DNA of 64,000 nt from a virus. Made by a program: the position numbers and the translations under genes. Shown piece after piece: positions 1-64,000 of the stretch (its first letter is position 1; each line of letters opens with the position of its first letter). Where the stretch lies: positions 1 to 64,000 of the IMG/VR virus record IMGVR_UViG_3300027973_000031; one strand, written 5' to 3'. The notes beneath the pieces were generated by a model. The model was not told the origin of the DNA. It searched no databases and saw only the letters and a list, made by a program, of their open reading frames with translations.

Positions 1-321
1 CCTTATGCTTTGAACAAAAGTATGATTGACGTTGTTAAACAAAATTTAAAAACCCTTGTGTTAACAGATAAGGGAGAAAGAATAATGATCCCAGAGTTTG
101 GCGTTGGATTAAATAAATTTTTGTTTGAAAATTTTAATCAAACAACTAAAATGCAAATTCAATCTGAAGTTGTTACTCAAGTAAGGCGATACATGCCGTT
201 TATTAACATAGATTTTGTAGAGGTTCTTGAAGATCCAAATAATTTAAACAACATGATAGTGCAGATACAATTTTCAGTTCCAGCACTAAATACAAGAGAC
301 ACATTAGTTTTGGGAGTATAA
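1..321 (+). CDS. 25: Baseplate wedge subunit, T4 gp25-like (5' truncated)
   Basis: The frame is open from the first base of the window (Pro-Tyr-Ala-Leu-Asn...), so the true start lies upstream. A TTG at base 10 is probably internal. The visible part carries the gp25/GPW signature: a Lys-Thr-Leu...Gly-Glu-Arg stretch, then 'PEFGVGLNKFLFEN', followed by a short beta-rich C-terminus. In contractile tails this small protein sits in the inner baseplate wedge and, with gp6, holds the sheath-initiating ring. The next gene is the gp6-like wedge protein, 3 bases downstream, as in T4-type gene order. Family assignment is from recognised motif and neighbour. The missing N-terminus cannot be judged. Confidence 0.82.
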   Translation, partial: PYALNKSMIDVVKQNLKTLVLTDKGERIMIPEFGVGLNKFLFENFNQTTKMQIQSEVVTQVRRYMPFINIDFVEVLEDPNNLNNMIVQIQFSVPALNTRDTLVLGV

Positions 322-324
322 TAA

Positions 325-2115
325 ATGCCAAAGACGAGACCGCCTATTTCATATACAAGCAGAGACTTCGAGTCTATTAAGAAAGATTTATTAAATTATG
401 TTAAGGTTTATTATCCAGATACATATAAAGATTTTAATGATTCTTCTTTTGGCGCTTTGATGATTGATTTGGTGGCATATGTTGGAGATATTTTATCATA
501 TTATGTAGATTATCAAGTAAATGAATCTTTCATCGAAACATCTTTGCAACAAAATAATGTTTTAAAAATAGCAAAACAACTTGGATATAAGTTACCAGGC
601 TACCCATCTTCAACTGGCATTTGTTCTTTTTATGTTGCAGTCCCTGCTCAAAGCAATGGCGGACAACCAAACTTAGATCTCGTACCTATTTTAAAAGAAG
701 GGACAACTTTATCATCTGAATCTGGCGCTTCTTTTATACTTGCAGAAAATGTAGATTTTAATAAACAAGGCGTTGAGATTACCGTTGGAGAAATTAATAC
801 CAATGGAACTCCTATAAATTACGTTTATAAATCATACGGAAAAGTTGTTTCTGGAGAGACAAAAACAAAAGATTTTATAATGGGAGATTATGTTAAATTT
901 TCTACAATAGATATAGGTGAAGAAAATGTTACAGAAATTATTTCCATAACAGATTCTGATGGTAACGAATATTACGAAGTAGATTATTTAACTCAAGATG
1001 TTATTTATAAAGCTGTTAAAAATACAGGAGCAGATTCTAATAATGTTCCGTATATTTTAAAACAATTTCAAACCTTTAGAAGATTTACTACAGAGTTTGA
1101 TATAGATGGTAATTGCACAATTCAGTTTGGAGGCGGCTCTGAAGCTGACTTTGTTGAGAATAATTTTATTGATCCAACATCAGTTGTTTTAAATTTTTAC
1201 GGCAAAAACTATGATACGGATTTATTATTTGATCCAAATCAAATAATAAAGAGTGAAAAACTAGGAATATCACCTGCAAATACAACTTTAACAATTAAAT
1301 ATAGAGTTAATCCAAGTTCAAATGCAAATGTTCCAATTGGATCTGTTAAAATTGTTACAAATCCAATAGTTGATTTTAGATCAAGCACTTATACAAAGGT
1401 AGAAGCGTTAACTTTGTTATCTCCTTTTGAATGTGACAATGAAGAAGCAATAGTTGGATATGTCGATGTTCCAACAGTAGAAGAACTAAGAATGAGATCT
1501 GCTGCTGCTTATTCTACACAGAATAGAGCAGTAACCAAACAGGATTATATAAACTTAATTTATAGAATGCCAGCTAAATACGGTTCAGTAAAAAGAGTAA
1601 ACGTTATTCAGGATCCTGATTCTATAAAAAGAGATATTAATATTTATGTTGTTTCCGTAGACGAAAACAGTTCTCTTACAACTGCGACCACAGCTTTAAA
1701 ACAAAATGTTAAAAATTGGATTTCAAATTATAAAATGATCAATGATGTTATTGATATTCTAGACGGATCAATAGTTAATATCGGGATTGAATTTGAAGTT
1801 GTAGTTGAATTGAATAAAGATGTAAATGCTACTTTGTCAGAATGTTTGAGCGTATTAAAAGAAAAATATAAACAAAAATTTGAGATGGGAGAGCCAATTT
1901 ATTTAACCGATATTTATAAACTTTTAAATAATGTTAAAAACGTAGTAGATACAAAAAACGTAAAAATAGTAGAAAAATCATCAGCAGGATATAGCTCAAC
2001 TCAATATTCTGTAGTAGATAATTTATCAAAAGATGGAAGATATTTATCTATACCACAGACTCATGTTTTTGAAATACAAGATTTAGATGCAGACATTAAG
2101 GGAGTAGCAGTATAA
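325..2115 (+). CDS. 6: Baseplate wedge protein, T4 gp6 / baseplate J-like
   Basis: A 596-residue protein. The N-terminus 'YTSRDFESIKKDLLNYV', then 'FNDSSFGALMIDLVAYVGD', is typical of gp6/J-type wedge proteins, which form the dimeric wedge and inner iris of the baseplate. The C-terminal third has the J-like region: 'VPTVEELRMRSAAAYSTQNRAVTKQDY' around residues 385-415, followed by a segment about aligning partner subunits. The length is close to T4 gp6 (about 660). It lies 3 bases after the gp25-like gene, and its stop overlaps the next ATG by one base, which implies translational coupling. No anomalies were seen. Confidence 0.85.
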   Translation: MPKTRPPISYTSRDFESIKKDLLNYVKVYYPDTYKDFNDSSFGALMIDLVAYVGDILSYYVDYQVNESFIETSLQQNNVLKIAKQLGYKLPGYPSSTGICSFYVAVPAQSNGGQPNLDLVPILKEGTTLSSESGASFILAENVDFNKQGVEITVGEINTNGTPINYVYKSYGKVVSGETKTKDFIMGDYVKFSTIDIGEENVTEIISITDSDGNEYYEVDYLTQDVIYKAVKNTGADSNNVPYILKQFQTFRRFTTEFDIDGNCTIQFGGGSEADFVENNFIDPTSVVLNFYGKNYDTDLLFDPNQIIKSEKLGISPANTTLTIKYRVNPSSNANVPIGSVKIVTNPIVDFRSSTYTKVEALTLLSPFECDNEEAIVGYVDVPTVEELRMRSAAAYSTQNRAVTKQDYINLIYRMPAKYGSVKRVNVIQDPDSIKRDINIYVVSVDENSSLTTATTALKQNVKNWISNYKMINDVIDILDGSIVNIGIEFEVVVELNKDVNATLSECLSVLKEKYKQKFEMGEPIYLTDIYKLLNNVKNVVDTKNVKIVEKSSAGYSSTQYSVVDNLSKDGRYLSIPQTHVFEIQDLDADIKGVAV

Positions 2116-3566
2116 TGAGCGTAAAGAGATATATTGCAAATTCGGACAATACAATAACAAATGCTTTTGATGCCACCCTTACTACAAGAGGCACAGGCTC
2201 AAATATGGGCGCGTCAGACATCCTTGAAGTTTTTAATATTTATGGGCAAACAAGTGGAGCGGCTGGTTATTCAACTGAAGAATCAAGAATCTTAATAAAT
2301 TTTCCCGTTTCATCAATAATTTCAGACAGATCTTCTGGATATATTCCTGCAAGTGGTTCTGTAAACTTCGTTGTAAAGCTCTACAATGCTGAACACTCCT
2401 CAACTACCCCGACAGAATTTACGCTCGTTGTAGCGCCAATCTCGCGCTCCTGGACGGAGGGATTTGGTCTGGATATGGATGAGTATAAGGATCTTGGAAT
2501 ATCTAATTGGATTTCTGCTTCTTCTACTTCTGGATGGACAAAACAAGGAGGAGATTTCATTACAGGTTCTGGTGCTTCAACTGGTTCATATTATTTTGAA
2601 ACCGGATTAGAAAATTTAGAAGTTGATGTAACCTCACAGGTTGAAAAATGGATTACCGGTTCAACTGGCTCTTACGGTCTTGGAGTATTTTTGACTTCAA
2701 GCTTGCTATCAGATACTCGTTCTTATTACACAAAGAAATTCTTTGGTAGAGGAAGCGAGTTCCAATTGTGGCGTCCACACATAGAAGCAAGATGGAATTC
2801 GCAAATTGCAGATGATCGTGGTAATTTTTATATTAGTAGTTCACTTTTGTCTACCGAAAATGTAAACACAGTTTATCTATACAATTATAGAAATGGTAAA
2901 CCGACTAATATTCCGTCAATAGGAACAAATAATGTCTACGTAAAAATTTACGAAACTCTTGGCGGATCTGCTTCTGCCATGCCTATTGCCGGTGGTGTAA
3001 GTTCTGGGAATACTTCTGTAGTAACCGGTGGGTGGGTTTCTACTGGAGTTTATTCTGCTTCCTTTGCTTATACGGGTTCTGCTTCGACCATTTATGATGT
3101 ATGGCAGAACCAAACTGGCACAACTTTATTTCATACTGGCACAATTTATCCGATAACTTATAATGCTTCAAGTGACTCTGGTATTACAGATTATGTGTTA
3201 AAAGTATCAAACGCTCAACAAAAATATTATCAAAATGATAAACCAAGACTAAGATTATTTGTTAGAGAAAAGAATTGGAATCCAACAATTTATACAGTTG
3301 CTTCGACAGAAATAGAACCAACCATAATTGAAAAAGCTTACTACCGTCTATTTAGAGTACAGGACAATTTTGAAGTTGTCCCCTATGGAACCGGAAGTAC
3401 TCAGCATACTCTCCTATCTTTTGATGTAAGCGGAAACTACTTTGATTTTGATATGTCTATTCTAGAAAAAGGATATATGTATGGATTCAAATTTGCTTTT
3501 GATTTACAACAAAACGGACAAGTTGAAGAACAACCATACGCCTTTAAATTTAGAGTAGAAGAATGA
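2115..3566 (+). CDS. Virion protein with DNRLRE-like beta domain, tail periphery
   Basis: A 483-residue protein, rich in Ser, Thr, Gly and Tyr as is usual for beta-structured tail parts. Residues about 50-225 resemble the DNRLRE/CBM96-type fold: 'ESRILINFPVSSI', later an 'LEVDVTSQVEKWITG' segment and a closing 'RPHIEARW' strand. That fold is found in surface and adhesion proteins. The C-terminal part (about 250-483) is beta-rich and unassigned. Its start codon overlaps the stop of the gp6-like gene and its stop overlaps the next ATG by 4 bases. In T4 this position holds gp7/gp8, but I see no clear similarity to either. A structural or receptor-facing baseplate role is inferred from context. 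Confidence 0.5.
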   Translation: MSVKRYIANSDNTITNAFDATLTTRGTGSNMGASDILEVFNIYGQTSGAAGYSTEESRILINFPVSSIISDRSSGYIPASGSVNFVVKLYNAEHSSTTPTEFTLVVAPISRSWTEGFGLDMDEYKDLGISNWISASSTSGWTKQGGDFITGSGASTGSYYFETGLENLEVDVTSQVEKWITGSTGSYGLGVFLTSSLLSDTRSYYTKKFFGRGSEFQLWRPHIEARWNSQIADDRGNFYISSSLLSTENVNTVYLYNYRNGKPTNIPSIGTNNVYVKIYETLGGSASAMPIAGGVSSGNTSVVTGGWVSTGVYSASFAYTGSASTIYDVWQNQTGTTLFHTGTIYPITYNASSDSGITDYVLKVSNAQQKYYQNDKPRLRLFVREKNWNPTIYTVASTEIEPTIIEKAYYRLFRVQDNFEVVPYGTGSTQHTLLSFDVSGNYFDFDMSILEKGYMYGFKFAFDLQQNGQVEEQPYAFKFRVEE

Positions 3567-6500
3567 GCTTAAAAGACTTCTTTAGCAAAAATAAATCTCA
3601 AGAAACTCCAACAAAACCATTGGTGCAAAAAAACATTAATGATTTTTCGGATTTATTGGAATCTGATAATTATGTTAAAGAATTTGATAAGAAAAACCAA
3701 AATCATTTATTAGATGTTGATTATAGTGATCCAAAAAACTTTGCAAAATTTGGATTGGCTAGAAAATATTATGAAAATATAGTTGGAAGAATTACAGACT
3801 ATTTTCCTTATGACGGTTCAAAATATGAACAGTTAAAGTTTGAAAATGATTTAAACCCACTAGAAAGATATATTTATAGTTTTGAGTATCCAAGATCAAC
3901 AGGTTATGTTGAATTTGGTAGAACATGGGCAGGAGCAAGTAACCTAAACAACGGTTTTGGTTCATCAAGCGCACCAGAATATATTAGTTTTTTTAATCAA
4001 ACAAAAAGTAATATTTATGATCCAACAAATTTAAGAAGAGAAAATACTAGATTTATTTTTACATCTGGTAGTACTATTGAATTTTGGCTGAAGAAGAATT
4101 CTTTTACAAACACGTCCTCACAGACCAATAAAGAGTGTATCTTTTACACTAGAACAAGCGACTCAGATAAAAGAGTGGCAATTTATGTATCTGGTGGTTC
4201 TTCAAACACATCTTCGATATATACAGAATTTTATTCTGGTACTTCAACATCACAGTTTTCTATAGGATTTAATACTGGTCTTACAACCATAGCTGATTCA
4301 AATTGGCATCATTATGCTTTTGTATATGGCACTTCTTCTAATGGTTATAGCATAGATTTTTATCTAGATGGAGCCTATAAAACAACGAGCACTCAATCAG
4401 CGACGATTGTAAATATTACAGGATCTTGCCTTGGTTATATTGGTGCTCTTGGTGGCAAATACAACTCTTCAACTGATTTAACTGGTTATGGAAAATTATC
4501 TGGATCTGTTGACGAATTTAGATTCTGGAACACAAAAAGAGACGCCCAACAAATAGGTTTAAATTATTTTAAGAATGTTGGCGGCGGGGCAAATACTGAT
4601 GATGCTAATATAAATTTAGGTGTTTATTTTAAATTTAACGAAGGTATAGTAGGAGCGAATTCAACAGATTCAGTTGTATTAGATTATTCTGGACATTTAT
4701 GTAATGGAACGTTTACTGGCTATTCTACTACTAGCCGCAATACAGGATCAGCAATAAGTACAGCTACGCAAAATATAGAAGTTGGCTCTCCAATAACTTA
4801 TTACGATAATCCCAGCGTCCAGTCTTTTTTGACAGAAAAATTGTATTTAGCTGATTCTCATGATTATACAAATAATTTTAGTTTAAAAAATTTATTACCA
4901 TCTTGGATAGTTGATGATGATTTACAAAATGGAGAAACATTACTAAATTTTACACAAGTAATCTCCAGTTATTTAGATACCCTTTATTTACAGATTGATA
5001 AATCAAAAGATATAAAGAACAAAGATTATTTACAATACAGCGGAAGTGAAGCTCCATTTAATGATTTATTGTTATCATCTGCGGGCTTTGAAACTCCAAA
5101 TTTGTTTATAAGTCTTGACGAGCTATCTTCTGTAGTATCCCAAAATAATCAAAAAGAATATACAGTTTTAATTAATGATTTAAAAAACATTGTTTACAAG
5201 AATATCTATAACAATTTAGATGTTATTTATAAATCTAAAGGAACTGAGAAGTCTTTTAGAAACTTAATTAAATGTTTTGGCGCAGATGATGATCTATACA
5301 AACTTAACATTTATTCTAATAAAACAAATTATCAACTAACAAGTTCTTATGTAAATCGATCGATTAAGAAAGACGTATTAGATCAAACAAATTATAGATA
5401 TAATCAGAATTCTAATTCTGTAATTTACTCTTATTATAACAGCTCCGATTCAAATACAACCTCTTGTATAACATCATCTGGTAACATTACTGGTGCTATT
5501 TGTTTTGAAAGTAATTTTTATTTTCCATCAAAACCAATAAACATTTATGAAACAGCAGCAGAGAAAAGTAATTTAAAAACCTATTCTTTGTTTGGAACAA
5601 GAGGCGCAAGTGATACATCCTCTTCTGTGACAAATGTTGCACAAGATAGCGCATCCTTTAGCGTTAGATATTGTGAAAGAGATGATAAAGCTTATTTCCA
5701 GCTTTACTCTGCTAAACATGGTATAGATCTAACATCAAGTTATTTTGATGAATTTTACAACAATAATCTTTGGAATATCTCGTTTCAGGTTTACCAAGAA
5801 AAAGTTTTAACAAATCCTGGATTCATCGTTAAGTTTTCTGGGTACTCTTACATCAATGATGATACTTTTAACAGTTTTGAACTAACTTCTTCCCTAAGTC
5901 AAGCAAGTGCTTCTGCTTTTTTCTCTTCTAATAAGAGAGTTTATGTTGGAGCAGAAAGAACAAATACAACAGGAACGATAAATTATTCTAGTAACCATAG
6001 AATTGCATCAACTATGGTTTGGATGGATCAGTTAAGTTCTTATGAACTAAAAGAGCATTCAAAAAATGCAAATAATGTTGGTAGAAAGAACGTTAGTCAG
6101 AATGCTTTGATAGGTAATAGTACTTACATACCAAAAGCAGAAACACTTATACTTCACTGGGATTATTCTACTATAACTTCTAGTGATGCATCTGGTAATG
6201 TTTTTTACATAAATGACTTAACTTCTGGTTCTGTTTCTGCACCATACGCAACTGGCTACTTGTCGAATTTTAAATCAAAAGTTTATACAGCCGCAGGGTA
6301 TGGATTTGAACCATCAGTCACAATTAAATCAAAAGAAATGATTTATGGACAAGAACAACAAGACCCAGAAAATATACTTTCAAGTAATTTGGTTAACATT
6401 TTAGAAAGTAATGATGATTATTATACAAAACAAGATAGACCAGAAAAGTTTTTCTTTGCAATTGAAACAAGCATGTATGACATTATTTCTAAAAACATGT

Positions 6501-6928
6501 TAAATTTCTTTGGATCAATAGTAGAATTTAATAATCTTATTGCCGATCCGTTAGCGGAGTATAGATTTGAGTATAAAGATTTAGACTTTTTTAGAAGAAT
6601 CTTTTTTGAAAAAATACAAAATACGATAGATTTAGAAAGATACGTTGAAGTGTACAAATGGATTGACGATGCATTAGATGGAATTTTAGGAAATTTAATA
6701 CCAGCATCTGCAAATGTTTCAGAAAAAGCAAGAACAATTATTGAAAATACAATTTTACAAAGAAATAAAGTAAAGAAACAAATTTATCCAAAATCATTTA
6801 TTTATTATGTGAAAGATGCAAAAAATAATGCTGGGGATCAATATTTATATGTTGGCAAGGCAGATATAAATAATGGAGCGACGGGTAAAGAAGGCATAAA
6901 ACCAATAGGTTCTTTAATTAAATCTTAA
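3563..6928 (+). CDS. Large baseplate/tail protein with LamG-like lectin domain
   Basis: An 1121-residue protein. Residues about 160-340 look like a laminin-G/concanavalin-type module: 'STIEFWLKKN', 'NWHHYAFVYGT', 'IDFYLDGAYK' and 'GSVDEFRFWNTKRDAQQI', the usual strand order of LamG_3 domains, which often bind glycans. The rest is unassigned. A region around 440-590 is more helical (SWIVDDD...LDTLYLQIDKSKDIKNKDYL), and the C-terminus (about 990-1121) has a conserved-looking 'FFRRIFFEKIQNTIDLERYVEVYKWIDDALDGIL' section. The start overlaps the upstream stop by 4 bases. Length and position suggest a gp7-like wedge position, but no homology to gp7 can be claimed. Confidence 0.6.
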   Translation: MSLKDFFSKNKSQETPTKPLVQKNINDFSDLLESDNYVKEFDKKNQNHLLDVDYSDPKNFAKFGLARKYYENIVGRITDYFPYDGSKYEQLKFENDLNPLERYIYSFEYPRSTGYVEFGRTWAGASNLNNGFGSSSAPEYISFFNQTKSNIYDPTNLRRENTRFIFTSGSTIEFWLKKNSFTNTSSQTNKECIFYTRTSDSDKRVAIYVSGGSSNTSSIYTEFYSGTSTSQFSIGFNTGLTTIADSNWHHYAFVYGTSSNGYSIDFYLDGAYKTTSTQSATIVNITGSCLGYIGALGGKYNSSTDLTGYGKLSGSVDEFRFWNTKRDAQQIGLNYFKNVGGGANTDDANINLGVYFKFNEGIVGANSTDSVVLDYSGHLCNGTFTGYSTTSRNTGSAISTATQNIEVGSPITYYDNPSVQSFLTEKLYLADSHDYTNNFSLKNLLPSWIVDDDLQNGETLLNFTQVISSYLDTLYLQIDKSKDIKNKDYLQYSGSEAPFNDLLLSSAGFETPNLFISLDELSSVVSQNNQKEYTVLINDLKNIVYKNIYNNLDVIYKSKGTEKSFRNLIKCFGADDDLYKLNIYSNKTNYQLTSSYVNRSIKKDVLDQTNYRYNQNSNSVIYSYYNSSDSNTTSCITSSGNITGAICFESNFYFPSKPINIYETAAEKSNLKTYSLFGTRGASDTSSSVTNVAQDSASFSVRYCERDDKAYFQLYSAKHGIDLTSSYFDEFYNNNLWNISFQVYQEKVLTNPGFIVKFSGYSYINDDTFNSFELTSSLSQASASAFFSSNKRVYVGAERTNTTGTINYSSNHRIASTMVWMDQLSSYELKEHSKNANNVGRKNVSQNALIGNSTYIPKAETLILHWDYSTITSSDASGNVFYINDLTSGSVSAPYATGYLSNFKSKVYTAAGYGFEPSVTIKSKEMIYGQEQQDPENILSSNLVNILESNDDYYTKQDRPEKFFFAIETSMYDIISKNMLNFFGSIVEFNNLIADPLAEYRFEYKDLDFFRRIFFEKIQNTIDLERYVEVYKWIDDALDGILGNLIPASANVSEKARTIIENTILQRNKVKKQIYPKSFIYYVKDAKNNAGDQYLYVGKADINNGATGKEGIKPIGSLIKS

Positions 6929-6939
6929 GAGAGTGAAGT

Positions 6940-9900
6940 ATGAGCCAAAGCACAAGAAACAAAATAAAATATAATGTAGTTTCTCAGGACGAAGAAAAGA
7001 TAAAAGGCGATGCCTTTAAATCCCGCTCTTATCTTTACACTTCAGAAACTAATCCTTTAGATACTTTTTACAAATATTATGCCAACAGAAACGATACTAA
7101 TTTATTTACTAGTGGAACTAATACAGAAACAAGAACACAAGTTCATGATTCTGTGTATACAGATTATAATAAAGACCAAGTTAATGTTGTTAAACTAAAA
7201 GAGTCTTTAACAAGTTTTTCGTATACTCAAGGATACAATACTGATGAGCAAAAGATATATGGTTATGTTAATGAATTATTGCAAAGAGATCCAACTCAAG
7301 TAATAACGTTTACAGAACAGCAAAGTGCAGACTTGGTTGCAAAAACAGGAATGTACATAAGAAATATAAAAGTTTATGGATCTAATGTTGGATTAAAAAA
7401 TTCCTACATGCCCGTGACAATAATTGCTCCATCTGACTTTAATGGTTATAGAAGTGTGTTATCAAGTTCTGGTGTTACAAAGGCTTATGACATAACTAAA
7501 ATACATAATGAAGGAGATATAAAATCTACATTACAAGGTCCGTTTACTACTCAACATGTTGGTGGATATGCGCATAGACATGTTGCCATAAATACTGGCA
7601 GTGATAATCAGTTTAATAGACCAGAAATGTTCTCTATTTCTGCTTCTGGGACTTCAATAAGTTTTACAAGTCCTCTTGGCTCCACTCCAAATTATAATAA
7701 ACTAGCAGTTCGTTTTTCTAGAGAAGGTGGAGCTAGAAGAGTTGTAAGCACAAAAAGAATTAAGACAACTGATCCAAGAATTGCCGGAAATTACTCAAAA
7801 AATTATGAAGTGTTTCAGGCGACAAATAGAAATGAAAACAATCTCTGGTTTAGATCTTATCCAACTGCAAGTTTCCCTCTTATTGATAGCCCGTTCATTT
7901 CCGGCGCTCAAGATTTTCAAGTACAAGATTTTACTCTTGGTGACGGTACAAATAGTGAAATGATTATTGCTCAAACTTTCGGAGCGCCAGGCGGTCCAGA
8001 GACAAGAGCAGCGCAAAATCTAGATCCAACATCAAGACAATTTTCTCCGTATAATACAGTTAACTATAGAAATCCTTCTGCTCGTTATTACCTAAATAAG
8101 AAATTTTTAGTTGATCATGCTGAGTACGGAAATTATACAACCGCTGGTTATGGCTTGACAGCTTCATTCCACGGAATTCAAAGAAATACAAACTATAATA
8201 TTACATCTTCTGGTGGTATTGTTAAAAAATACGACAATGCTTTTATAAGAAGAGAAATACCGGCTTCTCCTAGAGGGTACAGTTGGATAAATTCAAGATT
8301 TGGAACTGGGTCGTTTGATAACAATGTTTTTGTAAAAGATTATTCAAATCCTGGGATAACATTCTTAAGTAAGTCCTTAGATAGAAGCGTCTATTTTGAA
8401 ACTTATGGATTTAACACAACACAAGATGAAATGGTTAAAAGTTCGAGTTTTTCTGCTTATTCAACCACATTTACAGCCAGTAGTGCAACTTCATTAAATA
8501 CTTATTTGATTTCTAGAAATAAGCTTATGGGGTTTGGCACACAAAGACAGCTTTCAAATTATTACAACCCAATTAGATTAAAAACAAGAAAACAAGTAAG
8601 TTCAGTAGTTTCTGGGATTGGTTATTCTGGTGCTGATTTCGAAATTATAAAATCAAATTATGTGGGAAACATTGATGATAAAAAACAATTTGTTTATTAT
8701 CAACAATCTCCTATTAATTCTAAATACAGAAATATAGTTGTAGAATACAATTTAAGTGATGGTAATAAAGAAAACATTTCTTTACCATTTGCATCAAATT
8801 ATTCTTATTTAGGAGATTTTTACAACATTTCTTTAGATAGATTAGATACTCTTTATAAAGATGAAAGAAACATAAGATACGCAGATAAGAGCGGTTCTTT
8901 GTTTTATAAGTTATTAGAAGTTGATAAAGAAAAAATTCAAAACAACATAACAAATTCAAAAATAAATAAAATTTATTATAAAGAAAAACTTTGGCCAAAA
9001 ACAGAGAATTCTTATAGAAACATAGCAACAGGAAGAAGTTTGCTAAGTGTTTTATATACGTGGAATAGTAATTTTAATAATCGCTCAAGAGCGTCAACAC
9101 AAATTTTTGGTTGGGATCCAGGAAAGGATAGTTCTGCAGGGCAACTTAACTATCCAGCAAGTGGCAAAGAGTATGCTAGCGTTTGGCCTATGGATACTTA
9201 TACTTATCAAAGCGGAACTGTATTTATAGAAAAATCTGGTGTTTTGATGCATTTAGACAATCCAACATTTATTTCAAATAGTTATGCTGGCATTAATTTC
9301 ACTGGTTCTTATTTATTTCCCCCTTATGGCACCGAAATGCTTGGGACATGTTTATTTGGAAGAAATTTTAATACCAATAGACCACAAAACACTATACAGG
9401 ATTCTGTTAGTGTACCTTATTATGATAGCTACAAAACTGTAGCTTATGACGTAAAATATAATTTTAAAAATTATGCCGTTTTTTCTTCTTATAATCCAAC
9501 AGTTGTGTTAGGAAATTATTATAATGAAGGAACAACTCCACCAGTTAATTATGAATATATAGATTCTTATAATTTAATTGTTTCATTATCAACAGAATAT
9601 GATCCATTAGGCTTTAATATCGATTATTCTACTGGCCAAATAACTTTAAGTCAATTTTACGCAGACCGACGTAACTATACAGATTTTATAGACGTATTGC
9701 CTGATTTTAATAAAAATGAAGATTTAAAAATTTCTAAAATTAAATTTAATTTAAATACTGTTAAAAAATTTGTACCATTATCAGAATTTTACCCGTCAGA
9801 ACAATTAAGCAAAGTTTTACCAAAGAATTTTTATAAATATTTTATTAAAAATGGTGTATCAATAACTGATGCAGCCACTGGGGCTTTTATATTTTCCGGA

Positions 9901-11715
9901 TCTTATAGCGGAACATACTATTGGGTTAAACCAGCGTTACAACCATTGTTTTATCCTGGAATTACTTTTAATTCAATAAAATCTGGTATTGCAATGCCGT
10001 TTAATGTTGTTACGACAGATTTAAGTACAACAGGTGCAAATGCAATAACAGGTAATTTAAATGGAAATTATTATACAAAAATTCCATTTGAGGCAGCATT
10101 AGATCCAAGTAAATTTGCAGATGTAAAGATCTATGATGCAGATCCGGATATACAATTTGCTAATAGTGCTTCTGCAACATTACAAAAAGGTTTCCAAAAA
10201 GATTCTGCTTATAAAGAGCTAGCTAATAATCTTTATTCAGAAATAGTTGAATTTTTTATAAAAGATGAAAAACTACCATCGTTAAGTTCTACCCCAGAAC
10301 AGTTTTGGTATTTCTCAGATTTAACAAAAGATTACTCTATGAGACTTGTAATAAATAAGACTCCTAATTTTACAACCTATTCTTCTTTAGAAAATTTTGG
10401 ACCAAGACCATATATTTTCCACAATCCACCTTGGATAACAACAAGTGGGGATGCTACTTTGCAAACAATTACTGGCTCTTCGTTTAATTCTGATTTAAAC
10501 TTAGCTCCTTCTTCTTCTTGGAAAAATGCTTCTTATGCTGCAGCAACAATTACGTTTAAGCCCTCTTTGATTACCGCTTCTGCTGGCGTACAGATTGTCG
10601 CGGGTAAAGGTGCTCAATTTACTTTTAATGAAATTAAGAGATACAGTACAGTAACCTATGAAAGCTCTTTCGTAACATCATCTACCGTCGCTAATAAGGC
10701 AGTAAATCTAGGAGATTGTGTAGAAATTTTTGGATTTTCAGAGACTAATAAAACTTGGACTCCGTATGTTAAATGGACAAATCCAACTGCTAATTTAAAT
10801 TTTTCCGGAACAATGGCAAAACTAACCAATTCTTCTGGCTATGATTCAGGTGGGACAACTCCTGGAGATGCAATAAGAGGAGTTTGGCATCAGTTAGGTG
10901 TTGATGTTGATGATACAACGGGTTTGTTTTTTCAAGCAACAGATAATTCAAACACATTAACAGGCTCTTTGCTAGACATAGTTGGATTTAATCCGAAAGA
11001 AAGAATTAGAATTGGCGAAGTTGCCACATCAAAAACATTTGAAGAGGCATTGGTGATAGTTCCAGTTTATCTTGAAAATGAAATTGAAGAAAAACTTTTA
11101 TATTTAAATTTAGATAAATTTGAAAAAAATTATGGCAAAGATCAAGATTTAATAAAAATGGATAATTTTAGCAAAAAATACATTATGCCTCCTCTTATGG
11201 ATTTTATGAGAATAAGAAGAAATTCTAAGATTCCATTAAAATTACAAGATTATGGAAAAGTTTCTGCTCCATTTTTGTTCTTCTTTGAAGAATTTAAATC
11301 AGTTATAACAAGAAGTGATTTAATAAAAATTTGGCAAGGAATAATGCCAGACATAGCAAAAACTATGGAAATGGATAATAAAACAATTGAATTTGATCTA
11401 AAAAATAGCAATATTTTTTCTTATGATGATTTAGTAAAATTTGGCAATACATTGCCAAAGAATCTAAGATTCAAAGTATTTAAAGTAAGCTATAGAGCAG
11501 AAACTGATTACAAAAATGTTATCAACAGAACTTTGAACGATCCAATTAATGATAGTTATAAATTAGCTTACAATTGGCCTTATTCTAAAGCAGAGTTGAT
11601 TGCTGGTGGTGAAGTAGAAGTTGAACTAGAATACGATAAGACAAATAATGTTGCTAAAGGATTTCATTTAGATAATCAAGGTAATGTTGTAAAAGATTCT
11701 GAAACTAACAAGTAG
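6940..11715 (+). CDS. Giant virion structural protein, function unknown
   Basis: At 1591 residues this is the largest gene in the window. It is uniformly rich in Asn, Ser, Thr, Tyr and Phe, with no signal peptide and no obvious membrane segment. The N-terminal 120 residues are hydrophilic, the middle is beta-like low-complexity tail-protein sequence, and the C-terminal 250 residues change style to charged, helix-prone sequence (for example 'EEKLLYLNLDKFEKNYGKDQDLIKMDNF'). That could be an anchor to the baseplate. It lies 11 bases after the LamG-like gene and 8 before the next, within one late operon. I do not recognise a family. A peripheral baseplate or long-fibre role is inferred from position and composition only. 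Confidence 0.55.
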   Translation: MSQSTRNKIKYNVVSQDEEKIKGDAFKSRSYLYTSETNPLDTFYKYYANRNDTNLFTSGTNTETRTQVHDSVYTDYNKDQVNVVKLKESLTSFSYTQGYNTDEQKIYGYVNELLQRDPTQVITFTEQQSADLVAKTGMYIRNIKVYGSNVGLKNSYMPVTIIAPSDFNGYRSVLSSSGVTKAYDITKIHNEGDIKSTLQGPFTTQHVGGYAHRHVAINTGSDNQFNRPEMFSISASGTSISFTSPLGSTPNYNKLAVRFSREGGARRVVSTKRIKTTDPRIAGNYSKNYEVFQATNRNENNLWFRSYPTASFPLIDSPFISGAQDFQVQDFTLGDGTNSEMIIAQTFGAPGGPETRAAQNLDPTSRQFSPYNTVNYRNPSARYYLNKKFLVDHAEYGNYTTAGYGLTASFHGIQRNTNYNITSSGGIVKKYDNAFIRREIPASPRGYSWINSRFGTGSFDNNVFVKDYSNPGITFLSKSLDRSVYFETYGFNTTQDEMVKSSSFSAYSTTFTASSATSLNTYLISRNKLMGFGTQRQLSNYYNPIRLKTRKQVSSVVSGIGYSGADFEIIKSNYVGNIDDKKQFVYYQQSPINSKYRNIVVEYNLSDGNKENISLPFASNYSYLGDFYNISLDRLDTLYKDERNIRYADKSGSLFYKLLEVDKEKIQNNITNSKINKIYYKEKLWPKTENSYRNIATGRSLLSVLYTWNSNFNNRSRASTQIFGWDPGKDSSAGQLNYPASGKEYASVWPMDTYTYQSGTVFIEKSGVLMHLDNPTFISNSYAGINFTGSYLFPPYGTEMLGTCLFGRNFNTNRPQNTIQDSVSVPYYDSYKTVAYDVKYNFKNYAVFSSYNPTVVLGNYYNEGTTPPVNYEYIDSYNLIVSLSTEYDPLGFNIDYSTGQITLSQFYADRRNYTDFIDVLPDFNKNEDLKISKIKFNLNTVKKFVPLSEFYPSEQLSKVLPKNFYKYFIKNGVSITDAATGAFIFSGSYSGTYYWVKPALQPLFYPGITFNSIKSGIAMPFNVVTTDLSTTGANAITGNLNGNYYTKIPFEAALDPSKFADVKIYDADPDIQFANSASATLQKGFQKDSAYKELANNLYSEIVEFFIKDEKLPSLSSTPEQFWYFSDLTKDYSMRLVINKTPNFTTYSSLENFGPRPYIFHNPPWITTSGDATLQTITGSSFNSDLNLAPSSSWKNASYAAATITFKPSLITASAGVQIVAGKGAQFTFNEIKRYSTVTYESSFVTSSTVANKAVNLGDCVEIFGFSETNKTWTPYVKWTNPTANLNFSGTMAKLTNSSGYDSGGTTPGDAIRGVWHQLGVDVDDTTGLFFQATDNSNTLTGSLLDIVGFNPKERIRIGEVATSKTFEEALVIVPVYLENEIEEKLLYLNLDKFEKNYGKDQDLIKMDNFSKKYIMPPLMDFMRIRRNSKIPLKLQDYGKVSAPFLFFFEEFKSVITRSDLIKIWQGIMPDIAKTMEMDNKTIEFDLKNSNIFSYDDLVKFGNTLPKNLRFKVFKVSYRAETDYKNVINRTLNDPINDSYKLAYNWPYSKAELIAGGEVEVELEYDKTNNVAKGFHLDNQGNVVKDSETNK

Positions 11716-11723
11716 GAAAAAAC

Positions 11724-12551
11724 ATGGAATTTTTTAAACAAAATGAAGAAGTCATTGATCTAGTTTTAACTCCAAAAGGAAGAGAGTTGCTAGCAAAGGG
11801 AATGTTTACACCAGCTAGCTATTCTTTCCACGACATTGATGTAAAATATGAAAGCAACAATGGAGAACCCCAGAATGAGATAGCTTCAAGAATTAAAACT
11901 TCTGCTCGTTTAAAAGCTCCTTCTTATTATTCAAGTGGAGAAGATTATTATAGAGATGGCAAAACAGGACAAGTAATAAGAAAACATAATCTAGCTAATA
12001 GAATTGGTGATAAAATACTTGGTAATCAATACGCTCCAGCATGGAAAATAAAGTTTATTAATTCTCCGGATTTTCAAAACTATGTTTCAGGCAGTGCTTT
12101 GATAACTCCAAAATATTATACAACATATATTACTGCAAATACTTTTGAGAACATTATTGAAAACGAAGGGCTAGAAGAAGTAATACCTCAATTAAACATA
12201 ACATCTTATTATCAAAAAGTTGAAGTTAAAAATTTTGTTGATAAAGATGGTAAAAAATATATAAAAACATTTATAGTAGAGGACAACGAGCTTCTAGCTG
12301 AAATTGAAGAAATAAATGCATTTGAAGAAAATGAAACAGATAATTATTTTATCGAAGTTTATTTAGAAGCGTCAGACGGCAAAGATAAGGGAAAATTAGT
12401 TCAACTTCTATTTAATAAAGAAATAAACAACGAATATTCAATAGAAAATTATTTAAATATTTCTTTTGATAATAATGCTGACTTTGAACAAAAGATGAAA
12501 ACAGCAGATATTTACGGACCAGGAGGAAAGGAAACTCCTTCAAATTGCTAA
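11724..12551 (+). CDS. Tail/baseplate protein with 'VLT-GR-LA-G' N-terminal motif
   Basis: A 275-residue unassigned protein. Residues 9-40 ('VIDLVLTPKGRELLAKGMF...SYSFHDIDVKY') resemble the N-terminus of the protein starting at 17898 ('IILDAVLTELGRKKLAEG...FAVADDEIDY'), so the two share a short module. The remainder is charged and helical, with an acidic stretch near residues 190-215. A 'GGAAAAA'-type purine-rich ribosome binding site lies just before the start. It sits inside the tail gene run, 3 bases before the next gene. A shared module in two neighbouring virion proteins suggests they attach to the same partner (inference). Confidence 0.5.
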   Translation: MEFFKQNEEVIDLVLTPKGRELLAKGMFTPASYSFHDIDVKYESNNGEPQNEIASRIKTSARLKAPSYYSSGEDYYRDGKTGQVIRKHNLANRIGDKILGNQYAPAWKIKFINSPDFQNYVSGSALITPKYYTTYITANTFENIIENEGLEEVIPQLNITSYYQKVEVKNFVDKDGKKYIKTFIVEDNELLAEIEEINAFEENETDNYFIEVYLEASDGKDKGKLVQLLFNKEINNEYSIENYLNISFDNNADFEQKMKTADIYGPGGKETPSNC

Positions 12552-12554
12552 ACC

Positions 12555-13781
12555 ATGAATTCTAAAAACTATCTTTCAAATATGTATGTATCTAGAAGTT
12601 TAGATGATAATCTATACATTTTTCTTTCTATCAACGAAAATCTTATGCTGAAAGATAGAGCAGAATTATATAAGCTCTTTACAGAGCAAGAGCTGTTAGA
12701 TATTTTTAGTAAAGTTGTAACAAAGAAAATTTTATTGCAAGGATCTGATTTAAGAACTTATCCAATCGAATCCGTTGCAGAAATATCACAAATTAATATT
12801 TTAGATAATCAACAATTTACGACATATCTAATAAAATTAAAAAACAATCTTATAGAGTTTCCTGCTAGAATACTTTTTAACTATTCATTTAAGTTTAGAT
12901 ATTATAGATTTTTAGATGAAAAATTAAAAAATATAAATGCTAGAACTGAAATAGATATAGATAGAGATCTTAGAGTATTATACAACGAGATTGCAAATTA
13001 TGATGAAGCATTGGTAAACTATGATAATTCAGAATTGATAAGACATACAGAAACCGTTTCAACGGGATACATAGACTTTAGAAATTATGACGAAGTAAAA
13101 GAAAGAGCAGCATTCACAAGCTCAGAAAGAGATAGTAAATCATTATTACAACAAATTTTATTTGATAGCAATGGCTATACTAAATTTGAGAAAATAATAA
13201 TAGACAAACAAATTCAAAACATCTTTGATGCAGATAAACAAAAATTAGCAGAATATTATGGAAAGCTTGTTAATTCTATAAGTGATTATGATTATAAAAG
13301 ATTTTTAAATCAATTGAGTATTTTTGTTAAAAATGAAGATAACTCTAAAAAAGTAGTCGATCCAGAATTGGTTAGAGCAAATACTGCAAATGCAAACACT
13401 TCTTCTGAAGAGGGATTGTTTAAAAAAGAAAATACCAGTCTCAAAACAGATGAAGCAAAAGACAGTGCTAATTTATTCCTATCTTTTATTTTAAATGATG
13501 GAATCATAAAGCCAACAACAGAAGAAGAAAATAATGATTATAGATCTTTCTTAATTGATTCTTTTGAATATCCAACTTACTTTTTTAAACATGTTTTAAA
13601 ATTTAAAATAGAATATTTAGTTTCAATAGATCCAAATTCTATGCATGAAACATGGGAACAAATAACCCAAGAAAATATTAATTCTGTTACTAATTTCAAT
13701 TCTATTTTCTGCAGAATAAGTTTAAAAAATAAAAAATACTTTGATAAAGTGGCTTATGAGTATTTTGTATTAGAGGCATAA
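12555..13781 (+). CDS. Unassigned tail-region protein
   Basis: A 408-residue protein with no recognised domain. It is rich in Asn, Asp, Lys and Tyr, with helix-prone segments around residues 95-135 and 195-260 and a polar linker at about 270-300 (Asn-Thr-Ala-Asn repeats followed by Glu/Lys). There is no signal peptide or membrane segment. The start follows the previous stop by 3 bases and has no close Shine-Dalgarno. A strong AGGAGG lies about 35 bases upstream, inside the end of the previous gene, so translation may depend on coupling. The function is unknown; membership in the baseplate operon is the only clue. Confidence 0.45.
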   Translation: MNSKNYLSNMYVSRSLDDNLYIFLSINENLMLKDRAELYKLFTEQELLDIFSKVVTKKILLQGSDLRTYPIESVAEISQINILDNQQFTTYLIKLKNNLIEFPARILFNYSFKFRYYRFLDEKLKNINARTEIDIDRDLRVLYNEIANYDEALVNYDNSELIRHTETVSTGYIDFRNYDEVKERAAFTSSERDSKSLLQQILFDSNGYTKFEKIIIDKQIQNIFDADKQKLAEYYGKLVNSISDYDYKRFLNQLSIFVKNEDNSKKVVDPELVRANTANANTSSEEGLFKKENTSLKTDEAKDSANLFLSFILNDGIIKPTTEEENNDYRSFLIDSFEYPTYFFKHVLKFKIEYLVSIDPNSMHETWEQITQENINSVTNFNSIFCRISLKNKKYFDKVAYEYFVLEA

Positions 13782-13783
13782 AA

Positions 13784-16700
13784 ATGGCGTTTAACAATAT
13801 CAATTATTCAGGATCAACAGTGTACGGAAACTACAAAAAAGTTTTTGATACATTTACAACCAACAACTATACAAATGATCCTTATAAAAAAATTGATGAC
13901 TTTATGACGCCAATTTTACAAAAAGAATCATCTATTTTTGTTTTTGGTCAAGAAATACCAGTATTTAAAAAAGTTGGAGATATTAAACAAAACTTTGATA
14001 ATGTTATACAAAACATAGGAAATAATAATAATACTTATTATCAAAGTATTTTGCCTTATTTTTTTATGAATTATGTTTGTTCTGATGAAACTTCGCAGAT
14101 AAAAAATATAAATAAAAAAACTGAAGAGTTGAAAGTTCCTATTGATTATTTTGTAGATGGTAGATTATTTGGAATTAAAAAAAGATTTGATTCTATAAAA
14201 AATGGATTTCCTCTTACAGAATCCGATGGGTGGGATTTTTTTAATTCTTTTACATATAGTTTTTTAGATGAGAGTTTTATTTCAAACACAAATGATTTAA
14301 ATAAAGTTGTTGAAAATATCTTTTATAATACTTTATTTAAATATTTTAATGTAGATGGTTATTATGGGTTTACTATTAATAATTCTAATAGTCTTGTATA
14401 TACAAAAAAAGGAGCTACTGTAACAACCAAAAACGGGCAAACAGTTTATGTTCCAGGAATTGGCGAAGCTCCAAATTATTTGAATATATCGGTTGATTCT
14501 TTCCAAAAAATAAAAAACAAAGTTTCCATAAAATCCAGTGCTATTAGAACAAATTACTCTTCTACATTATTGCCACCAAAGCAAATAGAATTTGAGGATA
14601 CAAAAGAAGAATTTCTTTCTGGTATTTTATTAAATAAACCATCTGTGATACCTATTGATTCCTTCTTTTATTATAAAAACCGTGCTTTATTGACTTCTTT
14701 ATCAGAAGAAACATCTTCTAAAATTGTTAAAAATTATATTAATTCTGTTGCAGGTTATTTTAATTTAGTTCATTACATTTTAAAAAATGCCATCATAGAT
14801 TTTGAATATTATGAAAAACTTTCGAACAGTGAAGAAAATATTTTTGACAATGCAACCAATAAATTAATTTCAGATTTATCAAAAGAATATAAAGATGATC
14901 TCATGTTAAAGAGGTTAAAGATTTATACAAAAGAATTATTAATAAATTTATTAAATTTAGTAGGAGATGAAAATTCGGTAAATAATCTTTCTAATACTTT
15001 CTTAGATTTTCTTGAAGAAAATGAACCACAAATAGTTGGCAATTATAATAGAGAAGAATTATTTAATATCTTCAAGCAACTAAATCAAGCTGCTTATGAT
15101 ACTTTCAAAGAACCAACGCCACAAAAAATGCTCCCAAGCAATAATGGGAAAGTAAAAACAAGTCTAGTAGTTTCTAACATTACATTTAATGATCAAGTTG
15201 TTCACTCGAATGATTTAATTTTGCAAAGAGTTTATGTTTATAGAACTAATGAAAAGCCTTCAACTTACGAAGATATTTTGCAAGATGAGAAATTATATAA
15301 AATTTTAGATTTAGAACTGGATACTACAAAATTAATTCCTAAAACAATTGAAGATAATGTAACTTTAATAGATGATATACAGGCAAATACAAAATATTAT
15401 TATTGTTTTCTATCTGAAAGAGATTACGATGTTTATCAAGAAGTATTAAAGTTATATGAAGGATCTAGAATAGTTAAACACTTTTCTTCTCCAACAAAAG
15501 TTCTAGAGTTAGAGATGATCTCAACAGATAATTCTACATATCTAGATTATAGTTTTTATACGCCAGAGCAAAAAGAGTTTTATAATAAAACTAAAAATTT
15601 CTTGTCAAAAATAAAAGTATCTGCATCAGATTTACAAAAAACCTATGATCCAGAACTAGAAAGGTTTGTTCCTCCAAAAGGCTCTATGCAATTATGGGAC
15701 AATACAGTTAAGCGGGTCGATTCTTATGATCTTGGTAAAGGTTTAACCGTAAAATTAAGATTATCTTCACCAAAAACTAATAAGAAAATTGATTTAAATT
15801 TACGATATTTTCTTAATGATTTTCCAAATTTTCTTGATAAAAACCAAGTAATTACCATAGACGATTTAAATGTAGCATTCGGAAATAAAAAAATCAAAGA
15901 AGTTTATTCACATTTAATGCCAGAAATTTTATCTTCAATTAGCGATCCAAGTAAAAAAGAATTTGTTGATATAAAATATAACTTCAAAAGTTTAAAATAT
16001 AACATTCAACTTCCGATGTTATATCTTACTGTTGGAATTAAAAACCCAACCTATCCAACTTATATTACTAAATTAAAAAATAATATTACAGTTTTTGTCG
16101 GAAATAGTGACAGAAAATATGTTCCAATTTATTTTAATTCTTTGCCGCAAATATCTTACAGTGAAGCAGAAAAAATATTTAATAATCCGGAAGAAACAAA
16201 ATATTTAGTAAAAAATTATTCATTAGATAATATACCTGGATTTTATGATGATCTTAGAAAAAAAGATAGTTTACCAACCGATTATTTAAAATTCTTAAAG
16301 GTTGTTTTTAATATTACTGATGAATTTGGTAGCACATATTCTAAAGACATTGAGTATTCAATTAATAATATTATACCAGTTAGTATAAATTTATCTGACA
16401 ATATTAATGTAATTAATGAAGGTAGCTCCGTAAGCTTTATACTTAAAACGATTGGATTACCAGACGGCACACAATTATTTTGGGATCTAGAGGGTAATAA
16501 TATAGATGATCTAGATTTTGAATCAGCTGAATATTCTAATGGATTGAACAGTACATTTAGAGCGGTATTTGGAGTAGACCAGGTTACAGAAGGAAAAGTT
16601 ACTATTTTCAATAACTCTGCTTTATTAAAAATAACAACTTCAAAGGACTTAAGAACTGATGGGCAAAAAACATTCTTTGTTAATGTAAGGTCAGCTCCAG

Positions 16701-17845
16701 CAAATGTATTAGGCGGAGGAGACATAATAGCAGTAAGCCCATCTGTAACTGTAAATGATACTTCAATTAAGTTGCCTGTATTTTCTTTTGTATCAAATAG
16801 CATAAATACCTCAAACAGCTTAAATGAAGGTGAAACTTTAGATTTAATAATACAAAGTAAAGATGTCAACTCTCAGGATGAATATTATTGGGAAGTTGTT
16901 GGAAAAAGTGGCAACTTAAACGCAAGTGATTTTGTTGATGGAATAACTGCTGGAAAATTATTGTTTAATGAAATTAAAAGCGCTTATTTGAAAATAAACA
17001 TAAAACAAGATCTTTTAACGGAAGGTCCGGAAACTTTTGTAATAAACATTAGAAAAACAGCGGCTTCAGATATTCTATCAACATCTAAGGTTTATACAAT
17101 AAATGATACATCCACATCACAAAGAACTTACAAAATAACGCCAGATCTCTTCTCAATAAATGAAGGAGATGTATTTAGTTGTTTCGTTTATACCTCAAAC
17201 GTTCCAGTAGGTACTACCTTATTTTGGGATTTATCAGGAACAAATATAACTTCTGGAGATTTCACGCAAATCAATGGAACATTAACAATTAACAGTGGAG
17301 ATTTGACTTCTGGAAGAGGTGGTTTTAATACTACTGCTCTAAAAGATTCAATAACAGAAGGCATTGAATCTTTTAGGGTAAATATTAGAGAAACCCTTAA
17401 TGGATCAATTGTTGCAGCAGTTGGACCAATAACTTTAAACGATACTTCTTTGACTCCAACTTTGTCAGCGAACGCATTAATTTTAAAAAGTAAATTAGCA
17501 AACCTTGGTATAACTTTAAATAATGATTTAACTGCAAACATTAAATCACAAGAATTAGGTAGTGGAGTATGGGGTGGTGGATTTAAATATGACGCCGTTA
17601 AAGGTACTTTCGTTAGTACTCCATACTATACAGTAGACAGTGACTTTAGACTTGCAGTGTTACATGCAGGCTTAGTTTCATCTGCCAATACAACTGTTAA
17701 AGTAAAATTTACAGATCTTGGAGATAAAGCATTCTTCTACGGAAGTGAAAAACTTTACTATGATACCGTACAAAATATTACCAAAAAGATTACAACCTCT
17801 AGTTGGGGTGCAGCATATGCAGCGTTTAGCATTTCTCTAGCATAG
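13784..17845 (+). CDS. Large tail protein with three Calx-beta-like repeats
   Basis: A 1353-residue protein. The N-terminal 600 residues are helical and charged. Residues 470-570 include a beta segment. About residues 870-1220 contain three consecutive repeats of about 110 residues. Each starts with a Asn/Glu-Gly turn ('INEGSS', 'LNEGET', 'INEGDV'), has a 'LFWDL' or 'YYWEV' strand, then 'D..TEG.E.F.VNIR', and closes on 'NDTS'. This is the Calx-beta-like repeat pattern, and acidic turns suggest possible calcium binding. The last 130 residues form a separate Gly-rich tip-like domain. A GAGG site precedes the ATG. A fibre or adhesin-like role is inferred. An imperfect terminator hairpin straddles the stop codon. 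Confidence 0.6.
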   Translation: MAFNNINYSGSTVYGNYKKVFDTFTTNNYTNDPYKKIDDFMTPILQKESSIFVFGQEIPVFKKVGDIKQNFDNVIQNIGNNNNTYYQSILPYFFMNYVCSDETSQIKNINKKTEELKVPIDYFVDGRLFGIKKRFDSIKNGFPLTESDGWDFFNSFTYSFLDESFISNTNDLNKVVENIFYNTLFKYFNVDGYYGFTINNSNSLVYTKKGATVTTKNGQTVYVPGIGEAPNYLNISVDSFQKIKNKVSIKSSAIRTNYSSTLLPPKQIEFEDTKEEFLSGILLNKPSVIPIDSFFYYKNRALLTSLSEETSSKIVKNYINSVAGYFNLVHYILKNAIIDFEYYEKLSNSEENIFDNATNKLISDLSKEYKDDLMLKRLKIYTKELLINLLNLVGDENSVNNLSNTFLDFLEENEPQIVGNYNREELFNIFKQLNQAAYDTFKEPTPQKMLPSNNGKVKTSLVVSNITFNDQVVHSNDLILQRVYVYRTNEKPSTYEDILQDEKLYKILDLELDTTKLIPKTIEDNVTLIDDIQANTKYYYCFLSERDYDVYQEVLKLYEGSRIVKHFSSPTKVLELEMISTDNSTYLDYSFYTPEQKEFYNKTKNFLSKIKVSASDLQKTYDPELERFVPPKGSMQLWDNTVKRVDSYDLGKGLTVKLRLSSPKTNKKIDLNLRYFLNDFPNFLDKNQVITIDDLNVAFGNKKIKEVYSHLMPEILSSISDPSKKEFVDIKYNFKSLKYNIQLPMLYLTVGIKNPTYPTYITKLKNNITVFVGNSDRKYVPIYFNSLPQISYSEAEKIFNNPEETKYLVKNYSLDNIPGFYDDLRKKDSLPTDYLKFLKVVFNITDEFGSTYSKDIEYSINNIIPVSINLSDNINVINEGSSVSFILKTIGLPDGTQLFWDLEGNNIDDLDFESAEYSNGLNSTFRAVFGVDQVTEGKVTIFNNSALLKITTSKDLRTDGQKTFFVNVRSAPANVLGGGDIIAVSPSVTVNDTSIKLPVFSFVSNSINTSNSLNEGETLDLIIQSKDVNSQDEYYWEVVGKSGNLNASDFVDGITAGKLLFNEIKSAYLKINIKQDLLTEGPETFVINIRKTAASDILSTSKVYTINDTSTSQRTYKITPDLFSINEGDVFSCFVYTSNVPVGTTLFWDLSGTNITSGDFTQINGTLTINSGDLTSGRGGFNTTALKDSITEGIESFRVNIRETLNGSIVAAVGPITLNDTSLTPTLSANALILKSKLANLGITLNNDLTANIKSQELGSGVWGGGFKYDAVKGTFVSTPYYTVDSDFRLAVLHAGLVSSANTTVKVKFTDLGDKAFFYGSEKLYYDTVQNITKKITTSSWGAAYAAFSISLA

Positions 17846-17862
17846 TAGAGAAATTAATTTTT
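17831..17862 (+). terminator. Probable intrinsic terminator at end of tail gene
   Basis: A perfect 9-base inverted repeat, ATTTCTCTA / TAGAGAAAT, with a 6-base loop containing the stop codon of the preceding gene, followed by TAATTTTTG. The stem is AT-rich, so termination may be partial. It immediately precedes a late-promoter-like box. Confidence 0.45.
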
Positions 17863-17867
17863 GAACA

Positions 17868-17876
17868 ACTATTTAA
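17868..17876 (+). promoter_or_regulatory. Late-promoter-like box (variant ACTATTTAA)
   Basis: ACTATTTAA lies 30 bases before the ATG at 17898, the same placement as the exact ACTATTTAT boxes elsewhere. It follows the hairpin at 17831. It differs from the consensus at the last base, so support is weaker. Confidence 0.5.
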
Positions 17877-17897
17877 TAGAGACAAAGGAGTCAAACA

Positions 17898-18911
17898 ATG
17901 GCATTTTTAGATAATTCAGGTGACATAATCCTTGATGCGGTTTTAACAGAATTAGGAAGAAAAAAATTAGCAGAAGGTAATGGAAATTTTAAAGTAACAA
18001 AATTTGCAGTAGCTGATGATGAAATTGATTATAGTTTATTCAATATTAACAATCCAAGCGGTTCTGCTTATTATGATTTAAACATTAATTTAACCCCAGC
18101 ACTAGAACCTACAACAAATTCAAATTCCGGATTACAATTCAAACTTAAAACCTATGCAAACCCAAACATTCTTTATTTGCCTGTATTAAAATTAAATCAA
18201 AGCCAATTTATTGATTCTGTAACTAAATCAATTTTAAATTCAACATTTAACGCATTTGTTGTTTTAGTAAATGATACAGCAATTGCTAGTGTAGGAACCA
18301 GCATTACTACAATTGATGGCTTAATTGACGGACGCAGAAACATTGCCACAGGAACTGGCGCTGCTGCTGGCGGAACAAGAGCTGTTGCACGAAATGTAAG
18401 AGTTTCTCAAGGCTTTGATTCAACAAATGGCAACGTTCAAAAAGAATTGGCAGATCTAGAAGATAATGAATTTGATGTTTATGCAAATAGATTATTCTTG
18501 GAAGTTATCGACTCAAATGGAGCTTTTTCTGCAAGTCCAATTGTAAGTTCAACGGCATTTAATAGAAATCAGGCTTATAATTTGTATACAGTAAATTCTT
18601 CTAATAATCCTAACTTCTTCAAGACAGTTAATGTATACAACAATGGGTCAACAACTTCAGCTCCAGCAACAAGCTTGAACGCCACATACATTAGTCAAGT
18701 AGGAAAAGATTTGGCATTTAGCTTGAGAATTTCTGATTTCTTAGCTTCAAATCCTTCGTATTATTTTACTACTTACGGAAGAACACAAGCAACTACAATT
18801 TCTGGTCTAAATTCCAGTACAGCTTTGCACATCTTCTCTTCTTTAAGAGTTGTTGGAGCTAACATTGGGCATTCAATTGACATTCCAGTAGTATTAATTT
18901 ACCAACCATAA
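17898..18911 (+). CDS. Virion protein, tail/baseplate, shares motif with 11724 protein
   Basis: A 337-residue protein, beta-rich and low in charge. Its N-terminus ('DIILDAVLTELGRKKLAEGNGNF...FAVADDEIDYSLF') repeats the short module of the protein at 11724. This module is common at the start of T4-like phage structural proteins of unassigned role. A strong AAAGGAG site lies 9 bases before the ATG. The gene sits after a hairpin and a late-type box, so it probably begins a separate late transcript with the next two genes. Likely an abundant virion component, because its leader is the best in this block (inference). No enzymatic motif was seen. Confidence 0.6.
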   Translation: MAFLDNSGDIILDAVLTELGRKKLAEGNGNFKVTKFAVADDEIDYSLFNINNPSGSAYYDLNINLTPALEPTTNSNSGLQFKLKTYANPNILYLPVLKLNQSQFIDSVTKSILNSTFNAFVVLVNDTAIASVGTSITTIDGLIDGRRNIATGTGAAAGGTRAVARNVRVSQGFDSTNGNVQKELADLEDNEFDVYANRLFLEVIDSNGAFSASPIVSSTAFNRNQAYNLYTVNSSNNPNFFKTVNVYNNGSTTSAPATSLNATYISQVGKDLAFSLRISDFLASNPSYYFTTYGRTQATTISGLNSSTALHIFSSLRVVGANIGHSIDIPVVLIYQP

Positions 18912-18923
18912 CGGAGTTAAATA

Positions 18924-19940
18924 ATGAGTTATAAATTTTTTGCAGAGAACGACATTCAATCAGCCAAAGAAAGTTTGTCTGAATACATCCCAATTACTGG
19001 AACAATTCTTTCTGGTACATACGGAACTTGGCCAAATGATACAAACGTAAAGAAATTTACAGCGACTCATGGTTTGTTTGAATCTGTCTATGATTATCCT
19101 TACCTAAGCTCTTCTGCAAATCACATTTTTGACTTAACTGCTGGTGTAAGAAGTGGAAGTTTTACTGTGGTTTCTGGAACAACAAATAAGAATAGAATCT
19201 ATACTCAAATGGCACAAACTCTATTAGGGTTTGACGTAACAGGAACAGTAAAAAACTTTACAGTTAATACTTCCTCTACAATAATAGATAAAGCTATTTT
19301 TATTCCTATCTCAAGACTTTTAATTAAAGATGAGATTAGATATGCAACTGTTCAAATTTCTCATGGTACTTCTTCTTACGCTTCTCCTTTTGGTGGCGGA
19401 CTAAGAACAATAACTGACACAGGAGCTTCCGCAACAACTGTTTACTCTGATTCCCCAGCTGGAGAATATTATTATCTAACTTCTGGAGGTACAACCTACG
19501 GAACAGTATTCTACCAAGCAGGTGTATTAGTTTTGAATGCGGCTACACTAGATACCAGTAATTGGATCTCTAGCAGTTACATAACAACTGGAACAGGTTC
19601 TACTGATCAAGGATTCTCTTCTGCCTCAATTACAGAAATTGCAGACTCGTTTAGAAGACTAGTCGGTAATATCCAATTCAGCAACAATACTCAATTATAT
19701 TCTACTGTATATAACTGCAGAATTGATGCTAATGAATTTAATTTTAGCTCAAATCCAACTTATGTAAGTTCTAGTAAGATTGTTGTAAAGAACAACCCAA
19801 CAGACAAAAACTATTCTTACGTAACAACAATTGGCTTGTATTCTGATAACGATGAACTACTTGCAGTCGCTAAGTTAAGTGAACCTCTAAGAAATACTGA
19901 CGCAGTTAATTATACACTTTCTGTTAGACTAGATTACTAA
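18924..19940 (+). CDS. Virion protein, paralogue of next gene
   Basis: A 338-residue, Ser/Thr-rich protein without charged clusters. Its C-terminal 100 residues ('NEFNFSSNPTYVSSSKIVVKN...TTIGLYSDNDELLAVAKLSEPLR...YTLSVRLDY') match the C-terminus of the following 432-residue protein ('DFTWSNNRTFISGG...SEVGVYNEEGDLIAIAKLANPVR...YTIKLKLDI'). The two are therefore paralogues sharing an attachment or assembly domain. The family appears in T4-like phages as an unnamed structural protein. An ACGGAGTT ribosome binding site precedes the ATG. It lies 12 bases after the upstream gene and 1 base before its paralogue. Confidence 0.6.
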   Translation: MSYKFFAENDIQSAKESLSEYIPITGTILSGTYGTWPNDTNVKKFTATHGLFESVYDYPYLSSSANHIFDLTAGVRSGSFTVVSGTTNKNRIYTQMAQTLLGFDVTGTVKNFTVNTSSTIIDKAIFIPISRLLIKDEIRYATVQISHGTSSYASPFGGGLRTITDTGASATTVYSDSPAGEYYYLTSGGTTYGTVFYQAGVLVLNAATLDTSNWISSSYITTGTGSTDQGFSSASITEIADSFRRLVGNIQFSNNTQLYSTVYNCRIDANEFNFSSNPTYVSSSKIVVKNNPTDKNYSYVTTIGLYSDNDELLAVAKLSEPLRNTDAVNYTLSVRLDY

Positions 19941-19941
19941 T

Positions 19942-21240
19942 ATGAAAAAATTTGGCAAAAATGATGTATTTTATAATACTCTATCTGCAAATCCATCTTA
20001 CAAGGTCGTCTTTTATAACGGCAATGTAACTGTTAACGATCAATTGTCTGAAGGTAATAAGGTAAGTTCCTCTATCACGATGTTAGAGAGGAACACAATT
20101 TATACTGCATCATTATCAGAAAACTTTACTAAAAATAATTTTTTCTATTCCGCTTCTTTTTCTATTAGTGGTACTTTTTCTTATACTCCACAAGTACAAA
20201 GAAATTTTATTGCTTATCAGCCTGGTGGAGCCTTTTACGAACATTATACGTTGTATAATACAGTTAAAAAACTTTATGCATTAAATAATATATTCATAAA
20301 ATATTCTTTAGATAACAACAATGCAAGCACGGCAAAATATTTAAACACGTCTTTGGTTCAAGCTGGTAGCTTAAAGAACATCTATCCTTCTGGGTACTCA
20401 GACTATTTTTTGAAGCCATTAATGGACATAAATTTTATAGAAATACCATCGGCTTATTACGGTATTAAATTACAGCCAGGGATGTTAAATTTAAAAATTT
20501 ATGTTACCGGAACCTTGGTTGCCGAAGCTAGTGACTCTCAAAAAAATACAAAGATATATCAAACTTATTCTTCTTATAATTCTTCTTTAGTTGGAACAGA
20601 AATTGGAACTGTTCTTTACGACGAAGGAATTATTATCTTAACAGGAAGTTCAAAATTAGCAAATACAAGCGAGTTTTACGTTCAGCCCGTTTCTGATCCC
20701 AAGTATAGTGTAGATTATACTTATACTGCTATTTCTGATAATTTAAAATGGATTTATTTTGGTGCACATCAAAAGACGACGACTGATGCAGGAAGCAATA
20801 CTCCGATTGTTTCTGCATCATATGAATTAAACTTTCAAGGCTCAACAGAAAGAAGCACTATAACAATGTTCTGTTCTGCCGAAAAGAATGATTTCACCTG
20901 GAGCAACAACAGAACGTTTATAAGCGGTGGACAACTTAATTCTTTAGTTCTTGGGCAAACAAGCTCAATAGTGGTTAACGGCACAACTTACAATGCTCCA
21001 ACTGGAAGTTATTTTGTTCCATCCAATGGACAATACTTTGAAAACGACCAGTTAGTAATAAAAAACACTATTTCAAGTTCTTTTACCAATTATAATTCTC
21101 CTTATAAATCTCAAGTGTTTATAAGCGAAGTCGGAGTTTATAATGAAGAAGGCGACTTAATAGCCATAGCAAAATTAGCAAATCCGGTAAGAAAGACACC
21201 AGAATTAGATTATACAATAAAACTTAAACTTGATATTTAA
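19942..21240 (+). CDS. Virion protein, paralogue of previous gene
   Basis: A 432-residue, beta-rich protein, Tyr/Ser/Asn-rich, with the same C-terminal domain (about residues 310-432) as its upstream neighbour but a different, longer N-terminal half. The order 'F.WSNN.TF...G...EVGVYNEEGDLIAIAKLANPVRKT' is the shared core. Only one base separates it from the previous stop and it has no strong ribosome binding site, so it is probably translationally coupled. It is the last gene of the first late block; the next gene is in the early recombination cluster. The function is unknown; it is a candidate decoration or fibre-attachment protein. Confidence 0.58.
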   Translation: MKKFGKNDVFYNTLSANPSYKVVFYNGNVTVNDQLSEGNKVSSSITMLERNTIYTASLSENFTKNNFFYSASFSISGTFSYTPQVQRNFIAYQPGGAFYEHYTLYNTVKKLYALNNIFIKYSLDNNNASTAKYLNTSLVQAGSLKNIYPSGYSDYFLKPLMDINFIEIPSAYYGIKLQPGMLNLKIYVTGTLVAEASDSQKNTKIYQTYSSYNSSLVGTEIGTVLYDEGIIILTGSSKLANTSEFYVQPVSDPKYSVDYTYTAISDNLKWIYFGAHQKTTTDAGSNTPIVSASYELNFQGSTERSTITMFCSAEKNDFTWSNNRTFISGGQLNSLVLGQTSSIVVNGTTYNAPTGSYFVPSNGQYFENDQLVIKNTISSSFTNYNSPYKSQVFISEVGVYNEEGDLIAIAKLANPVRKTPELDYTIKLKLDI

Positions 21241-21251
21241 TCTGATACAAT
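21224..21251 (+). promoter_or_regulatory. Early-type promoter with -10 next to the ruvC-like start
   Basis: TGATACAAT (extended -10: TG, one base, TACAAT at 21246-21251) with a possible weak -35 TTAAAC at 21224-21229 (16-base spacer). The -10 ends 6 bases before the ATG at 21258, so the transcript would begin at or next to the start codon. No Shine-Dalgarno is present. Confidence 0.45.
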
Positions 21252-21257
21252 TTAATC

Positions 21258-21782
21258 ATGATTTTAGGACTTGATATCTCAACAACAATTACTGCGTTTA
21301 CTATCTTGGACGAAGATGGTAAGATCGTCTTGTGTGAAGCGGTAAGATTAGAAAAACTTAAAGACATTTTTATTAAAGCTTCAAATATTAAAAAGTATGT
21401 TGATAATCTTAATAAAACATACGACATTAAAGCAATCTATGTAGAAGAACCTCTTATGTCTTTCTCCGCTGGTATGTCTTCTGCTAAAACAATTTCAACA
21501 TTAATGAGATTCAATGGTATTGTTTCCTGGATTTGTTGTGATGTAATTGGTTTAGATCCTCAATTTATTTCTGCTGCTACGGCTCGTAGAATGTATGGCG
21601 TGAAAATGGAGAAAGGAAGAAAAGCAAAAGAAGTTGTGTTTGAAGCTGTACTTGACCAAGAACCAGACTTTAAGGTAGAATTGACCGCACACGGGAACCC
21701 TGTTCCGGGTTCTATGGATAGAAGCGATAGTTTTATTATCGCTAAGGCCGGTTATTTACAATGGAAATCACTGAAAAGCTAA
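21258..21782 (+). CDS. RuvC-like Holliday junction resolvase
   Basis: A 174-residue RNase H-fold nuclease. The catalytic acidic set of the RuvC family is visible: Asp6 in 'LGLDISTT', Glu63/64 in 'YVEEP', and Asp154/Asp157 in 'SMDRSDSFIIAKAG'. The length is typical of RuvC (about 170). It would cut four-way DNA junctions during recombination-dependent replication or before packaging, the job done in T4 by the unrelated gp49. It begins the early cluster with primase (22-base overlap) and the SbcD-SbcC protein. No ribosome binding site lies upstream; a -10-like hexamer ends 6 bases before the ATG. Assignment to fold is good; substrate is by family. Confidence 0.78.
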   Translation: MILGLDISTTITAFTILDEDGKIVLCEAVRLEKLKDIFIKASNIKKYVDNLNKTYDIKAIYVEEPLMSFSAGMSSAKTISTLMRFNGIVSWICCDVIGLDPQFISAATARRMYGVKMEKGRKAKEVVFEAVLDQEPDFKVELTAHGNPVPGSMDRSDSFIIAKAGYLQWKSLKS

Positions 21783-22699
21783 ATATTGTTGATTCTTTCC
21801 TTGGTGAACATCATAAAGTAGGAAATGAATATCTTTATTATTGTCCGTTCTGTAAACACCATAAAAAGAAACTCTCTGTAAATTTTACGAAAAGCAAGTA
21901 CAAGTGTTGGGTCTGCGATGTTGCAGGCAATATTCGCAAACTTGTGCGTAAAAAAGGCACCTTTGAGATGTTCCAGAGATGGAAAATGCTCGATGGAGAG
22001 GTTGATCTTGATACAAACCTAGACGATCTATTTGCAGACACTCCAGAGGCTCGTGAAGAGGTTTTCTCTTTACCAGAGAAGTTCGTGACGCTCACAAATA
22101 AAACGACGCTCCTAGCGCACGCTAAATCATTAAACTATCTTAAGAAGCGTGGTGTAACTCAAGAAGACATACTTTATTGGAAGATTGGTTTCTGCTTTGA
22201 CGGAGAATACAAAGACAGAATAATTTTTCCATCGTTCAACTCTAATGGTGATCTAAACTACTTCATTGGTAGAACTATTACTGGCGATAAGTTTGCTAAG
22301 TTTAAGCAACCGCCGTCTTCTAAAGATATAATCTTTAATGAACTATACATAGATTTTGACAGCGATATTATTCTTGTCGAAGGAATCTTTGACGCAATCA
22401 AAGCAGGGCACAACGCAATTCCAATGCTTGGTTCAACTTTGAGAGAGGAAAGTAAATTGTTCCAGAAGATCGTCGGCTATGATACAACTGTGTATATGGC
22501 GTTAGATCCAGATGCGACGAAGAAAGAAAGTGAGATTATACGAAAGCTTATCAATTATGGTGTTGAGGTCTATAAGATAGATATTCTACCTTATAAAGAC
22601 GCAGGAGAAATGACAAAAGAACAATTCCAGAAGAGAAAGGCTTGTGCCAGATTGATGACCTATGATACATTACTACAACAAGAATTAGAGGTTGCATGA
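21761..22699 (+). CDS. Short DnaG-like DNA primase (zinc ribbon + Toprim)
   Basis: A 312-residue primase. The N-terminus has a zinc ribbon with Cys28, Cys31, Cys49 and Cys52 (CPFC...CWVC), followed by a DnaG-like 'GDKFAKFKQPP'-bearing core. The Toprim domain shows 'ILVEGIFDAIKAG' (Glu about 207) and 'ALDPDATKK' (the D-x-D metal site, about 248-250). It would make RNA primers for lagging-strand synthesis with the DnaB-like helicase encoded at 60825. It is about half the length of bacterial DnaG because the helicase-binding C-terminal domain is absent. It overlaps the ruvC-like gene by 22 bases and the next gene by 4. Confidence 0.82.
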   Translation: MEITEKLNIVDSFLGEHHKVGNEYLYYCPFCKHHKKKLSVNFTKSKYKCWVCDVAGNIRKLVRKKGTFEMFQRWKMLDGEVDLDTNLDDLFADTPEAREEVFSLPEKFVTLTNKTTLLAHAKSLNYLKKRGVTQEDILYWKIGFCFDGEYKDRIIFPSFNSNGDLNYFIGRTITGDKFAKFKQPPSSKDIIFNELYIDFDSDIILVEGIFDAIKAGHNAIPMLGSTLREESKLFQKIVGYDTTVYMALDPDATKKESEIIRKLINYGVEVYKIDILPYKDAGEMTKEQFQKRKACARLMTYDTLLQQELEVA

Positions 22700-25600
22700 A
22701 ATTCGCCCATTTAGCAGATATTCACATTAAAAATCTAAAACACCACAACATTTACGAAAACATCTTTGGACAAATGTATAATGCTCTTGAAAAAGAGAAA
22801 GTAGACGCAATCATTTGTTGCGGAGACGTTGCACATACAAAAACAAACATCTCACCAGAATTTGTTGAGATGACAACAAAACTATTCAACAATCTTTCAG
22901 ACATAGCTCCTCTATACATTATTCTTGGTAATCACGATGGTAATTTAAATAATGCTGATCGCCAAGATGCAATTAGTCCAATTGTTCAAGCTATTAATAG
23001 TCCAAGAGTTAAGCTTCTAAAAGATTCTGGTGAGTTCCATCTTAATGATAAATTCTGTCTGAATGTTTTATCGATCTTTGATCGAGATAATTGGATTAAA
23101 CCAACTAGCGCAGAAAAGATTAACATTGCATTGTATCACGGAGCAATTCAAGGCTCCAAGACTGATACTGGCTGGGCAATGAAGAATACAGATGATAATC
23201 TGTCAATCTTTGATGATTTTGATTATGGTTTTCTTGGAGACATTCATAAGCATCAATTCTTAAATGACAAGGTGGCTTATTGCGGTTCAACCATTCAACA
23301 GAACTTTGGAGAGGAGACAGAGAAAGGAATTCTTATTTGGGACATCAAGGATAAAAATAAGTTCTCTGTAAAACCAATAATCTTTAATAATCCAGCTCCT
23401 TTCATAACTGTTGAATACGATGGATCTTTTCCTGTTATCCAGGTTGGTTCACACGTTCGTTTAGTATTGGATAAGTATTATGACCAAGAGCAGATCAATA
23501 AACTTAAAACAGACATACTAAAAAATTATTCACCTAAGTCTATTACTGTTGTCAATAAGCACGCCAAAGAGGTTGAGAATGAGATAGAGAAGGGTGATAA
23601 GACAAAATTAAATCTCCGAGATAATAATGTTCAGCAACAGCTAATCAAAGAGTTCTTAGCTTCCGAAAACCTTACAGAAGAACAGATGCAGCAAGTATTA
23701 GACATTAATACTAAGTTCAATCTTGATGCAGAAGTATCTGATAATGTTGCAAGAAATGTTAAATGGAGTCTTGATAATTTTGAGTGGGATAATCTCTTTA
23801 ATTATAAAGATGGTAACAAGATAGATTTTTATGAATTAAGCGGAATTGTTGGAATCTTTGGAAAGAATTATTCTGGTAAGTCCAGCATAATCGACAGCCT
23901 TCTTTACACCTTGTTTAACACAACTTCTAAGAACATTCGTAAGAATTTTGATGTAGTTAATGAGCGTAAGAAAGAAGGTAATGGAAGCGCCTACATTAGT
24001 TTAAGTGAGAATGAAATTCTCTCGATAACAAGAAAGACAGAAAAAATTACTAAGAAATCAAAAGGGAAGATAATAGAAGAAGGCAAAACAGAATTAGATT
24101 TCGAGATTTTTGCGGGAGCAAGCGTTATGCCATTTAATGGCAACGATAGAATGGAGACAGACAAGAACATTCGCAAAGAGATCGGAACTTATGAAGACTT
24201 CTGTAATACTTGTCTGTCAACTCAACACGGCTCATTAGACTTTATTAATGAAGGGTCAACAAAAAGAAAGGAAGTCCTTGCTAACTTTCTTGATTTACAG
24301 ATCTTTGAAAATAAACATAAGCCAGCTAACCAGTATGCCAATGAACTTAAAACCTTGATTAAGAAAACTGACAAAGATTACTCAAAAATACTTGGCGACA
24401 TACACATAAAGCATCATTTAGCGATTGATAAATTATACGAAGAAGCCAAGAATGTAGAAGCTTTAAAAGCAGAGCAACAAGTTTTACAAGATAAAATTAC
24501 AAAGCTGACCGCTGACCTTGCAAAGGTAGAAGAGCCAATTGACATCGAGAAAGCTTGGTTGACTCACGGAGAATTAAACTTTCAGCTTTCTCTGACAAAA
24601 ATAGCTATTGAGAAAAAATCAGCTGAATTAAAAACTCACGAAGAAACCATTGAAAAGATTAATCAAGTCGTAGAGAAACTTAATGTAGAAGAACTTAAAG
24701 TAAAACAGGAAGCTTCTAAAAAGATTCTAAAAGAGATTGATTCTCTTCTCTCCGAGAAGAAGATGAAAAACAATTCTCTTTCAATCTATAGAAAGTCTGC
24801 CGAGCTTATTGATTTAGCTGCTTGCGGCAAAGACCAATTTAAAGAATGCTCATTTAAGAAGAGCGCACTGGAATCCCTAACAGAAATCTCAATAGTAGAG
24901 TTGGCTCTTAAAACGATCGAAGAACAAGAAGCAGCTTTAAGAGGTGATCTATTAAAGTTAGAGATAGACAAAGTTAACGAATACCTTGATAAACTTACAA
25001 AGCTTAAAGATAAATCTAATGAAGCATCCAGCAAAATCTCCTCTCTCTTAAAAGAGATAGTTAAGTTGCAAAATACCAAGTCAGAGGTTGAGACAGAACT
25101 TGTGGAGAATGAAAAAATAATTAATCGTTATGAATCAAACAAAGATTTATACGACAACATTAACGAATTGAAAAAAGACCTTGTTAATCTCGTTAAGAAA
25201 AAGAATTCTACACAAGAATCTTTAAAGACAGCGGAAAACGATCATACAAAAGCAGTAGGAAACTTAGCGTCATTAGAGCAACAAATTGATACATACGAGA
25301 AAGAAATAGAGGAACTTAATAAACTAAAAGCAGAACATTCATCTTATGAGTTATTTCTAAAATGCACACATAATAGCGGTATTCCGTTTGAATTAATTAA
25401 AAGAACTCTGCCAATAATCAACGAAGAAATAAACGGTCTTTTGGCAAACATTGTCGAGTTTGAAGCTTACTTTGCAAATGAAGAAGGTAGATTAGAAATT
25501 TACATTCAGCATCCTAATTCTTCTCCGAGAGCGATTGAAAACTGCTCAGGAGCAGAAAAGTCCTTGGTTGCTATGGCGATTAGATTAGCTCTGATTAAAT

Positions 25601-25815
25601 GTGGCAGCTTGCCAGTAAGCAACGTATTTATTCTTGATGAGCCAGCTACATCTTTGGATGCGGAACATATGGACAGTTTTATCAAAGTTTTAGAAATGAT
25701 TAAATCTCAATTTAAAACTGTATTATTAATCACTCACTTAGATACATTAAAAGACTCAGTGGATAAAATTATCGAGATTCAGAAGGATGAAGAGGGATTT
25801 GCATACATTAACTAA
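22696..25815 (+). CDS. Fused SbcD-SbcC (gp47-gp46-like) recombination nuclease/ATPase
   Basis: A single 1039-residue ORF joins two normally separate subunits. Residues 1 to about 240 form a calcineurin-like nuclease: 'LADIHIKN', 'CCGDVAHTK', 'LGNHDGN', 'YHGAIQG', 'GDIHKHQ'. From about 365 comes an SbcC/Rad50 ATPase: Walker A 'GIFGKNYSGKSS' near 386, a long coiled coil (about 560-900), signature 'CSGAEKSL' near 951 and Walker B 'VFILDEPATSLD' near 978. In T4, gp47 and gp46 resect DNA ends for recombination-dependent replication. The coiled-coil apex lacks a CxxC zinc hook; the only cysteine pair there is spaced C-x8-C (about 709-718). Its start overlaps the primase stop by 4 bases. Confidence 0.9.
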   Translation: MKFAHLADIHIKNLKHHNIYENIFGQMYNALEKEKVDAIICCGDVAHTKTNISPEFVEMTTKLFNNLSDIAPLYIILGNHDGNLNNADRQDAISPIVQAINSPRVKLLKDSGEFHLNDKFCLNVLSIFDRDNWIKPTSAEKINIALYHGAIQGSKTDTGWAMKNTDDNLSIFDDFDYGFLGDIHKHQFLNDKVAYCGSTIQQNFGEETEKGILIWDIKDKNKFSVKPIIFNNPAPFITVEYDGSFPVIQVGSHVRLVLDKYYDQEQINKLKTDILKNYSPKSITVVNKHAKEVENEIEKGDKTKLNLRDNNVQQQLIKEFLASENLTEEQMQQVLDINTKFNLDAEVSDNVARNVKWSLDNFEWDNLFNYKDGNKIDFYELSGIVGIFGKNYSGKSSIIDSLLYTLFNTTSKNIRKNFDVVNERKKEGNGSAYISLSENEILSITRKTEKITKKSKGKIIEEGKTELDFEIFAGASVMPFNGNDRMETDKNIRKEIGTYEDFCNTCLSTQHGSLDFINEGSTKRKEVLANFLDLQIFENKHKPANQYANELKTLIKKTDKDYSKILGDIHIKHHLAIDKLYEEAKNVEALKAEQQVLQDKITKLTADLAKVEEPIDIEKAWLTHGELNFQLSLTKIAIEKKSAELKTHEETIEKINQVVEKLNVEELKVKQEASKKILKEIDSLLSEKKMKNNSLSIYRKSAELIDLAACGKDQFKECSFKKSALESLTEISIVELALKTIEEQEAALRGDLLKLEIDKVNEYLDKLTKLKDKSNEASSKISSLLKEIVKLQNTKSEVETELVENEKIINRYESNKDLYDNINELKKDLVNLVKKKNSTQESLKTAENDHTKAVGNLASLEQQIDTYEKEIEELNKLKAEHSSYELFLKCTHNSGIPFELIKRTLPIINEEINGLLANIVEFEAYFANEEGRLEIYIQHPNSSPRAIENCSGAEKSLVAMAIRLALIKCGSLPVSNVFILDEPATSLDAEHMDSFIKVLEMIKSQFKTVLLITHLDTLKDSVDKIIEIQKDEEGFAYIN

Positions 25816-25823
25816 CTATTTAT
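25815..25823 (+). promoter_or_regulatory. Late-promoter-like box ACTATTTAT
   Basis: An exact ACTATTTAT that overlaps the stop region of the SbcD-SbcC gene, 35 bases before the ATG at 25850. Same motif and spacing as at 25964, 34004, 34541, 42152, 58254 and 62196. TATTTATA within it resembles the T4 late consensus TATAAATA. Confidence 0.6.
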
Positions 25824-25849
25824 AACACCGAAAGGTTAGGAGGTATATC

Positions 25850-25903
25850 ATGGCAAAGAAGCAAGAAAAACCAGTAAAGAAAGACGAGAAGAAAAAGAAA
25901 TAA
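25850..25903 (+). CDS. 17-residue lysine-rich peptide
   Basis: A very short ORF of 17 residues (MAKKQEKPVKKDEKKKK), with 10 lysines. It is too small for normal gene calling but has a strong TTAGGAGG ribosome binding site 6-7 bases before the ATG, its own late-type box 35 bases upstream and a strong terminator directly after it. The whole unit (box to terminator) is about 140 bases. A basic peptide made late could enter the capsid with DNA, as the T4 internal proteins do, or the transcript could act as an RNA. Neither role is shown by the sequence. Confidence 0.5.
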   Translation: MAKKQEKPVKKDEKKKK

Positions 25904-25921
25904 TTTCTTCTAATAATTCGG

Positions 25922-25958
25922 AGGCGTCAAGATTAAAACCTTGACGCCTTTTTATTTT
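25922..25958 (+). terminator. Strong intrinsic terminator
   Basis: A perfect 10-base stem, AGGCGTCAAG / CTTGACGCCT, with an 8-base loop, followed by TTTTATTTT. It separates the 17-residue ORF from the next late-type box, only 6 bases downstream. Confidence 0.9.
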
Positions 25959-25963
25959 ATGAT

Positions 25964-25972
25964 ACTATTTAT
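25964..25972 (+). promoter_or_regulatory. Late-promoter-like box ACTATTTAT
   Basis: An exact ACTATTTAT, 33 bases before the ATG at 25997 and directly after the terminator at 25922. That location is a good argument that it initiates transcription of the terminase/portal operon. Confidence 0.65.
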
Positions 25973-25996
25973 TGTATAATCTCAGGAGGATTAATT

Positions 25997-26155
25997 ATGT
26001 CAGATCAAAAGCCAAAAGGACACGGACCAGCAAAAGTTGCTCCATTCACACAAAGCCCAGGTGGAAAAGGTCATAACTGGCCAAAAGCCGGTGATCCAAA
26101 CACCAAAGGCTGGAACGAGAAAGTCCACAAAGGTGGCGCTCCAAAGCCAAAATAA
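25997..26155 (+). CDS. Small Gly/Pro/Lys-rich protein (52 aa)
   Basis: A 52-residue ORF preceded by CAGGAGGA and a late-type box. Composition is extreme: Gly, Pro and Lys dominate, and short motifs recur ('GHGPAK', 'GGKGHNWPKAG', 'NTKGW', 'KGGAPKPK'). It is basic, has no hydrophobic core and is probably disordered. It is the first gene of the head operon, 9 bases before the next ORF. Its promoter and ribosome binding site quality suggest it is really made, possibly in quantity. The role is unknown; a DNA-binding or capsid-internal peptide is one possibility. Confidence 0.6.
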   Translation: MSDQKPKGHGPAKVAPFTQSPGGKGHNWPKAGDPNTKGWNEKVHKGGAPKPK

Positions 26156-26164
26156 GAGGTAGTT

Positions 26165-26521
26165 ATGCCTTTTGATCCAAAACAGATCTCGGCACTAGAA
26201 AAAGCCGTTGAAGATAAATACGGTGAAAAAGCTGTATTAGACCCTTCTTCTCTTTGGACACCCGAGAAAGAAAAAACCTACCTTGATCAGGTTAAGGCAG
26301 TTGAGAATTTTTATCGTCAACAACCTTATGAAAACCAAGTTGATCAGGGTGGTTTTATTCTCAGGGAAAAACTACTTAATAAGAGGAACTTTAAAAATTG
26401 TTCTTACTGCGGAGATCAAGTATATAAAGCAGCAGACGAAATGTATATGACAAAGTTTAATTGTTGTTTTAATTGCTACGTCTTACACCTAGAAGGAAGA
26501 GAAACAAAATGGCAGAAATAG
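26165..26521 (+). CDS. Small zinc-ribbon protein
   Basis: A 118-residue protein. The C-terminal half has a four-cysteine zinc ribbon: 'NCSYCGDQ' and 'FNCCFNCY', separated by about 17 residues. The N-terminal half is helical and charged. An AGAGGTAG site lies before the ATG. It overlaps the next gene by 13 bases, and the terminase follows that one. A location just before terminase genes is where small packaging factors often lie, but no known small-terminase signature is visible. The function is unknown. Confidence 0.6.
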   Translation: MPFDPKQISALEKAVEDKYGEKAVLDPSSLWTPEKEKTYLDQVKAVENFYRQQPYENQVDQGGFILREKLLNKRNFKNCSYCGDQVYKAADEMYMTKFNCCFNCYVLHLEGRETKWQK

Positions 26522-27099
26522 TAAACAACGAGGTCCAAAATGATATTTACGAAATTGTCCGTGGGATTGGTCAAGCGATGTCTCTGGCTTATGATGGACC
26601 AACCTACAACGAAGACATTGACAACAAAGTTGGCTTACGAAGAGAAGAAGGCAATTACTTAGTAGACAAAAGAATTATGGATGGTTTTCACGTTAAAGTC
26701 GGTGGTAGAAAGCTGACTATTAATTACCACGCAGAAATTCCGCTCAACGAGATTCATAGGATGGGAGCTGGAAAGTTTGAAGACGAAATCGAAAGCACTA
26801 TTGAAAAATGTCTTGCATTCGTCAAAAAACAATTTAAGGCTACAACAAAGAAAAGTCTTGCAACAAAAGAAGCCAAGAAAACATTAAAGAACGGAAAAAC
26901 AGTTAAGGATTTCGACGTTTTAATTCAGCCAATTTCTCGTTTTAGAACGTCTGTAACGGCACATAAATGCTACGAACTTACTGGTATTCCCGAGCCAGAA
27001 GAGTATAAGAGTCAGATTGTTGCTGATTACGAAAAGTATCACAAGAGCCTCTTTAAGAACAAGAAGAAGGCAGAAGAAGCTCCTAAGCGAGTTGCATGA
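26509..27099 (+). CDS. Conserved phage protein upstream of terminase (candidate packaging factor)
   Basis: 196 residues from the ATG at 26509, which has AGAAGGAAGAG upstream. An earlier in-frame TTG at 26473 would add 12 residues but has no such site. The sequence 'VGLRREEGNYLVDKRIMDGF' with 'INYHAEIPLNEIHR...FEDEIESTIEKCLAFVKKQFK' looks like a compact alpha/beta domain followed by a basic C-terminus. It overlaps the large terminase gene by 4 bases, so the two are translationally coupled. The small terminase (gp16) would be expected here, but no helix-turn-helix is recognisable, so that role is only positional. Confidence 0.55.
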   Translation: MAEIVNNEVQNDIYEIVRGIGQAMSLAYDGPTYNEDIDNKVGLRREEGNYLVDKRIMDGFHVKVGGRKLTINYHAEIPLNEIHRMGAGKFEDEIESTIEKCLAFVKKQFKATTKKSLATKEAKKTLKNGKTVKDFDVLIQPISRFRTSVTAHKCYELTGIPEPEEYKSQIVADYEKYHKSLFKNKKKAEEAPKRVA

Positions 27100-28679
27100 G
27101 TGTCCAATTAACTAAGAAGGAAGTTGTTAAAGAAATAATTAAATGTGGGAAAGACCCCATTTATTTTATCAATAACTTTGTCAAAATTTCTCATCCAGTC
27201 CAAGGACTTATTAGTTTTAAACTTTATCCATTCCAAGAAGATTGTATAAAACAATTTCAAGATTATAGATTTAACATCGTACTCAAAGCTCGCCAGATGG
27301 GTCTTTCGACTGCAACTGCGGGCTTTATTCTTTGGATGGTATTATTCCATAGGGAAAAGACTGTCTTATCTGTTGCCACGCAATTAAACGTTGCCGTTGG
27401 TATGGTTAAGAAGGTTAAGTTAATGTATAACAATCTTCCTGATTGGATGAAGATTGCTAAGGTTAAGAATGACAACAAAAGCACTCTTGAATTAAATAAT
27501 GGCTCTTGGGTTAAGGCAGCATCAACAACTGGCGACTCTGGTCGTTCCGAAGCTCTTTCTTTGCTCATTGTTGACGAAGCTGGCATCATTCAAGGTATGG
27601 ATGAAATGTGGGCTGGTATTTATCCTACAATTGCCACTGGTGGTCGCTGTATCGCCGTATCAACTCCAAAAGGCGTTGGTAACTGGTTTCACAAGACTTA
27701 TACAGATGCGGAGACAGGAAAGAACAACTTTAATCCTATTAAGCTAAACTGGGACGCCCACCCAGACAGAGACCAAAAATGGTGGGAAGAAAATACTAAA
27801 AACCTTAGTGCGAAGGACATTGCACAAGAATACGAATGCTCTTTTAATTTTTCTGGAAACACAATTGTTGACGGTGTAATTCTACAAGAGATGAAAGATG
27901 GAACATCAAAACCAATAAGAAGAGGTGGTTTTGATGGAAATCTATGGATTTGGAAAGAACCAGAACCAGGAAGAAGGTACTTACTTTCTGCCGACGTTGC
28001 CCGTGGAGATGCGGAAGATAATTCTGCATTTAACATTTACGATGTTGATTCTATGGAACAAGTGGCAGAATACCAAGGCAAGTTAGCCCCAGAAGCATAC
28101 GCAGAATTATTATTTGAGACATCAAAAGATTATGGTTTTTGTTTAACGGTTGTAGAGAATAACTCATTTGGTTACGGAGTGTTAGAAAAACTCAAATCAA
28201 TGAGACATCCAGCTATTTACCACCACAAAAAATCAAGTTATGATTTTATTGAGCCGATGACAGCATTGTATGATTCAAGTGCCGTTCCTGGTTTCAATAC
28301 AAACGTTAAGATGCGCCCCCTTGCTATTGCAAAGATGGAAGAATTTTTAAGAAACAAGATAATAAAAATCAATTCTGAAAGACTAATTAATGAGTTAGAA
28401 ACATTTGTTTGGAACAACGGAAAAGCGGAGGCAATTAAAGGTAGTAATGACGATTTAGTAATGTCCTGTGCAATTGCCTGCTGGGTAAGAGAAGGGGCCT
28501 TAATAATTTCTCAAAGAGATGTACAATACCGTCAAGCATTTATCAGCGGAATAAATACTGGCGGAAGAACATTTGAGTCATCAATACCTGGAATGCCTGA
28601 ACACGCAAAAGCCGAAAATCGCAAGAAGTGGGCTGAAGCATACAACAACGCAAGAGAGTTCTCTTGGTTAATGAAGTGA
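27096..28679 (+). CDS. 17: Terminase large subunit, T4 gp17-like
   Basis: A 527-residue packaging motor and nuclease. ATPase part: an Arg-type Walker A 'ARQMGLST' (65-72), Walker B 'LLIVDEAG' with Asp160/Glu161, and the coupling motif 'AVSTPKG'. Nuclease part: 'LLSADVARGDAED', with the first metal-binding Asp near residue 298, then a later acidic 'GSNDDLVMS'. It docks on the portal, pumps DNA into the prohead and cuts concatemers. The length is slightly shorter than T4 gp17 (610). Its ATG overlaps the upstream stop by 4 bases, and the portal gene follows 9 bases later. Confidence 0.93.
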   Translation: MSVQLTKKEVVKEIIKCGKDPIYFINNFVKISHPVQGLISFKLYPFQEDCIKQFQDYRFNIVLKARQMGLSTATAGFILWMVLFHREKTVLSVATQLNVAVGMVKKVKLMYNNLPDWMKIAKVKNDNKSTLELNNGSWVKAASTTGDSGRSEALSLLIVDEAGIIQGMDEMWAGIYPTIATGGRCIAVSTPKGVGNWFHKTYTDAETGKNNFNPIKLNWDAHPDRDQKWWEENTKNLSAKDIAQEYECSFNFSGNTIVDGVILQEMKDGTSKPIRRGGFDGNLWIWKEPEPGRRYLLSADVARGDAEDNSAFNIYDVDSMEQVAEYQGKLAPEAYAELLFETSKDYGFCLTVVENNSFGYGVLEKLKSMRHPAIYHHKKSSYDFIEPMTALYDSSAVPGFNTNVKMRPLAIAKMEEFLRNKIIKINSERLINELETFVWNNGKAEAIKGSNDDLVMSCAIACWVREGALIISQRDVQYRQAFISGINTGGRTFESSIPGMPEHAKAENRKKWAEAYNNAREFSWLMK

Positions 28680-28688
28680 GAATAAAAA

Positions 28689-30746
28689 ATGGCAAATAAA
28701 GCAGATCAGAGAAACAATCCAAAAAATAGTGCGTCTCCTTTATTTAAGAGATTAACAAAGTTGTTCTCTGGTCCTATCATTAATTTTAGAGCACAAAAAC
28801 CAACAAGAGAAAGAAAGTTTCAATTAGACAAGTATGCAAGCAAGTTTAATTCTCTACAAGGCTTATCATACAAGAAAAATGTTTATAACCCGTTTGATTC
28901 ACTTCGTTCTGGGAACATGGCTATTCAAAGCCGTGCAGAAAGATATGTTGACTTTGAGCAAATGGAATTTTATCCAGAGTTGGCATCTGCTCTTGATGTT
29001 TATGCAGATGAAATGACGACCTTTACAGAGGTTTCAAAGCTATTAAAGATTGATTGCCACAACGAAGAAATCAAGAACATTATTGATACTTTATTCTACA
29101 AAACACTAAACATTGAATCAAATCTCTTTAACTGGGCAAGAACAATGTGTAAGTATGGAGATTTCTTTTTGTATCTTGATACAGACGAAGTTCTTGGTGT
29201 TAAAGCAGCGATTGGCCTTCCTTCGCAGGAAGTTGAGAGATTAGAAGGTCAAGATCAAACAAACCCTAATTATCTACAATTCCAATGGAATGCTGGCGGT
29301 TTGACGTTTGAAAATTGGCAGATTGCTCACTTTCGTGTATTAGGAAATGATAAGTATGCTCCATACGGCACATCAGTATTAGATCCAGCAAGAAGAATTT
29401 GGCGTCAGTTAATTCTCGTAGAAGATGCGATGATGGCAGCAAGAGTTATTCGCGCACCAGACAGAAAAGTATTTGAGATCGACGTTTCAGGCATTCCTCC
29501 AGAAGATGTTGAGCAATATATGCAGCGCGTTATTACACAGCTTAAAAGACATCAAGTTGTAGATGATACAACAGGACAAGTAGATCTTCGCTATAATCCT
29601 CTAAGCGTTGAGGAAGATTATTACCTTCCTGTCCGCGCTGGTTCTGTATCTAAGATTACTCCACTTGCCGGTCAAAAAGGTATTGATTCAATTGAAGATA
29701 TTAAATACTTAAAGAATAAGTTATTTGCCGCAATTAAAATCCCAGGAGCTTATCTTTCACAATCTGAGTCAGATAAAGAAGATAAGTCTACACTTGCTCA
29801 AAAAGACATTCGTTTTGCAAGAACAGTTCAAAGACTGCAAAGAGCAATGCTTTCAGAAATGGAAAAGATTGGCATCGTGCATCTTTATACTCTTGGGTTC
29901 AGAGGTGATGACTTAATTTCTTTTAAACTCTCTCTAAATAATCCTTCTCGTATTGCAATGATGCAAGAATTAGAGGGATTGAGCCAAAAACTAGACGTTG
30001 CATCTAAAGCACTTGGTGCAAACTTCTTTTCTCGTCAATATGTTTCAAAAAATATATTCGGTATGTCTGATGAAGATTTTGAGAAGATTGAAAGACAACG
30101 TTTCTATGATAAGAGAGTTGATGCTGCAATTGAAGCATCTGCACAAGATATGCCGTCAGCAGGTGATATGAGTGGAATGGGCGGTCCATCGCTTTCGGCT
30201 GAACCTACAGGTGGTATAGAAGGCGGACTAGGTGGAGGACCAGGAACATTAGGGGCAGCAATAACTCCGCCTCCACCAGAAGGAGGAGAAGCTGGAGCCG
30301 CACCAGCTGGCGGAGAAGCAGCTCCAGCTCCAGAAGCAGCTCCAGCCCCTGGGGAAGAAGGTGGTTCACCACTTTTGGCAGCACCACCGCCAGAAGCCCC
30401 AGCTAAAAGAGATAGTGTTGTAAAAAGAGATAAACAAGATAAACCTGTAAAGATTGAATACGCTGATGGTTCTTACTTAACTCTTAGTTCTAAAGGTAAA
30501 AAATATAAACCAACTGATGATGACAAAAGAGAAGATCGTGGACCATTTACAAGACACGTTAAGTCTTTATGGGGAAGTCAAGCTTACGGTAAGAATTCTA
30601 AAAGAAATGCCTTTGGATTCGGTTATGTTACATCAGATCGTTTAGCAAAAGGTATTGCAGAGTCAATCGATACTAATTATAATAAGTCAGCCGAGGATCA
30701 ATTAAATAAACTTGACCGGGATTTAGAAACCATAATGGAAGAGTAA
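28689..30746 (+). CDS. 20: Portal protein, T4 gp20-like, with Pro/Ala/Gly-rich insert
   Basis: A 685-residue portal vertex protein. Diagnostic segments include 'RAERYVDFEQMEFYPELASALDVYADEMTT', the 'WARTMCKYGDFFLYLD' strand and 'SQSESDKEDKSTLAQKDIRFARTVQRLQRAML' in the crown/wing region. It forms the dodecameric ring through which DNA is pumped. After residue about 488 it has a long Gly/Pro/Ala/Glu-rich low-complexity linker (to about 575) and a basic C-terminal extension of 110 residues. T4 gp20 (524) lacks both. The extension may reach the capsid interior or scaffold (inference). It is 3 bases from the next gene. Confidence 0.92.
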   Translation: MANKADQRNNPKNSASPLFKRLTKLFSGPIINFRAQKPTRERKFQLDKYASKFNSLQGLSYKKNVYNPFDSLRSGNMAIQSRAERYVDFEQMEFYPELASALDVYADEMTTFTEVSKLLKIDCHNEEIKNIIDTLFYKTLNIESNLFNWARTMCKYGDFFLYLDTDEVLGVKAAIGLPSQEVERLEGQDQTNPNYLQFQWNAGGLTFENWQIAHFRVLGNDKYAPYGTSVLDPARRIWRQLILVEDAMMAARVIRAPDRKVFEIDVSGIPPEDVEQYMQRVITQLKRHQVVDDTTGQVDLRYNPLSVEEDYYLPVRAGSVSKITPLAGQKGIDSIEDIKYLKNKLFAAIKIPGAYLSQSESDKEDKSTLAQKDIRFARTVQRLQRAMLSEMEKIGIVHLYTLGFRGDDLISFKLSLNNPSRIAMMQELEGLSQKLDVASKALGANFFSRQYVSKNIFGMSDEDFEKIERQRFYDKRVDAAIEASAQDMPSAGDMSGMGGPSLSAEPTGGIEGGLGGGPGTLGAAITPPPPEGGEAGAAPAGGEAAPAPEAAPAPGEEGGSPLLAAPPPEAPAKRDSVVKRDKQDKPVKIEYADGSYLTLSSKGKKYKPTDDDKREDRGPFTRHVKSLWGSQAYGKNSKRNAFGFGYVTSDRLAKGIAESIDTNYNKSAEDQLNKLDRDLETIMEE

Positions 30747-30749
30747 AAA

Positions 30750-31568
30750 ATGAAAATAAGCCACAATAAAAAAAGAAATACATTGTTTTTATACGAAGCT
30801 CTTGTAAGAGAATATACAAAAGCAAAATTAGATAATGATCCAAGAAAATTACAAGAAATTCGTAATTTATTTGTGGAATATTTTTCAGAAGGAAAAGTTC
30901 TCAAAGAAGAATTAAAGATCTACAAAGCTGTTCTTGAAACAAAGAATGTAGATAAAGAATTGGCAGAAAGAATTTTATCAGAAGCAAAAAGAATGTATGC
31001 TGGTCTTGGAATGGATAAAGTATTCCAACAACAGAGTTCTTTAATCGCAAAAGTTAATCGTTCACTGACTCCTAAATTTTTTGCAAACTATGTTCCAAAC
31101 TATAAAGATATTGCAACTCTTCAACAAATTTTTGGAGACAAAGCTTCCATTCCAGCAAGAATGCTAATGGAAAGACAAGCAATTGAAAAAATGACAGTTG
31201 GCGAACAAACGTTGGATCAAATTAATGAGAAAATTGATAAGTATGTTGTTCACAGCTATTTAAACGCTTTTAATAAGAAATACTCCGATCTATTAGAAAA
31301 CCAAAAATCTTTGTTAAAGAAATATATGACAGCAACAGAGGATGATAATACCGATTTTGTTGTCTTTCTAAACGAAGAACTACAAAACATCTCTTCTAAA
31401 TTAAACTCCGCTCATAGCGTCGCGGAGGTAAAAGAAGATAAAGAAATTTTAAAGAAGCTTGTTGAGGTTAAAAAGAGATTTAACGCTCTCAAAGACGAAG
31501 AAATTGACGAGAAGTATCTACAAAAGATCCTTAAATTCCAAAAGCTCGTCAACGAATTAGAGAACTAA
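30750..31568 (+). CDS. Head-region coiled-coil protein, unassigned
   Basis: A 272-residue protein, highly charged and almost wholly helical by composition. Segments at about 5-80 and 180-272 look like amphipathic coiled coil ('SKLNSAHSVAEVKEDKEILKKLVEVKK'). There is no signal peptide or enzyme motif. It lies between the portal and prohead protease genes, 3 bases from each neighbour. In T4 the corresponding place holds gp67/gp68, small prohead-core proteins, so a core or portal-associated assembly role is plausible. That is inference; no homology was recognised. Confidence 0.5.
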   Translation: MKISHNKKRNTLFLYEALVREYTKAKLDNDPRKLQEIRNLFVEYFSEGKVLKEELKIYKAVLETKNVDKELAERILSEAKRMYAGLGMDKVFQQQSSLIAKVNRSLTPKFFANYVPNYKDIATLQQIFGDKASIPARMLMERQAIEKMTVGEQTLDQINEKIDKYVVHSYLNAFNKKYSDLLENQKSLLKKYMTATEDDNTDFVVFLNEELQNISSKLNSAHSVAEVKEDKEILKKLVEVKKRFNALKDEEIDEKYLQKILKFQKLVNELEN

Positions 31569-31571
31569 AAT

Positions 31572-32183
31572 ATGGCAATAACTATTAAAATAACAGGTAA
31601 AGAAGTTGCAGCTGCTGGTGTTAATCCAGAAGACATTGGAACACCTATGGGCGCAGATGAGGAGCCAAAGAAAGAAGAAATTAAAATTATCTTTGGACCA
31701 AGATTCATAAAAGTTAAGCTTAATATAAGAAAAACATTGGATAACAACATTGTTATTTATGACCATCCTTTGATTGACATAGTTATTATTCCATCAAAAA
31801 ATAAAATATTTACAATTCCAAAAGACAATGTAACATCTGATACGTATCCTGCTCAAAATAGATACTTTAAATTTTTAGATAGAAAAGGTGTCTTAATTAA
31901 GGGAACAATTAGAAGTGGAGCGATTATTAATTCGTTAGAGTCATTTTATCCTCCAAACGACAAGATTGACGTTATGCAAGTCATAATTCTTCTTACAAAG
32001 AGATTTATGGAAAAAGAAATGGAGTTCATTGACATTTCCAAGAATTATGAAGAAAACGTTGAAGATATGTTTGTAAATCCAGAAGAAGAAGATACAACCG
32101 AACTTGGTGAAGTTCCACAAAAACCAAGAAAAGGACACGTAAACATTTATCAAACTGCTTATGGTATTCTTTATAGGGTGTAG
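31572..32183 (+). CDS. Head-region protein, unassigned
   Basis: A 203-residue protein. The first 45 residues are polar and acidic/basic with a 'GADEEPKKEE' linker. A beta-rich domain follows (about 40-140), with strands such as 'IDIVIIPSKNKIFTIP' and 'GVLIKGTIRSGAIINS'. The C-terminus is acidic and then basic. There is no signal peptide or membrane segment. It sits 3 bases after the coiled-coil gene and is followed by a 36-base gap with an AGGAGG. It belongs by context to the head operon. I do not recognise the family. Confidence 0.48.
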   Translation: MAITIKITGKEVAAAGVNPEDIGTPMGADEEPKKEEIKIIFGPRFIKVKLNIRKTLDNNIVIYDHPLIDIVIIPSKNKIFTIPKDNVTSDTYPAQNRYFKFLDRKGVLIKGTIRSGAIINSLESFYPPNDKIDVMQVIILLTKRFMEKEMEFIDISKNYEENVEDMFVNPEEEDTTELGEVPQKPRKGHVNIYQTAYGILYRV

Positions 32184-32219
32184 GAGGAATTAATTGGTTC
32201 GAACAACAATAGAGGATAA

Positions 32220-32567
32220 ATGCTTCAACTAATTTATTTTATTCTTATTGCTTATGGCTTAACCCAAATACTTTGTTATGGTGCAATTTTAAAATTCATT
32301 AGACCTACAAAAGGATGGTTTGGAGAATTATTCCAATGTCCTATGTGTATGGGATTTTGGGTAGGAATGTTTTTATGTGGAGTTTCTCCATATACCGAAC
32401 TATTTAGTTTTGAGCAGTCTATAATAAATTTTATGTTATTGGGATTTTTAAGCTCTGGAACTAGCTACATATTAAATATGGGAGTAAGCGATGATGGCTT
32501 TAATTTTAAAATCAAATCAGGGGCACAATCTCTGGACAAACAAGTGGATGAAAAGACCACCAACTAA
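32220..32567 (+). CDS. Small membrane protein, DUF1360-like CPxCxGFW motif
   Basis: A 115-residue protein. The N-terminal hydrophobic segment (residues 1-25), the segment around 'GFWVGMFLCGV' (45-57) and 'FMLLGFLSSGTSYIL' (70-84) make it a two- or three-span membrane protein. The 'LFQCPMCMGFWVG' motif between them resembles DUF1360-type proteins, whose CPxCxGFW motif is usually at a membrane edge. The C-terminus is polar. AGAGGA precedes the ATG. A membrane protein inside a head-assembly operon is unexpected. Membrane-anchored prohead initiation, as in T4 with gp40, is one possible role. Confidence 0.55.
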   Translation: MLQLIYFILIAYGLTQILCYGAILKFIRPTKGWFGELFQCPMCMGFWVGMFLCGVSPYTELFSFEQSIINFMLLGFLSSGTSYILNMGVSDDGFNFKIKSGAQSLDKQVDEKTTN

Positions 32568-32588
32568 TTGCAAAGGAGGTTGCTGACT

Positions 32589-32786
32589 ATGAAAATATCA
32601 TACGAAAGACTAAATCAGATTATTGAAGAAGAAGTTACTAGGTTTAAGAGCCTGAATGAAGATACTCCATTGGCCAAAGATCCTGCTGTGGTTGCACTAG
32701 ATTTAGAAATGGATAGAATTAAAAGCATGGCTAAAACTAGAGAAGAGACAGTTAGATTGACTGGTTTGTTAAAGGCAATAAAATAA
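32589..32786 (+). CDS. Small protein with N-terminal amphipathic 'targeting' helix
   Basis: 65 residues from the ATG at 32589, chosen because AAAGGAGG lies 9 bases upstream; an earlier in-frame TTG would include that site. The N-terminus 'MKISYERLNQIIEEEV...SLNE' is an amphipathic helix ending in a Leu-x-Glu sequence. The same pattern begins the proteins at 33377, 58289 and 62226. In T4, similar short N-termini ending before a gp21 cleavage site direct internal proteins into the prohead. It overlaps the prohead protease ATG by one base, which fits that idea. The rest is a charged helix. The function is inferred. Confidence 0.55.
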   Translation: MKISYERLNQIIEEEVTRFKSLNEDTPLAKDPAVVALDLEMDRIKSMAKTREETVRLTGLLKAIK

Positions 32787-33376
32787 TGAATAAATACGTT
32801 TTAACAGAATTTCTTGAACTTGATAATGATTCTTCTCTTTTAACAGAAGATGATAAGAGAATGATTGAAGCTGGCGATGTCATTCTTGCTGGTCGTCTGC
32901 AAAGGGCAGATGCTAAGAATGGCAACGGCAGAGTTTATCCAAAGAGAACACTTCAAAGAGAAGTAGAAAACTATAAAAAACTTGTTCAAGAAAAAAGAGC
33001 ACTTGGCGAGTTAGACCACCCAGACTCCTCTGTTATCGAATTAAAAAATGCTTCTCACATCGTAACACACATTGAGATGAGAAATGATGAAGTTATTGGA
33101 AAGCTTCGCCTATTAGATACTCCTGCTGGTAGAATTGCAAAGGATCTTATTAGGGGCGGAGTTAAGCTTGGCGTTTCTTCTCGCGGTCTTGGTTCGACAA
33201 AGGACCAAGGCGGAACAACAATGGTACAAGATGACTTTCAGTTAATCTGCTTTGATCTTGTTTCGGAACCATCAACAACTGGTGCTTTCTTATTTAAGGA
33301 ACACAAAGAACCAAATATCTTTACCAAATCAGATAAGATTTTTAGAGCAATGAATGACATTCTAATTGAGGATTAA
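32786..33376 (+). CDS. 21: Prohead protease, T4 gp21-like
   Basis: A 196-residue serine protease of the gp21 (herpes-assemblin-like) fold. Visible features: 'GDVILAGRLQRADAKNGNGRVYP' at the N-terminus, catalytic His78 in 'GELDHPD', Ser131/132 in 'KLGVSSRG', and the 'FDLVSEPSTTGA' strand with Asp157. It processes scaffold, capsid and internal proteins after Glu residues during prohead maturation, and in T4 it degrades itself. The length matches T4 gp21 (212). 'SLLTE' near residue 21 looks like a possible self-cleavage site. Overlaps its upstream neighbour by one base; the next ATG follows with no gap. Confidence 0.9.
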   Translation: MNKYVLTEFLELDNDSSLLTEDDKRMIEAGDVILAGRLQRADAKNGNGRVYPKRTLQREVENYKKLVQEKRALGELDHPDSSVIELKNASHIVTHIEMRNDEVIGKLRLLDTPAGRIAKDLIRGGVKLGVSSRGLGSTKDQGGTTMVQDDFQLICFDLVSEPSTTGAFLFKEHKEPNIFTKSDKIFRAMNDILIED

Positions 33377-33754
33377 ATGACAAAGAGCGAAATGAAAAAA
33401 ATTATGAAGCCTCTTGTTAAAGAATGTTTACAAGAGATGTTGCTAGAAGAAGGGCTGTTGTCCAGTCTTATTAACGAAGTTAATAAAGGCAATAAACAAA
33501 TCTTTTCTGAATCAACCAGAAGAGATCCAGAAGTTACTTCTCCAAAAAAACAGCCACAACAACCACAATCAAAACCACAAATAAACGAAGTAAGAAAAAA
33601 ACTTGCTGATTCTATTGGTAAAGGTGCATACGCCAGCGTATTTGAAGGCTTAGAGCCAGCACCAGGTCCAGATAATCGTTCCGTTGATGACGGAGATCCA
33701 GGAATGGATTTATCCATTCTTAACAACATCCCAGGATTAAAGGGATTTAAATGA
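33377..33754 (+). CDS. Small head-region protein with targeting-like N-terminus
   Basis: A 125-residue protein. The first 26 residues ('MTKSEMKKIMKPLVKECLQE' then MLLEE) form an amphipathic helix ending in Leu-Leu-Glu-Glu, like the putative prohead-targeting peptides of three other proteins in this window. The middle is Gln/Pro-rich (about 55-72) and the C-terminus is acidic, with 'DDGDPGMD', and ends in a short hydrophobic helix. It begins directly after the protease stop codon and precedes the bS21 gene by 6 bases. It may be a core or internal protein; no family was recognised. Confidence 0.5.
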   Translation: MTKSEMKKIMKPLVKECLQEMLLEEGLLSSLINEVNKGNKQIFSESTRRDPEVTSPKKQPQQPQSKPQINEVRKKLADSIGKGAYASVFEGLEPAPGPDNRSVDDGDPGMDLSILNNIPGLKGFK

Positions 33755-33760
33755 GGAAGT

Positions 33761-34003
33761 ATGGCAAACAAGAGATGCAATGTCGAAGTTAAACTAAGAC
33801 AAGGTGAACACCCAGAAAGAATGGTTAAAAGATTTCTTAACAAAGTTAAGAAAGAAAAGATTGTAGAAGAGATTCAAAATAGAAAATATTATGAAACTCC
33901 AACTGCAAAAAGATCGAGAATGAAGAATCGTAGGAAAAAAGTTATAGCTAAACTTCGCAGAGAAAGAGAAGCAAAAGACATGCCAAAAGAAAAGAAAGAG
34001 TAA
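33761..34003 (+). CDS. rpsU: Ribosomal protein bS21 homologue
   Basis: An 80-residue basic protein that aligns along its length with bacterial bS21. It has the short N-terminal strand 'VEVKLRQGE', then 'ERMVKRFLNKVKKEKIVEEIQNRKYYETPTAKRSRMK', in which bS21 has R-F-K...E-[VI]-R-[RK]-[RK]-E-[FY]-Y-E-[KT]-P-[ST]. A Lys/Arg-rich helix ends it. bS21 binds the 30S platform near the 3' end of 16S rRNA and helps start translation. Free phage bS21 could replace the host copy and favour phage mRNAs. Phage-encoded bS21 is known from some aquatic phages. It is in the head operon and has AGGAAG before its ATG. Confidence 0.88.
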   Translation: MANKRCNVEVKLRQGEHPERMVKRFLNKVKKEKIVEEIQNRKYYETPTAKRSRMKNRRKKVIAKLRREREAKDMPKEKKE

Positions 34004-34012
34004 ACTATTTAT
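34004..34012 (+). promoter_or_regulatory. Late-promoter-like box ACTATTTAT
   Basis: An exact ACTATTTAT beginning at the first base after the bS21 stop codon and 32 bases before the ATG at 34036. An AAGGAGTT ribosome binding site lies between the box and the ATG. Confidence 0.6.
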
Positions 34013-34035
34013 TGTAACTTAAGGAGTTAATTATT

Positions 34036-34461
34036 ATGGCAAATGAAACAATGCAATGGCCAAATCCTGGATTGGGGTCAGTGGGTTCTTATCAATTAGG
34101 TGGGATTCCTTTTGTTACTTCTAGCTTAACAGTACCAGCAAGTAATGCAGCAATATTGAAGGTTCAGTTCCCATATGTAACTAAATTTGTAACAATTGTT
34201 AATACTGGTTCTGTCTCTGGTGCTCCAGCTATTAGAGTCGGCTTTAGCGCTCTTGGAACTACTAATACTTCAAATTATTTTTCACTAGCTTTTGGAGAAT
34301 CTTATACTGGCGAATGGAGAATTGAAGATTTATTCTTAATTTCAAATACAACAGTGCAAAGTTCTGCTTCAATTATAGCAGGATTAACTCCAATTCCAAG
34401 AGGAGTTCCTTCCTTTGTTGCTACTGGTAATAACTGGTCTGGTTCATTGGGAGTTGGATAA
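34036..34461 (+). CDS. Putative capsid decoration or head-associated protein
   Basis: A 141-residue, nearly uncharged beta protein, rich in Ser, Thr, Gly, Val and Ile. The pattern 'KVQFPYVTKFVTIVNTG...IRVGFS' followed by 'YFSLAFGESYTGEWRIEDLFLIS' suggests one compact beta sandwich. It has its own late-type box and a good ribosome binding site, so high expression is likely. The place between the protease group and the scaffold/capsid genes fits a decoration, fibre or head-surface protein. No family was recognised. Its TAA overlaps the ATG of a 22-residue ORF by one base. Confidence 0.55.
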   Translation: MANETMQWPNPGLGSVGSYQLGGIPFVTSSLTVPASNAAILKVQFPYVTKFVTIVNTGSVSGAPAIRVGFSALGTTNTSNYFSLAFGESYTGEWRIEDLFLISNTTVQSSASIIAGLTPIPRGVPSFVATGNNWSGSLGVG

Positions 34462-34529
34462 TGAAAAGTAGATTTGGTAAAAAAGGAAATTCTCTGTCTA
34501 TTGGCGGAATTAAGAAAAAAAATCATTAG
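34461..34529 (+). CDS. 22-residue basic mini-ORF
   Basis: A 22-residue basic peptide (MKSRFGKKGNSLSIGGIKKK, then Asn-His), beginning in a TAATG overlap with the upstream stop, an arrangement that favours translational reinitiation. It is too short to assign and may be chance. It is listed because this overlap type recurs between genuine genes here and the composition resembles the other tiny basic ORFs of the late regions. Confidence 0.35.
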   Translation: MKSRFGKKGNSLSIGGIKKKNH

Positions 34530-34540
34530 GGAATAAATAT

Positions 34541-34549
34541 ACTATTTAT
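34541..34549 (+). promoter_or_regulatory. Late-promoter-like box ACTATTTAT
   Basis: An exact ACTATTTAT, 34 bases before the ATG of the scaffold gene at 34575. It would drive scaffold and, through it, the major capsid gene. Confidence 0.65.
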
Positions 34550-34574
34550 TATACCATAAATGGAGAAATTATAA

Positions 34575-36236
34575 ATGAGTTCAATGTTAGAACAAGCAAT
34601 TTTAGACGCAAAAGAATTAAAGGAAGCTGCAATTAAAAATGCACAACAATCTTTAATTGAAAAATATTCTGGAGAATTTGAAGGAGAAATTGAGAGGCTT
34701 TTAGAACAAGCCGCTCCTGCCGCTGATCCTGCTCCTGCTGCCGCTCCTATGCCTGGTATGCCAGTAACTCCTGGTTCTGCTCCTGTTGATCCAGAGAAAG
34801 CAAAAGCAGATGAAGATAATAAATCTTCTATTTTCACAAAGCTTGATTATGCTTTTAAGGATGGCGAAATGATTGCAGACAAAGCTTACCCAACTGGCGT
34901 TGTTGAAATTGATCTTGATTCTTTAACAGAATTTGAATTCAGCAAAAACAAAGAAACCCCAGAACAACTTGCTCTTCAAGAATTAAAGGTATTATCAAAG
35001 AAATCTAAACTTAATGAAGAATTAGAAGAAGAAATGAATGATGATGAAGACTTTGATGATGAATCAGAAACCTTCCCATACGATGACGAAGAAGAATCTG
35101 ACGAAGATGATTTTGAAGATGACGACGAAGATTCTGAAGATGATGCCGAAGAACTTTCTGACCTAAATGATTTTAATGATGAAGGTGATGAAGAATTTGA
35201 TGACGAGGATGAAGACGTTGATTTAGATGATGAAGAAGACATGGACGTTGACATCGAAGATGAAGACTTTGAAGATGATGAAGATCTCGGAGACGAAGAT
35301 CTTTACGGCGCAGAAGACGATGTTGGATTCCACATTGATTATGATTCAGAAGAAGATGAAGATGAAGAAGACGACGAGGATTATAATCCAGACGCCGACG
35401 TAGAAGATTTTGATGATGAAGAGTATTATGATGACGAGCAAGACGAAGAAGACGAAGAAGAATCCGACGAAGAAGACGAAGAAGAATCCGACGAAGAAGA
35501 CGATGACGAGGAAGAAGATTTAGAAGAAACAAAGAAATCTGATAAAAAAGAATTAACAGATGCTGAACTTATTAAAGAGTTAATAAAACAACTTGAAAAC
35601 GCTCTTAATACAACACAGGAAAAACAACATCCAGGTTGGGCAACAAGATTAAAAACACTATTAGCAACAGCCAAAAGAGAAGATCTTAAAGAAGCTATTA
35701 AACTTGACTGGAAGAGATCAGGTCAAAGATCACCATTTACTGGTATGTTCAAAGAAGAAGCAGAACACGATTATATGTTAGAAGAACTACAAGCTCAGAT
35801 TGAAGAATTAGAGCAAGAAGTAGATTCTCTAAAAGAATCAAACAAGAGATTAAAGAGTGGCTTAAAAGATTCTGTAAAATTAAATGAAACTTTGGTTAAT
35901 AAAATCAAGAATTATGAAGAAAAATTACATGAGTCAAGAATATTGAATTATAAGCTACTATATACTAATAAGGCGCTATCAGATAGTTCCCTAAATGGAC
36001 AGCAAAAAAATAAAATTGCTGAATCTATTGATGGTGCCAAGACAGCTGAAGAAGTAAAATTGCTTTATGAAACATTAAAAAGCACAATGCGGGATGGAAC
36101 CAGTAGAAGTACACCCAAATCATTGAGCGAGGCAGTTGAAAGACGTTCTTCTTCACTTTTGCTAAGAGGCACTCGTGCGGAGCCTAAGAAGCAAGATGAT
36201 ATTGCTGAACGTATGAAACGGTTAGCAGGTTTATAA
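34575..36236 (+). CDS. 22: Prohead core scaffold, T4 gp22-like, with long Asp/Glu tract
   Basis: A 553-residue protein, twice T4 gp22 (269). N-terminal 60 residues: amphipathic helices ending 'ERLLEQAAPAADPAP', then a Pro/Ala linker. Residues about 150-316 are almost continuous Asp/Glu with few breaks. Residues about 395-455 are a heptad coiled coil ('LEELQAQIEELEQEVDSL'), and the C-terminal region 'NKIAESIDGAKTAEEVKLLYETLKSTM' matches the end of gp22-type scaffolds. It forms the assembly core and would be cut to acidic peptides by gp21. The acidic tract may mimic DNA charge or balance basic internal peptides (inference). It precedes the capsid gene by 30 bases. Confidence 0.78.
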   Translation: MSSMLEQAILDAKELKEAAIKNAQQSLIEKYSGEFEGEIERLLEQAAPAADPAPAAAPMPGMPVTPGSAPVDPEKAKADEDNKSSIFTKLDYAFKDGEMIADKAYPTGVVEIDLDSLTEFEFSKNKETPEQLALQELKVLSKKSKLNEELEEEMNDDEDFDDESETFPYDDEEESDEDDFEDDDEDSEDDAEELSDLNDFNDEGDEEFDDEDEDVDLDDEEDMDVDIEDEDFEDDEDLGDEDLYGAEDDVGFHIDYDSEEDEDEEDDEDYNPDADVEDFDDEEYYDDEQDEEDEEESDEEDEEESDEEDDDEEEDLEETKKSDKKELTDAELIKELIKQLENALNTTQEKQHPGWATRLKTLLATAKREDLKEAIKLDWKRSGQRSPFTGMFKEEAEHDYMLEELQAQIEELEQEVDSLKESNKRLKSGLKDSVKLNETLVNKIKNYEEKLHESRILNYKLLYTNKALSDSSLNGQQKNKIAESIDGAKTAEEVKLLYETLKSTMRDGTSRSTPKSLSEAVERRSSSLLLRGTRAEPKKQDDIAERMKRLAGL

Positions 36237-36239
36237 TAA
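36232..36239 (+). promoter_or_regulatory. Weak candidate late promoter before the capsid gene
   Basis: TATAATAA overlapping the scaffold stop codon lies 35 bases before the capsid ATG, the spacing used by the late-type boxes, but it does not match ACTATTTAT. It may instead be chance AT-richness; capsid mRNA could come from the box at 34541. Confidence 0.25.
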
Positions 36240-36266
36240 CTTAACTTTATCAAAGGAGATAAAACA

Positions 36267-38153
36267 ATGGCAAGTATAGTCGAAAGATTAACAGAAAATA
36301 TTGTAGAAAGAAATCTCCTTCGTGAAGGCGCTGCCCTCTCAAAGAAATGGGAGAGAACAGGTCTACTCGAAGGAATCGATAGCGACGTAACAAGAACAAC
36401 AATGTCACGTCTATTAGAAAATCAAGCAAAGGAACTACTCCGTGAAGCTTCCACAATGTCCGCTGGTGACGTTGAAGGTTTTGCTGCAGTTGCATTCCCA
36501 ATTGTTAGACGCGTATTCGGTGGTCTAATTGCAAATGAACTCGTAGCAGTTCAACCAATGAGCCTACCATCCGGTCTAATCTTCTTCCTTGATTTTACAT
36601 ATAGCAATGATACAGCAAGTAAAACAAATGTAGGTGCAATTGGTGCTCAATCTATTTACGGTGGTAACGTTGTAGCTAGCCAAATCACTGGTGGTGTTAG
36701 CTTAACTGGTGTTGATAGCAATGGTGTTCAAAACCTAGAAAAAAGCTTCTACTCACTAAATAACGGCTTTTCATCTCCTACTGGATCAGGAGCGGGAAAT
36801 GCTGCATTTGTTTGTATTGCATCTGGAACTGTTGGTGGCGGAGTTGGTGATGACGCTGCTCTTGTCAGCACATTAACTGGTCCTGCTGCAACAATTTTCC
36901 CAAATGCTACAACATTATCGCAATTAGTAGACTATGATGCAGATCTAGTAGGTCAAGCTGTTGCAGTATTTGTTGTAACAGGTAGCACACTTCCAGCAGC
37001 TGCAGCAAATCTTGATATGAAGAATATCATTACTTTCTCACCAACAGTTGGTTCTGATAGTCCACATAAATTATACCCAACAACTGGCTCAATAGTAAGA
37101 AGATTAACAAAGGGAGCTTTTGTCGGAAGTAATGGTCTTGTTTCTCTCAACTCCACTACAGCTGGCTTGTTATTCGTTGTTCAAGCAACAGGTTCAGCAA
37201 CTGCTGCCAAAGCAATAGACTTGGCAACAATGGTTGCTCGTTCAGCTACACCGCTAGTAACATTTGCAGTCAGAGATGGAGTATCACCAGGTGGTAATAC
37301 TTTGGGATCAATTGCTGAATCATTGTATCTTGAAGGTGCCGGTAGTGGTTCAAACTACACTCCAACTAGCGCAACTGGCTTTAATGCTACAATCCCAGAA
37401 ATCGATATCAAAGTCGATAGCATCGCTGTAACAGCTCAAACCAAGAAACTCAAGGCCAAGTGGTCACCAGAATTAGGTCAAGACCTAAACGCTTACCACA
37501 ACCTTGATGCTGAAGTTGAGCTAACAAGCATCCTATCTGAACACGTTGCTCTTGAAATTGATCAAGAAATCCTCAACGATCTCGTTAAGGGTGCAACAGC
37601 TGCAGTCAAGTACTGGAGCCGCAGACCAGGTAAGTTCGTCAACCGTGATTCAGGCGCAAGCATCACATCAGTCGGTGCTCCACCGGACTTCACAGGCAAT
37701 GTCAGCATGTGGTATGAAACACTCATTGAAACAATTAATGACGTTTCAGCTCAAATCCACAGAAAGACAAGACGTGGTGGTGCGAACTTTCTTGTAACTT
37801 CACCTGAAGTTGCCAACATCCTAGAATTCACCTCTGGTTTCCGCGCTGATGTCAGCATGGAAGATCTAAAGGGCGGTTCAGTTGGCGCAGTCAAGGCTGG
37901 TAGCCTCAGCAAGAAGTGGGATCTCTATGTTGATCCATACTTCCCACGCAACCTAATCCTCGTTGGTCGTAGAGGCAAGGCATTCCTCGAAAGTGGTTAT
38001 GTCTACGCTCCATACGTACCACTAATGATTACACCAACAATCTTTGGTACAGAAGACTTTGTACCAAGAAAGGGTCTAATGACTCGCTACGCCAAGAAGA
38101 TGGTTCGTCCAGACATGTTTGGTCTAGTAGTTGTTGCCGACCTAATTGGTTAA
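36267..38153 (+). CDS. 23: Major capsid protein, T4 gp23-like
   Basis: A 628-residue capsid subunit. The N-terminal 60 residues are a cleavable helical region, ending 'KELLRE|ASTMSAGDVEGF'; gp21-type cleavage after Glu60 is predicted, near the Glu65 site in T4 gp23. The body shows 'AFPIVRRVFGGLIANELVAVQPMSLPSGLIFFLDF', 'KKLKAKWSPELGQDLNAYHNLDAEVELTSILSEHVALEIDQEI' and 'RKTRRGGANFLVTSPEVANIL', all gp23 hallmarks. A Gly/Ala/Thr-rich insert (about 150-370) makes it longer than T4 gp23 (521) and may form a surface domain. AAAGGAG precedes the ATG. Codons here are more C-ending than in neighbouring genes, consistent with high expression. Confidence 0.94.
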   Translation: MASIVERLTENIVERNLLREGAALSKKWERTGLLEGIDSDVTRTTMSRLLENQAKELLREASTMSAGDVEGFAAVAFPIVRRVFGGLIANELVAVQPMSLPSGLIFFLDFTYSNDTASKTNVGAIGAQSIYGGNVVASQITGGVSLTGVDSNGVQNLEKSFYSLNNGFSSPTGSGAGNAAFVCIASGTVGGGVGDDAALVSTLTGPAATIFPNATTLSQLVDYDADLVGQAVAVFVVTGSTLPAAAANLDMKNIITFSPTVGSDSPHKLYPTTGSIVRRLTKGAFVGSNGLVSLNSTTAGLLFVVQATGSATAAKAIDLATMVARSATPLVTFAVRDGVSPGGNTLGSIAESLYLEGAGSGSNYTPTSATGFNATIPEIDIKVDSIAVTAQTKKLKAKWSPELGQDLNAYHNLDAEVELTSILSEHVALEIDQEILNDLVKGATAAVKYWSRRPGKFVNRDSGASITSVGAPPDFTGNVSMWYETLIETINDVSAQIHRKTRRGGANFLVTSPEVANILEFTSGFRADVSMEDLKGGSVGAVKAGSLSKKWDLYVDPYFPRNLILVGRRGKAFLESGYVYAPYVPLMITPTIFGTEDFVPRKGLMTRYAKKMVRPDMFGLVVVADLIG

Positions 38154-38176
38154 TCAACTAAGGGTTAATTAAGCAG

Positions 38177-38216
38177 AACCCCTGTCAGGGAAACTTGACA
38201 GGGGTTTTGTGTTTTT
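38177..38216 (+). terminator. Strong intrinsic terminator after the capsid gene
   Basis: A perfect 11-base stem, AACCCCTGTCA / TGACAGGGGTT, with an 8-base loop GGGAAACT, followed by a T-rich run TTTTGTGTTTTT. It ends the capsid transcript. Confidence 0.92.
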
Positions 38217-38220
38217 AGAA

Positions 38221-38229
38221 ACTACTTAT
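38221..38229 (+). promoter_or_regulatory. Late-box variant ACTACTTAT just before the transglycosylase ATG
   Basis: ACTACTTAT differs from ACTATTTAT at one base and directly follows the terminator. It starts only 13 bases before the ATG at 38234, too close for the usual leader, and there is no ribosome binding site. It may give a leaderless transcript or serve the neck gene at 38701. Confidence 0.4.
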
Positions 38230-38233
38230 AACA

Positions 38234-38746
38234 ATGTTTGTTATTTTTAAGCTGAGTTTCTGGATCAGCTTATTGCTCACTTGCAGAGCCAATGATCCGG
38301 AGATAAGCAACAAAATAATCGACTCTATTGAATATCAGGAATCAAGAGGAAATATATTCGTTAAAAGTAATACATACTGCACGGGCGTGATGCAAATCGA
38401 TTATCGTTATTCACCAGTGCCAAGACAGCTTTTAAGAATTCCTTACATCAATAGAATCGTTGGCACAAGAGCCATTCGTTATTGGAAGCGAAGATCCGGC
38501 AATATGAAGCTGGCTCTTGCTGCATATAATTGTGGTAATGCTGGTTTAAAAGGCAAATGTGGAGTTGGCTATGCCAATTCTGTTCTGGGAAGAAATATCC
38601 AATTTAAAAGATTAAACATTCCGAGTTGTTCTATAATAGGTGGGTTCATTAATACTTATTTAGATAACAAGGACTATTTAGTTAAGTGGAGAAATAATTT
38701 ATGGCATTACCCGTTCTTACCCCAGCATCGACAACGACAACTGTAA
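38234..38746 (+). CDS. Soluble lytic transglycosylase with signal peptide
   Basis: A 170-residue protein. Residues 1-19 form a hydrophobic signal-like segment ending 'LLLTCRA'. The SLT fold follows, with the catalytic Glu36 in 'EYQESRGN', the 'CTGVMQID' motif and 'LALAAYNCGNAGLKG'. It would cleave peptidoglycan glycan strands from the periplasmic side, as an endolysin or as a local cell-wall enzyme. The gene follows the capsid terminator and lacks a ribosome binding site. Its last 46 bases overlap the neck gene start, so the C-terminal 'HYPFLPQHRQRQL' may be an extension not needed for activity. No holin was identified nearby. Confidence 0.8.
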   Translation: MFVIFKLSFWISLLLTCRANDPEISNKIIDSIEYQESRGNIFVKSNTYCTGVMQIDYRYSPVPRQLLRIPYINRIVGTRAIRYWKRRSGNMKLALAAYNCGNAGLKGKCGVGYANSVLGRNIQFKRLNIPSCSIIGGFINTYLDNKDYLVKWRNNLWHYPFLPQHRQRQL

Positions 38747-40011
38747 GATTATCTGCTTCTTCAACAGCAGCAGCAGTAGCAGCTACTTCATTACCGTTTA
38801 ACATAGCAGAATATAGTACAGACCAATATTTTTTATCTGGAGCTGCAGAGCAAGTAGCCTATGTTTATAAGATGCTTGGTGGTGACGTATTAGATATTGA
38901 ATTAACAAATCAAAATGTTTATGCAGCTTATCAAGCTGCCTGTATGGAATATTCTTATCTTGTAAACATTCATCAGGCAAAGAATTCTTTACCAAACATG
39001 CTTGGTGCAACGACAGGAACTTTTGATCATCTTGGACATTTATTATCTGGACCAACTGGAAGTAGTGTTGCACTAAAGTTCCCAAGATTCCAAGCACAAT
39101 TACCAAGAAATGTTGCCAAAGGTTTTGGAGCTTCTGTTGGAGTCGGTGGCGATGTTCCTGTTTATTCAGCATCAATTAATTTAACCTCTAGTGTTCAAGA
39201 TTATGATTTACAAACAGCAGCAGATACCGCATTAAGTGCGTCTGGGCACCCAGAACTAATGGGGAAGAGAGCAGTCGTAACTAGAGTTTACTATATTACT
39301 CCAAGAGCCATGTGGAGATTTTTTGCCTACTATGGCGGTATTAACGTTATTGGTAACATGACAACTTATGGTATGTATACTGATGACTCTACTTTTGAGG
39401 TTGTTCCAACGTGGCAGAATAAACTACAAGCTATGATGTATGAAGATTCAATCTATACAAGAACATCCCATCACTCTTATGAGATTGTAGATAACAAATT
39501 AAGGCTTTATCCAGTACCAGCAGCTACAGATGTATCAAAGATGTATTTTAGATTTTACATCGTTCCTGACGCTTGGCAGGCTGGTACAACAAACGATGGA
39601 ATTGGTGGCGTCAATAACCTAAACACTCTACCTTTCGAGAACATACCATATACTAACATCAACAGCATAGGAAAGCAATGGATCAGAAGATATGCGCTAG
39701 CTTTATCAAAAGAAATGTTAAGTCAGATTCGTGGTAAGTTTGGCGGTAACGTTCCTTCTCCTGGTGTTACAATTACTCTAAATGCCACGGCATTAGCGTC
39801 AGAAGCAAAAGACGAAAAAGATAAACTAAGAGATGAACTTGTTAAGGTTCTTGACGAATTAACCTATGCCAAGATTACAGAAACACAAGCTGGTATAGCC
39901 AAGAATGCCGCTGAAACAATGAAGTATGCACCACTTCCAATCTTTGTAGGAAGCTTTTTGTTATGTTTAGCTTCTCAAATTCCGTTGGTTGCTAATATCT
40001 TGGGGTGCTAA
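38701..40011 (+). CDS. Neck / head-completion protein, possibly gp13-like
   Basis: A 436-residue protein. After a Ser/Thr/Ala-rich start comes 'FNIAEYSTDQYFLSGAAEQVAYVYKMLGGDVLDIELTNQNVYAAYQAACMEYSYLVN', an N-terminal domain seen in neck proteins of T4-like marine phages. The middle is beta-rich, then a helical segment (about 365-420). The final part, after 'APLPIFVG', ends in a hydrophobic Cys-containing tail ('SFLLCLASQIPLVANILGC') that may be an abnormal extension next to the inserted homing endonuclease. It should join the portal to the tail. It overlaps the transglycosylase gene by 46 bases and the next ATG follows without a gap. Confidence 0.6.
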   Translation: MALPVLTPASTTTTVRLSASSTAAAVAATSLPFNIAEYSTDQYFLSGAAEQVAYVYKMLGGDVLDIELTNQNVYAAYQAACMEYSYLVNIHQAKNSLPNMLGATTGTFDHLGHLLSGPTGSSVALKFPRFQAQLPRNVAKGFGASVGVGGDVPVYSASINLTSSVQDYDLQTAADTALSASGHPELMGKRAVVTRVYYITPRAMWRFFAYYGGINVIGNMTTYGMYTDDSTFEVVPTWQNKLQAMMYEDSIYTRTSHHSYEIVDNKLRLYPVPAATDVSKMYFRFYIVPDAWQAGTTNDGIGGVNNLNTLPFENIPYTNINSIGKQWIRRYALALSKEMLSQIRGKFGGNVPSPGVTITLNATALASEAKDEKDKLRDELVKVLDELTYAKITETQAGIAKNAAETMKYAPLPIFVGSFLLCLASQIPLVANILGC

Positions 40012-40659
40012 ATGAAAATAAGTGGAATTTATATAATAGAAAATTTATCAAACGGTAAACGCTATGTCGGTTCTAGTAAAGAAGTCCATAAACGGTGGCG
40101 GAAACATAGGGGTGATTTAAAAAATAATAGACACGGTAATTCGCATCTTCAAAGTTCTTGGAATAAGTATGGAGAAAATAATTTTAAATTCTTTATTTTA
40201 GAAGAATGCGAAGAAAATTTATTAATAGAAAGAGAAGAAAAAGCAATCAATGAATTAAAACCAGAATATAATAAAACAACTTTTTCTGGTGGAAGACAAA
40301 TAAAATCTGAAAGTCACAAATTGAAATTAGCACTAGCTAATGTAGGCAAAAAAGCAACAGAAGAAACAAAATTAAAAATGTCTCTTAAAAGAAAGGGAAT
40401 TAAATTTTCAGAAGAACACAAAAAGAGAATCTCGGAAAATAATTATAGAAAAGCGCACCCAGAAAGTCTAATGGGAGATAAAAATCCTTCCGCAAAATTA
40501 AGTTGGGAAAGTGTAAGACAGATTAGAAAATTATATGAAAGCGGAGAAACCTCTAAAGAAATTGCCACTAAATTTAATATTTGTTTAGCGTCTGTTAGCA
40601 ACATAACAGCAGGAAGAAGTTGGAAAGAACAAAATACAAAGGATAATTTAAATGGCTAA
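40012..40659 (+). CDS. GIY-YIG homing endonuclease (SegA-like, NUMOD/HTH tail)
   Basis: A 215-residue mobile nuclease. Residues 1-90 are a GIY-YIG domain: 'GIYIIEN' at 5-11, 'RYVGSSKEVHKRWRKHR' with the catalytic Arg, and 'LLIEREEKAI' with the metal-binding Glu. Residues about 95-145 contain NUMOD3-like repeats ('SHKLKLALANVGKKATEETKLKMSLKRKG') for DNA contact. Residues about 160-210 form a helix-turn-helix ('SVRQIRKLYESGETSKEIATKFNICLASVSNI'). Such free-standing enzymes spread by cutting related phages that lack them. It sits between two neck genes, starting right after one stop and overlapping the next gene by 8 bases. Base composition is AT-rich like the tail genes. Confidence 0.9.
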   Translation: MKISGIYIIENLSNGKRYVGSSKEVHKRWRKHRGDLKNNRHGNSHLQSSWNKYGENNFKFFILEECEENLLIEREEKAINELKPEYNKTTFSGGRQIKSESHKLKLALANVGKKATEETKLKMSLKRKGIKFSEEHKKRISENNYRKAHPESLMGDKNPSAKLSWESVRQIRKLYESGETSKEIATKFNICLASVSNITAGRSWKEQNTKDNLNG

Positions 40660-41149
40660 AAGAAACCAGTTCACACAACCAGCAGCTCCTCCAGTTCCGA
40701 TGTTTATCAATCAGCCTGAAAGGGATTTTAATAAGCAAGTTGTCTCAGAAGTTGCTGAAAGAGTAAGCGGTCAGCCAGTTCTATATTATCCTATCGATAT
40801 TGATAGGACAGAGTTCCACCCTCTCTATGGTGAAGCAATTGTTAAAACATTTCTTCCGCCAGTTAGAGTTTATGCTTTCGTAGAGTTTTCTGGTAAGTAT
40901 ATAGAAACAAAAGTAGATAAATTTGGTTTGGAAAAGGATACAACAATGACTATCCATTTCCATAAGAGAAGATTGACAGAAGATCAAGATGTTTATGTTA
41001 GAGAAGGTGATTTTGTTTTACATAATAATATTCTTTATGAAATAGTCAAGTTATCAGAACCAGCTTCTCCATATGGTCAAACAGAAAATAGAGTTGAGAT
41101 CACAGCAACCTGTATTAAGAGCAGAAAAGGATTATTCAACGCACAATGA
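40652..41149 (+). CDS. 14: Neck / head-completion protein, T4 gp14-like
   Basis: A 165-residue protein. 'INQPERDFNKQVVSEVAERVSGQPVLYYPIDIDRTEFHPLYGEAIVKTFLPPVRVYAFVEF' resembles the gp14-type neck protein of T4-like phages, although it is shorter than T4 gp14 (256). It would complete the DNA-filled head so that a tail can attach. The start lies within the last 8 bases of the homing endonuclease gene; no strong site is present, so it may be coupled. The ATGA overlap with the following mini-ORF is 4 bases. The gp14 name is a tentative family call. Confidence 0.55.
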   Translation: MAKRNQFTQPAAPPVPMFINQPERDFNKQVVSEVAERVSGQPVLYYPIDIDRTEFHPLYGEAIVKTFLPPVRVYAFVEFSGKYIETKVDKFGLEKDTTMTIHFHKRRLTEDQDVYVREGDFVLHNNILYEIVKLSEPASPYGQTENRVEITATCIKSRKGLFNAQ

Positions 41150-41232
41150 TTAGAATAATTTTTGAAAACAAAAAACTTCTTAACGAAGTTAATATGAAAA
41201 GAAAAGAGATGATTATGAAACCATCCCGATAG
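41146..41232 (+). CDS. 28-residue mini-ORF with 'KKLLNE' motif
   Basis: An ORF of 28 residues beginning in an ATGA overlap with the gp14-like stop. Its start (MIRIIFENKKLLNEVNMKRK) recalls the amphipathic Leu-x-Glu N-termini of the putative internal proteins in this window. No ribosome binding site is visible. It may be a real short gene, a remnant of a longer one, or chance. A weak late-like TATTTAA (41266) follows before the next gene. Confidence 0.35.
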   Translation: MIRIIFENKKLLNEVNMKRKEMIMKPSR

Positions 41233-41289
41233 AAGAATCAAAGAAAAGAAAATCATTAAGAATTATATTTAACTAAGAAAGGTATATAA

Positions 41290-42135
41290 ATGGATACATC
41301 ATACAAACAACAAGATAATCCAACACCAGTTTCGACTTTTGAAACAATCGACATGGCTTTATATAATTGGGTTAATGAAACGGTTGATGTTCATGCCACA
41401 ACAAACGAAGGAATAAGAAAAGTTCCAGTTGATTGGTTTTCAAGAGAAAGAGCTTTTCAAATTAAAGAACAAAAAGATAATAGAGATAATAACGGGTTTC
41501 TTGATTTTCCACAAATACAAGTTCAAAGATCTTCATTTGCTTTAGCAGATGCCAATAAAAGACCAGTCCCAGGAGTGTTCCGTGCAGCCTATGATTATAA
41601 AGATGGACAACTTGGTATTTGGAAAAAAGTTCAACAAGATAAAACAAAGAACTTTGCAAACGCAAGAGCGCAAAGATTATTTGGAGATCCAAATTTCAAA
41701 TCACAAAATACAGAAATAGTTAATCAATATGTATTTATTCCTTATCCATCTTATTACGAAATAAAATATGAGATTGCTTTAAAGGCTCTTTACATGCAAC
41801 AATTAAATGAAATGATAGCACCATTTCAAAGGACTAATACAGTAAACAATTCTAATGTTCAAACAATAAAGTATGGCGGCTTTAAGTATGAATTGTTTAC
41901 CACAACAGACAATGGATTTACTAGCAACTCTCCAGAAGTCGGAGAAAATGAAAAAATTTATGAATCAAAACTTTCAGTAACTGTTTTAGGGTTTACAACA
42001 ACAAGCGAGATAAATCAAAAGACACCAAACATAGTTTACCGAGAAGGTCCAGCAAAAATTAGAATACAAAGAGAAAGAGTAATAATGGGAGACATAAATA
42101 ATTTAGGTGACCCAGATACTCCTTTTAGAGAATGA
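41290..42135 (+). CDS. Tail completion / sheath-terminator region protein
   Basis: A 281-residue protein. The N-terminus 'TFETIDMALYNWVNETVDVHATTNEGIRKVPVDWFSRERAFQIKE' and the middle 'NQYVFIPYPSYYEIKYEIALKALYMQQLNEMI' are characteristic of a conserved phage protein between neck and sheath genes in T4-like marine phages. Position corresponds to T4 gp15 or gp3, which cap the tail tube and sheath, but I cannot tell which. AAAGGTATATAA precedes the ATG. It is followed by a late-type box and the sheath gene. Confident as a virion protein; exact role inferred. Confidence 0.5.
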   Translation: MDTSYKQQDNPTPVSTFETIDMALYNWVNETVDVHATTNEGIRKVPVDWFSRERAFQIKEQKDNRDNNGFLDFPQIQVQRSSFALADANKRPVPGVFRAAYDYKDGQLGIWKKVQQDKTKNFANARAQRLFGDPNFKSQNTEIVNQYVFIPYPSYYEIKYEIALKALYMQQLNEMIAPFQRTNTVNNSNVQTIKYGGFKYELFTTTDNGFTSNSPEVGENEKIYESKLSVTVLGFTTTSEINQKTPNIVYREGPAKIRIQRERVIMGDINNLGDPDTPFRE

Positions 42136-42151
42136 TTTTGAGATTCTTAAA

Positions 42152-42160
42152 ACTATTTAT
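42152..42160 (+). promoter_or_regulatory. Late-promoter-like box ACTATTTAT (sheath operon)
   Basis: An exact ACTATTTAT, 36 bases before the sheath ATG. The leader contains TATTCATAGGAGAAT (42168-42182), identical over 15 bases to the leader of the gene at 58289, so leader and box may have been copied as one unit. Confidence 0.65.
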
Positions 42161-42187
42161 TAGGAGCTATTCATAGGAGAATGATGA

Positions 42188-45082
42188 ATGTCAGTAAAGA
42201 AATTTAAATTTGTTTCACCTGGGGTATTTTTAAGAGAAATAGATCAATCACAAATTCCTGCACAACCACAACCAATTGGACCAACCATTATTGGTCGTTC
42301 AAAAAGAGGTCCGGCATTAAGACCTGTAACAGTGAATTCATATTCTGAATTTGTTGAGTTATTTGGCGAGCCTGTTGCTGGTGGCGGTGCTACTGGTGAT
42401 GGATGGAGAGATGGAAATTATGATGCTCCAACTTATGCTGCTTATGCTGCACAAGCTTGGTTGGCAAACAGTGAAACAGTTAATTTCGTAAGACTACTTG
42501 GTGTTCAAGACGATCAAGCCAGCGGAACAACAAACAATGCTGGTTTTTCTGGATGGAAAGTAAATGATCCATCTGCTGGCGCTCCTGCTGGCGCTCATGG
42601 TTTGTTTGTGTTCCCAAGCTCTTCAGCAGCAGCTACAAATATTTCTGGAACATTAGCCGCAATTTGGTATTGTACAGGTTCAGTTCCTATTTTATCTGGT
42701 ACAGTTGCTGGTGCTTCATTACTAACACAATCTAACGGTGTTATGATTAAAGCCGATTCTGGTAAATTTACCGTTTATGTTTCTGGCTCAACACAAACAG
42801 ATGCAAATAAAAAAGTTCAATTTTCTTTTGATTCTACTTCTGGAAACTTTATTAGAAAAGTATTCAATACAAGCCCAAGAAACTGTGATACGGGTATTGC
42901 TGGTCCAAGCAGCCCTGCTGGTTTGTGGTTAGGAGAAACATTTGAAAACCAATTCTTACTAAATGCAGAATCATTTGGCTCAAATGGAACAGCAAACACT
43001 GCATCTACAAATTCATCTGATTTTTATGCAATGGTTCTTCCTTTGAATTATTATAGCAATCACCTTGGTGAAACACCAGATACACATGCAGCAAGAACAG
43101 GATGGTATTTTAGACAATCACCTGTTCAGGGCGCTGCTGATACCAGCTACGCTGCTACATCAATGACAAAATTGTTTAGATTTATCGCAATTGATGGCGG
43201 CGACTGGGCAAGATCAAATGTTAAAATTGAAATTTCAAATATCAAACCGCCAGTAAATGATCTAATCAAGTATGGATCGTTTGATGTTGTCGTTAGAAGA
43301 ATTGACGATGTTGATAACAACAGAAAACAACTAGAATCATTTACTGCTTGCTCTTTAGATCCGACCTCTCCTGATTTTATTTCAAGAAAGATTGGTGATG
43401 TATCATACACTTATGATTCGGTTACACAAAAATTAATAAGACAAGGAACAAACGAAAATGTTTCTAAATACATTAGAGTAGATTTACATCCAGATTTTTA
43501 TCAAACATTATCACCAGATGCATTACCTTTCGGAGTATTTGGTCCTCTAAAACCAATTACCTTAAGTGGCACATTTACTACTACAGTAGACGGTGGTGCT
43601 ACAGGACTTGTAGCTGCAAACGGCTTCAGCATGGCATCCGCCACTAATTCTACGGGTTCTCTAACTTCGATGACAGCTATCAAGCTTGCATTCCCAGAGA
43701 CACTTGTAAGAAGCACGACTTCCGAAGATGGTTTATCAAGCTATAAGCAAGCTTCATTTGGATTTAAATCCACAAGAACAACAGCTTCTTTTGTTTATGA
43801 TACATCAAACGTAGATACACTAAGATTACCTGCTGGTTCTACAGCTTTGAGTGAATTTGTATCCGGTATCGCTTCTAGCGCAACAGAATACTCTTGGTAT
43901 TTCACTCTAGATGAACTAGTAAAAACAGGTACATCATCAAGTATTTCGTTTACAAATACACCAGGTTCTAGAACAGGTGGTTCTGCTTATACTGCAACAA
44001 CAGGAAAAACTTATATTGATCTATTAAACACAGAACAAATCAGTTCTTTCTGTTCCCCGTTACAAGGCGGCACTGACGGATTTAACGTATTCGAGAAAGA
44101 ACCACTAAGAAACCTAGCAATCAGCGCTGGTTCTACTGCTCAATCTAGCTATGTTTACAATACATACAAGAGAGCAATCGATACAATCAAGGATCCAGAA
44201 TTCATTGAAACAAACATTGTTTCTGTCCCTGGACTAGTTTATGAGCCTTTGACTCTATATTTAATGCAATTAGCTGAGAACAGAGGAGACTGTTTAGCAG
44301 TCGTTGACCTCTCCGCTGGTTCAATAAACCAACCTACTTACATCTCTTCCTATGAAAAGACTTTAAGTACAGAGGCAGCAAGAATTCAAGATGTTGATAC
44401 AACTGTTCTACAAATCAAGAACAGAAACCTCAACTCAAGCTACGGTGCAGCTTACTATCCTTGGGTTCAAATTTCTGATGATACAACAGGACAGATTGTT
44501 AACATTCCTCCTTCTGTTGTTGCTCTAGGTGCAATGTCTTACACAGACAACGTACAAGCTCCTTGGTTCGCTCCAGCTGGCTTTAATCGTGGTGGATTAT
44601 CACTAGGGAACTCTGGTCTAACAGTAGTTAACTCTGTATACAGATTAAACTCTCAAGACAGAGATAAACTATACGATGTAAGCATCAATCCAATTGCTTC
44701 ATTTCCAGCCGAAGGACTAGTTATCTTCGGACAGAAGACTCTACAAGCCACTAAGAGTGCTCTTGATAGAATCAACGTTCGTAGACTACTTCTATACGTT
44801 AAGAGAGGAATCTCAATCATTTCCAAAGATGTTCTCTTTGAGCCAAATGTTGAGGCAACTTGGAACAAGTTTGTTGGTAGAGCCGATCCGTTCTTGGCAG
44901 AAGTTAAGTCTAGATTTGGTGTTACAGACTTCAGAATTGTTCTGGACTCTACAACAACAACTCCTGACTTAATTGATCAAAACATCATGTATGCAAAGAT
45001 CTTTATTAAGCCAGCAAGAGCAATTGAATACATCGCAGTTGACTTCTTTATCACAAATACAGGCGCATCATTCGCAGATTAA
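42188..45082 (+). CDS. 18: Tail sheath protein, T4 gp18-like
   Basis: A 964-residue contractile sheath subunit. The N-terminus 'FKFVSPGVFLREIDQSQIP...GPTIIGRSKRGPALRPVTVNSYSEFVELFGEP' and the C-terminal 'GQKTLQATKSALDRINVRRLLLYVKRGISIISKDVLFEPN...TWNKF' are standard sheath ends that form the inter-subunit mesh. It is much longer than T4 gp18 (659); the excess (about 110-330 and 450-640) should be surface domains. Of two in-phase alternatives, the ATG at 42188 is used; ATGs at 42181 and 42184 are in other frames. The tail tube gene follows 14 bases on. The tail sheath contracts and drives the tube through the envelope. Confidence 0.94.
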   Translation: MSVKKFKFVSPGVFLREIDQSQIPAQPQPIGPTIIGRSKRGPALRPVTVNSYSEFVELFGEPVAGGGATGDGWRDGNYDAPTYAAYAAQAWLANSETVNFVRLLGVQDDQASGTTNNAGFSGWKVNDPSAGAPAGAHGLFVFPSSSAAATNISGTLAAIWYCTGSVPILSGTVAGASLLTQSNGVMIKADSGKFTVYVSGSTQTDANKKVQFSFDSTSGNFIRKVFNTSPRNCDTGIAGPSSPAGLWLGETFENQFLLNAESFGSNGTANTASTNSSDFYAMVLPLNYYSNHLGETPDTHAARTGWYFRQSPVQGAADTSYAATSMTKLFRFIAIDGGDWARSNVKIEISNIKPPVNDLIKYGSFDVVVRRIDDVDNNRKQLESFTACSLDPTSPDFISRKIGDVSYTYDSVTQKLIRQGTNENVSKYIRVDLHPDFYQTLSPDALPFGVFGPLKPITLSGTFTTTVDGGATGLVAANGFSMASATNSTGSLTSMTAIKLAFPETLVRSTTSEDGLSSYKQASFGFKSTRTTASFVYDTSNVDTLRLPAGSTALSEFVSGIASSATEYSWYFTLDELVKTGTSSSISFTNTPGSRTGGSAYTATTGKTYIDLLNTEQISSFCSPLQGGTDGFNVFEKEPLRNLAISAGSTAQSSYVYNTYKRAIDTIKDPEFIETNIVSVPGLVYEPLTLYLMQLAENRGDCLAVVDLSAGSINQPTYISSYEKTLSTEAARIQDVDTTVLQIKNRNLNSSYGAAYYPWVQISDDTTGQIVNIPPSVVALGAMSYTDNVQAPWFAPAGFNRGGLSLGNSGLTVVNSVYRLNSQDRDKLYDVSINPIASFPAEGLVIFGQKTLQATKSALDRINVRRLLLYVKRGISIISKDVLFEPNVEATWNKFVGRADPFLAEVKSRFGVTDFRIVLDSTTTTPDLIDQNIMYAKIFIKPARAIEYIAVDFFITNTGASFAD

Positions 45083-45096
45083 TAGGAGATTAATTT

Positions 45097-45672
45097 ATGG
45101 CTAAACAGGCACCAGCAATTCCAATTTGGGCAGCAGACTCATCTGGGCTAGACCCAAAAAGAGCACATCGGTTTATTTTGAACTTAGCAGATGTTCCTGC
45201 CTATTTCGTTAAGACATCCGGTGTTCCTCAATTGACAATTGCAAACTCTGCAAAACATCAATTTCTTGGACATACATTCAAGTTTCCAGGGTCTGCAACT
45301 TGGAATGATTCACTAGACGTTGTTCTCGTAGATACAATTGATTATAACATGGCTCAAAAATTTGCAGATTATATTAGAACAGCTGGCTATGTCTATCCAT
45401 CTCAGTGGAATGAAAGTTCATCTGATCCACAGTTCTTTAGAAAAACAATTTCTAAAGCTAAGTTTCCATTTAAGCAAATGAGATTGGACAGAATTGATGC
45501 AGATGGCGTTATGTATGAATCTTGGGTTTTAAATAACTGTTTTATCAATAAAGTACAATTTGGTGATCATGGTTATGATAAAGAAGACTTAATGAATGTC
45601 ACAGTAAGTATTACATACGACTGGGCTGAACTTAGAGATTCAAAGGGTAATGTACCTGCTTATCCGAAGTAA
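45097..45672 (+). CDS. 19: Tail tube protein, T4 gp19-like
   Basis: A 191-residue tube subunit. 'RAHRFILNLADVPAYFVKTSGVPQLTI' and 'HTFKFPGSATWNDSLDVVLVDTIDY', then 'YESWVLNNCFINKVQFGDHGYDKEDLMNVTVSITYDWAEL' near the C-terminus, form the typical tube beta-barrel. Hexamers stack to make the DNA channel inside the sheath. The length matches T4 gp19 (163) plus small insertions. TAGGAGATTA precedes the ATG. A related tube-like gene follows 6 bases later. Confidence 0.9.
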   Translation: MAKQAPAIPIWAADSSGLDPKRAHRFILNLADVPAYFVKTSGVPQLTIANSAKHQFLGHTFKFPGSATWNDSLDVVLVDTIDYNMAQKFADYIRTAGYVYPSQWNESSSDPQFFRKTISKAKFPFKQMRLDRIDADGVMYESWVLNNCFINKVQFGDHGYDKEDLMNVTVSITYDWAELRDSKGNVPAYPK

Positions 45673-45678
45673 AAACAA

Positions 45679-46407
45679 ATGGCAGCTATTTTTGGTAAAG
45701 AACATTTAAAAGATGGAACTCAAGCCGCTTTATCTGACAGATTTATGTTGGAGATAGAGGGGCTTGATTTTGCTTTAGTAGAAAGTGTTTCAAGACCAGG
45801 TTATAAAATAGAAACAGAAGCATTTCAGCTAATGGAATATAAATTTAATTTTCCAAAAAGAGTAGAGTATGATAATACAATTGATTTAGTAATCATTGAG
45901 TTGTTAGATCCAGAGATTAGTTTGACTCAAATGGAAAATGTAATGTCACGATTATTAAATAATAATTTTTATACAACCCCATCAGGTATAAGAGAACCAA
46001 AAAATCCTTTTATTGGACAACCAAAAGCCGTAGGGGGAGTTGGAGTAATTAATCAAGGTTCTACAAATAATACTTTTAATTTATCTAAAGAAGCTTTAAC
46101 GGATGCATTATCTATGGGCACAAGATCTTCTGTTGTAATTCATACTTTAGATGCCGATGGTAGAAAATACGAAAGCATGAGATTAAGCGGTGCTATGGTA
46201 ACGAATGTAAAATTTAGTGGTCTAAAATATTCTTCATCAGACATAAATAAAATAACTTTAACTTTAACATTTGATTATGTTGATTTTGGAAGAAATGGTA
46301 ACTATAATTATGGTGGAACTTATGATAAATTTAGAGGAACGTTCCCACAACTAGATAGCGTTTTAAGAGATGCTGTAAATAAAAAATTAAAACCAAAAAC
46401 AAAATAA
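45679..46407 (+). CDS. Second tail-tube-fold protein (paralogue of gp19)
   Basis: A 242-residue protein whose strand pattern repeats that of the preceding tube subunit: 'LSDRFMLEIEGLDFALVESVSRPGYKI', 'EYKFNFPKRVEYDNTIDLVIIELLD' and 'YESMRLSGAMVTNVKFSGLKYSSSDINKITLTLTFDYVDF'. It has an extra loop (about 100-145) and a basic C-terminus. It is probably a specialised ring at one end of the tube or at the baseplate junction, rather than the main tube. No strong ribosome binding site lies in the 6-base gap, so less may be made than of the main tube (inference). Confidence 0.7.
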   Translation: MAAIFGKEHLKDGTQAALSDRFMLEIEGLDFALVESVSRPGYKIETEAFQLMEYKFNFPKRVEYDNTIDLVIIELLDPEISLTQMENVMSRLLNNNFYTTPSGIREPKNPFIGQPKAVGGVGVINQGSTNNTFNLSKEALTDALSMGTRSSVVIHTLDADGRKYESMRLSGAMVTNVKFSGLKYSSSDINKITLTLTFDYVDFGRNGNYNYGGTYDKFRGTFPQLDSVLRDAVNKKLKPKTK

Positions 46408-46417
46408 AGAGGTATAA

Positions 46418-47236
46418 ATGAGAAATTCAGATAAGTTTGGACAGTCACAAACTGTTCCTAATAATTTTTCTAGTGGGTATCAAACTCCTACAGAAATAGT
46501 AGAACTACCATCAAGAGGAAAATTATATTCCGATGATCATCCGCTAAAAGACGCTGAAACAGTAGAAATTAAATTTATGACAACCAAAGAAGAAGATTTA
46601 CTTATTTCTCCTTCTCTAAATGAAAAAGGCGTAGCTCTTGATAGAGTTATTGAAAGTTTAATTATAAATACAAGAGTTGATGCTGCTACATTAATTCCTG
46701 GTGATAAGAATGCAATTCTTATGGCTGCTAGAAAAAGTGCTTATGGCAGTGAGTATTCTTTCTCTGTTGTTTGTCCAAGTTGTTTAACAGAAAATCAAAT
46801 ACAAGAATCATTGGACAATGTTAAAATAAAAGAAATTGTTGAAGACGAGTCTGCAAAATATTTAGAGAGTAGCAATATTTTAATCGTTTTACCCAAAAGC
46901 AAAGCCTCTGTTGAAGTAAAGATATTAAACTCAGAAGACGAGAAAGTAATAGAGGAAACAACAAAGAAGAGAATTAAAAATAATCTTCCAGCAGAGGAAT
47001 TAATAACAAGATATAGAAGAATGATTGTTTCAATAGATGGATCATCAGATGCGGCATATATTAATAATTTTATAATTAATAACCTTGGAATTGCAGATTC
47101 GAGATTTTTGAGAAAAAGATTTATGGAAATGGTGCCAGATATTTCATTTAATTATTCACATAATTGTTTAAAGTGTGACAGGATTTTAGAAGGAGGGGTT
47201 CCCATTGGAACCGACTTTTTTTGGCCAAAATTTTAA
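46418..47236 (+). CDS. 26: T4 gp26-like baseplate hub / tail-assembly protein
   Basis: A 272-residue protein. 'TEIVELPSRGKLYSDDHPLKDAETVEIKFMTTKEEDLL', 'RVDAATLIPGDKNAILMAARKSAYGSEYSF' and two CxxC pairs ('CPSC' near 128, 'CLKC' near 253) match the T4_baseplate (gp26) family. It assists assembly of the baseplate hub. It lies between tube genes and the tape-measure-like gene, which is where many phages place tail-assembly chaperones. Its final 32 bases overlap a TTG-start ORF in the +1 frame, and a run of seven T occurs in the overlap. AGAGGTATAA precedes the ATG. Confidence 0.72.
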   Translation: MRNSDKFGQSQTVPNNFSSGYQTPTEIVELPSRGKLYSDDHPLKDAETVEIKFMTTKEEDLLISPSLNEKGVALDRVIESLIINTRVDAATLIPGDKNAILMAARKSAYGSEYSFSVVCPSCLTENQIQESLDNVKIKEIVEDESAKYLESSNILIVLPKSKASVEVKILNSEDEKVIEETTKKRIKNNLPAEELITRYRRMIVSIDGSSDAAYINNFIINNLGIADSRFLRKRFMEMVPDISFNYSHNCLKCDRILEGGVPIGTDFFWPKF

Positions 47237-47414
47237 TTTTATTAAATTAAGCGCTGAATTTGTCAATAACTCATATGAACAAATATTTATGATGACTTAT
47301 TATATGAATTGGACTTTTTTTGATGCCTACTCTCTTCCTGTCAAATTAAGAAACTGGTTTTTTGATAAGTGGATGGATAAGAAAAAATCTGAAAACGAAG
47401 TAGTTAATGAATGA
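47205..47414 (+). CDS. 69-residue protein starting at TTG, overlapping gp26-like gene
   Basis: A short ORF rich in aromatic residues ('YEQIFMMTYYMNWTFFDAYSLPVKLRNWFFDKWMDKK'). The TTG start is supported by AGAAGGAGGG 8-15 bases upstream. It overlaps the end of the gp26-like gene by 32 bases in the +1 frame. It may be made independently, as T4 gp51 is, or as a +1 frameshift extension of the gp26-like protein at the T7 run (47216-47222), in the way tail-assembly chaperones extend G to GT. The tape-measure-like gene follows 11 bases later. Function inferred from position. Confidence 0.6.
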   Translation: MEPTFFGQNFNFIKLSAEFVNNSYEQIFMMTYYMNWTFFDAYSLPVKLRNWFFDKWMDKKKSENEVVNE

Positions 47415-47425
47415 GGTATTAATGA

Positions 47426-49042
47426 ATGGCAGTAGAAACTAGTTTATCTGCAGAAGTAACTGCTTTAGGAAATGCACTTGGAAGAATTATACCAGGGGCT
47501 TCCGAAGCAGTTACTTTATTTAAAGATTTATCGTCTGGTGCGCAAGGGGTTTATAATGCGGTAGCAAAAAATGTTGATACCGTTGAGTCCTATAGAATTC
47601 AATTAACCAAAGCCTCAGGTGCTACATCTGAATTTGCAGAGCAAATAAGAAAACAAACATATGCTTTAAATGAATACGGCGTTTCATATAAAAAGGTTGT
47701 AGAAGCAAACGTTGCAATCGCAGAAAGTTATTCTAAAGCGACATTTTCTTCTGCCAAAACCAGACAAAATTTTGAAGAAGAAAGAGAGACGTTACAAAAG
47801 TTAGTAACTGTAAATGAAAAATTTGGAGTAGGACAAAGAGAAACGATTGATTTGGCAAATAAATTAACCAATTCAGTTTTTAATAATATTGGTGGTGTAG
47901 TTAAATTTTCTGATACTTTATTGAAATTTTCTAAAGAAACAGGACAACCATTTTCAAATACACTACGCGAATTTGGAACCTACTCAGAAAGATTTGTTAC
48001 TGCCATAAGTTCTGACGCTGCTATAAAATCTTTTACTACATTAGAGCTTTTAGCTAGAAGAGCTGGATCTTCTGTAAGTGCTCTTGTTGGTAGTATTTCA
48101 AAGTTTGATGATATCGACGAAGCTTTCTCATCGGGCGGACAAATTAACAGAGTTCTATCTTATTTCGGTGGAAGCCTTGATACATTAGCAATGGCAAGTG
48201 CCAGCGAAGAAGAAAAAGCGCAGATGCTTTTACAATCAATTAGCAGTATCTCAGAGCAGTTTAATGCTCAGATGACAGATCCTAATGCGAGAAGAAGCGT
48301 ACTAAAAGAATTAACAAAACAAACTGGTTTAGATATAAATACCATAACTGGTCTTCTAAATAAAAACAATGATTTATCTAAAGATTTACAATCAATAATA
48401 AGAACACCAACTGTTACCGGTATTGGTCCCGAGATACCCGCAGAAGAGAAGAAGAGAATGGCTATGGCTGTCACTTCTCAAGCAGAGGTAGATGAAATTA
48501 AAAAAGAAAATTTATATATTGGTCCTTTAACTTTTGCTCTAGAAAAATTTCAGGCAAATCAAAAATCTATGATAGTAGAAACAAGTAGACTTGTGGCTGG
48601 AGAAGTAGATAAAGGCTTTTCAAAATTATTAAAAACAGGAGATGTTCCTGGCATGTTGACCAGCTTTGCTTCTGCAATTGATTTAACAACAAAGGCATTT
48701 ACCAAACAAGGTGGGTTTGAACAATTTCAAACAGCGCTTAATCGCGGTTTAGTTCCAGCAGTTGATTCGGTAGCTGCTACTTTCAAGAAAAATTTAACTA
48801 CTCTAGATTCAGATAAATATCAAGAAAATTTAAATAAACATGCAGAGAAACTTCAGCAAATTGATAAAACTAGAAGAGAAGAAGATAGCAAAAGACACGC
48901 TAAAGCTGCTGAAGATGGGGTAATAAAAGGTATGGCAACTGCTAGATCAAATGAAAAACCAAAAGAAGTTTCTATCAATGTTAGACTAATTGACAAAGAG
49001 GGTAGACAAGTTGGCGTAAGTAATTTAATCGCACAAGTGTAG
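47426..49042 (+). CDS. Tail tape-measure protein candidate (gp29-like position)
   Basis: A 538-residue protein, helical, with almost no cysteine or tryptophan. The N-terminal 'VTALGNALGRIIPGASEAVTLFKDLSSGAQGVYNAVAKNVDTVESY' and regular amphipathic segments across 1-300 resemble tape measures. The length is close to T4 gp29 (590), and the order sheath-tube-gp26-tape measure-baseplate supports it. It would span the tube lumen and set tail length. The C-terminus changes to a Lys/Glu-rich region and ends with a beta strand, 'EVSINVRLIDKEGRQVGVSNLIAQV', perhaps a hub anchor. ATGAGGTATTA before the ATG supplies a ribosome binding site. Confidence 0.65.
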   Translation: MAVETSLSAEVTALGNALGRIIPGASEAVTLFKDLSSGAQGVYNAVAKNVDTVESYRIQLTKASGATSEFAEQIRKQTYALNEYGVSYKKVVEANVAIAESYSKATFSSAKTRQNFEEERETLQKLVTVNEKFGVGQRETIDLANKLTNSVFNNIGGVVKFSDTLLKFSKETGQPFSNTLREFGTYSERFVTAISSDAAIKSFTTLELLARRAGSSVSALVGSISKFDDIDEAFSSGGQINRVLSYFGGSLDTLAMASASEEEKAQMLLQSISSISEQFNAQMTDPNARRSVLKELTKQTGLDINTITGLLNKNNDLSKDLQSIIRTPTVTGIGPEIPAEEKKRMAMAVTSQAEVDEIKKENLYIGPLTFALEKFQANQKSMIVETSRLVAGEVDKGFSKLLKTGDVPGMLTSFASAIDLTTKAFTKQGGFEQFQTALNRGLVPAVDSVAATFKKNLTTLDSDKYQENLNKHAEKLQQIDKTRREEDSKRHAKAAEDGVIKGMATARSNEKPKEVSINVRLIDKEGRQVGVSNLIAQV

Positions 49043-49054
49043 TGGAGAAAAAAG

Positions 49055-49852
49055 ATGGCAAACGATATAAAAGATAAATTAGGTCTTAAACCAGCTGACA
49101 TGATACAGTTAGTTAATGAAGACCCAAGATCAAAGACTTCGTTCTTCTCAGAAACTGCATTAAAAGTGCAGTATCCTATGTACAATTTGTTTATTGAATT
49201 TCCAACTATTAAAAATAAAAATTATAATAGAGTAATGTTCCCAGCATACATTAGCGAAGCAATAACTGATACATTTACGCCAACTTATTCTGATGCTGGT
49301 AGTGTGTTTGGTAGAATGGATCCTATTCCAATCTATTCAAAAACAACAAGATCAATAAAGGTTGCATTTAACATACCAGCAAATAGTATTAATGATGCCA
49401 GAGAAATAAGAAAAAAATTAGATATAATGGCAAAAAACATGTATCCTACTTTTGAAAAAGCTTCTGGCTCTAATTCAAGACTTATCATAAGAAAACCACC
49501 TTTAATACGTATTAAATTTGGTAATATTATATGTAATCCACTAGATGAATATAGTGGTCTTCTTGGAATTTTAAAAGGAGGTTTATCAATAAGCAACGAC
49601 CTCGCCAGTGGAGTTTTTACAGAATGGCCAGGACAGGAAATTTATGCAAAGAAATATTCACTAAGTTTAAACATGGATGTATTACATGAGTTTACACCAG
49701 GATTTGTTTTAGTCGGAAAAGATGAAGCACCTTTTCAAGAAGGAAAAATGGTTTTTCCAGGTGTTTCTTTTAATGATAGCACGAAACCTAGCACAACTGC
49801 AAAAAATCAACAAGATAGAATCAAAGAAGCAGAAAAAAAACTATTTGGTTAA
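49055..49852 (+). CDS. Baseplate-tail tube junction protein (gp48/gp54-like)
   Basis: A 265-residue protein. 'YPMYNLFIEFPTIKNKNYNRVMFPAYISEAITDTFTPTYSDAGSVFGRMDPIPIYSKTTRSIKVAFNIPA' resembles gp48/gp54-type proteins of T4-like phages, which have a tube-like fold and start tube assembly on the baseplate. Further beta strands follow ('SLNMDVLHEFTPGFVLVG'), with a polar helical end. It sits between the tape-measure candidate and a gp53-like gene. A GTGGAGAAA site precedes the ATG. The choice between gp48 and gp54 cannot be made here. Confidence 0.58.
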   Translation: MANDIKDKLGLKPADMIQLVNEDPRSKTSFFSETALKVQYPMYNLFIEFPTIKNKNYNRVMFPAYISEAITDTFTPTYSDAGSVFGRMDPIPIYSKTTRSIKVAFNIPANSINDAREIRKKLDIMAKNMYPTFEKASGSNSRLIIRKPPLIRIKFGNIICNPLDEYSGLLGILKGGLSISNDLASGVFTEWPGQEIYAKKYSLSLNMDVLHEFTPGFVLVGKDEAPFQEGKMVFPGVSFNDSTKPSTTAKNQQDRIKEAEKKLFG

Positions 49853-49866
49853 TTGGAGTTTAAAAA

Positions 49867-50211
49867 ATGTCTTTATCTAGATACAAAGAAATGCAAATAA
49901 TAAGAAATGTAGATGATGATTATAAATTAATTTTTTCTTCTAGATTTCCTTATAATGGTATAGCTCAATATAACACAGAGAATTTAAGATACCCAACATT
50001 AACAGAAAGACTAGGCATGAAAGTACAAACAGAAACCTGGGGTTTTGGGTCTAGATTATATAAATATTCTTATATTTATTATGGAGATCCATCTTATTGG
50101 TGGGTCATAGCATGGTATAATAAGATAGGAACAGAAAACGAATTAACTTTTGGTAACGTTATTGAAATACCGCAACCACTAGATTATGTACTAACAACAT
50201 ACGGTTTATAA
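49867..50211 (+). CDS. 53: Baseplate wedge protein, T4 gp53-like (LysM-like)
   Basis: A 114-residue protein. The C-terminal half, 'ETWGFGSRLYKYSYIYYGDPSYWWVIAWYNKIGTENELTFGNVIEIPQPLDYVL', has the wedge/LysM-like pattern of gp53 and tail protein X: a helix, 'GDP..WWVIA..N', then 'G..I.IP.PL'. In T4, gp53 joins wedges to the central hub. The length is about half of T4 gp53 (196), so it may carry only the conserved module. AATTGGAGTTT precedes the ATG. The next gene begins one base after its stop. Confidence 0.75.
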   Translation: MSLSRYKEMQIIRNVDDDYKLIFSSRFPYNGIAQYNTENLRYPTLTERLGMKVQTETWGFGSRLYKYSYIYYGDPSYWWVIAWYNKIGTENELTFGNVIEIPQPLDYVLTTYGL

Positions 50212-50212
50212 A

Positions 50213-52957
50213 ATGGCAAACACAGAAGAGTTTAATTTATTTTTTCCTTTTAACGAGCTAAACCCAGAAGGGTGGCTAAACGATTTTATTACGCCTCAAA
50301 TAATGAGAAACAAAGAAAGTGTTGCTTATTCTTTGTTGTACAACGATTTTTCAAAAATAATAGATAATTCAGCAGAACCAATAAAAACTATTTTGGAAAA
50401 AGAAAAATTATTTGAAGCATTTTTAAATGCCAATAAAAACAAATTTAAAAATGAAGAGAAATTTGTTTTTCTTAATGGAAAGTATTCTGATATTTTAGAA
50501 AATAATATTTCTACCGGTCATCTTGCAGCGGGTAATAGAGATGATTTAAAAGATTACATTTTATTTATGAATGGTATTAAACCGTTTCAAATGGCATTTA
50601 TTCAACCTTATGTAAAATTATATTATGGATGGAAAGATAATCCAAAAAATAAAAATGAACAATTCAAATTCGTAGAATTTCCGTTCTCTCAATATTTTGA
50701 ATTAGATAAAATTTTATCCAATCCAAATGCCTTTATGGAAGGGAGTGGTATAAAAAATGTTACAAACGATATTCAGTTTAATTTAGGAATTAAGAAAAAT
50801 TGTAATATTTCTATAAGTTATTTTTTTAGTAATATGAATATTCTAACTAGAAAAATACCGATGAAAGAAGGAGAGCCAGAACCAAAATATGGCTTCTCAT
50901 TTATGAAGTTGTTTTCCAATATAGGAATAAAAAAAGAAGTATTAAAATTGGAATATGGTTATTACGTTGACCCTGGGTTAGAACACCAGCATCAGATACC
51001 ATTAAAAATTTGTAATTACATTAATACTAGAGAAGTTAAAAAATTTGGACTACTAAAGACCTCTCATAATTTTAAGTTTAACAAAGAGGGCGGAGTTGAC
51101 ATATCTGTTACTTATGTAAATTTAGCAGAAGCATTTTTAGATTCAGATAATAACATAACGATTCCAGCAGATTCTTCTTCAAATAAGCAATTAATAAACG
51201 AATTAAAAGCAAAGTCTGCCGGTGCTGTTACTCTTCTATCTGAGTATAATCAAAATAAATTAAAGTTAGAAGAAACAAAAGAAAAGATAGAAAATCTTTT
51301 ATTGTATCAAATTAAAGACGCAGAGAAAGTTAAAAAAGGTCAAGATAGTATAGAAGATCTTCAAAAGACAAAAAAGAAAAGATTAGAAAATCTTCGTAAC
51401 TTAGAAACCGAAATTTCTAAAAATTTATCTTTGGTAAAGAGACAACTTGTTCCTTACTTTAAAGATGTCTTTGTTAAGACATTACAAAATAATTTTGATT
51501 TATATTCTATTTCTTTTAATACTAAAAAAGATGATAAGTTAAAATCTTATTCTTTAAACGCATCTTTAAATCTAATAAGTCCTGACGATGGCAGAGAAAT
51601 TAAGTTTTGTGATCTAGCATCTAAAGAATATAAATTAGATGATTTTTTTAGAAAAGATACGATCCCAGAAAATGTTAAAAATAAAATGGAGGGTATCCTA
51701 AACAGATTGTTTAACACTCCGAGGGAGCATATAAACTCTGATAAAAGAAGTGGACATATAGTTTTCTTTCCACTTAGAGCGCTCATAAGAGCCGCTTATC
51801 AAATGATAAATGAAGAAGTTAATCAAGAGCAGCTTTATGTTCCAACAATCTTATTTGGAAATTTAACTGCAAGAGTTTATGATAAAACATATAATATTAA
51901 TGCTGGCAATATTTTGATAGAATTAAACTACTTTCAAAGATGGATGCATAATAAATTTTATAATAAAGGATTTGTCGATATATCTTTTGGGCACTTTGTA
52001 AAAGAACTAATAGATGATTTAGTACCAGAAGTTTTATATAGAAATAAAACATATCCTCAGAATACAACCAGAATAACAGTACAAGATTTTAATCCTTCTT
52101 TCTATATTAAGAAGACTTGGAATAATACTAATTCAAAATGGTTCTTAGAACATACAGACCCAAACTCTGCATTTATGGCAGAGTTTGCTTCAAATATTAG
52201 AAACAACTTTTACGATGATAAAAATAGTGAACCACTAATTGTTTATTCAAAACTTAATATCTCAACTTTAAAAGAGACAACAGCAAATAATTTTTCTGTT
52301 TCTAATACAAGAGAATTGCAATTAAATGAAGCAGAAGATGCAAAAAACGGAATACCTCATTTAATAATCGGCTCAGACGGTGGAATGTTTTTGAGCGCTG
52401 ATTTCCAGCAAATTGATCTTAAAGGTCTTAGATCTGGTATTGCTTTGCAGGCTATGACAGATGAAAATAGTAGTTATTTCTTTTATCAGTACTCATTAAG
52501 TGCGGAAACTTTCGGAAGTTCTATCTTTAATCATGGTAGTATAATCTGTATTCCAACTCCTCCACTTGGACTAGCCGGATCAGAATACGACATAGGCATA
52601 GTCGGGTATTATAAAGTAAAGGGTCTAAAAGATTCTATTGATGCAAATGGCTCATACAAAAGCGTTGTATCAGGAGATTGGTTCTGGTCGGGAGGAAGAT
52701 ACGGTAAAAACGGTAAACCAACTACAGAAAATGATAATAAGGGACAAAAATTATCTCAAATATTAGATTATATACCGGCAGATACTTACGACCCAGCATC
52801 ATACATAGATCTTTTAATCAAAACAGACATAAAGACTTTAACTAATTTTGGCCTTAATACTAATAAACAAAAAACAAAAGGAAATAAAAATAAACCTAAA
52901 GAGCCAAATGTAAAGAAGCCACAAGATTATAGTGAAAAAGAAAACGCTAAAAAATAA
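50213..52957 (+). CDS. Large baseplate hub candidate, unassigned
   Basis: A 914-residue protein. The N-terminal 330 residues are mixed alpha/beta with strand-rich parts ('FQMAFIQPYVKLYYGW', 'GVDISVTYVNLAEAF'), which resemble hub barrel segments. Residues about 340-410 form a charged coiled coil ('KLKLEETKEKIENLLLYQIKDAEKVKKG'). Residues 530-870 are again beta-rich, and the tail is Lys/Asn-rich. It has no lysozyme-like Glu motif, so it is not an obvious gp5. Location one base after the gp53-like gene indicates a baseplate role. No family was recognised; a spike/hub scaffold is a guess. Confidence 0.5.
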   Translation: MANTEEFNLFFPFNELNPEGWLNDFITPQIMRNKESVAYSLLYNDFSKIIDNSAEPIKTILEKEKLFEAFLNANKNKFKNEEKFVFLNGKYSDILENNISTGHLAAGNRDDLKDYILFMNGIKPFQMAFIQPYVKLYYGWKDNPKNKNEQFKFVEFPFSQYFELDKILSNPNAFMEGSGIKNVTNDIQFNLGIKKNCNISISYFFSNMNILTRKIPMKEGEPEPKYGFSFMKLFSNIGIKKEVLKLEYGYYVDPGLEHQHQIPLKICNYINTREVKKFGLLKTSHNFKFNKEGGVDISVTYVNLAEAFLDSDNNITIPADSSSNKQLINELKAKSAGAVTLLSEYNQNKLKLEETKEKIENLLLYQIKDAEKVKKGQDSIEDLQKTKKKRLENLRNLETEISKNLSLVKRQLVPYFKDVFVKTLQNNFDLYSISFNTKKDDKLKSYSLNASLNLISPDDGREIKFCDLASKEYKLDDFFRKDTIPENVKNKMEGILNRLFNTPREHINSDKRSGHIVFFPLRALIRAAYQMINEEVNQEQLYVPTILFGNLTARVYDKTYNINAGNILIELNYFQRWMHNKFYNKGFVDISFGHFVKELIDDLVPEVLYRNKTYPQNTTRITVQDFNPSFYIKKTWNNTNSKWFLEHTDPNSAFMAEFASNIRNNFYDDKNSEPLIVYSKLNISTLKETTANNFSVSNTRELQLNEAEDAKNGIPHLIIGSDGGMFLSADFQQIDLKGLRSGIALQAMTDENSSYFFYQYSLSAETFGSSIFNHGSIICIPTPPLGLAGSEYDIGIVGYYKVKGLKDSIDANGSYKSVVSGDWFWSGGRYGKNGKPTTENDNKGQKLSQILDYIPADTYDPASYIDLLIKTDIKTLTNFGLNTNKQKTKGNKNKPKEPNVKKPQDYSEKENAKK

Positions 52958-52972
52958 TATAAGGTATAGAAA

Positions 52973-54226
52973 ATGCCAAATAAATTTAAAAATTTGTTTA
53001 ACGCTAGAAAAACATTAAATGAAAATTCCAATCCAACAGGAAAATTGGATGATTATTTATTTGAAGAATATTATGTTGATACTTGGTACAATAAACCATT
53101 TTATGGCAAGGTGGATACCAAAGGTAATGCTGTAATACCAAGAGAACAGAAACTTAAATTTGCAACATTTGCAACAGACCCTAAACAGATTCAAGCTTTT
53201 GACTTTGTAGCAGAACTTTTTAAAGATGTAAAGAGAGAATATGAGAGAAACTATAAACAAGGTAATCTTAGTAAAAGAAGCCAATTTTTTAAAGAAACAT
53301 TATCTCCTGTTGCTGGGTTTACAACTTCAAGACCTCTTTATTTAGAGAAATTAAAAAGCATCTATTCTTTATTTTTAGATTATATTGTTAATGATGGTTA
53401 TTTAAACAAAATAAATAATTACGAAATCTTCTTAGAAGAATTAAAAATTTTTCTTTTTGAAAAAGATTTTTATTTTACAAGAGCAGGATTCATAGAATCT
53501 AGAGAATTTTCTCCTTTACAAACGGGATTAGTACTAGATGTTTATTCAGGTAATGCTTCTGACTCAATTATAAAAGAAAAATTTTATAATGATATAAATT
53601 ATTCTGCATTTTTAGAATTATGTTTAAAACATGGTTTTATTTTAAATAAAGAAATTCCTTGGAGATTAACTTGCGACATACGACAAAAGTTGGTTGCAGA
53701 AAAAATAGCAGAAGAAACAAAAACATCAAAATTAAAAATTATACCAGAAGATTTAAAAGATAATCTTCAAAAATTGTTTGATGTTTATTATGAAAGAGTT
53801 ATACCGGTAGAAGAAAAAGATTATGATTATTATAGAGAATTTATTGTTGCATTAGAAACTTTTTATAAAAGTTTTACATTTCAATTTCCTACTTTTAAGA
53901 AACTAGAATTTGATAGATGTGAAAATGCAAAAGCTGTTAATAATGAAAAATCAAAAATTACTATGTTCTCTTCAACTTCTGAAATGCATAAGTTTTATAT
54001 TAAACTATTTTTTGAGATGAGAAAAATAGAAATAAGAGATAATATAAATGATCAAAATTTAGAATACTATACTTCAATTGCTTTGTCAAGATTTGATGAT
54101 CTGTACAAAGAAAACACTAAAAAGGCAGTATGTGAAGCTATTTCTATATTCAATAATAATGTTTCTACATTACCTTTCAGAGAAAGAAGTATAAAACAAG
54201 GAGGACCAATTCAAGGTCCAGCTTGA
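52973..54226 (+). CDS. Unassigned tail-region protein
   Basis: A 417-residue protein, charged, rich in Phe, Tyr, Lys and Glu, predicted to be helical. It begins 'KNLFNARKTLNENSNPTGKLDDYLFEEYYVDTWYNKPFYGKVD', has helical stretches around 60-160 and 230-320, and ends with a Gly/Pro-rich 'KQGGPIQGP'. A single 'C..A' pattern near the C-terminus is unremarkable. AAGGTATAG precedes the ATG. It is the last gene of the late tail block; an early-type promoter begins at its stop codon. No family was recognised. Confidence 0.45.
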   Translation: MPNKFKNLFNARKTLNENSNPTGKLDDYLFEEYYVDTWYNKPFYGKVDTKGNAVIPREQKLKFATFATDPKQIQAFDFVAELFKDVKREYERNYKQGNLSKRSQFFKETLSPVAGFTTSRPLYLEKLKSIYSLFLDYIVNDGYLNKINNYEIFLEELKIFLFEKDFYFTRAGFIESREFSPLQTGLVLDVYSGNASDSIIKEKFYNDINYSAFLELCLKHGFILNKEIPWRLTCDIRQKLVAEKIAEETKTSKLKIIPEDLKDNLQKLFDVYYERVIPVEEKDYDYYREFIVALETFYKSFTFQFPTFKKLEFDRCENAKAVNNEKSKITMFSSTSEMHKFYIKLFFEMRKIEIRDNINDQNLEYYTSIALSRFDDLYKENTKKAVCEAISIFNNNVSTLPFRERSIKQGGPIQGPA

Positions 54227-54251
54227 CACGAAATCTAAGATGCCATAAGAT
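54223..54251 (+). promoter_or_regulatory. Sigma70-like early promoter before the DNA polymerase
   Basis: A perfect -35 TTGACA (54223-54228), 17-base spacer and -10 TAAGAT (54246-54251). The -35 overlaps the stop codon of the tail gene. The -10 ends 6 bases before the ATG at 54258, so the mRNA may lack a leader. Its first 15 bases resemble the promoter at 59526. Confidence 0.75.
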
Positions 54252-54257
54252 GTGGTC

Positions 54258-55436
54258 ATGATTTTTGAACTAATTGATTCCAAGAAAATTTGCGATTCCT
54301 GCTACGTTGATGGAAAGGTGGTTCCGTTTGCGTCGGTAGATAATTTGACTCATTCCTGGGATTATAGCCCACTCATGGGTGACAAGCAATATGAACTTGC
54401 CTGTCTTTACGCTGGAACAAAGAATATTGAAGATGCCTGTTCTCACGAAATGAGAGAAAGGTATTTATTAATACGTTCAAAGCTAAGAGCGTACATGAAA
54501 TCGTTTATTACAGCTCAAGTCTCTCTTGATGAGAACTGCTTTTTTGATCTTGTACCGGTTTCTTTCATTCATGAATTATTTTCAGTTCGTTCTGCAATAA
54601 TGAATGAAATCTTCCAAACAAAGAAAAGACCGGAAAATTATGAATTTCTTTATAATCTTAATAAAATGCTGCACGAAATATCTCAAAATGATGTAAAAGT
54701 TGAGATGAAGAATCTTCCTGCTATTGGAGAAATTCGCAGTGCCAGCAAGATGAAGAAAAAAGTTAAATATAATATGTTTGGAACCGTAACTGGTCGTTTA
54801 TCTGCCGACCATGACAGTTTCTCGATTCTTACGATGAATAAGAACCTTCGCTGTATTGTCGAACCGACCAATGATTTCTTGTTGGAATTAGACTTTAACG
54901 CATTTGAACCAAGAGTCTTACTTGCTTTAAACGGAAAAAAACAACCAAATACAGATCTCCACGAATGGAATAAAGATAACATTTTTATTGGTACAAATCG
55001 TGATGGAGCTAAGAAGAGATTCCTTGCTTGGATGTACGATGAGAAGGGGACTACTACACTACCCCCTCAGCAGGATAAGAAGGTGAAGATCTTCTATGAC
55101 AAGAATGTTGTTCGTGACAAATATTATGACGGCTGTGTTGTTAAAAATTGCTATGGAAGAGAGATAAGGGCAGATAATGAGCACGCAATCAATTATATTC
55201 TACAAAGCACAGCTTCTGATTGTTTTTTGAGACAAGCAATTAAAGTAAATAAATTGTTAAAAGATAAAAAATCTTTTATTAAGTTTTTGGTTCACGATTC
55301 AATTGTGCTAGATATAGCAACAGAAGATAAAGATCTGGTTAAAGATATTTGTAATACATTTGCAAACACTGACTTTGGTAAATTTATGATTACTAAAAAA
55401 GTTGGTAAGAATTATGGAGACATGAAAAAACTATGA
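54258..55436 (+). CDS. Minimal family-A DNA polymerase (PolA-like, no exonuclease)
   Basis: 392 residues from the ATG at 54258; a GTG two codons earlier is rejected because it lies at the likely transcription start. PolA motifs: 'GTVTGRLS' (175-182), motif A 'LELDFNAFEPRVLL' with Asp212, motif B region 'RDGAKKRFLAWMY' (248-260), 'INYILQSTASDC' (311-322) and motif C 'VHDSIVLDI' (Asp347). Motif C usually reads HDE; here Glu is Ser348. There is no 3'-5' exonuclease domain and no separate 5'-3' domain, which is encoded at 59867. This would be the replicative polymerase or a repair enzyme. T4 itself uses a family-B enzyme. No ribosome binding site is present. Confidence 0.8.
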   Translation: MIFELIDSKKICDSCYVDGKVVPFASVDNLTHSWDYSPLMGDKQYELACLYAGTKNIEDACSHEMRERYLLIRSKLRAYMKSFITAQVSLDENCFFDLVPVSFIHELFSVRSAIMNEIFQTKKRPENYEFLYNLNKMLHEISQNDVKVEMKNLPAIGEIRSASKMKKKVKYNMFGTVTGRLSADHDSFSILTMNKNLRCIVEPTNDFLLELDFNAFEPRVLLALNGKKQPNTDLHEWNKDNIFIGTNRDGAKKRFLAWMYDEKGTTTLPPQQDKKVKIFYDKNVVRDKYYDGCVVKNCYGREIRADNEHAINYILQSTASDCFLRQAIKVNKLLKDKKSFIKFLVHDSIVLDIATEDKDLVKDICNTFANTDFGKFMITKKVGKNYGDMKKL

Positions 55437-56257
55437 ACATTCTAGGACTTGGCAAAGGTGGCTGTGCAATAGCGGACTTGTTCTCTCAATACCCAGAGTA
55501 TAAAGTTTTTAAAGCTGATGTTGGTTTAAAAGGTAAAAACTGTTTAAGTATCCCAGCTTGTAAAACGATAGAAGAATATGAAGAAAAACTACCAGAATTT
55601 AAGCCTTTGACAAAACTAAAAGGCGAGACCTTGTTAGTCTTATGCGGTGGAGGTAATATATCTGGTGCTTCTCTTAGAATACTTGAACAAGTAAAACATA
55701 CAAACATCACTGTTCTATATGTTCGACCAGACCCAAACTTAATTTCAACAGAGATAGCAGTAAAAGATAGAGCAATCTTTGGTATCCTTCAAGAGTTTAC
55801 AAGAAGCGGACTCTTTAAAAAAATGCTTCTTATTTCAAATCCTCAAGTAGAAAATTTGCTTGGCGGTTTATCAATCATGGAATACTATGATAGTTTAAAC
55901 AAAGTGATCGTATCAACAATTCACATGGTAAACTACCTGTTGACAGCAAAAGATGTCTTTGGCAAGATGTCAGCAGAAAGAGATGTGGACAGAATTTCTA
56001 CTGTCGGCATTTTAAATGTCGAAGATGGAACAGAAAATTACCTCTATAATTTGGCATCAGCAAGACAGAAAGTTTTTCTCTATGCAGTTAAACAAGAGGA
56101 CTTGACAACAAATAAAGAGTTGATTAAACTGATCCAACAGCAGACGAGAAATTCGTACTCTGGTACAGAGTTGGACATTTCGTACAAAATCACAACGACA
56201 AACTACGAATCCAACTTTGTCTATATTATTTCAAACACCAACATTATTCAAGAATAA
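55433..56257 (+). CDS. Possible tubulin/FtsZ-like protein
   Basis: A 274-residue protein. The N-terminus 'MNILGLGKGGCAIADLF' and the Gly-rich loop 'LVLCGGGNISGASLRILEQ' (69-87) match the order seen in tubulin/FtsZ GTPases: a first Gly-rich strand-loop, then a GGGTG[ST]G-like signature. Later 'EFTRSGLFKKMLLISNP' and 'LNKVIVSTIHMVNYL' fit the following helices. The signature is degenerate (Asn-Ile in place of Thr-Gly), so GTP binding is uncertain. Phage tubulins centre or carry phage DNA or capsids. It overlaps the polymerase gene by 4 bases and precedes the SSB, so it may work with replication. A Rossmann-like enzyme is the main alternative. Confidence 0.5.
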   Translation: MNILGLGKGGCAIADLFSQYPEYKVFKADVGLKGKNCLSIPACKTIEEYEEKLPEFKPLTKLKGETLLVLCGGGNISGASLRILEQVKHTNITVLYVRPDPNLISTEIAVKDRAIFGILQEFTRSGLFKKMLLISNPQVENLLGGLSIMEYYDSLNKVIVSTIHMVNYLLTAKDVFGKMSAERDVDRISTVGILNVEDGTENYLYNLASARQKVFLYAVKQEDLTTNKELIKLIQQQTRNSYSGTELDISYKITTTNYESNFVYIISNTNIIQE

Positions 56258-56268
56258 AGGAAAAAACA

Positions 56269-57018
56269 ATGGCTATTGATCTCAAAAAAATGCGTGAAAA
56301 ACTAAACAACCTCAACAACAAAAGTGGCGCAAAAGGTAAGACCACACAATACTGGAAGCCTCTTGACGGCGTGGATTCAACCATCCGTATTCTTCCAACT
56401 GATGACGGAGATCCTCTGAAAGAGTTCTATTTCCACTATCTTCGCACAGAGAAAAAGTTTCAAAGTGTTCTGTGTCCGAAGAAGAACTTTGGCGAGAACT
56501 GCCCAATGTGTGATCTGGTTTCCAAACTCTACAAAGAAGGTGATGAGGAAAGCCGTAAGCTCGCTAAGGACATGACTGCCAAGCAGCGTTTCTTCTCCCC
56601 GATCGTCGTTCGTGGCGAAGAAGATAAGGGTGCCCAAGTTTGGGGCTTCTCTAAGACCATCTACGAAGAACTTCTCAAACTAATGCTTAACCCTGAGTAT
56701 GGCGACATTACCGATACTGATGAAGGTTTGGACCTAGTTGTGTCTGTGTCCAAAAAGTCTGGTAAACTCTATCCAGAAACAAGTTTAACACCAAAACGTA
56801 AATCTTCTCCTCTCTCCATGAAGAAAGAGCTGATGACGGAACTAGTTAATCATGGTACTGATTTCGACTCGTTGTTTGAGCGAAAAACAGCAAGTCAAGT
56901 TGCCGAGATTCTTGATGAATTCCTTAATGGACCGAGCGATGAAGGAGGTGGTTCCACCAATGCTGCGGACGATGGCGGTGAAGATTTAGATTCCGCCCTG
57001 AAAGATCTTGGCGTATAG
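56269..57018 (+). CDS. 32: Single-stranded DNA-binding protein, T4 gp32-like
   Basis: A 249-residue protein. The basic N-terminal arm ('LKKMREKLNNLNNKSG') fits the cooperative part of gp32. The zinc site His56-x12-Cys69-x8-Cys78-x2-Cys81 nearly repeats T4's H64-C77-C87-C90 spacing. The core has 'YWKPLDGVDSTIRILP', and the C-terminus is an acidic Gly-rich tail ('GGEDLDSALKDLGV') that would contact replication and recombination partners. It coats unwound DNA for polymerase and UvsX. Its codons are more C-ending than those of its neighbours, as expected for a high-expression gene. AAAGGAAAAAAC precedes the ATG. A terminator follows. Confidence 0.88.
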   Translation: MAIDLKKMREKLNNLNNKSGAKGKTTQYWKPLDGVDSTIRILPTDDGDPLKEFYFHYLRTEKKFQSVLCPKKNFGENCPMCDLVSKLYKEGDEESRKLAKDMTAKQRFFSPIVVRGEEDKGAQVWGFSKTIYEELLKLMLNPEYGDITDTDEGLDLVVSVSKKSGKLYPETSLTPKRKSSPLSMKKELMTELVNHGTDFDSLFERKTASQVAEILDEFLNGPSDEGGGSTNAADDGGEDLDSALKDLGV

Positions 57019-57021
57019 TGC

Positions 57022-57050
57022 TTGACTAATTGGGGATGGTAGGGTAAAAT
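57022..57050 (+). promoter_or_regulatory. Sigma70-like promoter interlaced with a terminator (uvsX)
   Basis: TTGACT (57022-57027), 17-base spacer, TAAAAT (57045-57050). The -10 lies in the loop of the terminator hairpin at 57034. Drives the uvsX-like gene 30 bases downstream. Confidence 0.6.
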
Positions 57051-57066
57051 CTACCATCCTTTTTTA
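57034..57066 (+). terminator. Intrinsic terminator after SSB gene
   Basis: A 9-base stem, GGATGGTAG / CTACCATCC, loop GGTAAAAT, then TTTTTTATTT. Ends the polymerase-SSB transcript while its loop holds the -10 of the next promoter. Confidence 0.88.
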
Positions 57067-57079
57067 TTTGGAGAAATAA

Positions 57080-58234
57080 ATGGCAAACGTTAAAAAGAAA
57101 GACAAAGATGTTAAGGGAAGAATCTCAATAGATCAAATGAGAGATATTCTCAATAAGAAAGCGGGTAGTATTGTTGCCTACTCGCTAGAAGAAACAAACC
57201 CAACTGATGTTGAAGACTGGATTCCAACTGGTTCTCGTTGGCTTGACTCGATTATCTGTCGAGGAAAGTTGGCTGGTATTCCAATGGGTAAAATTGTAGA
57301 GCTTGCTGGTCTTGAATCTGCTGGTAAAAGCTATATGGCTGCACAAATTGCAGCTAATGCACAGAAGAAAGGAATAGATGTAATTTACTTTGACTCTGAA
57401 TCTGCAATCGCTTCTGACTTTATGGTAAAGGCAGGAGTTGATGTATCAAGACTGCTTTATGTACAAGCACGTTCGGTAGAATTTGTATTGGAAACAATTG
57501 AAGAATTACTTGCTAACAATCCAAGCAAGATGATGTTTATTTGGGACTCAATCGCATTTACTCCAACTGAGACAGATGTTGAAGGAGACTTCGATCCGCA
57601 GTCATCAATGGCAGTTAAACCGAGAATTCTATCAAAAGCGTTCTCTAAACTTATTCAGCCTTTGGCAAATAGTGGTAGCACTCTTCTGTGTCTCAACCAG
57701 CTGAAAACAAACATCACCAGAAGCCCGCAAGAGGCTCTCCTAAGCCCGTATTTTACTCCAGGCGGTAAAGCACTGGCTTATGCTTATTCACTAAGAATTT
57801 GGCTAACAGCAAGAAAAGGAAAGGCGAGCTTTCTACTTAATGATGCTGGATTTAGAGTTGGTAATGAAGTCAAAGCTAAGATTGAAAAGTCTAGATTTGG
57901 TACACAAGGTAGAGAGTGTACCTTTAAGATTCTTTGGGGCGGTGATGATGTTGCCGTTCAAGATGAAGAATCGTGGTTTGAAGCGATCAAGAACTCTGAT
58001 CAAATCAAGCAGACAGGAGCTTGGTATACACTGGTCTTTGATGATGGTAAAGAAGTTAAATTCCAGACCACAAAGTGGTTGGACATGTTAAAAGATCAAG
58101 CATTTAAGGACCAGATCCTTCGTTTGATGGAGAAAGAGGTCATTCAAAAGTTTGACTCAAGAGAAGGGCACGCAAAGAACTTTTACAATATCGATGGTGA
58201 AGATGAGTCTGATGTAGATTTTGAGGAAGAATAA
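57080..58234 (+). CDS. uvsX: RecA-like strand-exchange protein, T4 UvsX-like
   Basis: A 384-residue recombinase. Walker A 'GLESAGKS' (77-84), Walker B 'MMFIWDSIA' with Asp156, an 'NQLKTNI' segment corresponding to L2, and 'PGGKALAYAYSLRIWL' are the RecA core. A C-terminal acidic tail ('DGEDESDVDFEEE') follows. It forms filaments on ssDNA coated by the gp32-like protein and drives recombination-dependent replication, with the SbcD-SbcC protein making the ends. TTTGGAGAAATAA precedes the ATG. It has its own promoter. The gene is followed by a late-type box, so it ends an early transcript. Confidence 0.92.
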   Translation: MANVKKKDKDVKGRISIDQMRDILNKKAGSIVAYSLEETNPTDVEDWIPTGSRWLDSIICRGKLAGIPMGKIVELAGLESAGKSYMAAQIAANAQKKGIDVIYFDSESAIASDFMVKAGVDVSRLLYVQARSVEFVLETIEELLANNPSKMMFIWDSIAFTPTETDVEGDFDPQSSMAVKPRILSKAFSKLIQPLANSGSTLLCLNQLKTNITRSPQEALLSPYFTPGGKALAYAYSLRIWLTARKGKASFLLNDAGFRVGNEVKAKIEKSRFGTQGRECTFKILWGGDDVAVQDEESWFEAIKNSDQIKQTGAWYTLVFDDGKEVKFQTTKWLDMLKDQAFKDQILRLMEKEVIQKFDSREGHAKNFYNIDGEDESDVDFEEE

Positions 58235-58253
58235 GCTTTTTCTTGCCTAAGTG

Positions 58254-58262
58254 ACTATTTAT
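58254..58262 (+). promoter_or_regulatory. Late-promoter-like box ACTATTTAT inside the replication module
   Basis: An exact ACTATTTAT, 35 bases before the ATG at 58289. The leader has TATTCATAGGAGAAT (58270-58284), 15 bases identical to the leader of the tail sheath gene. Confidence 0.65.
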
Positions 58263-58288
58263 TTTTAGTTATTCATAGGAGAATAAAG

Positions 58289-59515
58289 ATGTCCCTTAGG
58301 CAACAAGTTTTAAACGAAATTAAAAAAATATTAAATGAACAATCTTTTCAAATGCCGGATGATACAACTAATGTAGGTAACAGAATTCCGTCAGAACATA
58401 AAGCGTTTATTAAAAAACTATGGGATACAACACGCCCTTATGATACTAATAACACTCCTTTTTCAAAATTTTTAGCAAGCTTTGATTCTGCATTAAGGAA
58501 TGGATCTGACACAGATAATATATACCAAAATTTTATTAAGGATAATCCTTCTACTAAAAATAATCCAAAATTGGTCGGTAATCAACCTGCAAATTTTTCT
58601 TATAGATCTTCGGGAGCCGCTGGAGCTGTTCAAGGTCGCGCATCTCAAGGGACAGGAACTGGTCAAAATAAAAGACCGCAAGCTGTAAGCGGACCAAAGA
58701 AATATTTTGTTTGCAAGATGCCAGCAGAAGTTGAGGCAACAAAAAATTTCCAAAAATCAAAAGGATTAACGCCGGATGGAAAAATTGGATCAAGCACCTT
58801 TGCAGAACTAGTCCTAGATCCAACAATTAAATCTGGTGGAGTTGATTTTGCATCAAAAGGAATTAAGTTACCAGAATTAATTGGCAACAAAGATCCCAAG
58901 ATGAAAGAAACTTATCAAAGATCTGTTTGTGAGGCCTTAGCTAAAACAGGCGCAGCATGGATTAGCGGAGCAAAATTAGATACAAAGAGTGGTCAAAAAA
59001 TAGATCCAACAAATAAATATGGATCAACAGTTGATAAGTTAAAATGCCCATCATTTATTAAGCCAACTGGTCCTTATACATTTGAAGAAATTCAACAATA
59101 TGTTCCAAATTATTTACAATCATCACAGCAAGGAGATGATAGTCTAATTTTTGCTGTTGCAAATGCTGTATCTCAAGCAACAAAAAGAAGTACTTCTATA
59201 GGCTGTGAGGAAGTCGTACAGTTTATTCAAGGAGCTATTAAAACAAAAGGTAGATCAGTTCCTGGTTTATCTAGTGTCCAAACACAAGGACAAGAAGATA
59301 AATCCAACGAGATGGATAAATTGAACGCAGCGAGAGCGTATGCTTCAAAAGGAATCACTCCAGATAAGATTGGAGATCCAGAAGTTGTTCAAGTTGGTAA
59401 AAAATACGGAGTATTTAAAGAATCTAAAAACTGGATAACTAAAACAAGAGAAGGATCTTCATCTAGCTTGTTTGAGAGATTGGTTCAAGACGTTTCAAAA
59501 AAGAAAGTTCTATAA
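58289..59515 (+). CDS. Late virion-type protein with peptidoglycan-binding motif
   Basis: A 408-residue protein. The N-terminus 'MSLRQQVLNEIKKILNE' is an amphipathic helix with Leu-x-Glu at its end, as in three other candidate internal proteins. Residues about 145-175 ('ATKNFQKSKGLTPDGKIGSSTFAEL') match PG_binding_1. The middle is Ser/Gly/Gln-rich. The C-terminus 'SSLFERLVQDVSKKKVL' is again an amphipathic helix. It has a late-type box and a sheath-like leader although it sits between uvsX and the exonuclease genes. Probably packaged in the particle and released to the cell wall on infection (inference). No catalytic motif was seen. Confidence 0.6.
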   Translation: MSLRQQVLNEIKKILNEQSFQMPDDTTNVGNRIPSEHKAFIKKLWDTTRPYDTNNTPFSKFLASFDSALRNGSDTDNIYQNFIKDNPSTKNNPKLVGNQPANFSYRSSGAAGAVQGRASQGTGTGQNKRPQAVSGPKKYFVCKMPAEVEATKNFQKSKGLTPDGKIGSSTFAELVLDPTIKSGGVDFASKGIKLPELIGNKDPKMKETYQRSVCEALAKTGAAWISGAKLDTKSGQKIDPTNKYGSTVDKLKCPSFIKPTGPYTFEEIQQYVPNYLQSSQQGDDSLIFAVANAVSQATKRSTSIGCEEVVQFIQGAIKTKGRSVPGLSSVQTQGQEDKSNEMDKLNAARAYASKGITPDKIGDPEVVQVGKKYGVFKESKNWITKTREGSSSSLFERLVQDVSKKKVL

Positions 59516-59525
59516 TTAATTGTCC

Positions 59526-59555
59526 TTGACATGAAACCCAAGGTTGAGCTACACT
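59526..59555 (+). promoter_or_regulatory. Sigma70-like promoter interlaced with a terminator
   Basis: TTGACA (59526-59531), 18-base spacer, TACACT (59550-59555). The -10 lies in the loop of the terminator at 59534. Drives the 94-residue ORF, exonuclease and helicase genes. Confidence 0.6.
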
Positions 59556-59575
59556 GGTTCAACCTTGGGTTTTCT
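59534..59575 (+). terminator. Strong intrinsic terminator
   Basis: A perfect 14-base stem, AAACCCAAGGTTGA / TCAACCTTGGGTTT, with an 11-base loop, then T-rich TTCT. It ends the late transcript from 58254. Confidence 0.9.
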
Positions 59576-59589
59576 ATTAGGAGATCATT

Positions 59590-59874
59590 ATGAATCAAGA
59601 ATTTGATAATACAAAAAAACAACTTGAACAACTTGGAAACATAAAAGTTGTTGAAATCAAAGATAATGAAGATGGTAGTGCGAATGTTGTATTTGATGTT
59701 GATCAGAGATTTATAAAAAATTATAACCAGCTATTTCATTTAGCAGAATGGGATCAAAGTCATTTTGAGGGAACCCTCATTAAAGCAATGCAAGATCTTG
59801 TTGATAAACAAGAAAAAAAGAAACAACAAGACCCTGATTTTCTGTGGTCACAACCAAAGGATAACAATGAGTAA
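59590..59874 (+). CDS. Small unassigned early protein (94 aa)
   Basis: A 94-residue protein, charged, with a beta segment ('IKVVEIKDNEDGSANVVFDVD') and a helical end rich in Gln/Lys. It has no known domain. TAGGAGATC precedes the ATG, and it is the first gene of the transcript that includes the 5'-3' exonuclease (8-base overlap) and helicase. A regulatory or accessory replication role is possible. The strong promoter and ribosome binding site argue that it is real. Confidence 0.55.
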   Translation: MNQEFDNTKKQLEQLGNIKVVEIKDNEDGSANVVFDVDQRFIKNYNQLFHLAEWDQSHFEGTLIKAMQDLVDKQEKKKQQDPDFLWSQPKDNNE

Positions 59875-60838
59875 TGTATTAATAATTGACGGGTTAAACC
59901 TGTTCTTTCGTGCGTATATGATGGACCCTTCACTCGGACCCAATGGACAACCGACTGGAGGCATCAAGGGTACATTTAAAATAATGCAGAAACTTATTAG
60001 GGAGAATAATCCTGATAAGATCTATTTCTGCTGGGATGGTCCTAAATCTGCAATCCGTAGACGAGCAGTAAACAGCAACTATAAAGAAGGTCGCAAGCCA
60101 GTTAGGCTTAATCGAAACTTTGGCAACCTAACAGAAGATGAAGAGAAGAAGAATAAGTATTGGCAGTATGGTAGAGTGGTTGAATATCTAAACGAGATGC
60201 CTGTTGCACAAATCTATCTCGATTTTGTCGAAGCAGATGACGCTATTTCTGTTCTGTGCAGAGAACTGCCAACAGATAAAAAGACAATTATCTCTAACGA
60301 CAAGGACTTTTTGCAGCTTCTTGATCCAACAACGCTGCTATATCGTCCTTGTAAAGAAGAATATTATGACGTGGAGAAAGTAGTAAATGAGTTTGATATT
60401 CACCCCACAAACTTTGCCCTTGCAAGAGCCGTCGTTGGTGATTCTTCTGACAACCTACCTGGTGCTAAGGGTGTTGGACTAAAAACAATGGCAAAGAAGT
60501 TCCCTCAGCTTAAAGAAGAAAAATCTGTGATGTTGACAGAAATCTTCGATGCGTGCAAGAATGAGTCCAAGCCATTAAAGATTCACGAATCAATTTTGGA
60601 ATCAGAGAAACTTATTAAAGACAATTATGATATGATGCAGCTTTATGCTCCCTCACTTTCTATTGATGTGAGAGAGAAAATTCGCGGCATCATTGATGAG
60701 TATCCTGTTGGGTTCAACAAAACAAACATTCGTATGATGATGATGCAGGATGGAACTGGTAATTTCTCTTGGACAGAATTATTCGCAGATCTAAATATGA
60801 TTTCAATAACATCGAAGGTAAAGAATGAGCAACAATAA
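59867..60838 (+). CDS. 5'-3' exonuclease / flap endonuclease (FEN-like)
   Basis: 323 residues from the ATG at 59867, chosen over an upstream in-frame ATG at 59765 because 'MSNVLIIDGLNLFFRAY' is the normal start of this family. Metal-binding acids: Asp8, Asp57 in 'FCWDGPK', Glu122/Asp124/Asp125 in 'VEADDAI', Asp145/Asp147 in 'SNDKDFL', and Asp192/Asp195 in 'GDSSDNLPGAKGVGLKTM', the helix-hairpin-helix. It removes RNA primers and flaps, complementing the exonuclease-less polymerase at 54258; T4 RNase H does this job. It overlaps the upstream gene by 8 bases and the helicase by 14. Confidence 0.9.
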   Translation: MSNVLIIDGLNLFFRAYMMDPSLGPNGQPTGGIKGTFKIMQKLIRENNPDKIYFCWDGPKSAIRRRAVNSNYKEGRKPVRLNRNFGNLTEDEEKKNKYWQYGRVVEYLNEMPVAQIYLDFVEADDAISVLCRELPTDKKTIISNDKDFLQLLDPTTLLYRPCKEEYYDVEKVVNEFDIHPTNFALARAVVGDSSDNLPGAKGVGLKTMAKKFPQLKEEKSVMLTEIFDACKNESKPLKIHESILESEKLIKDNYDMMQLYAPSLSIDVREKIRGIIDEYPVGFNKTNIRMMMMQDGTGNFSWTELFADLNMISITSKVKNEQQ

Positions 60839-62189
60839 TCAATTAGACTTCTCAAAGTTTGGTAAATCTTTCCAAGAGAAACTCGCACAATTGATGTTTT
60901 CAGATCGGCAGTTTGCTGATCAATTAAGAGAAGTTCTTGATTTAAACTTCTTTGAGTTAAAATATTTGCAAAGCTTCTGCAAGAAGCTATTTGATTACAG
61001 AGATAAGTATGACATGTATCCGTCAGCCAACATCATGTCCACAATCTTGCGGACAGAGTTGGAAGACGACAACGATGCATTAAACAAGCAAGTAAGAGAT
61101 TACTTTGCGAGAATCACAGCATCACCAGAAATTGACGACGAAGATTATATCAAGGATACTTCTCTTGATTTCTGTCGTCGTCAAAAAATCAAAGAAGCCC
61201 TTGTCAAGAGTGCTGGACTTATGAACAAGTCGAATACTCTTGATGAGATTGGCGTTATTGTAACTTCTGCGCTTAAACTCGGAACTGATAATAATTATGG
61301 TTATGACTATAAGCTCGATTTCGAAAAAAGATTTATGCTTAAAGAACGCAACCCTGTCTCTACTGGCTGGAATCGTGTTGATGGTATTACACAAGGTGGA
61401 CTCGGAAGAGGAGAGCTTGGTGTTGTTATTGCTCCAACTGGTGCTGGCAAGTCTATGGCCTTGGTTCATCTTGGAGCTATGGCAGTTAAGGCTGGCTTGC
61501 AAGTCGTTCATTATACTCTTGAACTCTCCGATACAGTTGTCGCAAGTCGTTATGACTCGTGTTTAACTGGTGTTCCTCTAACTGGTCTTATGGATCAGAA
61601 AGAGTATATTCTTGATGAAGTTAAGAATGTCAAGGGTAAGCTAATCATCAAAGAATACCCAACAAAATCAGCAAGTACTTCTGTAATCAAGAATCACTTA
61701 AAGAGAGTTGTATCATCTGGTCAAAAGGTAGATATGATTATTGTTGACTATGGCGACTTGCTTAATCCAACTGTACGTTACAAAGAAAAGAGAACAGAGC
61801 TGGAAACTATCTACGAAGAGCTGCGTGCAATTGCAATGGAATTTATTTGTCCTGTGTGGACTGCTTCTCAGACTAATCGCTCTGGCTTAAATGCTGAAGT
61901 TGTTACGATGGAATCAATCTCAGAAGCATTCAATAAGTGTTTCGTAGCTGACTTTATTTTCTCAGTTTCAAGAACTGTAGATGATAAGAAAACCAATTCA
62001 GGTCGTATCTTTATTGCTAAGAATCGTAATGGCCCAGACGGAATTGTAATGCCACTTTACATGGATACATCTGTCGTAAAGATGGAAGTTCTAGAAGATA
62101 TAAAGGAAGAGGAAGTGACAGAAACAAAAAGTAAGAAGCCAAGAAATAAGAAGCAAGAAATTTTTGAGAAGTTTAGGACTCCAAAGTAA
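60825..62189 (+). CDS. DnaB-like replicative helicase (gp41-like)
   Basis: A 454-residue helicase. The N-terminal helical domain (1-150) is followed by the RecA-like motor: Walker A 'APTGAGKS' (203-210), 'HYTLELSDTVVASRYDS' (H1a), Walker B 'MIIVDYGDLLNP' with Asp308, and 'WTASQTNRSGL' (H3). The tail is Lys-rich. It unwinds DNA 5' to 3' and works with the primase encoded at 21761. The start overlaps the exonuclease gene by 14 bases; AAGGTAAAG precedes it. A late-type box follows. The arrangement resembles T4 gp41 in function, while the sequence looks DnaB-like. Confidence 0.9.
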   Translation: MSNNNQLDFSKFGKSFQEKLAQLMFSDRQFADQLREVLDLNFFELKYLQSFCKKLFDYRDKYDMYPSANIMSTILRTELEDDNDALNKQVRDYFARITASPEIDDEDYIKDTSLDFCRRQKIKEALVKSAGLMNKSNTLDEIGVIVTSALKLGTDNNYGYDYKLDFEKRFMLKERNPVSTGWNRVDGITQGGLGRGELGVVIAPTGAGKSMALVHLGAMAVKAGLQVVHYTLELSDTVVASRYDSCLTGVPLTGLMDQKEYILDEVKNVKGKLIIKEYPTKSASTSVIKNHLKRVVSSGQKVDMIIVDYGDLLNPTVRYKEKRTELETIYEELRAIAMEFICPVWTASQTNRSGLNAEVVTMESISEAFNKCFVADFIFSVSRTVDDKKTNSGRIFIAKNRNGPDGIVMPLYMDTSVVKMEVLEDIKEEEVTETKSKKPRNKKQEIFEKFRTPK

Positions 62190-62195
62190 TTAATG

Positions 62196-62204
62196 ACTAT
62201 TTAT
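62196..62204 (+). promoter_or_regulatory. Late-promoter-like box ACTATTTAT
   Basis: An exact ACTATTTAT, 30 bases before the ATG at 62226, just after the helicase stop codon. TTGAGGAGATT supplies the ribosome binding site. Confidence 0.65.
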
Positions 62205-62225
62205 TAGTACATTGAGGAGATTCAA

Positions 62226-62990
62226 ATGGGCACAGAGTTTTTAAGAAAAATTATTTTAGAAGAATTACAAAAAGTATTAAAAGAGCAAGCCGCAGTTGCC
62301 GATACTAGAGGTAATGTACAAAGTCTTGGTGGACCGCTAAATATTGGCGGTAGAGCAAAGCCAGCAACAGATACAGTAGCTGACATAGCGGCTGGAAAAA
62401 ATCTTGGCGGTCTTGCAAACATAATAAATCAAGCTTCTGAGACACCGGAACAAAGAAAAGCTGCCGTATTAAAATTACAATCTAAATTAGCTCAAGTTGG
62501 TTTTTTAGATAAAAAAGATGTAATTGGAATATTTGGTCCAAAAACTACGGCTGCTATTAATGCTTATTTAGGAGCATCTGGATCTGGCGCATTGAATCTT
62601 AATGATATTAAGAAAATGCCACTAACAGATATCAATACAATGGTTGCGGCATTAAATGCTGGTAATAAGCAAGATATGCAAAAACTTGTAGCCAAGTATC
62701 GTGCAGGCATGGCAGCAGATCCCGCAGCAAAAGCACTTGCTGCTGCAAACGCTAGAGATCAGGCTCGTCAATCAGCACAACCTGCAGAGCCAACAGCAAA
62801 ACCAAGCAGCACAGGAGTTACAGCTCCGGTACAAAAGCCAACGGTAGGAACAAAAAGTTTTGGTGTAAGAAAAGCTGAGGATGTAAAGGATTTAGGCAAG
62901 AAAAAAGAAGAAGAAGCCCCTAACCCTAAACTTGGTGGACTAGAAGAATCAATAGCAAGAGAAGTTAAAAAGTTATTGAGAAATATCTAG
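62226..62990 (+). CDS. Second late virion-type protein with peptidoglycan-binding motif
   Basis: A 254-residue protein. The N-terminus 'MGTEFLRKIILEELQKVLKE' is an amphipathic helix ending Leu-Lys-Glu. Residues about 80-120 ('LQSKLAQVGFLDKKDVIGIFGPKTTAAINAYLG') match PG_binding_1. A long Ala/Pro/Gln linker (about 160-205) follows, then an amphipathic helix at the end ('LEESIAREVKKLLRNI') that echoes the N-terminus. It has its own late-type box and is enclosed by early genes. With the 58289 gene it forms a pair of late islands in the replication block. It is likely an internal or tail-associated cell-wall-binding protein (inference). Confidence 0.58.
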   Translation: MGTEFLRKIILEELQKVLKEQAAVADTRGNVQSLGGPLNIGGRAKPATDTVADIAAGKNLGGLANIINQASETPEQRKAAVLKLQSKLAQVGFLDKKDVIGIFGPKTTAAINAYLGASGSGALNLNDIKKMPLTDINTMVAALNAGNKQDMQKLVAKYRAGMAADPAAKALAAANARDQARQSAQPAEPTAKPSSTGVTAPVQKPTVGTKSFGVRKAEDVKDLGKKKEEEAPNPKLGGLEESIAREVKKLLRNI

Positions 62991-62994
62991 ACAC

Positions 62995-63023
62995 TTTACA
63001 AACAACTGACAACCTGTTATACT
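62995..63023 (+). promoter_or_regulatory. Sigma70-like promoter before the ribonucleotide reductase
   Basis: TTTACA (62995-63000), 17-base spacer, extended -10 TGTTATACT ending at 63023. It lies 28 bases before the ATG at 63052; AGAGG at 63042 is the ribosome binding site. No hairpin is interlaced. Confidence 0.8.
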
Positions 63024-63051
63024 TACCCGACACTACACAATAGAGGTCTTA

Positions 63052-64000
63052 ATGGATGTTTCACAAAAAATTCTAAGCGATATTACTCATCACATGAAAT
63101 ATGCTCGCTTTATGAAAGATGAGTTTAGAAGAGAACAATACGAAGATACAGTTAAAAGAAATATGGAGATGCATATTAAAAAGCATCCGCAATTAGAACA
63201 AGAAATTAGAGCAGCATATCAGTTTGTATTTGATCGCAAAGTTCTCCCCTCAATGAGATCAATGCAATTTGGTGGTAGAGCAATTGATGTTAATCCAACA
63301 AGAATCTTTAACTGCTCATTCGTAGCAGTTGATGACGTAAGAGCATTTAATGAAATCATGTTCCTCCTTCTTGGCGGAACAGGCGTTGGCTATTCAGTTC
63401 AAAAGCATCACGTTGAGAAACTACCAGAGCTTCGCAAGCCAAACTCCAAGAGAACTCGTCGTTTCTTAGTAGGCGATAGCATTGAAGGATGGGCAGATTC
63501 AATCAAAGCATTAATGAGGTCTTACTTTGAAGGTGGATCGAAAGTAATCTTTGACTTCAGCGATATTCGTCCAAAGGGTGCTCGCCTTGTAACTGCCGGT
63601 GGTAAAGCTCCTGGTCCGCAACCTCTTAAAGAATGTTTAATTAAAGTAGAAGGTATTCTGGAGGCTAAAGAAGATGGAGATAAACTACAGCCGATTGAAG
63701 TTCACGACATTATCTGCCATATCGCAGATGCCGTATTGGCAGGTGGAATTAGACGTTCTGCTCTTATCGCTCTGTTTAGCGCAGATGACGATGAAATGAT
63801 TTCAGCCAAGTCAGGTGCTTGGTGGGAATCACAACCTCAACGCGGTAGAGCGAATAACTCTGCTGTGATTTTACGCCATAGAGTTACGAAAGAATACTTC
63901 TTAGATCTATGGGAGAGGATTAAGTCCTCTGGTGCAGGTGAACCAGGAATTTTCTTTACTAATGATAAGGAATGGGGAACTAATCCATGCGCAGAAATTG
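63052..64000 (+). CDS. nrdJ: Class II (B12-dependent) ribonucleotide reductase, 3' truncated by window
   Basis: The frame runs off the window after 316 residues. The start 'MDVSQKILSDITHHMKYARFM' is followed by 'LPSMRSMQFGG', 'RIFNCSFVAVDDVRAFNEIMFLLLGGTGVGYSVQ' (Cys88 is the first redox Cys), 'VADAVLAGGIRRSAL'-type core and 'GEPGIFF.ND' and 'TNPCAEI', the radical Cys region, at the very end. This matches monomeric adenosylcobalamin-dependent triphosphate reductases. It converts ribonucleotides to deoxyribonucleotides for phage DNA. T4 uses class I enzymes, so the phage relies on cobalamin in the host. A strong early promoter precedes it. The C-terminus is outside the window. Confidence 0.88.
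   Translation, partial: MDVSQKILSDITHHMKYARFMKDEFRREQYEDTVKRNMEMHIKKHPQLEQEIRAAYQFVFDRKVLPSMRSMQFGGRAIDVNPTRIFNCSFVAVDDVRAFNEIMFLLLGGTGVGYSVQKHHVEKLPELRKPNSKRTRRFLVGDSIEGWADSIKALMRSYFEGGSKVIFDFSDIRPKGARLVTAGGKAPGPQPLKECLIKVEGILEAKEDGDKLQPIEVHDIICHIADAVLAGGIRRSALIALFSADDDEMISAKSGAWWESQPQRGRANNSAVILRHRVTKEYFLDLWERIKSSGAGEPGIFFTNDKEWGTNPCAEI

Follow-up and report, generated by a model that had tools for sequence, protein, structure and literature searches.

A phage-encoded bS21 gene occupies a conserved slot among the head genes of a lineage with Shine-Dalgarno-rich genes

We identified a gene for the ribosomal protein bS21 (Ribosomal_S21; 80 aa, ATG to TAA) at 33761..34003 on the + strand of the window, the whole 64,000-nucleotide stretch of viral DNA analysed here. 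As judged by sequence comparison, its family membership, the purifying selection acting on it, its conserved slot and its head-gene surroundings are established. The reading that we consider the probable one is that the phage is a T4-like myovirus of a probably Shine-Dalgarno (SD)-using bacterium and that its bS21 is functional; we infer that the protein would enter the 30S subunit late in infection, where it would keep or bias initiation for the late mRNAs of the phage.

The preliminary description had called the ORF a bS21 and had proposed a Pfam Ribosomal_S21 search and a structure prediction as checks. In the Pfam search, residues 9-60 matched positions 1-52 of the 55-position profile PF01165 with 33.6 bits (E 3.2e-8), above the curated cut-off of 27; the ORF also matched PHROG 21469 'ribosomal protein S21' (E 5.6e-7). 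Of the PDB matches found by phmmer at E<=10, 37 in number, the weakest was a designed protein; the other 36 were bS21 chains, with a best E of 3.1e-5, and came from the ribosomes of bacteria, plastids and mitochondria. These results confirmed an 80-aa bS21 at exactly 33761-34003 (+). The claim that the bS21 pattern is followed throughout held for residues 9-60 but was slightly too strong, because the C-terminal end is a charged tail that falls outside the Pfam profile; the PDB alignments mostly ended at residues 55-71. The family had one match in the whole virus record (111,588 bases), and the bS21 proteins of seven relatives scored 37.9-47.2 bits against PF01165.

AlphaFold2, run on six lineage sequences, predicted helices at residues 18-42 and 47-73 joined by a short linker (mean pLDDT 81.7, pTM 0.40), in agreement with the two-helix architecture of bS21. 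A Foldseek search with this model gave 14 matches, the best 11 of which were ribosome chains, seven of these from entries named bS21 in the phmmer search; because the best E was only 0.17, this support is weak and adds little. When the window bS21 was searched by tblastn against 50,697 phage records, nothing was found at E<=1; at this protein length the search lacked sensitivity, since it missed the bS21 genes of two phages compared below, Mel-JY01 and LR756508. The N-terminal helix segment FLNKVKKEKI was identical in 5 of 7 close-lineage bS21s, with one K to R change in loci L019 and L020, and was unlike the E. coli or Flavobacterium bS21. Long polar N-terminal extensions were observed on the bS21 of related phages (L028, L029, L032, L036 and L037/L038) and were absent from the window bS21.

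A first search of viral contigs yielded seven bS21 loci. An alignment search yielded 48 viral loci with 30 distinct bS21 proteins, including the first seven again; as they were found by a bS21 pattern built from this lineage, the 48 represent that pattern and not a sample of all phage bS21s. Their gene context was analysed with HMMs built from the window and its relatives, in which 'scaffold' and 'portal' are names given by position. The scaffold-like family lay downstream of bS21 on the same strand in 48/48 loci and the capsid in 46/48. The protease lay upstream in 32/48 loci; where the upstream sequence exceeded 3.5 kb (36 loci), it did so in 30. The distance from bS21 to the scaffold-like gene ranged from 9 to 4448 bases over the 48 loci; therefore, the slot is not always an adjacent one. 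Among the relatives, L001 is essentially the same phage as the window (proteins 99.6-100% identical in the block that was compared); the match tables of L002 and L004 did not differ. L007 shares its record with L039; its matches to portal-like, protease and capsid genes were spread over several overlapping frames, suggesting frameshifts or sequencing errors in that record. A host search by bS21 alignment in genome contigs returned 222 stretches that matched the pattern, none of which was confirmed.

Selection on the gene was estimated by the Nei-Gojobori method. The bS21 genes of the window and L002 gave dN 0.084 and dS 0.41 (dN/dS about 0.2), and those of L019 and L020 gave dN 0.014 and dS 0.59 (dN/dS about 0.02); in the remaining pairs dS exceeded 1 or was saturated. 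Thus, on these codon comparisons the bS21 gene is under purifying selection and maintained. It is more than a chance ORF, because dN is far below dS and because in all 48 viral loci it precedes the scaffold-like gene.

The head-block genes around bS21, from the terminase to the capsid, are all on the + strand. The large terminase (27096..28679) was recognized by tblastn similarity to annotated terminases, and the portal ORF upstream of the protease is named only by position and similarity to relatives. The prohead core serine protease (Peptidase_S77, PF03420; 32786..33376; Pfam E 3.2e-24, also matched in PHROG) is followed by a 125-aa ORF with no assigned function (33377..33754; best Pfam E 0.15, PHROG E 0.12), which stops 6 bases short of the bS21 ATG. 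On the other side of bS21 are a 141-aa ORF with no assigned function and with homologues in related loci (34036..34461), an acidic scaffold-like ORF in the gp22 position (34575..36236), so called because of its position and its resemblance to relatives that occupy that place, and the major capsid protein of the Gp23 family (36267..38153; Pfam E 7.2e-69, also matched in PHROG). Terminator-like hairpins were found on the + strand before the unit containing bS21 (25920..25951, 12 pairs) and after the major capsid gene (38173..38210, 17 pairs); these were the only long ones in a terminator scan whose total was at chance level (8 vs 8.2 expected). A sigma70-like scan of 25700-38700 showed no excess (37 found vs 35.8 expected), and L010, a piece of the same record, showed one (78 vs 45.7 expected, sd 6.6). 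As far as promoter patterns can indicate, the result agrees with a late head block under phage control that adjoins a region of host-type promoters. Just past the hairpin behind the capsid gene lies an ORF with a transglycosylase SLT domain (38234-38746). An ORF with a GIY-YIG nuclease domain (40012-40659) is situated within the structural gene block; it had no match in L003, though L003 has genes flanking it on both sides.

One base past the bS21 stop begins a CTATTTATT box (34005..34013, +), which is, by its placement, a candidate late promoter of the next gene. The order protease, 125-aa ORF, bS21 and box agreed with the earlier placement of bS21 between the prohead protease group and a late promoter box. 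Because the box lies downstream of bS21, its target as a + strand promoter would be the 141-aa ORF and not bS21. Further boxes that were judged by placement are the one ahead of the scaffold-like and major capsid genes (34542..34550, +) and the nearest exact one upstream of bS21 (25965..25973, +); with a box one base after its stop, bS21 ends the stretch of the window that begins at the 25965 box. The remaining exact copies, also on the + strand, start at 42153, 58255 and 62197 of the window and at L009:909, 16192, 18735 and L011:3142. Over the four pieces of the record, every one of the 10 copies is on the + strand, starts 29-35 bases ahead of a start codon and is intergenic by mechanical ORF calls, though only 8.1% of the bases are intergenic. 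By count, the enrichment was mild: 6 copies in the window vs 2.6 expected, a number reached in 7 of 100 shuffles, and 3 in L009 vs 0.5 expected. It is thus the placement that stands out and makes the box a promoter-like candidate. Among the genes that follow a box are the scaffold-like gene, itself followed by the capsid gene, the tail sheath gene (42188) and two ORFs whose peptidoglycan-binding matches are weak.

The box after the bS21 stop was kept in L002 and L003, and in L006 as CTATTTATA; it was not evident in L005, L007, L019, L020, Mel-JY01 (L013) or LR756508 (L014). In L002, a CTATTTATA box also lies upstream of the 125-aa ORF and bS21. An extra 283-aa ORF (L002:6767-7618) stands there between the protease and the 125-aa ORF, with the CTATTTATA box at 7576 near its end. 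The late promoter consensus of T4 is TATAAATA. A late promoter of this type was rejected for the window (13 matches vs 8.4 expected, both strands); CTATTTATT takes its place.

An SD-like motif preceded 55 of 103 genes of the phage, vs 17% in shuffled sequence. With one mechanical ORF caller used throughout, the motif was found before 13/22 genes in a T4 stretch, 14/36 in HTVC008M, 8/19 in Mel-JY01, 3/23 in RM378, 0/14 in Flavobacterium phage immuto and 0/32 in the 36 kb of LR756508 that were examined. Close relatives ranged from 5/11 (L005, L006) to 7/9 (L003). The lineage uses SD motifs about as T4 does. Because its genes are SD-rich, the host is probably an SD-using bacterium and not a member of the Bacteroidia. 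The SD of the bS21 gene itself is ordinary, with the core GAGG and a predicted pairing of -5.6 kcal/mol with a 9-base anti-SD, vs below -13 for the extended rpsU SD in the available text of PMC9976891, on scales that are not strictly comparable.

The SDs of the head and tail block were no stronger than the rest (n=32 vs 69, median -5.95 vs -5.7, p 0.26). The ten genes led by a CTATTTATT box had a median of -8.95 kcal/mol. The median was -5.65 in the 32 genes that follow other gaps (p 5e-4) and -5.8 in the 68 with close spacing (p 1e-4). The grouping was made once the boxes had been seen, and mechanical gene starts could weaken the controls; the difference held with controls of at least 150 aa (p 2e-4 vs 17 gap genes), and in the window alone the comparison with gap genes gave p 0.057 (6 vs 9). 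GGAG was present before 10/10 box-led genes, 10/32 gap genes and 21/68 closely spaced genes, and exact AGGAGG before only 2/10 box-led genes. The earlier suggestion of virion mRNAs with strong AGGAGG sites was therefore borne out for GGAG at the box-led genes, and failed for AGGAGG itself and, given the p of 0.26, for the block as a whole. Stronger SDs as a trait of late genes in general were rejected on that block-wide comparison; the trait is confined to the box-led first genes.

In Flavobacterium, loss of bS21 or its Y54A mutation raises the translation of strong-SD mRNAs, according to the accessible part of McNutt et al. (2023, PMC9976891). The reference sequence that we used for the Flavobacterium bS21 was checked against 7jil_z. 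No aromatic residue (F, Y, W, H) was found at residues 10-16 after the PT/PS in the window bS21 and six distinct close relatives. The Tyr54 column corresponds to V61 of the window bS21 in a MAFFT alignment and to K60 when 12 residues are counted from the PT/PS; neither is aromatic. In the wider set, 10 of 30 distinct bS21s have an aromatic near this position, so that the lack of one characterizes this lineage. Together with the lack of an SD excess in LR756508, this also indicated that neither trait goes with phage bS21 in general. Bacteroidetes-type anti-SD sequestration by the window bS21 was rejected on account of the SD-rich genes and the missing Tyr54-type aromatic; on the same two grounds, the protein should work in an SD-competent ribosome.

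Phages with bS21 and its head-gene neighbourhood are already described, and the window phage adds lineage details to a published pattern. In the text of Chen et al. (2022, PMC9723584) available to us, a prohead protease lies within ten genes of bS21 in 310 and a capsid gene in 154 of 900 published bS21 phages, and among annotated neighbours structural genes are the commonest, so the placement in a late operon was not the less expected feature for which it had been taken. The same text places bS21 on the opposite strand amid terminase, portal, protease and capsid genes, and describes its in situ transcription together with structural genes. The window bS21 is likewise near terminase, protease and capsid genes and an ORF in the portal position. 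Those phages have bS21 on the opposite strand, Bacteroidetes as predicted hosts and the Tyr54 aromatic in all 61, whereas in the window phage bS21 is co-directional, the genes use SDs and the aromatic is missing. In the accessible parts of the literature searched, we met neither an SD-rich, non-aromatic lineage with a co-directional bS21 nor a link between a promoter box and strong SDs.

Individual phages showed the same neighbourhood in part. Microcystis phage Mel-JY01 (PP395634), in which the gene is annotated RpsU, has the same strand and order of protease, one ORF, bS21, scaffold-like gene and capsid; its bS21 is only 31% identical to that of the window, and two ORFs instead of one separate it from the scaffold-like gene. 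The uncultured phage LR756508 (484 kb) has an unannotated 79-aa bS21 (39.9 bits; L014:29714-29953) just before its scaffold-like and capsid genes, and differs in its lack of an SD excess and in a protease about 11 kb upstream. Flavobacterium phage immuto (NC_055915) resembles the window in its terminase (40.5% identity), its capsid (46.3% over 59% of the query) and a similar gene order. Unlike the window, it has no bS21 within the 16 kb examined, and two other small ORFs stand between its protease and scaffold-like gene.

Other translation-related genes were observed outside the window. A one-piece tmRNA with the tag ANDNVAFDYAVAA is encoded at L011:3969-4327 (record 107969-108327; RF00023, 126.4 bits vs a cut-off of 47), and nine tRNA genes were found by ARAGORN in L010 and L011 (record 84001-111588), eight of them also by Rfam. 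Matches to tmRNA over the cut-off were found in 2 of 18 records searched, LR756508 (two, one of only 112 bases) and the record of L054. The tmRNA region was found in none of the four records of L001 (near-identical in the head region), L002, L005 and L020; either tmRNA carriage is patchy or these records are without that part. A search with the tag pattern (positions 5-7 free) matched only four loci, three titled Hyphomonadaceae and one titled Proteobacteria isolate HYPHO1, all permuted alpha tmRNAs with the tag ANDNFAQDYALAA. Since the phage tmRNA is in one piece with the tag ANDNVAFDYAVAA, this is at most a hint of the host. A phage tmRNA is already in print for a marine methylophage, according to the available text of PMC9004378.

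In the reading that we favour, a unit starting at the 25965 box would comprise the terminase, the protease, the 125-aa ORF and, last before the late-promoter-like box, bS21. Late in infection, the phage bS21 would replace or top up host bS21 on the 30S platform beside the anti-SD helix, and there it may keep or bias initiation toward the abundant late mRNAs of the phage. The available text of Chen et al. (PMC9723584) proposes late ribosome hijacking. For entry into ribosomes, the nearest likeness is the bS21 of Pelagibacter phage HTVC008M, which in the accessible text of Mizuno et al. (2019, PMC6375957) is said to derive from its Pelagibacter host and was incorporated into E. coli 70S ribosomes. 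The same text reports purifying selection on viral ribosomal protein genes and the dominance of bS21 among the ribosomal proteins found in phages; an effect on mRNA choice during infection was untested there. The E. coli ribosomes carrying the pelagiphage bS21 were about 5% active in GFP synthesis in vitro; therefore, incorporation need not mean better translation.

That loss of activity, together with the stronger SDs of the box-led genes of the window phage, would also suit a host shut-off, in which phage bS21 takes the place of host bS21 and makes ribosomes poor at host mRNAs while phage factors or leaders restore phage translation. We regard this as unlikely: the pelagiphage assay used a foreign host, as its authors say in the available text, and a gene of the head block would probably come late for a shut-off. 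The purifying selection and the near full-length family match are equally what would be expected if phage bS21 simply kept 30S subunits complete once host bS21 synthesis stops, with mRNA choice unchanged; there was no sign of mRNA selectivity, and block-wide SD strength was unremarkable. The conservation of FLNKVKKEKI, unlike the E. coli and Flavobacterium proteins, hints at a specific role, and this dosage explanation is given a low probability. Doubtful, and a bolder form of biased initiation, is the idea of a late translation class, in which CTATTTATT-driven mRNAs with strong GGAG leaders would be favoured by host 30S subunits remodelled by a phage bS21 that lacks the anti-SD-blocking residue, and the tmRNA and tRNAs would complete a takeover of initiation, decoding and rescue. 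It is very unlikely that bS21 is a small basic protein packaged with the DNA as an internal head protein, or one that helps condense DNA in head assembly, since both the profile that it matches and its conserved residues belong to bS21, although its position upstream of the scaffold-like gene (48/48) and often downstream of the protease (32/48) would suit such a role and Chen et al. (PMC9723584, available text) raise encapsidation as a possibility.

In this lineage, bS21 occurs alongside SD-rich genes and a promoter-like class, and it is the first genes of that class that have the strongest SDs. If true, a connection of phage bS21 with the strength of leaders would be a new one. The preference for phage mRNAs that we propose could be tested here in an SD-using system, free of the anti-SD sequestration that complicates Bacteroidetes hosts.
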